Virus record (IMG/VR): IMGVR_UViG_3300048020_000182
Location: 1-38,642 of that record
DNA from: a virus
Strand: one strand, 5' to 3'
Length of the DNA stretch: 38,642 bases
Position numbers and translations under genes: made by a program. The notes beneath the pieces are model-generated. The model did not search any database. It was not told where the DNA came from and saw nothing but the letters and a program-made list of their open reading frames with translations. Shown piece after piece: positions 1-38,642 of this stretch; within the stretch, counting starts at the first letter, position 1, and every line of letters starts with the position of its first letter.

Positions 1-3000
1 TTATTATATACTCATTGTCTGATAATTTACCATCCACCTTTATTATATTATAAATATCCTTAGGTGTTAGCGCTTGAATGTCATCCACTTTACTGACCTT
101 AAATATTAGGTCAGATAAATATTGAGAAGAATACGAACCTTTTCGCTTTTTGAGGGCATCAATGAAATCCTCACTGAGTGTTTTCGATTCTGTTATTTCA
201 GAAAATGCCTGTATGAGGGATGAGTTGCCTGTGTCAATATCATCAATAACCGTATCAGCAGTCTCTTGTCTTGCGGTTTGGACTTCGTGCTTAATTTGCT
301 TTGATAAGTTATCCCCGTGGTTGGACCGATCAAATATAACAGAAGGGTCGACGATTAAATCTTTCTCCAGGTTGGTAATCTCAGACACCAGACTCTTGTC
401 TTGCTTTGGGTCTAATTGATCAAGGTTAGCTGATAATGCCTCTCTTGACTGCTTTAAGAAGGATTCGACTTTTCTTAGTGCAATAGTCCTTGAGTGCTGG
501 GCCATCCCTTCGTTTGGCTTAATTGAGTCAATCGTCGTATCCGCCATTGCCTCATTGTAGTTCTTTACGAGTTGCTTGACTTGCTTGATTGGTGACCTAC
601 TTCCCTTGAAGAATTTCTTAATTACATCTTCCACGCCAAGTGTCGGTTCGTTAAGAATACGCCTAATGTCCTCCATTGATTCTGATATGGAAGCAAGTAA
701 TTCATTTGTCGCCGCAGCTTGCATTTTTGCTCCTGCTATTTCATTTGCATCTCTATCTAAAGTTTGGTTCTCGTTCGGGTTCCTATCACCTTCGAGGGAG
801 TCTTCCATTGCCTGACCTCTACCGTAGTAGTTCTTAATACCCTTATCTCTGGCCTCCTGTTTAAATCTTTCCCTTTGCTTATTTGGTGTAGCATCAAATA
901 TTGCATGGAGACTATCTATTTCATTTAACGCATCCATGTAGGAAGCACTTGTATTCTCGCTTATTAGATTTGCTAGTTGCCTATCCATCTGCCTGTCGTT
1001 ACCACCCCAATTAATATCACGAGCAGCTAATCTTGTTAGGTCACGAAGTGGTAGTTTTGTTACAATCTCAGGCTTATCAAATGGCCCTTCCTCACTAAGT
1101 GGAGTTTCCAAAATCTTGGGGTCTTTCCCTAAACTATCTGGGGAATATATATCAAAAGGTTTTAGGTCTTCCTGACTTATAGGAAATGATAAAGACTTAT
1201 TTGGCTTAGTCTTAGTTCCCAGTAGGGAATCCATGTACTTAGTTATCCCTGACTTTAGGGATGGGGACATATCAAAATTACTAAATAGTGACTCAGTATC
1301 TTCCGTTAGGATTACATCTATTGCTTCAAATGGTGTATCAAAACCAAGATAGTCATCTCTCTGTAATGCCCTTAATAGGTTACGCATTCTTGGATTAAGT
1401 TTCTTGAGTGAATCCTTTACGTACCCTAATTCATCCGGGGTTAATCCATCAAAGTCGCCAGTGATAACCGCAGTTACATATGAAGTATCATCCATATCTT
1501 CAAACGCTTCAAGATATTCTTCTGCTACATCCTTTTTGTAATTCTGTAATACCTCTACTGAGATTCTAGAATTATCTATCGAATCATTCATTAAGAAGTC
1601 GTAAGTTTTTCTATCCGCTATATTCGGTGGAATACTGACACCTGGAAGTAATGCTTGGTTTTGTGCCTCTAGTTGACGAGAGAGTTCAAGGATGGAACCA
1701 AGAGCCGAACCTTCTGTGTTAATTCCAAATGTATTTAATAGCTTAACATAGGCTGCATATAGAGCATCCATAAGGGTGGATATTAAGTTTTTCCCGTTCT
1801 TATCTATCCTTGTCTTTATTCCCTCGTTTGTAATTTTTGTTTCAGATAGAAACTTTGCAAAGTCTTTTCTTGTCCACGCGTAATTCAATGTCTCAGACAC
1901 TGCTACTTGGTCATTGGAGAATAAAAATGTAAACTTGTTTGCACCCTTTGTTTTCTTAATCTCAGATATGACATCTTTTATTAAGTCATATGTTTCTTGT
2001 ATCTCACTTCTTTGACCTAGCCTTGCCTTGTCTTCATGGGCACGCAGTTGTGTTTCCATTGTTCCATGCCATACCTCGTGCATGAGTACCGACATTAAAA
2101 CATTTGTTGTTTTGTCTTCGACAAAATTAAAAGGCAGTTCTTCCGTAATAAAATCATTTTTCCCTGCATGGAATTTTCTATTAATAAATACTGAATCATC
2201 CACTCGGTTTCCTCGAGTTATACTATTTGGTGTAGATAAAATATTATCCACCGGAATTACGCTTAGTGGTGCATCCCTGTCAGCGAGTGCTTTTTCCACT
2301 ACCTCTAGGTATTTATATAGAAACTCATTTGACTTTTCACTTATTCCGTAATTCTCCACATACCTCTTCATCTTTTCCAACACCACGGGTGCAAAGATGT
2401 TATCACCAATTATATTATCGATTGCTCTTTTGTTTCGAGCCTGTTGGTCTTCGGAAAGAATTACATTCTGCTCAAAATTTGTCCTTCTCTTTAAAGATTG
2501 AGTGACATTGTGATTATCTGCATTATCCGCGATTGAGTACGATGTGGAGTCACCAAGGTACAGGTCGGACATATTTTGAATTACGGGCATTCCTGGGGCA
2601 CTTATTCCATTTGTAGGTTCCTCTGCATTAACCGCATCTTTCTCCACCTTTGTTTGCGGTATTCCATAAACAGATGCGTTTAACTTTTTAGCATTTATAA
2701 CTCTATTAAAAAGAGCATAAGGTTTGTGCCTTTTACCCAACTGCTTGATTGCATCTTCTGCAAACCCCTCAATTAAGTTTTTAACATCATCCAATTGGGC
2801 TGACATACTTGTTCTAGTTGTGTCAAATACATCAGCGTCGTTAATCAGATCAATCGCACTTGCTATATCAGATACCTTTGTGGACTCTCCAATTGCGTTT
2901 AGTATTTGTGAGCCAAGTCCATCATTCCCAATAGCAATTTTTGAAATTGCATTAGTAAAATCCGATAAATAGTCGAATGCTTTACCTGGGTCTTGGGTTC

Positions 3001-6000
3001 TAGCTAAATTAAATGCGTGTAGTGTTGCTTCAGCTGCACTTGGGTACCTACTGCTATCAGATTCCTTATATACCTGTTGCAGTACATTGATACTGTTTTC
3101 TTTAATTACTAACTTTTCCTCCGAATTACTAAAACTCTCGGCTAAGGCAATCCATGCTTGCGAATCACTTGCTTTAGTAAATACAGTCTCGCTTGATTTT
3201 TCGGTATCTGAAAGCGGATTTTGGCTACCCATCCACTGTAAGAATTGGTAGACCACGCCAGGTTCGCCAACCCCACCCCATTGATAGTTTCCTCCGTTTC
3301 TTTCAGAAAATAGTAAATTATATACAATCGCCTCTGGCTTTTTCAATTCACCAGGTTCAGTCGACTCCGAATCTTTATGAGCATTAAGGTTTAATGTATC
3401 AGTAATAACCTGTATGCTATCTGTTCCCTGTAAGTTTTCATTAGAGTACTCAACAAGTATATTTATTTGCTCTGGGGTAATCCATAAAAGTGAAGTGTCG
3501 TCTCTGCCGAATTTCTTAATATCAACAAGTTTTGCACTTATAAAGTTGTCAGCATGCCATACTTGATCAGAGAATCGCTCAGGAGCGGTACTTGCTTCAA
3601 GCCCAAGCATATTGAACACGGACTCCATTTCTCCGTCTTTGCCTTTTGCTTCTCTTACTCCATCTACCTGACGCTCGGTATCATTGTTAATTTGATATCT
3701 ATCAAATGTTGCCTTGTATAAAAGTGTTGCAAATTTATTTACATTTTCATCCGTGATATGTTCATAGTTGTTCTTTAATGCCAACTTAGCGTTTTTTGTT
3801 GGCCTCGGGATGTAAGCTTTCTTATCCCTGTCCTGTATTTTTGCATCCCTATTAATTGCATCCGCTATGGACTTTCTATCCTCCATAGGAAGTTTCTGCA
3901 CTGCATCTCCTATTTTTATCTCACTTGCTGGGTCTGCGGTAGGATATCCAAAAAGAGACATCGATAGTTCGATACTAAATGGAAAGTCTGCATCCTTTGT
4001 ATTCTCGTCCTCTATCCAATCATCTAGGGTAATTCCATCAATCTCATTTCCATCGTCATCCTTTCGTGGCATTGAGACGAATTGCGTATACCCCGGTCCG
4101 CTTATCGCATCATCATGTCGCTTTTTTGCTTCTTTAATTTGAGAATCTATAGTTTCCTCTGCATCCTCAATCTTACTAAATATATCACCTTCTTCAGATA
4201 ATATATCTTCATCTATTTGTTTTATTAATTCCTCAACCTGTCCTTCATATTTTGAATAATCTGCCTTCTCCACGCCCTGTTGGCCTGATTCATTACCTTG
4301 AGGTATTCTTGTGTTTATATACGAATCTAGTGAGCGCATAGACTCTTCGAGAAGTGTTAGCCCTGATGGATCAAAATTAAATATTGAGCCCAGTATTTCA
4401 ATTATCTCCTCAAATAAACTTTTCCCATCACCTGGTAGTTTTGATAGATACTCTTGTAGATATTCATCCGAGTACAAGTCAGCAACAAACTCAAAAAAGT
4501 TGCCTAGTGATGAAGCGAGTCTGTTATTACTATTTTCTTCTAATATTCTAATTTTCTTTCTATCTAGCTTATTATATTCACGGGCCGCAAAGTCCCATGC
4601 CTCGAATAATTTTTGAATATCAGGATTATTAAACTTTGTTTTCCCTTTTATTAACTTGGCATTATTTGTTATCTCATACGCAGTTAGTGAATGCATAATC
4701 TCGTGCAGTATGGTGCTATCATTTGCAGTCTCGGAGATTAATATTCCACCCATGGATTTACTGTCGCTTTTGTAGTTATACAATCCGTGAAAATCAACTT
4801 CAGGCGCTCGAGTAAAACCAACTCTCAGCCTTTCAAAAATCTTACTATTTTTATTTAATCTTTTAGCTAAGCTAGAAACTATAGGATTCTTACTTTTTTC
4901 AAGCTGACCTAATACCTCAACCCCTGAGTAACCACCAGTTGCTATATTGACTCCCTTGTCATTATATGATGATACGTCATTCTTCCAGTCAACTTCCCTG
5001 TCCTTTAGAAAATTGACTACCTCGTCCGAGGTAAGCGACTCTCTATTCTCCTTAACTATTGGCTGTAATTCGTTATTTTGAGCAGCTTCCAATTCTGTAG
5101 ATGCCTGCTCTAGTCCTGCCTTGATTGATGTTAACTCTTGAACCCTAAGAGCTTCGTCAGTGGCTTCTTCCTTTATGGTTTTAAATTCAAAATATGCTTC
5201 TGCCTCCTCAACTACATCCCACTTTTCATCTTTGTATGCCTGTATGACCTCGTTTTGATATTCTTCACTGTTTGCCTTTTCTTCTATGTCAGCAATTTTC
5301 TTCTTTGCTGTCTGCCCAGTCTTCCTAATGGGTAGAACCTTAAACGAACTTAACCAAGTTTCATATTCATTACTGCTTGTGAAGTCTTGCCTAAGACTAC
5401 CCTTTGTCGCACTTAACCATACTGAACTATATACCGAGAATCCTTCCGGTAATTCACTGACCGACATGCTAGATGCTTCTTCGCCAAGATTAACTTGTAC
5501 TGTACTCTGCCTTGTCTTTCTCTTGAGATGAGAAATCTTTATTTCGCCCTTTTCTCGCTTTACTGACCTAACAAAAATTGACCCCGACTTTTCATGCTTT
5601 ATTGCTACAAGGTGAACCGAACCTGTGTCCGTTCCTTTTGGTAAATCGTTCCTTAGTTGGTACTTCTTTGTGGTGTCTGTACCAAGAATAATTTCCTCAG
5701 GATTTGCATTTCTTCCCTCAAAGTTTTGTGAATCCTTAACCCTAACATGAGTTTGAGTACTTGGGTCTTCGAGGGAACTAAATTCACCATCTTCTTTCCC
5801 GTATATATACTTTGCCTCATTCTTTGATTTACTAGCGACAACTTGATAATTATCTTCCGAGTTGATTGTGTAGTTAACAGAAACACCATCAAAAGAAATT
5901 TTAATTTTTTGATTCGATGGAGTAATGACCTCACTAACATCAAATGGTTTTTCTAATGATAATACTAAATCGGAGAGTTGATTATAGTCCGACCTTTCTT

Positions 6001-8722
6001 TCTTGAATTTACCTCCCCTTGAAACTACATCAGGATTTACATTTAATATAGATTTACTAGCACCAACTATGAATACATATTGCCCATTCTCAATGGTAGG
6101 AATCGCACCTAAGGTAGAGCCGTCTATTTCTTCTACTTCTGGAGTTTGAGGTGTCGGTGTCTTGGATGAACTGGGCTTAGAAGAACTAGGTGTTTTCTTT
6201 GTGGTTTGCTTGGTGGTTTGCTTAGGTCTGTTTAAAATTTCATCAACCTTTGCTTTATCACTAGTATTTGCTTCTAATGTGGATTTAAGAATCCCAAAAT
6301 CTTTTACATAATCATCGTAACTATTCTGCCCCGCAATCTTACCAGTACCAGGGTTTTTATTCTTATCGGATAGATTCTTTGCGGAGAATTCTTTTTCCCA
6401 ATCTTTTTTCGATATAGGCTGAATATCTAAAGGTTTACCTAAGTTTTTACTAGTGGCATATGCAATTTCTAGTTCGGGGTATGTTTGACTTACAAACGCA
6501 TCACTTGAACGAACTTTAAATATCTCAGATTTACCTCCTTGAATTTTTCTTATTCTGTCAGCAATTTTTACCTCTTCTTTTCTCTGTGCAATTTTTACTT
6601 TAGCCTCATCTGCTATCTTTTTTAATCTGTCTGCTTCTGCGGTTTTTTCAATGTCTTCAGCTTTTTTCTGATCTGCCATTAAATCTCCTGCAGTCTTAAA
6701 TCCAGCACCATGAAATTTCTCAGCACCATTCTTAAATGCTGTTATAAACTCTTTGTATCCAGGATTCCTTGAGCCATAAAACATCACTGACCATTCTTTA
6801 AATGCCTCAGTAAATCCCTCTTTATCCTTTAGTTTACCCTTGGTTAAGTCGTCACTCGTTATGGTTTCGTCTGCTAATAATTCGTTAAGCATTGAGTATG
6901 CTTGAGCCTCAGGAAGTGGAATGCCATTAACCTCTCTTTTCCTTAGTGCATCTTTGGCGTCCTGCTCTTCTTGGTATTCTGACTTCTTCTTTCTTCTTTT
7001 CCCTTCCTTGGTGCCTTCTTGCTCTGCTATCTTTTCTTCTCTGAAGTTATCTACTGAGGTTTTTTCACTTGATGAGTAGTCATCTAATTTCTTATTGATT
7101 TCAGCTATTCGCATTGTCGCCTCTGGGGACGCTCCTGCTTTTAACTCCTCCGTAAGGTAATCACGCTCTATAATTAAGTCTCGGATTTCTGTACTCTCAG
7201 GTGATTGTACTTCCTCCTCTTGCGTGCTCTCAACCTCTTCATATTTGCTAAGAGATTTTAGTGGTACTCTTTTCTCTACCAGTCTGTCTAAGTCAGGGTT
7301 TGGTTTAACTGCAATTACTGCATCCTCCCCGGATAATCCCTTAAACTCAACTACATCACCTTCTTTCGTTATTACCTTCTGCCCAATATCAAATGCTTTA
7401 GTTGGCGCAATCTGAGATACTGCTTCTTCAGTTGCCTCGGCTTTCTCCGCCTCTGCCTTGATTATCGCATCAAGATTATTTTGAAGTTCTTCCTTTTTTG
7501 CTTTCTCCGCCTTCCTGTCTGCTAGTTGAGACTTTGCTCCTGCGGCTAACTCAGTTGCACCAGAAAAAGTAGCACCTCCTATCATACCCAAGATACCACC
7601 ATCAATCAGTGTATCAATCTCTTGATCAGAAAATTCCGTTAAGTCAAATGGTGAGTCCTCATTGTGTGCAAATTTCTCCGCAACAACATTTAAATACTCC
7701 TGAGTTGCTTCAGTTCCACCCTCTAGAACTATACCCTTTGCGGTTTGCTTTAATAGTGCTTGTTTTACAAAATTATCTGCTAGTTCAATATCCGATGCAG
7801 TAGGATTTTTTCCGGGGAAAAACTTCTTTAATAGTTTTGGTCCAACCATTGATGGAAGGATTGAATCTAAAGCACCAATTGCTAAACCAAACTTCCATGA
7901 TAACGCCTCTGCTGACTCGGGAGTAACATAATCTGAGTCTTGCTTATCAAGCTGAGTATAGGGATATAAACTACTATAGACCTCACCTACGCCCATAGTT
8001 CCACTAGCTGCGGTAGTGGTGCCTAGCATACTTAAACCCGAGGCATAACCTTTTGCAATGTCCTGCATCTCGGGTGCAAGCTCTGCATATCTTTTACCTA
8101 TTGACTTCGTGTAGTCATCTGCATCGATTCCTTTCTTGGTAAGATTCTTTGCGTACTTCTTAAGAGCCGGTCCAACTACTGCCTTCTTGAGCACTTGTTT
8201 TCCTATTAATCCACCAACTGAACCTACGCCAATTATTGGACCTCCTGACCCAACTACCCTACCAATACCGCCTGATAAATATCTTAATCCTTCTCCAATG
8301 CTATTAACTTCGGAGTATGACTGAATAGTGGGTGCGTCTACTTGAGACTCTTCCATATTCTCCATGGATTTGCCCATCAGGTAATCTGACGCACTATCAA
8401 GTCCTACCTTCTTTGCCATGAATCCAGCACCACCATAAATCATGCCCTGAGATTCATCTATTGCCTGACCTATCCCTGCCCCGATTTCTTTTATTCCACC
8501 AAAGAATCCATCGCGACCTAAATCCTCTGCCTTGTATGCATTAACTACAGACTTGTACTGCTTATTAAACTCTGGGTATTCCTTGATTTTCTGAGGGCCA
8601 TACTCGCCCTCCATAGACTTACCCAGCTTGTATGTTAATTGCTGATCCGTGAAGTTAGATACATTATTTCCTTCCTTGGTAAGTTTATCCTTATACCAAT
8701 CAAGCAGGGATTTATGCTTCAC
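1..8722 (-). CDS. Giant internal virion/ejection protein candidate with two HExxH zincin-like motifs (3' end outside window)
   Basis: I read this frame by hand from GTG at 8722 to the left edge without meeting a stop, giving at least 2,907 residues; the C-terminus lies outside. GTG follows the upstream stop by one base, with an AAGGAAGGG ribosome-binding site inside that gene's end. Residues about 147-185, 224-245, 277-292 and 372-396 are glycine-rich and hydrophobic, and EGGTEATQE lies at 334-342. A Lys/Glu-rich stretch follows at about 400-430, and a Pro/Ser/Thr/Lys linker at about 831-862. HEIMH is at 1340-1344 with a possible third zinc ligand, Glu1411 in FEFVAD. HEVWH is at 2215-2219 with Glu2277 in VSET downstream. 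The last gene of a T7-like internal-core series is normally the giant ejected protein (gp16-like). Large phage polyvalent proteins often carry such zincin domains. I see no lysozyme or transglycosylase motif in the visible part. The reading frame is near certain; the role is inferred. Confidence 0.85.
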   Translation of the reverse strand, partial: MKHKSLLDWYKDKLTKEGNNVSNFTDQQLTYKLGKSMEGEYGPQKIKEYPEFNKQYKSVVNAYKAEDLGRDGFFGGIKEIGAGIGQAIDESQGMIYGGAGFMAKKVGLDSASDYLMGKSMENMEESQVDAPTIQSYSEVNSIGEGLRYLSGGIGRVVGSGGPIIGVGSVGGLIGKQVLKKAVVGPALKKYAKNLTKKGIDADDYTKSIGKRYAELAPEMQDIAKGYASGLSMLGTTTAASGTMGVGEVYSSLYPYTQLDKQDSDYVTPESAEALSWKFGLAIGALDSILPSMVGPKLLKKFFPGKNPTASDIELADNFVKQALLKQTAKGIVLEGGTEATQEYLNVVAEKFAHNEDSPFDLTEFSDQEIDTLIDGGILGMIGGATFSGATELAAGAKSQLADRKAEKAKKEELQNNLDAIIKAEAEKAEATEEAVSQIAPTKAFDIGQKVITKEGDVVEFKGLSGEDAVIAVKPNPDLDRLVEKRVPLKSLSKYEEVESTQEEEVQSPESTEIRDLIIERDYLTEELKAGASPEATMRIAEINKKLDDYSSSEKTSVDNFREEKIAEQEGTKEGKRRKKKSEYQEEQDAKDALRKREVNGIPLPEAQAYSMLNELLADETITSDDLTKGKLKDKEGFTEAFKEWSVMFYGSRNPGYKEFITAFKNGAEKFHGAGFKTAGDLMADQKKAEDIEKTAEADRLKKIADEAKVKIAQRKEEVKIADRIRKIQGGKSEIFKVRSSDAFVSQTYPELEIAYATSKNLGKPLDIQPISKKDWEKEFSAKNLSDKNKNPGTGKIAGQNSYDDYVKDFGILKSTLEANTSDKAKVDEILNRPKQTTKQTTKKTPSSSKPSSSKTPTPQTPEVEEIDGSTLGAIPTIENGQYVFIVGASKSILNVNPDVVSRGGKFKKERSDYNQLSDLVLSLEKPFDVSEVITPSNQKIKISFDGVSVNYTINSEDNYQVVASKSKNEAKYIYGKEDGEFSSLEDPSTQTHVRVKDSQNFEGRNANPEEIILGTDTTKKYQLRNDLPKGTDTGSVHLVAIKHEKSGSIFVRSVKREKGEIKISHLKRKTRQSTVQVNLGEEASSMSVSELPEGFSVYSSVWLSATKGSLRQDFTSSNEYETWLSSFKVLPIRKTGQTAKKKIADIEEKANSEEYQNEVIQAYKDEKWDVVEEAEAYFEFKTIKEEATDEALRVQELTSIKAGLEQASTELEAAQNNELQPIVKENRESLTSDEVVNFLKDREVDWKNDVSSYNDKGVNIATGGYSGVEVLGQLEKSKNPIVSSLAKRLNKNSKIFERLRVGFTRAPEVDFHGLYNYKSDSKSMGGILISETANDSTILHEIMHSLTAYEITNNAKLIKGKTKFNNPDIQKLFEAWDFAAREYNKLDRKKIRILEENSNNRLASSLGNFFEFVADLYSDEYLQEYLSKLPGDGKSLFEEIIEILGSIFNFDPSGLTLLEESMRSLDSYINTRIPQGNESGQQGVEKADYSKYEGQVEELIKQIDEDILSEEGDIFSKIEDAEETIDSQIKEAKKRHDDAISGPGYTQFVSMPRKDDDGNEIDGITLDDWIEDENTKDADFPFSIELSMSLFGYPTADPASEIKIGDAVQKLPMEDRKSIADAINRDAKIQDRDKKAYIPRPTKNAKLALKNNYEHITDENVNKFATLLYKATFDRYQINNDTERQVDGVREAKGKDGEMESVFNMLGLEASTAPERFSDQVWHADNFISAKLVDIKKFGRDDTSLLWITPEQINILVEYSNENLQGTDSIQVITDTLNLNAHKDSESTEPGELKKPEAIVYNLLFSERNGGNYQWGGVGEPGVVYQFLQWMGSQNPLSDTEKSSETVFTKASDSQAWIALAESFSNSEEKLVIKENSINVLQQVYKESDSSRYPSAAEATLHAFNLARTQDPGKAFDYLSDFTNAISKIAIGNDGLGSQILNAIGESTKVSDIASAIDLINDADVFDTTRTSMSAQLDDVKNLIEGFAEDAIKQLGKRHKPYALFNRVINAKKLNASVYGIPQTKVEKDAVNAEEPTNGISAPGMPVIQNMSDLYLGDSTSYSIADNADNHNVTQSLKRRTNFEQNVILSEDQQARNKRAIDNIIGDNIFAPVVLEKMKRYVENYGISEKSNEFLYKYLEVVEKALADRDAPLSVIPVDNILSTPNSITRGNRVDDSVFINRKFHAGKNDFITEELPFNFVEDKTTNVLMSVLMHEVWHGTMETQLRAHEDKARLGQRSEIQETYDLIKDVISEIKKTKGANKFTFLFSNDQVAVSETLNYAWTRKDFAKFLSETKITNEGIKTRIDKNGKNLISTLMDALYAAYVKLLNTFGINTEGSALGSILELSRQLEAQNQALLPGVSIPPNIADRKTYDFLMNDSIDNSRISVEVLQNYKKDVAEEYLEAFEDMDDTSYVTAVITGDFDGLTPDELGYVKDSLKKLNPRMRNLLRALQRDDYLGFDTPFEAIDVILTEDTESLFSNFDMSPSLKSGITKYMDSLLGTKTKPNKSLSFPISQEDLKPFDIYSPDSLGKDPKILETPLSEEGPFDKPEIVTKLPLRDLTRLAARDINWGGNDRQMDRQLANLISENTSASYMDALNEIDSLHAIFDATPNKQRERFKQEARDKGIKNYYGRGQAMEDSLEGDRNPNENQTLDRDANEIAGAKMQAAATNELLASISESMEDIRRILNEPTLGVEDVIKKFFKGSRSPIKQVKQLVKNYNEAMADTTIDSIKPNEGMAQHSRTIALRKVESFLKQSREALSANLDQLDPKQDKSLVSEITNLEKDLIVDPSVIFDRSNHGDNLSKQIKHEVQTARQETADTVIDDIDTGNSSLIQAFSEITESKTLSEDFIDALKKRKGSYSSQYLSDLIFKVSKVDDIQALTPKDIYNIIKVDGKLSDNEYII

Positions 8723-8723
8723 G

Positions 8724-10847
8724 CTATTTACCCTTCCTTAGATTTTCCAAATACTCATCCAACCCATTAACCACATCACCAATTGGTCGAACTTCAGATG
8801 AAGCAGGCTCAGTTGCTTCCTCGACCACATCAGGATTAACATCAATTACGGCACTATCGGGCTTCAACATGTTTTCCATATTTTTTAAATCGGGATAATT
8901 ACCTTCCTCAAATCCAAGTGAATTAAGTTTCTCACTTTTTGAATTAGTAGAATTTATTAACTTCTTATAATCTTTTACCTGTTTAGATGTTAACCCAAGT
9001 TCGCCCTCTGCGTCAGGGCCATTTATTTTTTGTATAAATTCAGAAATTAATATTGGTTTCGAGAATAGTAGTTTCTTATTCTTACCTCCACGCATTTGCT
9101 TATAATTCATATACCCTGTGTAACCATCATCGGGAGATGTAAAAAATCCAGCAATATTAACTTGCTTACCCTTATTAGATATAAGTGTGCCCAATTGGTT
9201 TGAATCGCCTATAGTCTTGGTGTCAAAATTAAATACATCGGCAGAAACACCTGTCTCCTTTGAGGCTAGGTCCACTAGATTTTGAACCCCATTCTGAAAA
9301 TTATCTTTCCTTGATAATAACTCTTTTTTTTCTTTGGCTACCGCCCTTGAGCCATCCGTTCCAATTCTATTAATAAATCTTTGAACCTTATCCTCCTCAG
9401 CCTTGACCTCAGCCTGCTCCGCACTCAAAGCCTTGGCCTCAGTTGGTATGTCTCCACTGTCGGGCAATCCTAATGAATTAGATCCAGGTGCGGGAGGAGT
9501 AGCTATTGATGCACCTGGTCCAGTCACTCCATAGTCTAGTCCATATCGATTTTGGAATTGTAACTTATCTTCATCATTCCACTCAAGTTCAGGTTTAGAA
9601 ATATTATTCCCCTGACCATCATCAACCACCCTAAAGTTTGCATTATTACTTTGAAAGAAAGTACCAGGTCGGTAAGTGGGTAAAGTTTCTTTTAAGTATC
9701 CTGCACTACCAATTGTTATAGGGCCAGTCGCTAGGCTTGGAAATCTATTATGCAATCCTAGTATATCTTGGTTGTTCCTGCTAATTTTCTTTTGCAATCC
9801 AACCAATTGACCACCTACTATCTTATCGTATCTAGCAGTCACTTCTTTTGCATTTTCTCCTGATGAATACTTGCTATATAGCTCTCTCTTTAAGTCGGGA
9901 ATCATGGATTTATCTACCACCATTCTTGGATTTTTTATTTTCGCGTAATCCATTGCTTGCTGGTCAGTATACATGCTATCAATTGCCACAGCACCCGCTA
10001 TTTGCCTTTGAGTTGCATATTGGTTTTCTAAGCTTGTTCTAAGGTCAAGCAAGTCATCATTGTATCCAATGTACTTCTTTGCTGCTCCTCGGCGAATCAT
10101 GTCATTCATTAAAGCTGGTGGCACTTGATCCATAACCTTAAATTGATCAAAGCTTCTCATTCCGGTGCTTTCTACAATCTGCTCCTTATACTGGTCCCAG
10201 AGAACCCTCTTTGCGTTTTCGTCTAATTTTGTATCCCAAATCCTTTGCATGTTACTGCGCGCAGTTTCAGGGTCGGCCGCCATCATCTTAGCAACATGAG
10301 GTTCAGCTTCAAATATACGCTCAAATGTTTCCGCATAATGCTCTGAAAGGTTTTTGAAGTTTTCTTTTTCGAGTTTCTGCTCGTTATATATTTCGTCCTC
10401 TCTAGTGATTCTTCTCTTCCTGTCTTCCTGACCCTGTGAGTAATCTTTAAGATTCATCATCTGTTTCATCTTCTCTGGGTCACGAGCATACATCAGTGCA
10501 TCTGCATCTGTCATTTCTCCAAAGTTAGACTTTATCATATCTGCCATCTGTTGCGTACGCCCTTCGTTGGCTTCCGCTTTAATCTTCATGGCATCCATCT
10601 GTTTAACTTTGCCTACTGCTCCTGCAATGGTTCCTATGATTCCACCTGGATCCACAGATGCAGCCATACCAATTTGACCAAGACTTGGGTCATTAATATC
10701 AGGGTCTAAGCTAAGTGCGGTAAGTTGGTTTCCCAATCTGTTTGCCTCTGCCTTTTGGGTTAGCTCATCCCTGTTTCTCTCCCTATTGTAGTTCGATAAG
10801 TTCTGTTGGAATAACTGACTCCCTGCTGTATTTATTGTCTTTGCCAT
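8724..10847 (-). CDS. Internal virion protein candidate (T7 gp15-like position), 707 aa
   Basis: Long hydrophilic, largely alpha-helical protein rich in Gln, Ala, Asn and charged residues. Its N-terminal part has one short Gly-rich hydrophobic patch (about 68-80, PGGIIGTIAG). Residues about 90-240 look helical and charged. A Pro/Gly-rich linker lies at about 450-470 and an acidic C-terminal tail follows. I recognise no catalytic motif. It starts three bases after the stop of the glycine-rich 442-aa gene and ends one base before the giant gene. That is the place of T7 gp15, a DNA-ejectosome component, and the assignment rests on position, size and composition only. The start has no clear Shine-Dalgarno sequence, so translation may be coupled to the upstream gene. 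Confidence 0.8.
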   Translation of the reverse strand: MAKTINTAGSQLFQQNLSNYNRERNRDELTQKAEANRLGNQLTALSLDPDINDPSLGQIGMAASVDPGGIIGTIAGAVGKVKQMDAMKIKAEANEGRTQQMADMIKSNFGEMTDADALMYARDPEKMKQMMNLKDYSQGQEDRKRRITREDEIYNEQKLEKENFKNLSEHYAETFERIFEAEPHVAKMMAADPETARSNMQRIWDTKLDENAKRVLWDQYKEQIVESTGMRSFDQFKVMDQVPPALMNDMIRRGAAKKYIGYNDDLLDLRTSLENQYATQRQIAGAVAIDSMYTDQQAMDYAKIKNPRMVVDKSMIPDLKRELYSKYSSGENAKEVTARYDKIVGGQLVGLQKKISRNNQDILGLHNRFPSLATGPITIGSAGYLKETLPTYRPGTFFQSNNANFRVVDDGQGNNISKPELEWNDEDKLQFQNRYGLDYGVTGPGASIATPPAPGSNSLGLPDSGDIPTEAKALSAEQAEVKAEEDKVQRFINRIGTDGSRAVAKEKKELLSRKDNFQNGVQNLVDLASKETGVSADVFNFDTKTIGDSNQLGTLISNKGKQVNIAGFFTSPDDGYTGYMNYKQMRGGKNKKLLFSKPILISEFIQKINGPDAEGELGLTSKQVKDYKKLINSTNSKSEKLNSLGFEEGNYPDLKNMENMLKPDSAVIDVNPDVVEEATEPASSEVRPIGDVVNGLDEYLENLRKGK

Positions 10848-10850
10848 AAT

Positions 10851-12179
10851 TTAACCAAATGTGTTGCCCGCCCAAGTTCCTGAAAACATATCAGGCGCAG
10901 CAGAATACCCACCGGAAGGAGGTGCTAGAACAGTACCATACCCAGTTGGGGTTGATCCGCCCCCTCCGCCAGCTCCCAAACCTTTAGCTAACATATACCC
11001 ACCCAATCCACTTTGCACTCCTGCATTAAGATGTGCCATTGGATTGTTAGGAGTGGGAGCCGTGTACGAGGGTACATTATACTCAGGTGCTCTACCCTGA
11101 CCTAATTGAAATCCTCCTTTATTCAACGCACTTGATGTAGCGTTTTCGGGAAGAAAGTAATTTTGTACCCCTGCTGTTTGATTGGCGGCCAGTGTGTTAA
11201 GAGTATTATTTATTTGTCCGATATTCTTTTGCTCGGCTAAGTTCTGTTCATAAGCAGCAAACTTAGCGGCCTCATCAAGCTCATTAATCCTCGACCTTTC
11301 TCTTACCCCTTGTAGTCCTTCTCCTGCCGTGGTGATTGCATCCTTCGCAGTAAGGACACCTTCTTGTGCTGTCTGCACTCGGTCTTGCTCATTGAGTACC
11401 TGGTCTCGTTGATTAAGGACATCTACATTTGCTCGGTTTCCTGCCATGCCTACATATGCATTCATTAGTGCTTGAAGAGATTGCGCGCCTCCTAGACCTG
11501 TTCTTACGCCATTCCTGGTATTGTTATTACCCGCCTGCCTTTGTGCTTCTAGTGTCATTGCGGTTGCCTGTGACTGAAGTCCTGCATTTCTTGCATCCGC
11601 AATACCATCTCTTGCATTAATCATCTGCTCGCGAGCATCTCCCACTAATCCTCTTGCATCTCCTACACCCGCACGAGCGTCACCAATACCTTGTCTAGCT
11701 AAGTCAATTTGGTCCTGACCTTGTAATCTCTGATTAGTTATTCCTTGAAGGTATCGTTGTGATTCAGAAAGTTGAGAACCATCATAAATTCCTCTAATTG
11801 CCCCAACTGCACCTTGCTCTGCTCCTGCAAGACTGTCGCGATACCCACCCATTTCCGTCGCCATTTCATTAGGATTATACGCCTCCTGCAATGCTCCGTA
11901 TTTCCCCTCTATACCTGTGGCTAAATTATTTTCTAACCCTGAAAGGTAGTATGGAAGAATTGCTGAACGCTTATCGTCAATTAATCCATTTTCCAAATCA
12001 TAAGCAGAAGCACCACGAGATTGATAGAATCGCTCCATCTCCATCCTATTTGCTTCATCTGCAATTGATCGGTTGGCATTATTTTGTGAGTCTTGAGCTT
12101 TTCTTGCATTCTTAGATGCTGACATTGATGCCACGCCACCTATAAGTGCTGACCCAATTATTGCTGTTGCTACTCCCAT
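10851..12179 (-). CDS. Glycine-rich internal virion protein candidate (T7 gp14-like position), 442 aa
   Basis: I chose ATG 12179 over an upstream in-frame ATG at 12209 because AAAGGAG lies seven bases before it, inside the end of the GNAT-like gene. The longer start would overlap that gene by 29 bp. The protein begins MGVATAIIGSALIGG, a hydrophobic Gly/Ala segment that could insert into a membrane. A long Gln/Ala/Arg-rich helical region with recurring GDAR and ADAR units (about 160-210) follows. The C-terminus is low-complexity, with GAGGGGGSTP and Pro/Ser/Tyr stretches. T7 gp14 is a small ejected protein that forms an outer-membrane pore. The hydrophobic start and the position before a gp15-like and a giant gene fit that role. 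This is inference; no sequence identity is claimed. Confidence 0.8.
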   Translation of the reverse strand: MGVATAIIGSALIGGVASMSASKNARKAQDSQNNANRSIADEANRMEMERFYQSRGASAYDLENGLIDDKRSAILPYYLSGLENNLATGIEGKYGALQEAYNPNEMATEMGGYRDSLAGAEQGAVGAIRGIYDGSQLSESQRYLQGITNQRLQGQDQIDLARQGIGDARAGVGDARGLVGDAREQMINARDGIADARNAGLQSQATAMTLEAQRQAGNNNTRNGVRTGLGGAQSLQALMNAYVGMAGNRANVDVLNQRDQVLNEQDRVQTAQEGVLTAKDAITTAGEGLQGVRERSRINELDEAAKFAAYEQNLAEQKNIGQINNTLNTLAANQTAGVQNYFLPENATSSALNKGGFQLGQGRAPEYNVPSYTAPTPNNPMAHLNAGVQSGLGGYMLAKGLGAGGGGGSTPTGYGTVLAPPSGGYSAAPDMFSGTWAGNTFG

Positions 12180-12180
12180 A

Positions 12181-12624
12181 TCAAATCTCCTTTTGGTAGG
12201 TGGTTTCAATCATCTTATAACCTTTTCTTTCGTACAGGCTTTTTAATTTCTCAGGCATGGAATTTGTCAGGTGAATCATATTCATTCTCTTTGACCCACT
12301 TTCCTTTGCCCACTTCTCTGCCTTAAGAAATAATTTCATTCCACCACCACGACTTTTTTCGTCCACAAACCAAAAAGCCTCAGTTGCTGTCATTACGCCA
12401 TCCTCAAGAGCCGGAAAAAGAATAAGTCCAATCCCTCCAATAATTTTATCTTTATCCCAAAGTCCAAATATTTTCCCCGCACCTGAGCCAATTAAATTAA
12501 ACCATCTATCAGACCATTGACCAATATCAAAGAATACTTTCTTGTATGGCATAATGTCATAAAAAGACGCAAGCACACCACCTAAATCTAAAAGCTCTGT
12601 TCTATCTTCTATTGATTTTATCAT
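12181..12624 (-). CDS. GNAT-fold acetyltransferase-like protein, 147 aa
   Basis: The size and C-terminal half match the GNAT N-acetyltransferase fold. A beta strand TEAFWFVDE (81-89) leads into SRGGGMKLFLKAEKWAKESG (91-110), the acetyl-CoA-binding loop and helix. LYERKGYKMIETTY (130-143) is the typical last GNAT segment. Phage GNAT-like proteins at this place include the T7 gp13 type, which is virion-associated and needed for morphogenesis rather than a proven enzyme. The gene begins with ATGA overlapping the stop of the collar-domain gene and ends at the ribosome-binding site of the next gene. The fold is well supported. Whether it acetylates anything is open, because the glycine loop is RGGG rather than the common Q/RxxGxG/A. 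Confidence 0.8.
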   Translation of the reverse strand: MIKSIEDRTELLDLGGVLASFYDIMPYKKVFFDIGQWSDRWFNLIGSGAGKIFGLWDKDKIIGGIGLILFPALEDGVMTATEAFWFVDEKSRGGGMKLFLKAEKWAKESGSKRMNMIHLTNSMPEKLKSLYERKGYKMIETTYQKEI

Positions 12625-13493
12625 ACTCCTGAATGGATTATGTAGTGCATGGTCATAGTGGGCTGTATATTGCTGTGGCCTGCTCCACCACCTGTAGGTG
12701 TCGTGTAGAAGGGTTTGCCGTATGGAACATTCTGAGGATTACGCACGCCTACATTACTACGCTTACCTCCATATCCCGCGCCTCCACCACTTGCCCTTGC
12801 GTCATCATTTTCACCATACCACACGTGGTCGTGAGAAGGAATTTGAGATGTAGTGAGTACAATATTTTCTGCACCCCCTGTACTACCCATTCCCCAACCT
12901 GAAAATAAACCGTTCGGGTCTCCAGTTCCTGCAATCACCCTGCCCAGTAAATTAGGCACATTAAAATTAGCACCCGAACCTCCGTATGTATAACCAATAG
13001 CATCAAATAATGCTTGGTATGTGGATTTTACTAATGACCTACCATCACATACTAACCAATATGCTGGAGTAGTTGTACCCGCAAATGCCATAATTGAACC
13101 AACAGGTGATACATGAGCACTTACAGAATTATCCAAACTAGCGAGTTGTGCCGCTGTACTAGATTCCTGATTGGCAATTGCGGTATTAAGTGTTGCAAGA
13201 TTGGATGCGATTGTTGCATCCTGAGCCGCATTTGAACTATTTATACTATTTGTTAAAGTAGTAGATAGATTCGATATCTCAGTCTGTAATGAACTCTGAT
13301 TACTAGATACAGTTGATGTTAAATTACTGACCGAATTTAATAGGTCATTAACTCTCCCTTTAAAATTTATAAAGTTTTGCTCAGCGTCAAACTGTGCAAT
13401 AGGTCCACCTGTATACTCACGAAGTGTAATAGTATTATCTTCAGTGGGTTCAGGCTTTCCATTGCTATTAAAATTTAAAGGTGTTAATGACAT
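12621..13493 (-). CDS. Phage tail collar domain protein (short tail-fibre type), 290 aa
   Basis: Residues about 40-125 form an Asn/Ser/Leu-rich repeating helix that suggests a trimeric coiled coil. Residues 130-187 match the phage tail collar domain, with PVGSIMAFAG, YWLVCDGRSL, YTYGG and FNVPNLLGRV. The C-terminus (219-290) has PSHDHVW and HSNIQPTMTMHYIIHSG, like microcystin-dependent-protein and T4 short-fibre-type tips. It is likely a receptor-binding or baseplate fibre. The start has a strong GGAGG seven bases upstream and overlaps the stop of the small RHH-like gene (TAATG). The stop overlaps the GNAT-like start (ATGA). Function as a virion fibre is well supported; the receptor is unknown. 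Confidence 0.88.
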   Translation of the reverse strand: MSLTPLNFNSNGKPEPTEDNTITLREYTGGPIAQFDAEQNFINFKGRVNDLLNSVSNLTSTVSSNQSSLQTEISNLSTTLTNSINSSNAAQDATIASNLATLNTAIANQESSTAAQLASLDNSVSAHVSPVGSIMAFAGTTTPAYWLVCDGRSLVKSTYQALFDAIGYTYGGSGANFNVPNLLGRVIAGTGDPNGLFSGWGMGSTGGAENIVLTTSQIPSHDHVWYGENDDARASGGGAGYGGKRSNVGVRNPQNVPYGKPFYTTPTGGGAGHSNIQPTMTMHYIIHSGV

Positions 13494-13630
13494 TATTTTT
13501 CCTCCATAGATTTGAGAATCTTATCTACCCATTCACGCAAAAGGGAGGAGACGCTGACACCAAGGGTGCCAGCAATCTCCGTAAGTTTTTCTTTATCCCC
13601 AGGAGGGACAGTTAATGAAACCTTATCCAT
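13493..13630 (-). CDS. Small ribbon-helix-helix-like protein, 45 aa
   Basis: Short gene reading MDKVSLTVPPGDKEKLTEIA, then GTLGVSVSSLLREWVDKILK and SMEEK. The pattern is one beta strand (VSLTV), a first helix (DKEKLTEIAGTLG) and a second helix (SVSSLLREWVDKIL). That is the ribbon-helix-helix layout of Arc/CopG-type dimeric DNA-binding proteins. It is fused to its neighbours by TAATG junctions at both ends: its ATG overlaps the stop of the 314-aa fibre gene, and its stop overlaps the start of the collar gene, whose ribosome-binding site lies in its 3' end. An alternative is a small structural or chaperone peptide for fibres. The reading frame and coupling are seen directly; DNA binding is inferred. 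Confidence 0.72.
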   Translation of the reverse strand: MDKVSLTVPPGDKEKLTEIAGTLGVSVSSLLREWVDKILKSMEEK

Positions 13631-14574
13631 TACGCGTCATACCCTGCATTGAAGTCATCAAGGTTGCCAAGTTGTTCTGTGTCTAACTTAAGCGAACCAA
13701 CCGTTAATGGTGCAGGAGTTGTGTTTGCAATATCACCGTTTGAGTTACTTGGTGGAGTATAGTTATGGTACTGATGCTTAACCGCTCCACTACCAGTAGT
13801 ACCATTATTAGTAAAGTTGATTTGTAATAGCTCGTTATTACCCGTGAAGCCACTAGCTCCCATTACCATAGCGAATTGCCCGCCTGAGAATGTATAGACA
13901 GCTGCAAAGTTTTTATTCAATGCATGCGCTTTAGTATATGTAGCATCACTTGCAGGGTATCCAACTTTTAAGCCAGCAGAATTATTAGTAAGCTCTACGG
14001 AAGTCACATTGCCACTCGAGTCAGCATTATAGACAACATTTGAGTTCATTGAATAGACAGTACCTATAGAACCACCTTCAAGCGTACCAACAACAAATGA
14101 TTCTTCTGATTCATCAAATACAAATGCTGATGCAGATTTACCTGATCCACGCTCAAAGTAGAGTCCTGAATCTTTAGCGTAATCTCCACCACTTGCACCG
14201 TCAGATAACTTTATAATGTTATCCGTGACATCTAATGAATCCGCATCAACTATTGCTTCCGCGCCCGAAACAGTTAAGTTTCCTTCAACGGTAAGGTCTT
14301 TAGATATGGTAGCACTTCCTGAGACAGTAAGGTTGCCTTTTGCATCTGTGTCGCCTGTAGAGTTCAAAGATTCTGCAGTAAGCTTACCACTTGTACTTGC
14401 AGTTCCTTTAATGTCTAAAGCTGTACCGTCTGCATATGCAACTGTTACTGCCTTCTCGAAGTCGTTTGTTCCTGTCCAAGTATTGTCCCCGGAAAGGAGT
14501 CCCGCTGTTGCATCATCAACGGAACCCTTAACCTTAAGTCCAATTTGGTAGAATATTGAATTAGTATCAGCCAT
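13630..14574 (-). CDS. Modular tail-fibre protein, 314 aa (paralogue of the next upstream gene)
   Basis: The N-terminus MADTNSIFYQIGLKV is shared with two other proteins here and may be a virion-anchoring motif. A shared module follows at about 33-165: TWTGTNDFEKAVTV, repeated TVSG/TVEGNLTVSG beta-structure units, DNIIKLSDGAS, KDSGLYFERGSGK and FVFDE. Residues about 175-275 are unique. The C-terminus TTPAPLTVGSLKLDT then matches the 214-aa neighbour. It therefore looks like a duplicate of that neighbour with a domain inserted before the C-terminal cap. It is probably a trimeric fibre or fibre-associated protein. It starts four bases after the neighbour's stop with a weak ribosome-binding site. 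Confidence 0.82.
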   Translation of the reverse strand: MADTNSIFYQIGLKVKGSVDDATAGLLSGDNTWTGTNDFEKAVTVAYADGTALDIKGTASTSGKLTAESLNSTGDTDAKGNLTVSGSATISKDLTVEGNLTVSGAEAIVDADSLDVTDNIIKLSDGASGGDYAKDSGLYFERGSGKSASAFVFDESEESFVVGTLEGGSIGTVYSMNSNVVYNADSSGNVTSVELTNNSAGLKVGYPASDATYTKAHALNKNFAAVYTFSGGQFAMVMGASGFTGNNELLQINFTNNGTTGSGAVKHQYHNYTPPSNSNGDIANTTPAPLTVGSLKLDTEQLGNLDDFNAGYDA

Positions 14575-14578
14575 GACT

Positions 14579-15223
14579 TTAGGAAGTTATTCCAGCTCCT
14601 GCTTGGAAGTCTGCGAAAGTACCGAGTGCTACAGTATCTAGCTTCAATGAACCAACAGTTAACGGAGCAGGAGTAGTTGTTAGGTTGGCATCCCCTGCTG
14701 AGCCTGCTGTAGTTCCTGCAACAAATGATGTAGCATCTTCGTCATATACAAAAGCTGCTGCGTCTTTTCCTGAACCACGCTCAAATAATAATCCAGAGTC
14801 TTTGGTGTATGTCGCAGAAGAAGCACCTTTTGAAAGTCGGATAATATTATCCTTAACATCAAGGTTAGTTGTGGAAAGAGTTGTGGTTCCTCCTTTTACA
14901 TCAAGATTACCACTAACCGTTAAGTTTTGACTTACAGTAACATCCTTTTTCGCATCGGCCGTACCAACAGTTAAGTCACCACCAACAGTAGCGTCATTTG
15001 CTACTTCAAGAGAATTTGCAGTAAGTAATCCACTTGTACTTGCAGTTCCTGTAACAGTTAAAGAAGAAGCTGCATCAGCAGTACCTACTGTTACTGCGGC
15101 ATTAAAGTCATTAGTACCTGTCCAGGTATTAGCGGTTCCCTTGAGGTTGTCCGTTGCGCTAGAGGTGGCATTAGCTGTTGCCTGCCCAATTTTATAGAAT
15201 ATTGATGATGTATCAGTTGCCAT
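14579..15223 (-). CDS. Modular tail-fibre protein, 214 aa
   Basis: Starts MATDTSSIFYKIGQATANAT, matching the anchor-like N-terminus of the 314-aa and 103-aa proteins. It then shows TWTGTNDFNAAVTVG, repeated DLTVG/NLTVSGNLDV units, NLDVKDNIIRLSKG, KDSGLLFERGSGKDA and FVYDED. It ends with TTPAPLTVGSLKLDTVALG. This is the minimal version of the module set, without the extra domain of its 314-aa paralogue. The start is preceded by an A-rich leader with no Shine-Dalgarno sequence. It is probably a small fibre or a fibre-adaptor piece; no enzymatic motif is visible. Confidence 0.82.
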   Translation of the reverse strand: MATDTSSIFYKIGQATANATSSATDNLKGTANTWTGTNDFNAAVTVGTADAASSLTVTGTASTSGLLTANSLEVANDATVGGDLTVGTADAKKDVTVSQNLTVSGNLDVKGGTTTLSTTNLDVKDNIIRLSKGASSATYTKDSGLLFERGSGKDAAAFVYDEDATSFVAGTTAGSAGDANLTTTPAPLTVGSLKLDTVALGTFADFQAGAGITS

Positions 15224-15239
15224 GATTTTTTTTTGTTTT

Positions 15240-17954
15240 TTAAAGTAAGCTAGGAATTAGCTTAGAATTATTGCTGGTTGAAGAAATTTTTGCGTTACTA
15301 TTTAAAGCACTTTCTAGTTGTGGTTGAATGTTAGCTACCAATGCTCCGGTGTCTAGGGATAGAGGCTTATCACCATCTACTGCATGCAATACTGATGCAC
15401 CATCTTTTCGGAATATTCTACCTCCAGTAATATTTACGGCGACATCACCGAGGTTTTGAATTTTAATATTAGCAATAGCTTGGTCAATTTGGTAGTTACT
15501 GCCATCAATTGCTCGTACTACATTAAACCACTTATCTACTCCATTAATTGAGGTTTGTGAGTACACCATAAATGCGTAGATTTCTTGTACGGTTGCTCCT
15601 CCATCTGCCTCACTAAGGTCTACTCCCATAGGAGTATTTGAGAAGTCTGCCGTCCATGTACTAATCGCACTTCCATCTATCGCATTGGCATTGTAAACTG
15701 AATCCTCTTCTTGGCTTATTGAGAAACTAAGACCCGAAGATGAGGCAACTCCCGTTACCTCCAGGGGAAGCATGGCAGTTGCACCAACTACGCAAGTAAC
15801 TCTTAATCGTACAACATCGCCAGTAGCAATTTCACTAGATGTGTATGTTCCGCTAGTATCTATATTACCATTGTTATTAGCAACCTCTTCGTTATTAAAT
15901 TCGGAGCTGTTAATTGTTGCTGTCGTCGTAACTGTGTTATTTTCATTACCTTGAAGAAGGTCCACCTTAATATCAGTATCGTCTTGGATGAGTGCTGAAC
16001 CTAATACACCTGAGCTACCTACATTAAATTGTACTGCTCCACTTTGTAATGTCCAACTGCTAGAAGCGGACCCATTAGCGATTACCTCGACTGAAGTTGC
16101 ATCTATAAATGCTCCGTCATGCCTTAATGTAACAGCGTATGTAAGACCCGCAAGCTCAAGCAACGTTGTCTTATTGTTAGCAATGCCTGTTAATTTTTGA
16201 GTAACAACTACTGCGTCTTTGGTTACATTATATAACTGCAATCGTGATGTTGCTTCTATATTTTTTATTTCCCAAGGAAGTAAGACGATGGTGCCGCTTG
16301 CATCCGTTGCGGTTCCAACTATTTTACCATCGTTGAGCCTTGTGATTGTTCCGCTTGTCGTGATGTCACCTGTGTATGTGCACCCATCTACTTCCAAATC
16401 CCAATCGCCCAAATCAAAAGAACTTCCACTTTTGGTGAAGTCTTCTGCGTACTGCATATTTGCAGACTCACCAAGTTGATATTGGTAGTAGTCATACAAA
16501 GCTTGAGCACTATGGTTTGCAGTCAATGTAAGAGTAGATGTTGTAAAATCTAAACTAATTCCACTAATCGCTTGTGCCTGTGATTTTGTGGAAACAAGAT
16601 TGCCATTATCTAACAAACGAACCTCCTGTTTTATTGATTCACTAACTGCACTTTGGAATCCAAGGTATGTGTACCCATACTTGCGGACACGAATATCAAA
16701 AGGCGCAAGATTACTTGCCGCGCTTCCATTTGGCTTGTTAAAGAATATTGCCTGAATTTCTGAGACTGCACCACTTGATGAAGTTTGCACACCTGTCTGC
16801 ACAAGCCCGTCCTTGTCGTACACAGCAACCAGAACATCATCCAATCCAGTACCACCAGAGTCGGTGATTTCGTAGTTAATTGACTTCCCCTGTTTGTAAT
16901 TACCTTTGTTAGCAGAAATTTTATTATCTGCGAAAGTGGTACAATCTATAAATTTAAAATTTAAAGAAGTTAAAGCATCTGATGAGAAAATGATTTTAGT
17001 ATTACTGTCTGCAAATCTACAATTCTTGAAAGTAGCATCAAAACCTTGATATGCCTTAATGGCCGTATTGTTCCCGTAGAAGAATACATTATCAATGTCC
17101 CTTGTGGGAGTTGTTGCCGCTGACCATGCGTGACCTCCGCTACTATTGCCAGAAAAACGACAGTCCACAAACTCGGTTGCTTCGTTGTAAAATCTACCAC
17201 CAATATCTCCATCAACAATCGTACCAATCATTCGGAGCGGGCCTCCTGCTCTGACGAACAAAGGTTTAGCTCCATGACTTGCTTCAATTTGGCATCCGTA
17301 GAAATTTAATATACCTCCCAAAGCATCATATACATCAGCAGAATCACCATTTGCTTTTACACCAAAAATTAGTTTGTTTTGTTGCGTACTCTGCAAAGCC
17401 AATCGGCAACCCTGTGTGGTTTCAACTGAATCATTTGCTTCACCACCCAACAATCTACCAAACTGAACTGCACATTCAGTTCTGACTTGAAATGCTGATG
17501 GAACCCATTGACTTGTATTCTTATTCGTCATGCCAATGGACTTGTCCACATCAGCAAGGAATGCCCCATTAATTAATTTCCACTCACGATTAACAAACTC
17601 GTAATGTGTGCCATTTTTTTGTAATTTTGTAGAGTCACTAATTTCAGTGTATATGTCCTCTAGGTTACTCGACATTCTAAACTTTGAACCACTCGGAGGG
17701 GCAGATGAAAACCCACCATCTCCTACTGTTACAGTTGTTGATGTTGCACTTTCAATGTAGCGAATCTCCCAAGTTCCTGTGTCTGTAGTTGTTTCTCGCC
17801 ACATAAGGAATCTACCTTCATCACCACTAGCAGGAGCCTCACCAGAATCATATTGTATTACAGTTGTAGTCGAACCACTTTTACCAGTAAAGTCTTTGTA
17901 CGCACCACTGACTTGTACCTGACTTGAGTTTGGTTCTGTAATTGTAGCACTCAT
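15240..17954 (-). CDS. Large tail fibre/tailspike-like protein with beta-helix-type region, 904 aa
   Basis: Third-longest of the fibre proteins. The N-terminal part (about 1-110) is beta-rich. Residues about 150-345 show short hydrophobic strands alternating with polar turns (LNFYGCQIEAS, TEFVDCRFSGNSS, ATFKNCRFADS, FKFIDCTTFADN). These recurring strand-C-x-F/I units resemble right-handed beta-helix rungs of phage tailspikes. The remainder is Ser/Thr/Asn/Asp-rich beta structure without a recognised catalytic pair. A good ribosome-binding site (AAAGGA, six bases before ATG) lies upstream, and the start overlaps the 103-aa gene by ATGA. It is likely a receptor-binding or surface-polysaccharide-binding fibre; depolymerase activity is possible but not shown. 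Confidence 0.85.
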   Translation of the reverse strand: MSATITEPNSSQVQVSGAYKDFTGKSGSTTTVIQYDSGEAPASGDEGRFLMWRETTTDTGTWEIRYIESATSTTVTVGDGGFSSAPPSGSKFRMSSNLEDIYTEISDSTKLQKNGTHYEFVNREWKLINGAFLADVDKSIGMTNKNTSQWVPSAFQVRTECAVQFGRLLGGEANDSVETTQGCRLALQSTQQNKLIFGVKANGDSADVYDALGGILNFYGCQIEASHGAKPLFVRAGGPLRMIGTIVDGDIGGRFYNEATEFVDCRFSGNSSGGHAWSAATTPTRDIDNVFFYGNNTAIKAYQGFDATFKNCRFADSNTKIIFSSDALTSLNFKFIDCTTFADNKISANKGNYKQGKSINYEITDSGGTGLDDVLVAVYDKDGLVQTGVQTSSSGAVSEIQAIFFNKPNGSAASNLAPFDIRVRKYGYTYLGFQSAVSESIKQEVRLLDNGNLVSTKSQAQAISGISLDFTTSTLTLTANHSAQALYDYYQYQLGESANMQYAEDFTKSGSSFDLGDWDLEVDGCTYTGDITTSGTITRLNDGKIVGTATDASGTIVLLPWEIKNIEATSRLQLYNVTKDAVVVTQKLTGIANNKTTLLELAGLTYAVTLRHDGAFIDATSVEVIANGSASSSWTLQSGAVQFNVGSSGVLGSALIQDDTDIKVDLLQGNENNTVTTTATINSSEFNNEEVANNNGNIDTSGTYTSSEIATGDVVRLRVTCVVGATAMLPLEVTGVASSSGLSFSISQEEDSVYNANAIDGSAISTWTADFSNTPMGVDLSEADGGATVQEIYAFMVYSQTSINGVDKWFNVVRAIDGSNYQIDQAIANIKIQNLGDVAVNITGGRIFRKDGASVLHAVDGDKPLSLDTGALVANIQPQLESALNSNAKISSTSNNSKLIPSLL

Positions 17955-18262
17955 GCGTAATCCTTTGTTATTGATGCAAGGTTACCCCCTGCGTCGTATG
18001 TTAAAGTCTTGGTGAGTGTAGTAGTATCAGAGCCGTCTTTTTCTACTACGCTAGTTAGATTACCACTTGTATATGAAAATGTTTTTGAGGAAATCTTAGT
18101 GCCACCATCACTAGTCCATGTGGTAAGTGATGTTAGCACACCATCTGTAAAAGTAGGTTCCGAGTAGTCATCTGTAGCAGATGGACCGCCACCACCACCT
18201 GATTGCCCAGCAATTTTTACTGCCTGCCCAATCTTATAAAGTATGGAATTTACATCAGTCAT
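17951..18262 (-). CDS. Small fibre-associated protein with shared N-terminal anchor motif, 103 aa
   Basis: The N-terminus MTDVNSILYKIGQAVKIAGQ matches the anchor-like motif of the 214-aa and 314-aa fibre proteins. A Gly-rich hinge (SGGGGGPS) follows. The rest consists of beta-strand repeats of the form FTDGVLTSLTTW, FSYTSGNLTSVVEK and LTYDAGGNLASITKD, similar in look to YD-type repeats. It overlaps the 246-aa gene by 8 bp and the 904-aa gene by 4 bp. It is probably a short fibre or an adaptor carrying the same attachment motif. The exact role is unknown. Confidence 0.75.
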   Translation of the reverse strand: MTDVNSILYKIGQAVKIAGQSGGGGGPSATDDYSEPTFTDGVLTSLTTWTSDGGTKISSKTFSYTSGNLTSVVEKDGSDTTTLTKTLTYDAGGNLASITKDYA

Positions 18263-18995
18263 CTTTTGTGAATGTTGCCTCTATATAAAAATTATCCGTT
18301 GGGATAACTGTAATTACATCATCAGTCTCCCCTCCCTGCTCCCATTTAAGAAATTTGCGACCAGCTAATGGAGTCGCTTTTATTATTAAGTGCGTTCCCT
18401 CTTCATATACATTATCTGAAGTTGTTGGTATTTTCTTCTTAAATTTATCTGCTTCCAATTCATACTCCACTCCATTCTCTGTTACTTTTCCTTCTGAGGT
18501 AAGTGTGAGTGATTCACCTATTATAAAATTTCTTCCTGCGGAAGTGAAGGGGGCAACAATAAGCACATCATCATTTACTTGCGCATCTCCTTTGCCTGCA
18601 AACTGAACGGATGCAACACCACCAGAGCGACTTGCTATATGGATATTATGCTTCGCGACTAAAGATTTACTAGGTGTTCCATACACCCCATCAAGCCCCG
18701 CGGAGAAATTATCAAATCCATTTTCAACCAAATCTGTACGGACATACGCCTCCTCGAGGGCATGCTTTATCGTATCAATCTCTTGCTTGAAAACTGAACC
18801 ATCATGAACGAAACTACCAGGTGTCTGAGCTAAGTTAGCTAAAACAGAAAATACATCATTTTTTAAATTAGCTAGAGATACGCGAGTCGCAGCATAATCG
18901 TAAACATCTGATGGGGTACCTTGTTTTTTAGCACGAGCCGAAAAAATATCAGACTCATCAAAACTAGATTCCCCTAATGCGTTTACTTGAAACAT
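18255..18995 (-). CDS. Virion/fibre protein with C-terminal InlB-B/Flg_new-like beta repeat, 246 aa
   Basis: The N-terminal half is helical with no recognised family. The C-terminal 45 residues (about 200-246) have GTHLIIKATPLAGRKFLKWE, then a strand and NFYIEATF. That is the pattern of the divergent InlB B-repeat (GTxVtLtAtPaxGyxFxgW...aTF) found in bacterial surface adhesins. It is likely a tail or fibre accessory that contacts the cell surface. The start codon is preceded directly by the reversed copy of the repeated intergenic element and has no Shine-Dalgarno sequence. It overlaps the 103-aa gene by 8 bp. Confidence 0.78.
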   Translation of the reverse strand: MFQVNALGESSFDESDIFSARAKKQGTPSDVYDYAATRVSLANLKNDVFSVLANLAQTPGSFVHDGSVFKQEIDTIKHALEEAYVRTDLVENGFDNFSAGLDGVYGTPSKSLVAKHNIHIASRSGGVASVQFAGKGDAQVNDDVLIVAPFTSAGRNFIIGESLTLTSEGKVTENGVEYELEADKFKKKIPTTSDNVYEEGTHLIIKATPLAGRKFLKWEQGGETDDVITVIPTDNFYIEATFTKDD

Positions 18996-19034
18996 GACCT
19001 AATATAATATGTTCACTTATTTAATTTATGTCAA
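18995..19034 (-). promoter_or_regulatory. Intergenic gap with reversed repeat element and sigma-70-like hexamers
   Basis: Plus-strand TGACCTAATATAATA (18995-19009) matches the repeated element at 14 of 15 bases but in the opposite orientation. On the minus strand TTGACA (19029-19034) is followed after 19 bases by TATTAT, a host-type promoter with a long spacer that would give an almost leaderless transcript for the 246-aa gene. Confidence 0.4.
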
Positions 19035-19043
19035 CTATCTAGA

Positions 19044-19958
19044 CTACCAATGAGACATCGTGGCATGATTGTTTGTTAAAACCCCATTGGTTTCAAAAGT
19101 GATATTATTACTAAAAGTAAATTTCATGCTGTAAGTACTAGGAGTACTTGTACTACTGCTGTATACTTTGTAAATTTGCGCCCCTATTATAGTAGCGGGT
19201 TCTGGACTCGAAATTGAACCTCCAGTGGAATTCCTCCCTGCGAATGTAATAGTACTAAGACCACCACCACTACCGGAAATTCCATCAAGTTTTGTTTTAT
19301 CCCCTGATGACATTAGTCCACTTGCGCTAGTTGTGGCATCACCTGGAACTATGTTCCCAAGACTTACTTTGCTTGCCTTACCCTCCAAGGTTGTGGATAA
19401 ATCAGTTATATCTGATATAGCATGACTGTGAGCAGAAGGTGCAAAGAGGTTAGGTATACCTGTTAAGGTATTGTATTCATGACTATGTGAGGATGGATTA
19501 AATTCATTTGGTACATTACTTAAATCACCATAATCCCCCGTCTTCCCAACTGTACTAATATTTAATTGATCAGCAGTTACACTATGAGGGTTATTGGTTG
19601 AATCTATATGGTCAGTTATACTTGCAGTTAATGTACCCTCTAGGTTTTGTATGGCTTCATTTATTTCACCATCAAGACTCCTTACTAAATCATTTGCTAA
19701 TTGAGAAAGTTCATTTTTAGCACTTATTAAATCCCCTTGCGTACCTTCTTTTAGATCCGCAACTTGGAAATTTACCACCATATCTCGAATTCGATTCAAG
19801 TTTTCATACACCGATTCCCACCACTCCTTAAGTAATAGATGATAATGACTTGATTGGTCAGGATTCTGATCCGATAAAAACTTAGGGAGTAATGGAATTT
19901 CATCTGGCCCAGTAAACTTTGGATCAGTACCTACCTTATGTTTTTGATTCCCAATCAT
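19044..19958 (-). CDS. Tail-fibre protein with coiled coil and GLMSSGDKTKLDGI tip segment, 304 aa
   Basis: The first 40 residues are a Pro-rich start. A helical region with WWESVYENLNRIRD and long Leu/Asn/Glu heptads runs to about 120. Repeated HSxxADQLN, GDYGDLSNVP, SSHSHEYNTLTGIP and SAHSHAISDITDL units follow. These His-x-His segments are typical of trimeric phage fibres. GLMSSGDKTKLDGI is a widespread fibre shaft/tip signature. The C-terminal about 70 residues are beta-rich with a Gly hinge (GSGGG). The start overlaps the upstream tail gene (ATGA). It is confidently a fibre protein; the receptor is unknown. Confidence 0.85.
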   Translation of the reverse strand: MIGNQKHKVGTDPKFTGPDEIPLLPKFLSDQNPDQSSHYHLLLKEWWESVYENLNRIRDMVVNFQVADLKEGTQGDLISAKNELSQLANDLVRSLDGEINEAIQNLEGTLTASITDHIDSTNNPHSVTADQLNISTVGKTGDYGDLSNVPNEFNPSSHSHEYNTLTGIPNLFAPSAHSHAISDITDLSTTLEGKASKVSLGNIVPGDATTSASGLMSSGDKTKLDGISGSGGGLSTITFAGRNSTGGSISSPEPATIIGAQIYKVYSSSTSTPSTYSMKFTFSNNITFETNGVLTNNHATMSHW

Positions 19959-22276
19959 CCTTGATTAGGTGCTGATTGCGAGAGTTTTGAACTAACTCCA
20001 CTAACTTCAAATGTACGACCAATTAGTTTTATTGGATTATCTTTACCTTCTATAATAATCGCATCCCTAAAGTATGGACCACGCAAGTATAATGGTAGCA
20101 TATTTTCAGATGTAGTATTATCCATTAAGTGTTCAGCCTCCACCCTTTCACCTGAAGCAAATTCATATTCCCCATCCTCGTTTAGTTCCACTTCAGTTAT
20201 ATCATTATTAGCTGCTTGAGCAGATGGTAGTGTTGCAATTCTTACTTTTACATTAGCAGATGATGGAAGTCCGTATAGTGTATTCTCTGCCACATGCAGT
20301 GCATATGACCTAACATCTTTGTCATTAAATTGATCAGTAAAATCTATTAATCCACTTTGAAGAACTGACCTATATTCATTTCCATATCTATTATATATCG
20401 CATAATTATCCGGTCCCCTTCCGTACCTTACCAAGAAGTGAAATATATCATCCGATGTCCCTGCAAATTGATTAATGTTCTTTTCCTTATCTGATACCGA
20501 AAATACAACCCACCTGTACTCTATTCTCTTTGTAGTGGCCGGTCTTGTTATTTGCGCCCCCGCTGTAAATACTTGGTCTATTTCAGATACGGTATTATTT
20601 TCATAATCAAATGCATAAGTTCCTTCAGGCGAGCAGAAAAAGATTTCTTTTGTTTCTCCATTGTCCACCGTGAATACACGCTCAGATTGATCAGCACTTA
20701 AACCCTCCCAAAACCTAGTGCCTTTATCCATTGATTGAAGTAGTTTCGGCTGAGATGCAGCACGGTCGGTTTGATAAACTCCGGTATAACCCATGAAGAT
20801 ATGGTATCTGCCCGCAACATCAATTAATGTATTCCTAAAGTCCACTACTCGTGGACCTGTATATCTTCTTTCAAATTGAAAAACTTCAGCAGTATTGACC
20901 TTAATTGCAGTCATGTAACCCGTGTCCCTGTAAATCATAAGTCGATCTACGAGGGTTTTCATTTTAATTATTCGACTTCCGTCATCAACCAAATCCGCAA
21001 CCGAGGTGAGTCTACCAATCGAATCTAATCGAATCATGAACCCTGTTGTGGAATTATTAATAGGTTCAGAAAGTTCCTCATCAGTTATACTGCCAGGGGC
21101 ATTTGCGTTATTTCCTTCCTCGTCCACAATTGAATAAGTCTGCGTTCCATCACCATTATCAACAACTGATCCAATATGTATCCTTGAGTCTCTTGTAACC
21201 GAACCACTAACAATTGGAGTAGTGGAAAATGCACTATTAAATTCAACTCCATTCTCAAGTGTTGTTATTGGCTCTCCTGCACCAACTATAACAACCTCCG
21301 TTTTCTCTCTTGGGCTAAATGTAATTGCAGGATGCTCAAGGTTAGTTTTGTAATCTCCATCAGTGTCTGTTCGTAATGGATACTTAGAAACAAACTGATT
21401 TGTACCCTTCACCATCGTTCCATACAGAGCCGTGCCATAACGCAATCCGTCACCATCATAACTCCAGACTAATGAATAAGGGCTCCTGACTGTTTCGGTT
21501 TCGCCATTTAAGTAAGTCGGGCTATCTAAAACTTTTCCATAGGGGTCATCCCCTTTCATCCAATCAACCCAGTCTCTTGCCTTGATTTGTGTAATATCAG
21601 CCAGCATGAGGAATCCATTAAACTCACTAATTGTACCTACCGCAGCCATCCTATATGCAGGAGACTCTCGTAATTCTAAGAGTGGAATTGCCTTACTCCA
21701 ATCTTCCCGAAATGCAAGTGGCAAATCTTTTCCATTATTTAAATAAAGCACTCCATTTACAACAGTTGCCTCCCATGCATTAACCTCATTTGCGAAATAA
21801 TCTCCTACAGTATCATCCACTGAACATAATCCTTCAGCTATAATGTCCCACTTAAAGTCTGCCGGAGGTTCTGCAATATAACCTTCCTCAAAGTAAGTAC
21901 CAGGTGCCCATCCTGAAGATGTATTCTTATTTATATACTCAGGATTATTTACATAGCTATAACGATAAATCTTATCTCCTGCGGCTACCACTAGGCAGGA
22001 TATATTATTATTTGAGCGAAACTGACATATTAAACGGATCGGGTCGGTGGAGGGAGAATTGGTCGCAACTTGTGGAAATCCTTCTAAAAATTTACCTGAT
22101 GGTTTAAATATCTCCCAACCTTCTCTTCTTGCCTCCCCTTCTTGATGTCTGCGAAAATTTAACTTCTTTGTATAATGTTCCCCACTCGCACTTTCGCCTG
22201 CCAAGTTTTGCAACAAGGCACCCCCCATCATGGGCTTGATGGTTTTATTTACGAACTTTTTTGTTTTACTAGGCAT
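19955..22276 (-). CDS. Large tail tube/nozzle candidate (T7 gp12-like), 773 aa
   Basis: The N-terminus reads KPMMGGALLQNLAGESASGE, then LNFRRHQEGEARREGWEIFK. This resembles the start of podovirus tail tubular B/nozzle proteins, which build the distal tail tube. The rest is a long beta-rich protein with many Trp/Tyr-containing strands suggesting a propeller (RLICQF, CLVVAAGDKIYRYSY, HIFMGYTGVYQTDR, KEIFFCSPEGTYAFDYEN). Length close to 770 aa is normal for the family. Its start overlaps the 888-aa gene's stop (TAATG) with AGGA upstream. Assigned with moderate confidence from the N-terminus, size and order; a structure-based search would settle it. Confidence 0.8.
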   Translation of the reverse strand: MPSKTKKFVNKTIKPMMGGALLQNLAGESASGEHYTKKLNFRRHQEGEARREGWEIFKPSGKFLEGFPQVATNSPSTDPIRLICQFRSNNNISCLVVAAGDKIYRYSYVNNPEYINKNTSSGWAPGTYFEEGYIAEPPADFKWDIIAEGLCSVDDTVGDYFANEVNAWEATVVNGVLYLNNGKDLPLAFREDWSKAIPLLELRESPAYRMAAVGTISEFNGFLMLADITQIKARDWVDWMKGDDPYGKVLDSPTYLNGETETVRSPYSLVWSYDGDGLRYGTALYGTMVKGTNQFVSKYPLRTDTDGDYKTNLEHPAITFSPREKTEVVIVGAGEPITTLENGVEFNSAFSTTPIVSGSVTRDSRIHIGSVVDNGDGTQTYSIVDEEGNNANAPGSITDEELSEPINNSTTGFMIRLDSIGRLTSVADLVDDGSRIIKMKTLVDRLMIYRDTGYMTAIKVNTAEVFQFERRYTGPRVVDFRNTLIDVAGRYHIFMGYTGVYQTDRAASQPKLLQSMDKGTRFWEGLSADQSERVFTVDNGETKEIFFCSPEGTYAFDYENNTVSEIDQVFTAGAQITRPATTKRIEYRWVVFSVSDKEKNINQFAGTSDDIFHFLVRYGRGPDNYAIYNRYGNEYRSVLQSGLIDFTDQFNDKDVRSYALHVAENTLYGLPSSANVKVRIATLPSAQAANNDITEVELNEDGEYEFASGERVEAEHLMDNTTSENMLPLYLRGPYFRDAIIIEGKDNPIKLIGRTFEVSGVSSKLSQSAPNQG

Positions 22277-24942
22277 TACAATCCTGTTGGGTGATGCCCT
22301 GCATTGTTTGAGTTTACTGTTTGCGTACTCTCAAACTGCTGGACTGTGGTGTAATTTTGCTCATTTGTTAAAGTGCTATCCCACCCGTCCACTTTAAACT
22401 TTTCTCTTGGTTCGGTAGTTAGGTGAAAAACTGTGCCATTGTTATCTTTAACTAACAATAAATTTTCTCCCGTAATTGCTATGGATGAAACATTCGAAAA
22501 TCCGGTCTCTTCAAACCTACTTGGATAAATGGGATGATTTGGAATAGGTTGTTGCTTGCTTGTGTGTATATTCCATTCCTGCTCAGGCTTATCCTCATTC
22601 CACCATCCCTTAAATTCACTAAAGTTTGCCTTACTCCAATCTCTGGTGTCATTGTATCCTATCGTACTTGGATCAGAAACTTTGATATCTATGTGATGTT
22701 GCCAATTCATTTCATCCGAATTGTCTGCCCAATATGGGGATAGTACTTCTTGGGTAATATCACCGTGGTAACCTTGTTGGATAAAACTAGGAATATAACC
22801 ATCACCTGGTGAAAAACCAAGTTCTTCCCCTGCGGCTACCTCATTTGCAGAAAGTCCATCCACATAAGCTATTGGCCTCCAAAACGAACCTGACGCAAGA
22901 AGCACTCCATCCGTCCTTAATATAAAAGTAGCAGTATCCGTACATGCTATATCGGCTATGTTTTTAATTTCATTACCATGATGGTCGTACTTCACATAAA
23001 CAGGTCGTGGTAGCCATTGCCCCCAGGGGGAATACTTATGCATCCTTTCCACCTCCCCATTACTTAGGAAGGTTGTATTTAAGGCGGTTGACGACCTCGT
23101 GGTGCCAATCTGCAGAGCCTCAGGAAACTTACTAAAATCCCACTCCTGGGTTGCGCTAATGCTATCATCAAATACCGATGGATGCCTGATTGCGTAATCC
23201 CCGATACCTAGTTTGCCATATTTATTGCAACCCCAAACGAATAGCTTATCCTCAATAACCGCAGTGTACGTGAACCCATTACACATATCTGTCGCCATGT
23301 GTTTGGCCAGGCGGAATTTGTCATACCATACCCATTGGTACGCCGCCGCAGGGTCGTAAAAAATATTAGGGGTCGTCGTTGCATCAAGAACGAACTTTGA
23401 GCTTTGACCCTTAACATACCGAGACCAGTGAAATATATAACTCTCCTCATACCTGTAAGCGTCGGAAACCCCAACTATCCTTCTTGCAGTTTGCGATTTT
23501 CGCAATTTAACTGTGTTGGGTTCTTTTAAATAGCCATTTGCGTCATGCAGACTATCCCATAAAGCTTTATGCGCGGGGGCCATGTACCCATGTTTGAAGG
23601 CGATGCTGTTATAACCGGCATAGTCATCAACTAAATACATTGTTGCATCTGTAGTCGGATCAATTAACCTACTAGAATAATCTATTAAGCGGTCGTAGCT
23701 GTAAGCCCGTGCCGTGCTGGTATTAAACGGAGGGTTGTAGTCTTGCGGATTTGCTTGGTATAACTCTTCTGTTGTTTCTGTCTCAAAGTACCTAGAGAAG
23801 TTTTTGTGGATAGTTTTCCCGGAAAAATTCAGCTCTCCTAAATCACCCGAATATCCACCCTGCGAGATAATTATCTTATAGCCCGCGGGGCCTGAAGCTT
23901 CAGTATTAAATCCAGCCCATACAGAACTTTCGTCCTTCATTGGCATTACGTAAAAATCTAACCCTTCGGCCTGTTTGATCAACTTACTATCCGTATACTT
24001 AAATGCAGTAATATTGGTAGAGGAGCTGTTCGTAACTGCCAGTTGACCTTTCCACGCTCGTGACGAAGTCCAACCGTCACCGTCACCAGCTTTAGTTAGA
24101 TAGTTCGCAGACCATGTAGGATTTCCTGCTAATTTAAAGTAACTTGCCGTATGGTCTATTGAATGGGTTGCATACCAATGCTCTGGTTGTGGATATGAGA
24201 AGGCACCATGAATTTGAGGGCCGGTCAGATACAGTTGTCGGCTGACTGGCATCATCCTGTATTCGCCATGGTTCATTATAAATATACCATGACTCGTTCG
24301 TATACCAAAACTTGACGCATCACGATTCAACCATTCATCATCCAAAAAGTGTATACCGGAATCTAAGGTCATTGACCAATCTCCTCCATCAGGCCCCGAG
24401 AAGGATGTCTTTCTAACTGTAGATCCGTCTGTAGAGAATCCGCTTTCTTCTTCTTCATTTCCCGCTAACCATATTCCTGCTTCTGTGTATGGGTCGGATA
24501 ACCCCCCTGTGCCTACGGATAATTCATGGACCCTTTTATAACCACCGCCAAGGTCCGCAAAGACGCTACCTAGTGCTGTTATAATCACCTTCTTTCCATT
24601 ATGAAAGTAGTTCTTTATTCCTGAGACATTACTTGGTAGCTCACTCTTTATATCAGTAAACCCACTTGCATCACTTACTATCGCAATACTGTTTGTGGAG
24701 TTAAGAATATTTGGAGTATGGTGGATTAACGCACCCCCCCTTGAGGTCCCGACTATTTCTGCACCAACTGGAATACGCTTATCATAGTATGAAATAGATT
24801 CACCTCCTATCAATTTCACGCTTGTTGGTTCCACAAAACTCTCCCATATAGTCTCCCCATTTAAGATTACTTTTTCTACATCGGCGTGATTATTAAAAGT
24901 AACACTTTCGGTGTTACCTAAATCTATACTCTGAACTGGCAT
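22276..24942 (-). CDS. RCC1-repeat-like beta-propeller virion protein, 888 aa
   Basis: Residues 1-35 hold a small N-terminal domain of a kind common in phage fibre proteins (ESVTFNNHADVEKVILNGET). The body has repeats of the type IADIACTDTATFILRTDGVL, KLFVWGCNKYGKLGIGD and SIAITGENLLLVKDNNGTVF. VWGxNxxGxLGxG is the core RCC1 repeat motif, which folds as a seven-bladed propeller. A Trp/Tyr-rich middle region is unique. It sits between a long fibre and the nozzle candidate, joined by TGATG and TAATG one-base overlaps. It probably serves as a distal fibre or adhesin. RCC1-like domains are less usual in phage tails than beta-helices. Confidence 0.82.
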   Translation of the reverse strand: MPVQSIDLGNTESVTFNNHADVEKVILNGETIWESFVEPTSVKLIGGESISYYDKRIPVGAEIVGTSRGGALIHHTPNILNSTNSIAIVSDASGFTDIKSELPSNVSGIKNYFHNGKKVIITALGSVFADLGGGYKRVHELSVGTGGLSDPYTEAGIWLAGNEEEESGFSTDGSTVRKTSFSGPDGGDWSMTLDSGIHFLDDEWLNRDASSFGIRTSHGIFIMNHGEYRMMPVSRQLYLTGPQIHGAFSYPQPEHWYATHSIDHTASYFKLAGNPTWSANYLTKAGDGDGWTSSRAWKGQLAVTNSSSTNITAFKYTDSKLIKQAEGLDFYVMPMKDESSVWAGFNTEASGPAGYKIIISQGGYSGDLGELNFSGKTIHKNFSRYFETETTEELYQANPQDYNPPFNTSTARAYSYDRLIDYSSRLIDPTTDATMYLVDDYAGYNSIAFKHGYMAPAHKALWDSLHDANGYLKEPNTVKLRKSQTARRIVGVSDAYRYEESYIFHWSRYVKGQSSKFVLDATTTPNIFYDPAAAYQWVWYDKFRLAKHMATDMCNGFTYTAVIEDKLFVWGCNKYGKLGIGDYAIRHPSVFDDSISATQEWDFSKFPEALQIGTTRSSTALNTTFLSNGEVERMHKYSPWGQWLPRPVYVKYDHHGNEIKNIADIACTDTATFILRTDGVLLASGSFWRPIAYVDGLSANEVAAGEELGFSPGDGYIPSFIQQGYHGDITQEVLSPYWADNSDEMNWQHHIDIKVSDPSTIGYNDTRDWSKANFSEFKGWWNEDKPEQEWNIHTSKQQPIPNHPIYPSRFEETGFSNVSSIAITGENLLLVKDNNGTVFHLTTEPREKFKVDGWDSTLTNEQNYTTVQQFESTQTVNSNNAGHHPTGL

Positions 24943-27587
24943 CAGGTTGTAATAGTTAAAGTCTTAGAGGTTGAATTGTAAGAGAATGTTGGTGTGGTGC
25001 CATCTGCTCCGTTGGTTCCGTTGGTTCCGTTAGTTCCGTTGGTTCCTGGGCTTCCTGTATTGCCTTTGTCTCCTTTGTCTCCTTTGTCTCCTTGGATGCC
25101 TTGGATGCCTTGGTCTCCCTTTGGAATCGTAAACTTTAAAGTAGATGCATCATATGTAACAGCACTACCTGGTGCTCCTGTTGCAGTAGTTATATTAGCA
25201 AGCAAGGTTGCAGTAGTGGGTGCACCTGATATATCAGTGTAACTTCCTGATGTCGCAACTGAATGAAGACCGTCCACTCTAGCCACCGGAACAGTTCCAC
25301 TAGATATTGTTCCCAATGTAGTAATCTGTCCACTTCCTGCCCATAAAGATAGAGCCGTGTTTTCTACACTACCTAATCCAACCTGTGCTTTAGTTACGGA
25401 GTGTGGATTATTTGCAAGATTCTTAAATGCTTTAAGGTCTTCATCTGATGCAATTGTGCCTGTAGATGTTCCGTCTGAAAATTTCCACTTATCATCCGAC
25501 TCACTCCAATATAATTTCGCGTCTTCCTTGTCCCCTCTTTCTACCTCAAACCCAGAGTCCAATGTGGGGCTCCCTGTGACATTACTATTTAGCTTTATTA
25601 TATTATCATGAACCTCAAGGTTTGTAGTCGCTATAGAAGTAGTTTCTCCCTTAACAGTTAAATCTCCATAAACCGTTAATCCTGGAGGGGACGCATCAGA
25701 TGAATCTCCTATTTTAACATTTCCGCGAAAATTGGTACCTCCGGTTACATTTAATCCTCCGCCTATTGATACACTTCCACCTATTGATACTGGCCCAATA
25801 ATCTTATGCAGGATACTATACTCCTCCACTAGCATTCCAGCCTGAGCGAGATTAAATAAAGTTGAGAATCCTGAAGATGCCCAACCTGTAGGGTCTACCT
25901 CTGGGTCGGTATTCAATGCACTCCCGCTTGTATTCTTGTAGTAAACCCCACTAGTAGCTCCACGAACCCAACCATTATTAGGGATTGGCTCACCTGAATT
26001 ACTTAATCCATAATAAGATTCTGTAAACTTAAAGTTATCTCCAGATTCTTTAATAATGTTTCTAATTTCATAATATTTAGAATCTTCAAATTCTTTGACT
26101 TCGCCTATATTTATTAGTGGTGCGGTAAATAAATCTTTCACCTCAAGAGTATTATTTACACTTAAATCATCATCCACCACCACATCCCCTATACTTGAGG
26201 TTAATCGCAAATCTTGCAGTGATGATATACCTTCACTTGATACTGTAATCTCGCCAAGGAACGCAGTGCTCACATCTAATGTGCCGCCTATTGAAACATT
26301 ATTAGTAGTAGTTAGGTTACCCTCAACCGCTGTAGTTCCAGTGCTCGCATCGTACTTGATGTCTTTTATTTTTTCCCAAATATCTTTCTGGGTTATTAGT
26401 CCCGTACTACCTGTCCCATTGAAGTCCTCATAAGAACTGGGCATGTCTCCTGTGTATACCGTTCTGTAAATTTCAATGAGGGTTTGAATCTGACTATCAG
26501 TTTGTGCTCTTGAATATGTGTCAAAGTCTGACAATGCTACCTTATGAGGATTATCTTCATCATTTAAGTGAGCTTGGAGTAATGCCTGTGCATCAACATT
26601 TGGAACATTTCCAAGACTTACGCTATTTTTAGTTAAGCCAGTAATTACGCCTGATAAATTAATATTACCTGATAAAGTTGGGTCGGTAAATAAACTTACC
26701 CTTGAGAGGTTTTCTACATTTCCTAATCCTACATCCGCTTTCGTAATGCTATGTGGATTAGATTCTGCTAAGTGACCAACCAACATAGTGGTTTTACCAT
26801 CCTCTATCTTTTGGTCCGCCTCCGCTTTCGAGTATTTATCTAGGTCGGAAATATTAGCCTCCGTGTGAGTGTGAGCAGGAACGCTTCCATCACTAACCAC
26901 TCCGGCGAAAAGAGAATCGACTTCCGCTTTTGAATACTTGTCTAGGTCAGAAATACTAGACTCACTATGCGTATGACCAATATCAGACTTACCTTGTAGT
27001 AATAAGGTCGCAGTTGCGGATTCTATATAATTCTTTAGGTCAGAAATTTCAGACTCAGTATGTCCATGCGATAAATCTGCTTTTTCTGATATTGAGGTTT
27101 CTAATTCTGACTTTGCTTGAGCTACTAGATTTGAATCATTTGCATTATCTAATGCAGTCTGAAGTCCAGATACATCAGATATTTGATGGGTGTGAGCACT
27201 TGATGCATGATTATCAACTAAGTCTTGAACTTGTGCCTTCGTGTAAACTAAATCAAGAAGGTCGGTAATACTAGACGCCAAGTGAGTGTGATTCGTGTCT
27301 GACTTCCCGACCAGGTAACCACCCAAGTCCGCCTTAAGCAAATAGTCGTTAAGTGTCGTGGAATTTAATTCCTCAATTGACCCAACTCTTATCCCTAATG
27401 CATCCACTACTGTTTTCAATGCAACGCCCTGACGAGCCGAGAGTGCTTGCACGCCTGAGTCTGTAGTTAAGTTATCCGCAAGCTCCTCATCTATACCTAA
27501 TAGTGAATCTATTAATATAGAAAATTGTGCCTGTGTTGGAGAATCCCCAGTCTCAAAGTAACTCTTAAGTGTAGTCTTGGTAGCCAT
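24942..27587 (-). CDS. Long modular tail fibre with HxH repeats and collagen-like C-terminus, 881 aa
   Basis: Five HxH-centred repeats occur at 100-102, 132-134, 174-176, 205-207 and 239-241, each followed by xxISDL-type strands. This is the layout of metal-binding trimeric fibre shafts. NPHSITKADVGLGNVEN-type units follow. The module NLEVHDNIIKLNSN...DSGFEVERGDK...SESDDKW (about 650-715) is a diverged copy of the module in the 214- and 314-aa proteins. Near the C-terminus are collagen-like Gly-x-y triplets (GDQGIQGIQGDKGDKGDKG, then GTNG units), ending in a short beta tip. It is likely a long receptor fibre. It begins two bases after the adaptor gene with no obvious Shine-Dalgarno sequence. 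Confidence 0.88.
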   Translation of the reverse strand: MATKTTLKSYFETGDSPTQAQFSILIDSLLGIDEELADNLTTDSGVQALSARQGVALKTVVDALGIRVGSIEELNSTTLNDYLLKADLGGYLVGKSDTNHTHLASSITDLLDLVYTKAQVQDLVDNHASSAHTHQISDVSGLQTALDNANDSNLVAQAKSELETSISEKADLSHGHTESEISDLKNYIESATATLLLQGKSDIGHTHSESSISDLDKYSKAEVDSLFAGVVSDGSVPAHTHTEANISDLDKYSKAEADQKIEDGKTTMLVGHLAESNPHSITKADVGLGNVENLSRVSLFTDPTLSGNINLSGVITGLTKNSVSLGNVPNVDAQALLQAHLNDEDNPHKVALSDFDTYSRAQTDSQIQTLIEIYRTVYTGDMPSSYEDFNGTGSTGLITQKDIWEKIKDIKYDASTGTTAVEGNLTTTNNVSIGGTLDVSTAFLGEITVSSEGISSLQDLRLTSSIGDVVVDDDLSVNNTLEVKDLFTAPLINIGEVKEFEDSKYYEIRNIIKESGDNFKFTESYYGLSNSGEPIPNNGWVRGATSGVYYKNTSGSALNTDPEVDPTGWASSGFSTLFNLAQAGMLVEEYSILHKIIGPVSIGGSVSIGGGLNVTGGTNFRGNVKIGDSSDASPPGLTVYGDLTVKGETTSIATTNLEVHDNIIKLNSNVTGSPTLDSGFEVERGDKEDAKLYWSESDDKWKFSDGTSTGTIASDEDLKAFKNLANNPHSVTKAQVGLGSVENTALSLWAGSGQITTLGTISSGTVPVARVDGLHSVATSGSYTDISGAPTTATLLANITTATGAPGSAVTYDASTLKFTIPKGDQGIQGIQGDKGDKGDKGNTGSPGTNGTNGTNGTNGADGTTPTFSYNSTSKTLTITT
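25006..25125. repeat. 9-bp tandem repeats encoding collagen-like triplets
   Basis: Within the long fibre gene, GTTCCGTTG-type units repeat at about 25006-25047 and TCTCCTTTG-type units at about 25062-25125. They encode the GTNG and GDKG/GIQG triplets. Such tandem nonamers can change copy number by slippage without breaking the frame, which would alter fibre length. Confidence 0.8.
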
Positions 27588-27589
27588 AT

Positions 27590-28303
27590 CTATTTGATTG
27601 TAAAGTTTCCTATTCCATTACCTGAAGTTCCTCCAGAAACATGGTCAATTGGGTTAGTTATATTGTAGTCCTTCCAATTCACATGAATTTGCTGTCGTTG
27701 CTTGTTGTACATATCCATGTAGGATTTATACATCGCCACATCCTTATCCACTTCTCGATTAAGGTGAGCTTTGACAAAATCCGCTACTGCTTTTGCGCAA
27801 CTGTCATCAAAGATGACAATGTCATCATTATCATAAATCCTCTTTTCCCCACTCCAGTAAATATAAAGTTTCTCATCATCAATTAATGGCGAGCAAAGAT
27901 ATATCTTCCCATCTCCGAATGTAATCTTTCCGGCATATGATTTCGATCGAACTGGGCAACCATTAATAACCGAAAATCTATTAAGCCATGGAACAACTTG
28001 CACATATGAATACCACCTAGTTGACTCATCAGACTCCAACCCTGATACAATCACCGAGTTTATCTTTGCATGGGTAGGTACGAACTCCACCTCTGATGAC
28101 CTGGTTCCCGTTGGTACAGGTAGCATATCCGTAGCAAAAAATGTATTTACATTACTTGATTGTAACTGAGAGACATACTGCTGAAGGTCAAGTGCTCCTG
28201 CAATAATTTGCTTATCGATATACTTCTGTATCCCCCTGCCCTTTCTTTCTGAATCTACCAAAAGAAAAGTCCTTACCGATTCATTAAATTCAAGCCACTT
28301 CAT
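27590..28303 (-). CDS. Head-tail adaptor / tail tubular A-like candidate, 237 aa
   Basis: The N-terminal helical part resembles a connector (MKWLEFNESVRTFLL, KYIDKQIIAGALDLQQYVSQ). A beta-rich middle follows (MLPVPTGTRSSEVEFVPTHA, KIYLCSPLIDDEKLYIYWSG). The C-terminal helix AVADFVKAHLNREVDKDVAM then MYKSYMDMYNKQRQQIHVNW is typical of phage head-completion/adaptor proteins. Size and location before the large tail genes fit a T7 gp11-type adaptor joining portal and nozzle. The ribosome-binding site is excellent (AGGAGGT, six bases before ATG) and the start overlaps the membrane-protein gene by ATGA. The assignment is moderate, from pattern and position. Confidence 0.72.
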   Translation of the reverse strand: MKWLEFNESVRTFLLVDSERKGRGIQKYIDKQIIAGALDLQQYVSQLQSSNVNTFFATDMLPVPTGTRSSEVEFVPTHAKINSVIVSGLESDESTRWYSYVQVVPWLNRFSVINGCPVRSKSYAGKITFGDGKIYLCSPLIDDEKLYIYWSGEKRIYDNDDIVIFDDSCAKAVADFVKAHLNREVDKDVAMYKSYMDMYNKQRQQIHVNWKDYNITNPIDHVSGGTSGNGIGNFTIK

Positions 28304-28764
28304 CGCCTACCTCCTGGTGTAAAATAAAATCCAATAATTAGAGGCAACACTACGGTTGCTTCGAAAAGTGCAATATGTCCTGTTGTAACGACCAGAGGGG
28401 CTTGCTCAGCTGGAAAACTGATGAGCCCGAATAGAAATTCTCTCCGCCCTTCTCCCGTAATGTTTGTTGTACTGATGAGCGGAACTGAGGGGTAGATGGT
28501 GGTGATACAGGTGATGAAGGAGAGTGTGCACATGCCGATAAGAGCAAGCATGCGACGAGTAGCACGAGTAAAAGCTCCACTAGGTCCGCTATTAAGCGCT
28601 TGTTGGAATTGTATAGCTTGTTCATTATTTCGGCACTCCCTTGCCATCTCCATTTCATGTTTAGCCGAGCGTGAATCGGTAATCATGCCAAACACGCCTT
28701 TGAGAATACTACCCATTGCAGCTGAACCGCCTCCGGTTAAAAACAATGCAAGTAACTCAAACAT
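28300..28764 (-). CDS. Three-segment membrane protein, possible holin, 154 aa
   Basis: Three hydrophobic segments are visible: residues about 2-28 (FELLALFLTGGGSAAMGSIL and on), about 72-95 (MLALIGMCTLSFITCITTIY) and about 126-148 (GHIALFEATVVLPLIIGFYF). A charged helix lies between the first two. The layout recalls phage three-TM holins of the gene-transfer-agent type. I see no lysis enzyme nearby, so a structural membrane or ejection role is also possible. The start lies seven bases after an exact copy of the repeated 15-bp element and lacks a Shine-Dalgarno sequence. The end overlaps the adaptor gene by 4 bp. Confidence 0.7.
   Translation of the reverse strand: MFELLALFLTGGGSAAMGSILKGVFGMITDSRSAKHEMEMARECRNNEQAIQFQQALNSGPSGAFTRATRRMLALIGMCTLSFITCITTIYPSVPLISTTNITGEGRREFLFGLISFPAEQAPLVVTTGHIALFEATVVLPLIIGFYFTPGGRR
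28350..28625 (-). CDS. Possible nested lipoprotein (o-spanin-like) in +1 frame of the membrane-protein gene, 91 aa
   Basis: Starting at ATG 28625 the +1 frame gives MNKLYNSNKRLIADLVE, then a hydrophobic stretch ending LLLSAC. LSAC is a lipobox with the cysteine at residue 32. The mature part begins CAHSPSSPVSPPSTPQF, Pro/Ser-rich like Rz1-type outer-membrane spanins, and is 60 residues long. AAGGGAG lies ten bases before this ATG. Rz1 genes are classically nested in +1 inside another lysis gene, but the host gene here is not Rz-like. The frame is also open upstream to an ATG at 28658. Chance overlap cannot be excluded, because hydrophobic stretches often arise in shifted frames of membrane genes. 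Confidence 0.35.
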   Translation of the reverse strand: MNKLYNSNKRLIADLVELLLVLLVACLLLSACAHSPSSPVSPPSTPQFRSSVQQTLREKGGENFYSGSSVFQLSKPLWSLQQDILHFSKQP

Positions 28765-28771
28765 AACTATA

Positions 28772-28786
28772 TAATATATTAGGTCA
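28772..28786 (-). promoter_or_regulatory. Repeated element TGACCTAATATATTA (exact copy) before the membrane-protein gene
   Basis: Minus-strand TGACCTAATATATTA, identical to the copy at 37993-38007, ends seven bases before the ATG at 28764. A second TGACCTAA lies 12 bp upstream at 28791-28798, overlapping the end of the preceding gene. It could be a phage promoter element or an operator. The inner TAATATATTA is a perfect palindrome. Confidence 0.6.
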
Positions 28787-28790
28787 GCAA

Positions 28791-29555
28791 TTAGGTCAAT
28801 GAATAGTAGTCAGTCCAATTATTAAACACCTGGTCAATTGAATCGTCCTGTATTTCAAAGTCCGTAATAACCATTTCGTATATTTTACCCGTGAAGTAAT
28901 TTCCTGAATCTTTACCAATACAAGAATCTGAAAAAGGTGATGACAACTCTAGTGAGCGTACTGACTTACCCGTACTCCCGGATATATTAGTAATATTTAT
29001 TTCATCTGAGAAATTTGCTACATAACCATCTCGCTTTAATTCAGGACTATCGAGCCCACCAAATAATAATTGCTTATCGCTTAATTCATAGTAAGAAAAT
29101 CTCATATAAGCGGAACCTACATCCATTGATAATTCATGCGTTGCGTTAAACCCTGAAAATACTGGCTCCCTACCAGTTCCATCAGGGTCACAAACCACAA
29201 ATACTCCAACATCTTTTGTTAAATACTGAGTGATGGGAATATCAAAATATGAAGAACCATTGAAATTTAAGTAGTACCTAGAGCCGTCTTCCCCGAGTGT
29301 AATTTCCCCATTTGCAGTTGCGTCATGCTGAGAGTGACCATGCCTAGATTTTTGATCAAATATTCCCTTAACTCGACTGCCCACCTTGGTTGATATGTTA
29401 TCCAAGGTTATTGGCTCATCGTCATTATCTAGTAAGAGTGGGCCTCTGTAGTTCTCCCTTACATTACGATTACAGGAGAATGCAAATAAAGGTTTCTCTG
29501 TTAATGCATCAACAGGAAGGTTAAAATCAATAGACTCAACGTTAACCCCGAGCAT
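28791..29555 (-). CDS. Concanavalin/LamG-like lectin-fold virion protein, 254 aa
   Basis: From about residue 90 the strand pattern YYLNFNGSSYFDIPITQYLT, VGVFVVCDPDGTGREPVFSG, MRFSYYELSDKQLLFGGLDS and NYFTGKIYEMVITDFEI is that of LamG/concanavalin-A-like jelly rolls, where FNGSSYF and the final GKIYEMVIT strands are characteristic. Such domains bind carbohydrates or decorate capsids and fibres. The N-terminal 80 residues are unrecognised. It follows a fibre-like gene with a one-base overlap. Whether it is a head decoration or a tail adhesin cannot be told from sequence. Confidence 0.78.
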   Translation of the reverse strand: MLGVNVESIDFNLPVDALTEKPLFAFSCNRNVRENYRGPLLLDNDDEPITLDNISTKVGSRVKGIFDQKSRHGHSQHDATANGEITLGEDGSRYYLNFNGSSYFDIPITQYLTKDVGVFVVCDPDGTGREPVFSGFNATHELSMDVGSAYMRFSYYELSDKQLLFGGLDSPELKRDGYVANFSDEINITNISGSTGKSVRSLELSSPFSDSCIGKDSGNYFTGKIYEMVITDFEIQDDSIDQVFNNWTDYYSLT

Positions 29556-30253
29556 TATGCAATTGGAGTTAGGTCACCTATAGCGAACCAATCACTACCT
29601 GTCCAATAAACCGTAGCAGAAGAATAAGCCTGAGATAAACCAGGGTGCTTTGCTTTTAGCGTTCCTGCCTCTGTTGTAATAACTGTAAACGCACCCTGCT
29701 TTGCGTTAATAACATCAAAGGTGAAACCAGTAGGTATACCGGAAGCAGGAAGAGTTAAGGTCACACTAGCAGCATCTGGTTCAACATGAATTATTTTAGA
29801 CTTATCATCTATGGATATTGTCTTATTTTGAGTAACAACTTCCATTGCTCGAAGAAACTTTAAATTCCCCGCCACATCCAAATCTCCTCTTATCCCTTGC
29901 CCTATGGATACGCTACCATCTATTGTAACATCCTCATAGAACTTACCATTGTCGGCATAAAGATTATAATCTTTTACCGATATAGGAAGTCTTACTTTAT
30001 TTGCATCAGGGTATAGCTGTAAGTCAACAAACGGCCTCTCTCTATTATCAAATAAAAGACTATCCCACTCAAGCGTATCATGTACCCGTGACTTTATTGC
30101 ACTGATACCAGATTGAGGAATCGGGTCATTGACCGAGTCCTTTAAATCTCTAGGAGTTGGAGGGGTTGGTGTATTACCAGGTTCTGCCTGACTACTCTTG
30201 CCCGTCTTCAGGCTAAGGTATTGCGTGTCCGAATATGATGTTGGGTCAATCAT
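29555..30253 (-). CDS. Fibre-type virion protein with C-terminal phage beta domain, 232 aa
   Basis: A Pro/Thr-rich N-terminal linker (NTPTPPTPRD) precedes a beta-rich body with SVSIGQGIRGDLDVAGNLKF, the same style of repeat seen in the other fibre genes. The C-terminal about 80 residues resemble a domain common in phage fibre and decoration proteins: SVTLTLPASGIPTGFTFDVI, FTVITTEAGTLKAK and SSATVYWTGSDWFAIGDL. It overlaps its upstream neighbour by ATGA and its downstream neighbour by one base. It is likely exposed on the virion surface; no enzyme motif is visible. Confidence 0.8.
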   Translation of the reverse strand: MIDPTSYSDTQYLSLKTGKSSQAEPGNTPTPPTPRDLKDSVNDPIPQSGISAIKSRVHDTLEWDSLLFDNRERPFVDLQLYPDANKVRLPISVKDYNLYADNGKFYEDVTIDGSVSIGQGIRGDLDVAGNLKFLRAMEVVTQNKTISIDDKSKIIHVEPDAASVTLTLPASGIPTGFTFDVINAKQGAFTVITTEAGTLKAKHPGLSQAYSSATVYWTGSDWFAIGDLTPIA

Positions 30254-31239
30254 GACTCTTCATAGAATCCAGTAAGATAAATTGGGTCAGTACTATCCTT
30301 ATACTCCCCTGCAATTGAGCCAAGGCTCTTGACCATTAATTCATCAGTTGATGAAGAAAGGCTAAATACAGCAGAAGAAGACGTTGGTAATACCTCGAAA
30401 TCACGGTCCGCAGGATTAAATAGGTACATCCTAAATTCATCAACTAATGCACCCTCTCCCTCTGCTCCAACTCGATAAGAACCATAAGAAAGATTTTCAG
30501 CTTTAATTGTATCTACTACACCCTCCCTGATTAAGTATCTGACCTCATTTTGGAACGCATAGTACTTAATAAGTCCAACAGATGGAGCAAAAACAATCTC
30601 AAGCCTAACTGCTGAATTAGGGTCAATCTTTATCGTACTATCAGTATCAACCCCCCCCTCAGTTATTCCGAGGAGTCCATTCTTTGTGTAAATACCCACC
30701 ACTAAGTTTTTCGAACCATCATAAAGACCAAGTCCAGTAAGCTTAGACGCTAACCTTGGGCGAAACAATGAGGATACCTTAGTTCCGTCAGGAACGACCC
30801 CACTGTAACTTTCCCCCTGTTTGGTTATCTTGTCATTTATATAAACAGACCTTCTCCCCTGGAGTATCTCCATTACTGGCGTCCTTGTCTCGTCATTTGA
30901 GTCAGGGGTTGTTACGCCATTGCCTTCCCACCCGTTTACACCATCGATGGTTTGACCGTCTACATACGGATCCGCATCAAATGAACCTAAAATTGAAGAC
31001 TCCCATGTCTTAGCTAGGGCAACTTCTTTACCCGATGTGTTTGATATTCTAACCTGATCAGATTTGAAATATGGAAGCTTTACATAACTATCCGCGCACA
31101 TCACCCCAAATATACCATGCCCTGCTGGCTTTTGGGACACCATTAATCGACCTTGGTTTGTCACAAGGACAGGAACCTCTGAATCTTGTACGGTTGGGTA
31201 TATTGGAGGATATCCGTCTTTTTCCCTTAAGGTATTCAT
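30250..31239 (-). CDS. Beta-rich virion surface protein, 329 aa
   Basis: The N-terminal part (about 1-75) contains VPVLVTNQGRLMVSQKPAG. The middle (about 145-260) has a jelly-roll-like strand series: SSLFRPRLASKLTGLGLYDG, LVVGIYTKNGLLGITEG, VRLEIVFAPSVGLIKYYAFQ and VDEFRMYLFNP. I recognise no named family with certainty; a lectin-like fold similar to the gene two positions downstream is plausible. It overlaps the 57-aa membrane-protein gene by ATGA, so translation is probably coupled. Likely a head-decoration or fibre-base protein. Confidence 0.72.
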   Translation of the reverse strand: MNTLREKDGYPPIYPTVQDSEVPVLVTNQGRLMVSQKPAGHGIFGVMCADSYVKLPYFKSDQVRISNTSGKEVALAKTWESSILGSFDADPYVDGQTIDGVNGWEGNGVTTPDSNDETRTPVMEILQGRRSVYINDKITKQGESYSGVVPDGTKVSSLFRPRLASKLTGLGLYDGSKNLVVGIYTKNGLLGITEGGVDTDSTIKIDPNSAVRLEIVFAPSVGLIKYYAFQNEVRYLIREGVVDTIKAENLSYGSYRVGAEGEGALVDEFRMYLFNPADRDFEVLPTSSSAVFSLSSSTDELMVKSLGSIAGEYKDSTDPIYLTGFYEES

Positions 31240-31409
31240 TTTTTAATTAATTGTTTAATTTTAATAATTGTCCAAACGCATGTCAGGGAAAGCAGTATAA
31301 TATTCATGACGCTCTCAAGGTCACCAAATGTAACCACTCCAAGAACTCCAGTATTTACACCTATTACGCGCAGACCATCTAGCATTTCACTAATTGATTC
31401 GTCGCTCAT
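31236..31409 (-). CDS. Small membrane protein, holin-like, 57 aa
   Basis: Reads MSDESISEMLDGLRVIGVNT, then a moderately hydrophobic stretch GVLGVVTFGD, then VMNIILLSLTCVWTIIKI as a clear membrane segment, ending KQLIKK. It is locked between neighbours by four-base ATGA overlaps at both ends, strong evidence that it is translated. A short acidic N-terminus, one or two membrane passes and a basic C-terminus fit a small phage holin or holin-like accessory. No endolysin is next to it, so the function is inferred. Confidence 0.72.
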   Translation of the reverse strand: MSDESISEMLDGLRVIGVNTGVLGVVTFGDLESVMNIILLSLTCVWTIIKIKQLIKK

Positions 31410-31792
31410 TTCTTCTTCCTAGACCTCTTTGGTTTTGGACTATCAATAACCTCGACTTCAGCTACTTCAGCAGTTACCTCAATTTCACTAAGGTCTACCT
31501 CCACAGACTCCACACTTTTTTCCTGAGCCGTTGTTGGCTTTGTTGGGTCGGCTGATGTTAATATTTCTTTTCGATTGGGGTTTTGATTCAGATTCTTTTT
31601 TTTTAAAATATCTTCGTAAAAAGCCTCATCTACCTCAATTACTTGCTCGTGCTCTAATAGTTTTTCGGCAATATCACCGCCAATCTTTAAGACCCCTATC
31701 CAACCACTTAATGACTGAACCGACTTGAATTTAAAAAAATCACGCCCTGCTTTATATTCCTTCGTGGCGTTATTCGTATATAAAAATTTCAT
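31406..31792 (-). CDS. Unknown small protein with acidic middle and Lys/Arg-rich tail, 128 aa
   Basis: I do not recognise this family. The first 70 residues look folded (FFKFKSVQSLSGWIGVLKIG, EVDEAFYEDILKKK). Residues about 85-118 are acidic and Val/Glu-rich (VESVEVDLSEIEVTAEVAEV), and the end is PKPKRSRKKK. It is the first gene after the capsid terminator and starts the overlapping chain that runs leftward. A head-completion or decoration role is possible from position alone. The start has no Shine-Dalgarno sequence; the base run before it is the U-tract of the terminator. Confidence 0.65.
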   Translation of the reverse strand: MKFLYTNNATKEYKAGRDFFKFKSVQSLSGWIGVLKIGGDIAEKLLEHEQVIEVDEAFYEDILKKKNLNQNPNRKEILTSADPTKPTTAQEKSVESVEVDLSEIEVTAEVAEVEVIDSPKPKRSRKKK

Positions 31793-31800
31793 AATAAAGA

Positions 31801-31850
31801 AAAAGAGGGAGGCCCCGCATACGCAGTGCCCCCCTCTCTAATAAACCAGT
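31801..31850 (-). terminator. Strong rho-independent terminator after the capsid gene
   Basis: On the minus strand AGAGGGGGGC pairs with GCCTCCCTCT (ten base pairs, one G-U) around a GC-rich loop, followed directly by TTTTTCTTT. It lies within the 75-bp gap after the capsid stop and should end or attenuate the capsid transcript. Confidence 0.85.
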
Positions 31851-31867
31851 GAATGAAAGAAGGGTGA

Positions 31868-33637
31868 CTACTCAGTTGTGACCGATGGTGCTTCTCCACT
31901 AAAGTTTTGGATAATGAGGTGACGCTCAGGTCGATCCATCATAGTTGTCCAAGTAGTAGAGCGAAGTGAGTATTCCTTAATTACAGCACTCATGCGGCAC
32001 TTATAAGCATCCATGACTTCAGGAGCCGGATTCTTACGAGTAACAGAATTAGTTCCTGCAATTCCAACTTTAATGTCAGACCAATCTAATAACCACAATG
32101 CACGTGAGCGTGACTTGGAGTCATATCCAGATATGGATGAGTCTGTTGGAGTTGCTGAAATTAAATCATCAAAGTACTGGTCATGAAATACCGCAAGTTG
32201 AATACCAATCTCAGGAATGTCGTACTTATTGTAGTTAAACAACATGATTCCGTTATGCTCAATCTTTTGATTGATATCTGCATTACGAACTGTATCCCAA
32301 CCATACTTCGCTTTGTAGTAATTATTCATTACAGTGAAGATGTTGTTCGCGGTAATGCGGTCAGTCATAACATCGATAACAGAAATGCTATCTCCATCTG
32401 CTTCACGATTACGCTTCAAGTAATACAATTGCTGGAATAAGGAATCTAGGTCAAGTGTTGCACCTTGATTATCAACAACACGATTTGCATCACGAAGCTG
32501 AGTGTGAATACCAAGAGCATTTGATTTATACTCAAGTACGCAATCGGAACTACCTGTGCGAGCACCCTCGGGGTCAACAACAGCAGGAAGATTCATGTAA
32601 GTCTCAGGAGTTTGATTTTCATCAATCTTCTGACCATACCATACTGAACGCATCCATGCTTCGTCAGAAAGTTGACTTGCACGCTTGTTCTGCTCGGCGA
32701 GAGGTTGGTAAACAAAGTTCTGTAAGAACGGATTTGTTTTACCAGTCATAATTGACTCAAGAGTAGCTTTATACTGGTCGTCAACAATGCGTGACTCACG
32801 AGTTGTTTGAAGCCAATTTACAATCAAGTGATTACTTAAATCAGCAGGTTGATTGTGGCACCATTCTTCGTAATCATTAACCGAATTTGCTCCAGTCTGA
32901 ACTACACCGACTTCGAATTGATAAGGTGATTTGTCAGTCAATGCGGAATATGCAGAAGAAGTGATATTTGGCTCAAGAACGAGAGTTGCTTTTGCTTCAC
33001 CACCACCAACAGTAGCATCAACTGCGGATACAATTTTGTAAACTAAGTCTTTAGCTTTCTTGTCGTCTCCCCATGAGCTTACAATAACAGTAGCACCAGG
33101 TAGGAAGTATCTATCAATTAGTGAAAGATTTGACTTCCATGGAGAATCACCAAGGTCAACAGTGCATGACCATGCCCCTGCGTGTAATCCGTTTGTTCCT
33201 GCACCAGAAGCAGCTTCTCCACCAGAACCGGCAAAGTAATTACTATTGATTTGAGTTCTTTGTCTTCTTTGGATGTAAGGAAGAATCAAAGACTGTGTTT
33301 CAATCTTTTGCTGATTAAGTAATGGTTTGATGTTCGTGATACTCGATCTAATTAAAGAGGAGAATCCTTTTTCTTGAACTCCAAGCATTTTAGCTTCAGC
33401 GGCAGATGCAATCACGCGAGCGAGGTCAATTTCCTTATTGGAGAGACCTTCAAACTCAGCAGGAGTCATACCCTTGATGCTGGCGTTAGTAAGTGTACAA
33501 CCGGTACTGGAGTCTACACTTACGATGCGAGGAAGAAAATCTCCACTAGCATTCAATGCGCCAGGTGCCTTTGCTAGACTCCCTGCGGAGGAAGCTTGGG
33601 GCGTACTCAGTTGCGAGTTATCGAATGGATTTGCCAT
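31868..33637 (-). CDS. Major capsid protein candidate, 589 aa
   Basis: Assigned from order (directly after portal and scaffold-like genes), size, its isolated leader and its strong terminator, which together suggest high separate expression. The N-terminus (MANPFDNSQLSTPQASSAGS) is low-complexity. ITNIKPLLNQQKIETQSLIL looks like the long spine helix and flexible loop of an HK97-type fold. EEWCHNQPADLSNHLIVNWL and a C-terminal beta-rich part follow. 589 residues is long compared with T7-like capsids (about 345), so an inserted domain is likely. The start has no Shine-Dalgarno sequence but a very AT-rich leader. Fold assignment is inference. Confidence 0.78.
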   Translation of the reverse strand: MANPFDNSQLSTPQASSAGSLAKAPGALNASGDFLPRIVSVDSSTGCTLTNASIKGMTPAEFEGLSNKEIDLARVIASAAEAKMLGVQEKGFSSLIRSSITNIKPLLNQQKIETQSLILPYIQRRQRTQINSNYFAGSGGEAASGAGTNGLHAGAWSCTVDLGDSPWKSNLSLIDRYFLPGATVIVSSWGDDKKAKDLVYKIVSAVDATVGGGEAKATLVLEPNITSSAYSALTDKSPYQFEVGVVQTGANSVNDYEEWCHNQPADLSNHLIVNWLQTTRESRIVDDQYKATLESIMTGKTNPFLQNFVYQPLAEQNKRASQLSDEAWMRSVWYGQKIDENQTPETYMNLPAVVDPEGARTGSSDCVLEYKSNALGIHTQLRDANRVVDNQGATLDLDSLFQQLYYLKRNREADGDSISVIDVMTDRITANNIFTVMNNYYKAKYGWDTVRNADINQKIEHNGIMLFNYNKYDIPEIGIQLAVFHDQYFDDLISATPTDSSISGYDSKSRSRALWLLDWSDIKVGIAGTNSVTRKNPAPEVMDAYKCRMSAVIKEYSLRSTTWTTMMDRPERHLIIQNFSGEAPSVTTE

Positions 33638-33803
33638 AATATATTTTTTGTTAATTAAGTACCTAACTTATTAGGTCAGATAACTTATATTAACGAAAAG
33701 TTATATAAAAATTGGCACAAATCGAAATTTACATGATTTTTCTAGAAAACGTACAAATACTAGTTTACTTTTTTATATTAAAATTAGGTTTTACAACTTA
33801 AAA
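33638..33803 (-). promoter_or_regulatory. AT-rich 166-bp leader of the capsid gene with variant repeat element
   Basis: No gene fits here. Minus-strand TGACCTAATAAGTTA (33664-33678) matches the repeated element at 13 of 15 positions. On the plus strand ACCTAA-CTTA-TTAGGT (33661-33676) is a perfect 6-bp inverted repeat. The rest is very AT-rich, without a convincing GC-rich terminator for the upstream gene. It probably contains the capsid promoter. Confidence 0.55.
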
Positions 33804-35129
33804 TTAAAGACCTAAGGCGGATAAAACTGGATTAGCTTTTTCCTTACCTTGAGCTTCTTGATTTACATTATGACCCTGCCTTGGGGCTGGCTTAGGTTGC
33901 CTTGGGGTTTGCTCAACTGATTGACTTACAGCACCTTGTGACCTTACATATCCAGACTTTCTTAATCTCTCCTCGTTGGCATTGAGTTCATTAGTAATGT
34001 AAAGTTTCGCGGAGTCATGGGCCATTGATACAACATCATTATCTGTTAAAGTGTATGATTTGGACTTTTCCTTGGAACTTAATTTTCCGAAGTCCTCCCT
34101 GCGAACAAACTTTTTTCCGTCTTTTTCTGGCATAGAATGCTGTAAATTATCCAACCAGGTAGCTAATCTTATGTGCGTATCGTCAGTTGGGTCGAACTTT
34201 TTTAACCCACTGCTGATTTCATGGAACGCAAACATTGCTCCTTGGTGGAAAGTTGCAACTTTATCAACGATATCAAACTCTACAGGGTTCTGCTCGTAAG
34301 CAGCATCTGAGCCTTTACTGTCAATAACCTCCCTCATACCCTCTGGGATTAGGTCTTTTATACTCTCTCTCGTAGCTTCCTTTAGCTTATTAACCGTAGG
34401 TTCTACCTTTAGGATTCTTTGTTGCTCTTTAAGTTTTTCAATTTCAGGCGTCAACTCAGATATAGTTTCCTGTTTTGCCCGACTCATCGTTCTTTTCTCA
34501 ATCACCTTCTCCAGGTCATCCTGAGAGAATTTAGGCTTTTTACGCTGAAGGAAATTTTGATACTCATAGTCTGTTTCATCAAACTTAGCATTCGGGTCTT
34601 CGATTAATCGCTCGTCTATATATTTCTTTTGCTCATCAAAGAAATTTAAATATTCCTTAGCTAAACCTTTATGCTCACTGAAGTTCTCTTCTGCAAATTT
34701 AGCTAACTGGTACCTCTTATCTTGGTCTTCGGTTAGGGTAACCTCAGGTTCGGGTTCAGGTTCGGGTTCAACCTCAGCTTTAGGTTCGGGTTCGGGTTCG
34801 GGCTCAACTTCCTTTGGGTCGGGTAAACCGCCTTCAAATAAATCCTTATCGAACTTCTCAAGATTTCTTGGTTCCTCCTCCTTTACCTCAGGTTCGGGTT
34901 CAGGCTTAGGTTCTTCTACCTCTATCCGAACAGACTCAGGTTCATTAATAATATCCGTTAATGCAAGGGGTTCATTGGGGTCAAACTCAGGTTCAACTTC
35001 TTCCTCGGCAACCTCGACCGGAGGTGCTGACTCCTCAGATTCTGCCGCGGCAAAAAGGGAGTCTAATAATGAATTCCCTACTGTTTTCTCTTCACGTGGT
35101 TCGCTTTCACTAGTTACTTCTTCACTCAT
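33804..35129 (-). CDS. Acidic scaffold-like protein, 441 aa
   Basis: Located between portal and capsid genes, where podoviruses encode the scaffolding protein. The N-terminal 135 residues are extremely Glu/Pro-rich and acidic, with EPKPEPEPEV and EVEPEPEPEP repeats. Residues about 140-260 are charged and helical, consistent with coiled coil (EDLEKVIEKRTMS, EIEKLKEQQRILK). The C-terminus has basic/Pro-rich pieces (TPRQPKPAPRQG), then a short hydrophobic end (NPVLSALGL). Scaffolds are typically acidic, helical and basic at the end, as here. The portal stop and this start abut (TAAATG). Confidence 0.78.
   Translation of the reverse strand: MSEEVTSESEPREEKTVGNSLLDSLFAAAESEESAPPVEVAEEEVEPEFDPNEPLALTDIINEPESVRIEVEEPKPEPEPEVKEEEPRNLEKFDKDLFEGGLPDPKEVEPEPEPEPKAEVEPEPEPEPEVTLTEDQDKRYQLAKFAEENFSEHKGLAKEYLNFFDEQKKYIDERLIEDPNAKFDETDYEYQNFLQRKKPKFSQDDLEKVIEKRTMSRAKQETISELTPEIEKLKEQQRILKVEPTVNKLKEATRESIKDLIPEGMREVIDSKGSDAAYEQNPVEFDIVDKVATFHQGAMFAFHEISSGLKKFDPTDDTHIRLATWLDNLQHSMPEKDGKKFVRREDFGKLSSKEKSKSYTLTDNDVVSMAHDSAKLYITNELNANEERLRKSGYVRSQGAVSQSVEQTPRQPKPAPRQGHNVNQEAQGKEKANPVLSALGL
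34744..34806. repeat. 6-bp tandem repeats encoding Glu-Pro
   Basis: GGTTCG/GGTTCA hexamers repeat across this stretch and encode the Glu-Pro-rich part of the scaffold-like protein. Copy-number slippage here would keep the frame. Confidence 0.75.
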
Positions 35130-37424
35130 TTACTGTACTGGTTGTTGCATTCCCTGAGGGGGAGGCGCAAGTTCTTGTGGAGGCATTCCTGCCTGAAATT
35201 GTTGCGGTGGGGGTGGAGCACCTTGTGGTGCTGGTTGAGCTAATGCACCCTTAATTGACTGAACCTCTTGATTCATACCTTCGAGTATTTGCATGAGTTG
35301 GGGAACTTGTTGTTTTAACTGTTCAACAAACTGAGTATTAGCAAGGGACATATCCTCCTGGCTTTCTGTTTCAATATTTAAATCATATGCTGCACCTGAC
35401 AGTCTGAATATTTCATTCATTATCTCTAGTACCTTTTCAGTTCCTACTGCCTGCATAATTGGCTGAACGGAAACGACCTGTTGGAGTAACCCTGCTAAAG
35501 TTTGTGCAGACTGTGTATTAACGGCTCGCTCTGCCCCATCTCTTGATGAGAAGTTGTACTCATGGAATAATACTTCAGGCTTCCCGATAACTGTTCGCTT
35601 CGACTGCGGATTCCGATCTAGTTCACCCTCGTCTGCATCTAGTAGCCCTGCCCTTTTCACCACATCTTCTGTATATCTTCCGATAACAGGAACTTTAAAT
35701 TCCTCATTACTACAAGAAACTAAATGTTCAAATAACATCTTCTTAGCCCCACCTCTTAATTCATCTATACCTTCTGATATAAACGAATATATTGCCTGCG
35801 TAGTTGTAGCTATCTCTGTTACCTCTGTAGCAGAGATTTCACGAGGTGCTGGTTGCCCCAGTTCCTGTGGCGATAGAATAAGTAGTCGCTCAACTAGATT
35901 AAGCAATTGCGTAACTGAAGTCATTGCTTGAGATATTGATGACGCCATCTCTTTCTGGACATCAACCACAGTTATAAAATCCTTAGCATTTAAACCAAGG
36001 TCCGCCATCTTTGATCCGGAATAAAATATCGCATGTTGCTTTGAGTACAATGTGCCTTCGCTCATTGAATCCATGATGTAATCTTTGACCTCATCATCCA
36101 ATGCATCCTGGTCGATTGTGAAAATTTTCATCATTGAAATCTTCATATCGTGAAGCATCTTGTTCATGATGTTATTCATCTGGTCCTGAAATGGCATCAA
36201 CTCATGTGCAACGGATGTATTTACCATTCGTGCGTCATTCTGATTTAAACCACCATAAATAGCAGGAATACTAGGAAGAAACTCTGCATGCAGTACCGTG
36301 TTATCACTAGCGACTACCATCTTCATCCAAACATCGTGAGGATAATCACCAATACCTTCTTGCGCGGGATTAACCTTACAAAAATAATTTGTTATAAATA
36401 TCCCCTTATCTGTGTCCTCTGAGCCGTAAACGCCAACATTTGCAGTCCTGTCGTTCTTCATTGACCACTCTGATTTTCGAGTTGGGAAACGCATTGTTTC
36501 GGGCTCTAAATAATAATTAAAGAATTCTTTATAGGAATCATATGCACCAAAAAGATTACTATTAAAAGATATGTCGTCCGTGTTCCAATACCCAGAGTTT
36601 TCGGAGATGTCACTAAATTGAACAATATCCCAATACCCTAACCAACTAGGGCCGTTATCGGTATTAATATCCGCCATTGGTGCGGACTGGTCATGCATAA
36701 CTCTAGTCGGGTGTGGCTTAATAAAGTCAATACCCTCTTTGCATACATAACTACTAACTCCACTTTCTCTATCTTTATTAACTTTCCACTGGACATCTCT
36801 AGTCCACGCTTGCGATGGAAACATTACAACATGCCCATACATGAACATATCTCTAATGCCCTGAGCAAATAAGTGCCTATAGTTAAACTGATCAGCAATC
36901 ACCTCCACCCTTTGACTGAGAGCATCTGCCCTTAGCTTATCGACAGATGATGTCCCTCTTGGTTCATATTTAAAATACGGAAATAAGTTCGAAAAACGAG
37001 ATACCTGTGCGGCAACCCTTCGAGTTACGTAAGACCTAATAATATCGACAGAAACATCATAAAAGTTCTGTAGGTTGATATTTTTTAATGTACCTTCCTC
37101 ATCGTACTCGCAAAACTGCTCCGAACATCCTGCGTCAGTTAAACCTTGAGCCGCATCTTCAATATCTATCTTACCTTGAGCGTACTGAAGTAATGGAATT
37201 GATGCCTTATTAATAGGGAGAGTGTCCCATGCTAAATCAACAGACATATAGAGATTACTATGCTTGGCAGAATGAAATATGCCCTGCCGGACCCTCGACT
37301 CTATTTGGTCTTCAAATTTTGCCCTTATTCGAAAATTATCGGAGTTCTCGTCAGTCTCCGTAAATATCTGCATTAAGCGTTCATGCGTGCATCCGAATTT
37401 CTTGAGTATGTCTAAGTTTACCAT
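35130..37424 (-). CDS. Portal protein candidate, 764 aa
   Basis: A large portal forms the dodecameric vertex through which DNA enters and leaves. Supporting features: an N-terminal helical domain; the segment DVSVDIIRSYVTRRVAAQVS; a beta-rich wing with MFMYGHVVMFPSQAWTR and GIDFIKPHPTRVMHD; a central helical stem (HELMPFQDQMNNIMNKMLHD, VQKEMASSISQAMTSVTQLL); and a Gln/Pro-rich tail (about 725-764, GAPPPPQQFQAGMPPQE). Length near 760 aa fits long podovirus portals such as those of P22 or N4 type. The start has GGAG four bases upstream and overlaps the HTH-like gene by 44 bp. Placement after the terminase and before scaffold and capsid genes strengthens the call. Confidence 0.85.
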   Translation of the reverse strand: MVNLDILKKFGCTHERLMQIFTETDENSDNFRIRAKFEDQIESRVRQGIFHSAKHSNLYMSVDLAWDTLPINKASIPLLQYAQGKIDIEDAAQGLTDAGCSEQFCEYDEEGTLKNINLQNFYDVSVDIIRSYVTRRVAAQVSRFSNLFPYFKYEPRGTSSVDKLRADALSQRVEVIADQFNYRHLFAQGIRDMFMYGHVVMFPSQAWTRDVQWKVNKDRESGVSSYVCKEGIDFIKPHPTRVMHDQSAPMADINTDNGPSWLGYWDIVQFSDISENSGYWNTDDISFNSNLFGAYDSYKEFFNYYLEPETMRFPTRKSEWSMKNDRTANVGVYGSEDTDKGIFITNYFCKVNPAQEGIGDYPHDVWMKMVVASDNTVLHAEFLPSIPAIYGGLNQNDARMVNTSVAHELMPFQDQMNNIMNKMLHDMKISMMKIFTIDQDALDDEVKDYIMDSMSEGTLYSKQHAIFYSGSKMADLGLNAKDFITVVDVQKEMASSISQAMTSVTQLLNLVERLLILSPQELGQPAPREISATEVTEIATTTQAIYSFISEGIDELRGGAKKMLFEHLVSCSNEEFKVPVIGRYTEDVVKRAGLLDADEGELDRNPQSKRTVIGKPEVLFHEYNFSSRDGAERAVNTQSAQTLAGLLQQVVSVQPIMQAVGTEKVLEIMNEIFRLSGAAYDLNIETESQEDMSLANTQFVEQLKQQVPQLMQILEGMNQEVQSIKGALAQPAPQGAPPPPQQFQAGMPPQELAPPPQGMQQPVQ

Positions 37425-37710
37425 AAGGCTCCATTATTACATTTGGTATTGTGTCATCGACATAGTCTCCAATTATGGAATGTTCCAAAATTGTAAGTAG
37501 AATGCATGCCGAAAAATTTATTTTCCTTCTTGATAGTTGCCTTTGGAAAGTCTGAAAAGGTACCCCAATTAAAGCTGCTAGTTCCATTCGATTTATTCGA
37601 ATAAAACCACATAGTCTTGAGATTCTTCTTTCGTTCCATTTATCCTGAAGGTCTAGTTTTTTATAGTGTATTTCAACTGCAAGTGATGCAGGAGTTTGAA
37701 AATCACCCAT
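37381..37710 (-). CDS. Small helix-turn-helix-like protein, 109 aa
   Basis: Residues about 40-65 (NRMELAALIGVPFQTFQRQL) fit the helix-turn-helix of Cro/XRE-type DNA-binding proteins: ELAALIGV, turn, TFQRQLSRRK. The N-terminal 35 residues are charged and helical and the C-terminus is basic. It overlaps the gene before it by 8 bp and the portal gene by 44 bp. Position next to the terminase allows a packaging role (recognition of DNA ends) as well as a transcriptional regulator. No Shine-Dalgarno sequence precedes the ATG, so coupling is likely. Confidence 0.65.
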   Translation of the reverse strand: MGDFQTPASLAVEIHYKKLDLQDKWNERRISRLCGFIRINRMELAALIGVPFQTFQRQLSRRKINFSACILLTILEHSIIGDYVDDTIPNVIMEPYGKLRHTQEIRMHA

Positions 37711-37981
37711 TTGTCATAGACCGAAGTACACCACCTGGAATCTCAGACTCTGGCTCTTCATCCTCATCGGCCATTTCGTTTGCGTCATTCTGGTCATCTA
37801 TATCACTTCGCATGCGCCTAACCTCGTCAACAGGAAGTTTAATTGTTCCGGCAATTCTCTCGTCAGTCTTCTCACTTATAAGAACCTGTACGGTCATCTC
37901 AACCGTTTGTCCTTCGCTTACCCCAGAGAAAGCATTTTGTGTTTTTTCATCGTCCGTAGTGTCTAGTAGAATTGTGTTCAT
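37703..37981 (-). CDS. Small acidic protein of unknown function, 92 aa
   Basis: A beta-type N-terminal half (TVEMTVQVLISEKTDERIAG, TIKLPVDEVRRM) is followed by a very acidic stretch (DDQNDANEMADEDEEPESE) and the end PGGVLRSMTNG. I recognise no family. It starts 11 bases after an exact copy of the repeated 15-bp element and has no Shine-Dalgarno sequence. It overlaps the HTH-like gene by 8 bp, so these two and the portal probably form one transcript. Confidence 0.65.
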   Translation of the reverse strand: MNTILLDTTDDEKTQNAFSGVSEGQTVEMTVQVLISEKTDERIAGTIKLPVDEVRRMRSDIDDQNDANEMADEDEEPESEIPGGVLRSMTNG

Positions 37982-37992
37982 ATTTTAGAATC

Positions 37993-38007
37993 TAATATAT
38001 TAGGTCA
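37993..38007 (-). promoter_or_regulatory. Repeated element TGACCTAATATATTA (exact copy) after the terminase gene
   Basis: Minus-strand TGACCTAATATATTA, identical to 28772-28786, fills most of the 31-bp gap between the terminase stop and the next ATG. CTAATATATTAG (37992-38003) is a perfect palindrome. It is a candidate start point for the portal-scaffold transcript. Confidence 0.6.
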
Positions 38008-38012
38008 TTAAA

Positions 38013-38642
38013 TCAAGCATTGATTTCGATAATCTCTGACTTTGTTGTTTGTATTGCACCTGGGCCTGCATGGTAATACAGAATTGGGTATGTCATCGCA
38101 TCATGGGAGTGGACATATTGATTTCTTTTAGGCTTAAATGACTTCATTGGGTCGAAGCTACCGCTAGTGTTCTCTGACACTAGACCAAAAAACATCTTCT
38201 TTAGGTATGTGCATTTATTAGAAAGAAGAAACTCCTCATTCTGTAGCTTGGCAATAAGTAGCCTTATTCTAGTTTCTACCGACCCATTGAACTTGGGTGC
38301 CGCTTTTAGCTTTATCGCCTCAAGGTTGTATTCCCTAAAGCTTTCTAGTTTCTCCCTTGATATCTCCTCTATGTCCCTAACATCGTAAGACCCTGTCTTT
38401 GCCCTATACTGATTAAATGCAGAATTATCCGATATATGGATATACTTAAACTCATGGTCTAGTTTTTGATTCCAGTACTTCATCCTCCTGAACACCTCTA
38501 CCACTAGTTGCGTGTATGGAATATGCTCTTCGTTGTGTATTATTTCATCAAATACCAACCAGACTGACTTTCCACCCATAACTATGCTTTGCATGAATAT
38601 CATCGCATTATTAACCGAACCAGGGTCCCACCCACATATAAT
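38013..38642 (-). CDS. terL: Terminase large subunit, C-terminal nuclease part (5' end outside window)
   Basis: The frame is open to the right edge (209 visible residues, so the ATPase part is outside). Visible motifs fit the RNase-H-like nuclease of phage large terminases: ICGWDPGSVNNAM with the first metal-binding Asp, SVWLVFDEIIHN with the second acidic group, and HSHDAMTYPILYY near the C-terminus with the last Asp. This domain cuts concatemeric DNA during packaging. An internal ATG at 38603 is unlikely to be the real start because the catalytic GWDPG lies upstream of it. Confidence 0.88.
   Translation of the reverse strand: MICGWDPGSVNNAMIFMQSIVMGGKSVWLVFDEIIHNEEHIPYTQLVVEVFRRMKYWNQKLDHEFKYIHISDNSAFNQYRAKTGSYDVRDIEEISREKLESFREYNLEAIKLKAAPKFNGSVETRIRLLIAKLQNEEFLLSNKCTYLKKMFFGLVSENTSGSFDPMKSFKPKRNQYVHSHDAMTYPILYYHAGPGAIQTTKSEIIEINA

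What the first reader, a model, noticed from the sequence alone, without database searches (positions are those of the whole stretch)
1..8722. Giant last ejection-block protein (at least 2,907 aa) with two distant HExxH motifs
The frame is open through the left edge. HEIMH (1340-1344) and HEVWH (2215-2219) each have a downstream Glu-containing helix (E1411 in FEFVAD, E2277 in VSET), as in gluzincin-type peptidases. T7 gp16 carries a transglycosylase at its start instead. Two separate peptidase-like modules in one ejected protein would suggest cleavage of host proteins or self-processing on ejection. Large phage polyvalent proteins with zincin domains are known (established); this exact double arrangement may not be described (inference).
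Basis: partly seen in the sequence, partly recalled or inferred. Interest (0 to 1): 0.72.

Follow-up and report, generated by a model that had tools for sequence, protein, structure and literature searches.

The report
Giant phage ejection protein, two zincins
A short-tailed phage encodes a giant protein (at least 2,907 residues), probably injected into the host with its DNA, that carries two related zinc-peptidase-like domains; proteins of this kind are already known, but this family of domain has no entry of its own in the standard family libraries.

Summary
In detail: the frame is on the minus strand (8722 to 2), starts with GTG, is open at the window edge, and holds exactly two HExxH motifs (0.02 expected by chance). 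Both lie in zincin-like domains of one family. Zincin 1 (HEIMH 1340, E1411) is homologous to a domain found in T7-like gp16 proteins, in large proteins of 80 IMG/VR loci and in solved ejection proteins (8VB2, 9SFN). Both His, the catalytic Glu and E1411 are invariant in 54 non-redundant homologues; AlphaFold places HExxH and E1411 in confident helices. Zincin 2 (HEVWH 2215, E2277) is conserved in the only close relative and aligns to zincin 1 by profile (P about 2e-5; best of 61 controls 0.07). Its two motif helices model well, its sheet does not, so a complete zinc site is not shown. The close relative (5,397 aa) lacks zincin 1 and carries about 1,700 other residues, so the interior is modular. 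It works like the polyvalent ejected proteins N4 vRNAP and P1 DdrB; up to five zincins per protein were reported in 2017. Self-processing versus host cleavage is undecided. A new member of a known kind.

The parts
2..8722 (-). Giant ejection-type protein gene, GTG start at 8722, at least 2,907 aa, 3' end beyond the window edge
   Evidence: homologue of 5,397 aa in IMGVR_UViG_3300048061_000822
7247..8722 (-). N-terminal conserved region (residues 1-492), shared by all three relatives
   Evidence: 65% identity to L001, 27% to L008
4283..4915 (-). Zincin domain 1 (about residues 1270-1480)
   Evidence: profile i-E 9e-28 with the window sequence left out of the profile; 54 nr homologues; AF2 mean pLDDT 76
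4691..4705 (-). HEIMH motif (residues 1340-1344)
   Evidence: H1340, E1341, H1344 invariant
4490..4492 (-). E1411, presumed third zinc ligand of zincin 1
   Evidence: invariant in 54/54 nr homologues; in helix 185-191 of the model
1643..2305 (-). Zincin domain 2 (about residues 2140-2360)
   Evidence: hhalign to the zincin 1 family P 2.1e-5 to 3.7e-6, best of 61 controls 0.07; second hit of the same HMM, 9.2 bits against at most 3.9 in 200 shuffles; 59% identity to L001
2066..2080 (-). HEVWH motif (residues 2215-2219)
   Evidence: conserved in L001; aligns with HEIMH; in helix 120-150 of the model
1892..1894 (-). E2277, presumed third zinc ligand of zincin 2
   Evidence: conserved in L001; aligns with E1411; in helix 187-200 of the model
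2..1075 (-). C-terminal shared block (residues 2550-2907), continues beyond the window
   Evidence: 47% identity to L001 residues 3695-4051
8724..10847 (-). Gene directly upstream (707 aa), gp15-like by position
   Evidence: same position and similar start in L001; no convincing family match
10851..12209 (-). Gene two upstream (452 aa), gp14-like by position
   Evidence: homologue in the same place in L001; no family match
19955..22276 (-). Structural protein in the tail-tube B (gp12) position
   Evidence: phrog_3287 virion structural protein, E 8e-16
35130..37424 (-). Portal / head-tail connector protein
   Evidence: phrog_6547 portal E 5e-7, phrog_332 head-tail adaptor E 6e-5

Best explanation
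The gene encodes the giant ejection protein of a podovirus of unknown host. It is packaged in the head and passes into the cell with the DNA, as T7 gp16 and N4 vRNAP do. It is a polyvalent-type protein with conserved ends and an exchangeable interior. Two domains of one phage zincin family sit 875 residues apart, each with HExxH plus a downstream Glu, and each is expected to bind zinc and hydrolyse peptide bonds once the protein has refolded in the periplasm or cytoplasm. Shown here: two homologous domains with conserved catalytic residues, the gene's place at the end of the structural block, and modular gain and loss against the nearest relative. Inferred: packaging and ejection, zinc binding, catalysis. 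Guess: cutting of the giant chain itself after delivery is slightly more likely than cutting of host proteins.
For: Two HExxH against 0.02 expected. Zincin 1 matches the zincin of T7-like gp16 proteins (MKPT02's is phrog_342, E 4e-165) and of large proteins in 80 IMG/VR loci. H, E, H and E1411 are invariant in 54 of 54 nr homologues. AF2 model 1 has mean pLDDT 76 with HExxH and E1411 in confident helices. Structure search of viral proteins finds internal protein D of phage BB8 and the internal core protein of RSB3. The family profile finds solved ejection proteins 9sfn (E 3.5e-33) and 8vb2 (3e-17), and 30 of 47 members match phrog_2206, virion RNA polymerase. Zincin 2 is homologous to zincin 1 and conserved in L001. 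L008, with a related N-terminus, has a 2,813-aa protein in the same place with one HEVAH.
Against: No virion proteomics exist for this phage. No catalytic activity has been demonstrated for any member found here. The paper on the 8VB2 ejectosome does not mention a peptidase. N4 vRNAP is packaged unprocessed although it holds such a domain (PMC5512222). Zincin 2 rests on two close sequences plus remote alignment; its sheet has pLDDT below 50 and its model has no significant structural match. The C-terminus of the relatives is not detectably related to T7 gp16's.
Confidence: 0.75

Rival explanations
1. The zincins cut the giant protein before or during packaging, as proposed for P1 DdrB, so that smaller pieces enter the head.
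For: P1 DdrB is processed before packaging and has a C-terminal zincin (PMC5512222). A chain of more than 4,000 residues is hard to pack whole (inference).
Against: N4 vRNAP, 3,500 aa with a domain of the same family, is packaged whole (domain relation). No cleavage site is known here.
Confidence: 0.2
2. One or both zincins are effectors that cleave host proteins, for example defence or envelope proteins, early in infection.
For: Iyer et al. 2017 propose this for polyvalent zincins. Zincin 1 is present or absent between sister proteins, as expected for an arms-race module.
Against: No target is known; presence or absence fits many functions.
Confidence: 0.35
3. The zincin acts on the cell wall or the periplasmic channel and takes over part of the role of the gp16 transglycosylase.
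For: Eight of nine T7-like gp16 relatives scanned have the zincin but no Pfam SLT match before it.
Against: Burkholderia phage Paku has both SLT and zincin; in MKPT02 the neighbouring protein is annotated with a lysozyme motif; the family has no known link to cell-wall cleavage; N4 vRNAP acts in the cytoplasm.
Confidence: 0.12
4. The motifs are relics with a structural role and no catalysis.
For: No activity has been reported for the solved relatives; the ejectosome paper does not mention one.
Against: The four catalytic residues are invariant among homologues that are mostly 13-23% identical to the window, which is not expected without selection for the site. The HExxH part of that count is partly built into the row selection; E1411 is not.
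Confidence: 0.1

Closest known systems
Zincin-like MPTase domains of polyvalent proteins (Iyer et al. 2017, PMC5512222)
   Same: Large multidomain phage protein in a late structural block; HExxH helix plus a Glu-bearing second helix; one to five zincins per protein reported, about 8% of those proteins with more than one
   Different: This lineage has no match of its own in Pfam, PHROGs or NCBIfam; none of the other partner domains of polyvalent proteins (RNAP, ART, ParB and so on) was recognised
N4 virion RNA polymerase C1 domain (residues 2124-2375; PMC12633501)
   Same: Giant ejected protein; its zincin with HELVH scores with the same profile (i-E 0.0011); 30 of 47 family members match phrog_2206
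   Different: No RNA polymerase recognised in the window protein; two zincins instead of one
T7-like gp16 (phrog_342) of Pseudomonas, Burkholderia, Bordetella and Achromobacter phages
   Same: Zincin 1 homologue with the same four residues; same place in the ejection block
   Different: Those proteins have 1,250-1,640 residues and one zincin; T7 gp16 itself has the SLT transglycosylase and no zincin; C-termini not detectably related
Phage PhiM1 tetrameric ejection protein gp48 (8VB2, PMC11440229) and 9SFN internal virion protein
   Same: Solved ejection proteins with HEAAH/HEAVH and the downstream Glu in the same alignment columns
   Different: Single zincin, about 1,300 residues, only remote similarity

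Membership tests
Phage zincin (MPTase) family of ejected proteins | HExxH in a helix | tested here: met
   Both motifs; helices 111-130 and 120-150
Phage zincin (MPTase) family of ejected proteins | Conserved Glu in a second C-terminal helix | tested here: met
   E1411 54/54, helix 185-191; E2277 aligned to it, helix 187-200
Phage zincin (MPTase) family of ejected proteins | Core beta strands before the HExxH helix | tested here: inconclusive
   Zincin 1 has strands 76-80 and 102-106; in zincin 2 this region has pLDDT below 50
Phage zincin (MPTase) family of ejected proteins | Zinc bound by two His and the Glu; peptidase activity | not testable with these tools
   No coordinates returned, no biochemistry
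Polyvalent protein (Iyer 2017) | Large protein with several unrelated enzymatic domains, delivered with the DNA | tested here: inconclusive
   Size, zincins and late-gene context met; no other enzymatic domain recognised in Pfam, PHROGs or NCBIfam; delivery not testable
T7 gp16 (phrog_342) | Match to the family over the protein | tested here: not met
   P0001 has no phrog_342 match; C-terminal profile comparison of its relatives negative
T7 gp16 (phrog_342) | N-terminal SLT transglycosylase | tested here: not met
   No SLT in P0001; present in T7 gp16 as control
N4 virion RNA polymerase | T7-type RNA polymerase module | tested here: not met
   No match in Pfam, PHROGs or NCBIfam for the part in the window

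The most novel reading that the evidence does not exclude
Two diverged copies of one zincin family in a single ejected chain have separate substrates, one cutting the giant protein into working pieces after ejection and the other cutting a host protein.
Probability: 0.2. Interest if true: 0.6.

Novelty: new member of a known kind. Interest (0 to 1): 0.4.

Why it matters
It ties zincins of N4-type giant polymerases, T7-like gp16 proteins and unclassified podovirus giants into one family that the standard family libraries do not name, and for which solved ejection-protein structures already exist. That makes an old question, what these peptidases cut and when, directly testable. The comparison with its sister protein also shows how such proteins keep their ends and swap their interior.

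Tried and rejected
Pfam, PHROGs and NCBIfam on the whole protein gave nothing significant. Single-protein PDB search gave only chance-like matches. Scans of viral contigs with zincin 1 of the window alone, or paired with MKPT02, found no relative; the T7-like alignment worked. Zincin 2 had no relatives beyond L001 in IMG/VR, GTDB genomes or phage records. Foldseek of zincin 1 against PDB gave nothing significant, although a putative peptidase (3ce2) and PprI appear in the list; zincin 2 gave nothing significant in BFVD. Homology of the relatives' C-termini to T7 gp16 was tested and rejected. The HERLH in T7 gp16 is not in a domain that the profile finds. Other giants have two HExxH motifs (L057-L059, L064, L076, L086-L088, L091), but the second is not of this family, and none of 95 ORFs has two copies at i-E below 0.05. 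The nearest phage by portal or tail-tube protein could not be named.

Full report
What is there. The window holds a podovirus-type structural block read on the minus strand: a portal-like protein at 35130-37424 and a structural protein in the tail-tube B position at 19955-22276, two proteins in gp14- and gp15-like positions, and last a giant gene from GTG at 8722 through the left edge, 2,907 aa without a stop.

Relatives of the whole protein. Only two were found. IMGVR_UViG_3300048061_000822 (L001) has a 5,397-aa homologue in the same place. Four blocks align: window residues 6-492 (65%), 551-1128 (32%), 1747-2360 (44%) and 2550-2907 (47%). Between residues 1128 and 1747, where the window has zincin 1, L001 has only about 185 residues with no HExxH; between 2360 and 2550, L001 has about 1,700 residues where the window has 190. 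Zincin 1 is therefore a module gained or lost between sisters. The more distant L008 (2,813 aa) shares the N-terminus with both (about 27%) and its last 1,000 residues with L001 (22%, E 3e-36), and has one HEVAH. Ends are kept and interiors differ. The relative suggests that about 1,300 residues of the window's protein lie beyond the edge (inference).

Zincin 1. A weak tblastn hit led to the 'internal virion protein C' of Pseudomonas phage MKPT02, which is a phrog_342 (T7 gp16) protein. Forty phage records carry that domain, and a scan with their alignment gave 80 IMG/VR loci. In 54 sequences below 80% identity, H1340, E1341, H1344 and E1411 are invariant (again in 47 rows). HExxH presence was part of the row selection, so only E1411 is a fully independent count. 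A profile without the window sequence finds zincin 1 at i-E 9e-28. AlphaFold2 gives mean pLDDT 76, with HExxH in helix 111-130 and E1411 in helix 185-191, both confident. BFVD matches include internal protein D of Bordetella phage BB8 and an internal core protein of Ralstonia phage RSB3.

Zincin 2. It is 59% identical in L001, motif and Glu included. The zincin 1 family profile aligns to it with hhalign P 2.1e-5 to 3.7e-6, while the best of 61 controls (other tiles of the proteins and shuffles) reaches 0.07. The same HMM reports it as a second domain with 9.2 bits; the best of 200 shuffled giants has 3.9. A joint alignment puts E2277 on E1411. The model is weaker: mean pLDDT 65, good for the two motif helices and poor for the preceding sheet. 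The model used remote rows, so it is not independent of the alignment. A closed zinc site is plausible, not shown.

What it works like. The same family profile finds three solved phage proteins: 9sfn internal virion protein (E 3.5e-33), 8vb2 tetrameric ejection protein gp48 (3e-17) and 23sg gp10 (9e-10). 8VB2 is the ejectosome of Pectobacterium phage PhiM1; that paper does not mention a peptidase (PMC11440229). Thirty of 47 family members match phrog_2206, virion RNA polymerase, and N4 vRNAP itself scores; its C1 domain with HExxH is described in PMC12633501. So the domain is a regular passenger of ejected proteins. Iyer et al. 2017 (PMC5512222) report zincins as the commonest polyvalent-protein domain, one to five per protein, about 8% with more than one, and discuss self-processing before packaging (P1 DdrB), after delivery, and host cleavage. 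N4 vRNAP is packaged whole.

Judgement. Observation confirmed: two related zincin-like domains in one probable ejection protein. The double arrangement is unusual in the sample collected here (none of 95 ORFs has two copies of this family) but not new in kind. Membership in T7 gp16 or N4 vRNAP is not met; it works like them. What the peptidases cut is open; I lean slightly to self-cutting after delivery over cutting of host proteins.

Noticed in passing
L002, L010-L017 (gp16-like genes), e.g. L015:2806-7728: T7-like gp16 proteins of many Pseudomonas, Burkholderia, Bordetella, Achromobacter, Variovorax and Providencia phages carry a zincin that annotation misses; several are labelled 'with endolysin domain' although Pfam finds no SLT before the zincin. 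Burkholderia phage Paku has both.
   Followed up: partly
window 12181-12624 (-): A 147-aa protein that reads like a GNAT acetyltransferase lies inside the tail/ejection block and is almost identical in L001 (1264-1707), far more conserved than its neighbours.
   Followed up: no
window 28350-28658 (-) inside 28300-28764 (-): An ORF with a lipoprotein-like LSAC signal lies in another frame within a holin-like gene; it may be an embedded spanin-like gene.
   Followed up: no
L001 giant protein, residues about 2000-3690: About 1,700 residues absent from the window protein, with no match in Pfam, PHROGs or NCBIfam; one stretch (GSHDFSRFNTREKVTRFTGQG) resembles ART-type motifs by eye.
   Followed up: partly
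L057-L059, L064, L076, L086-L088, L091: Giant proteins with this zincin plus a second HExxH that is not of this family.
   Followed up: partly
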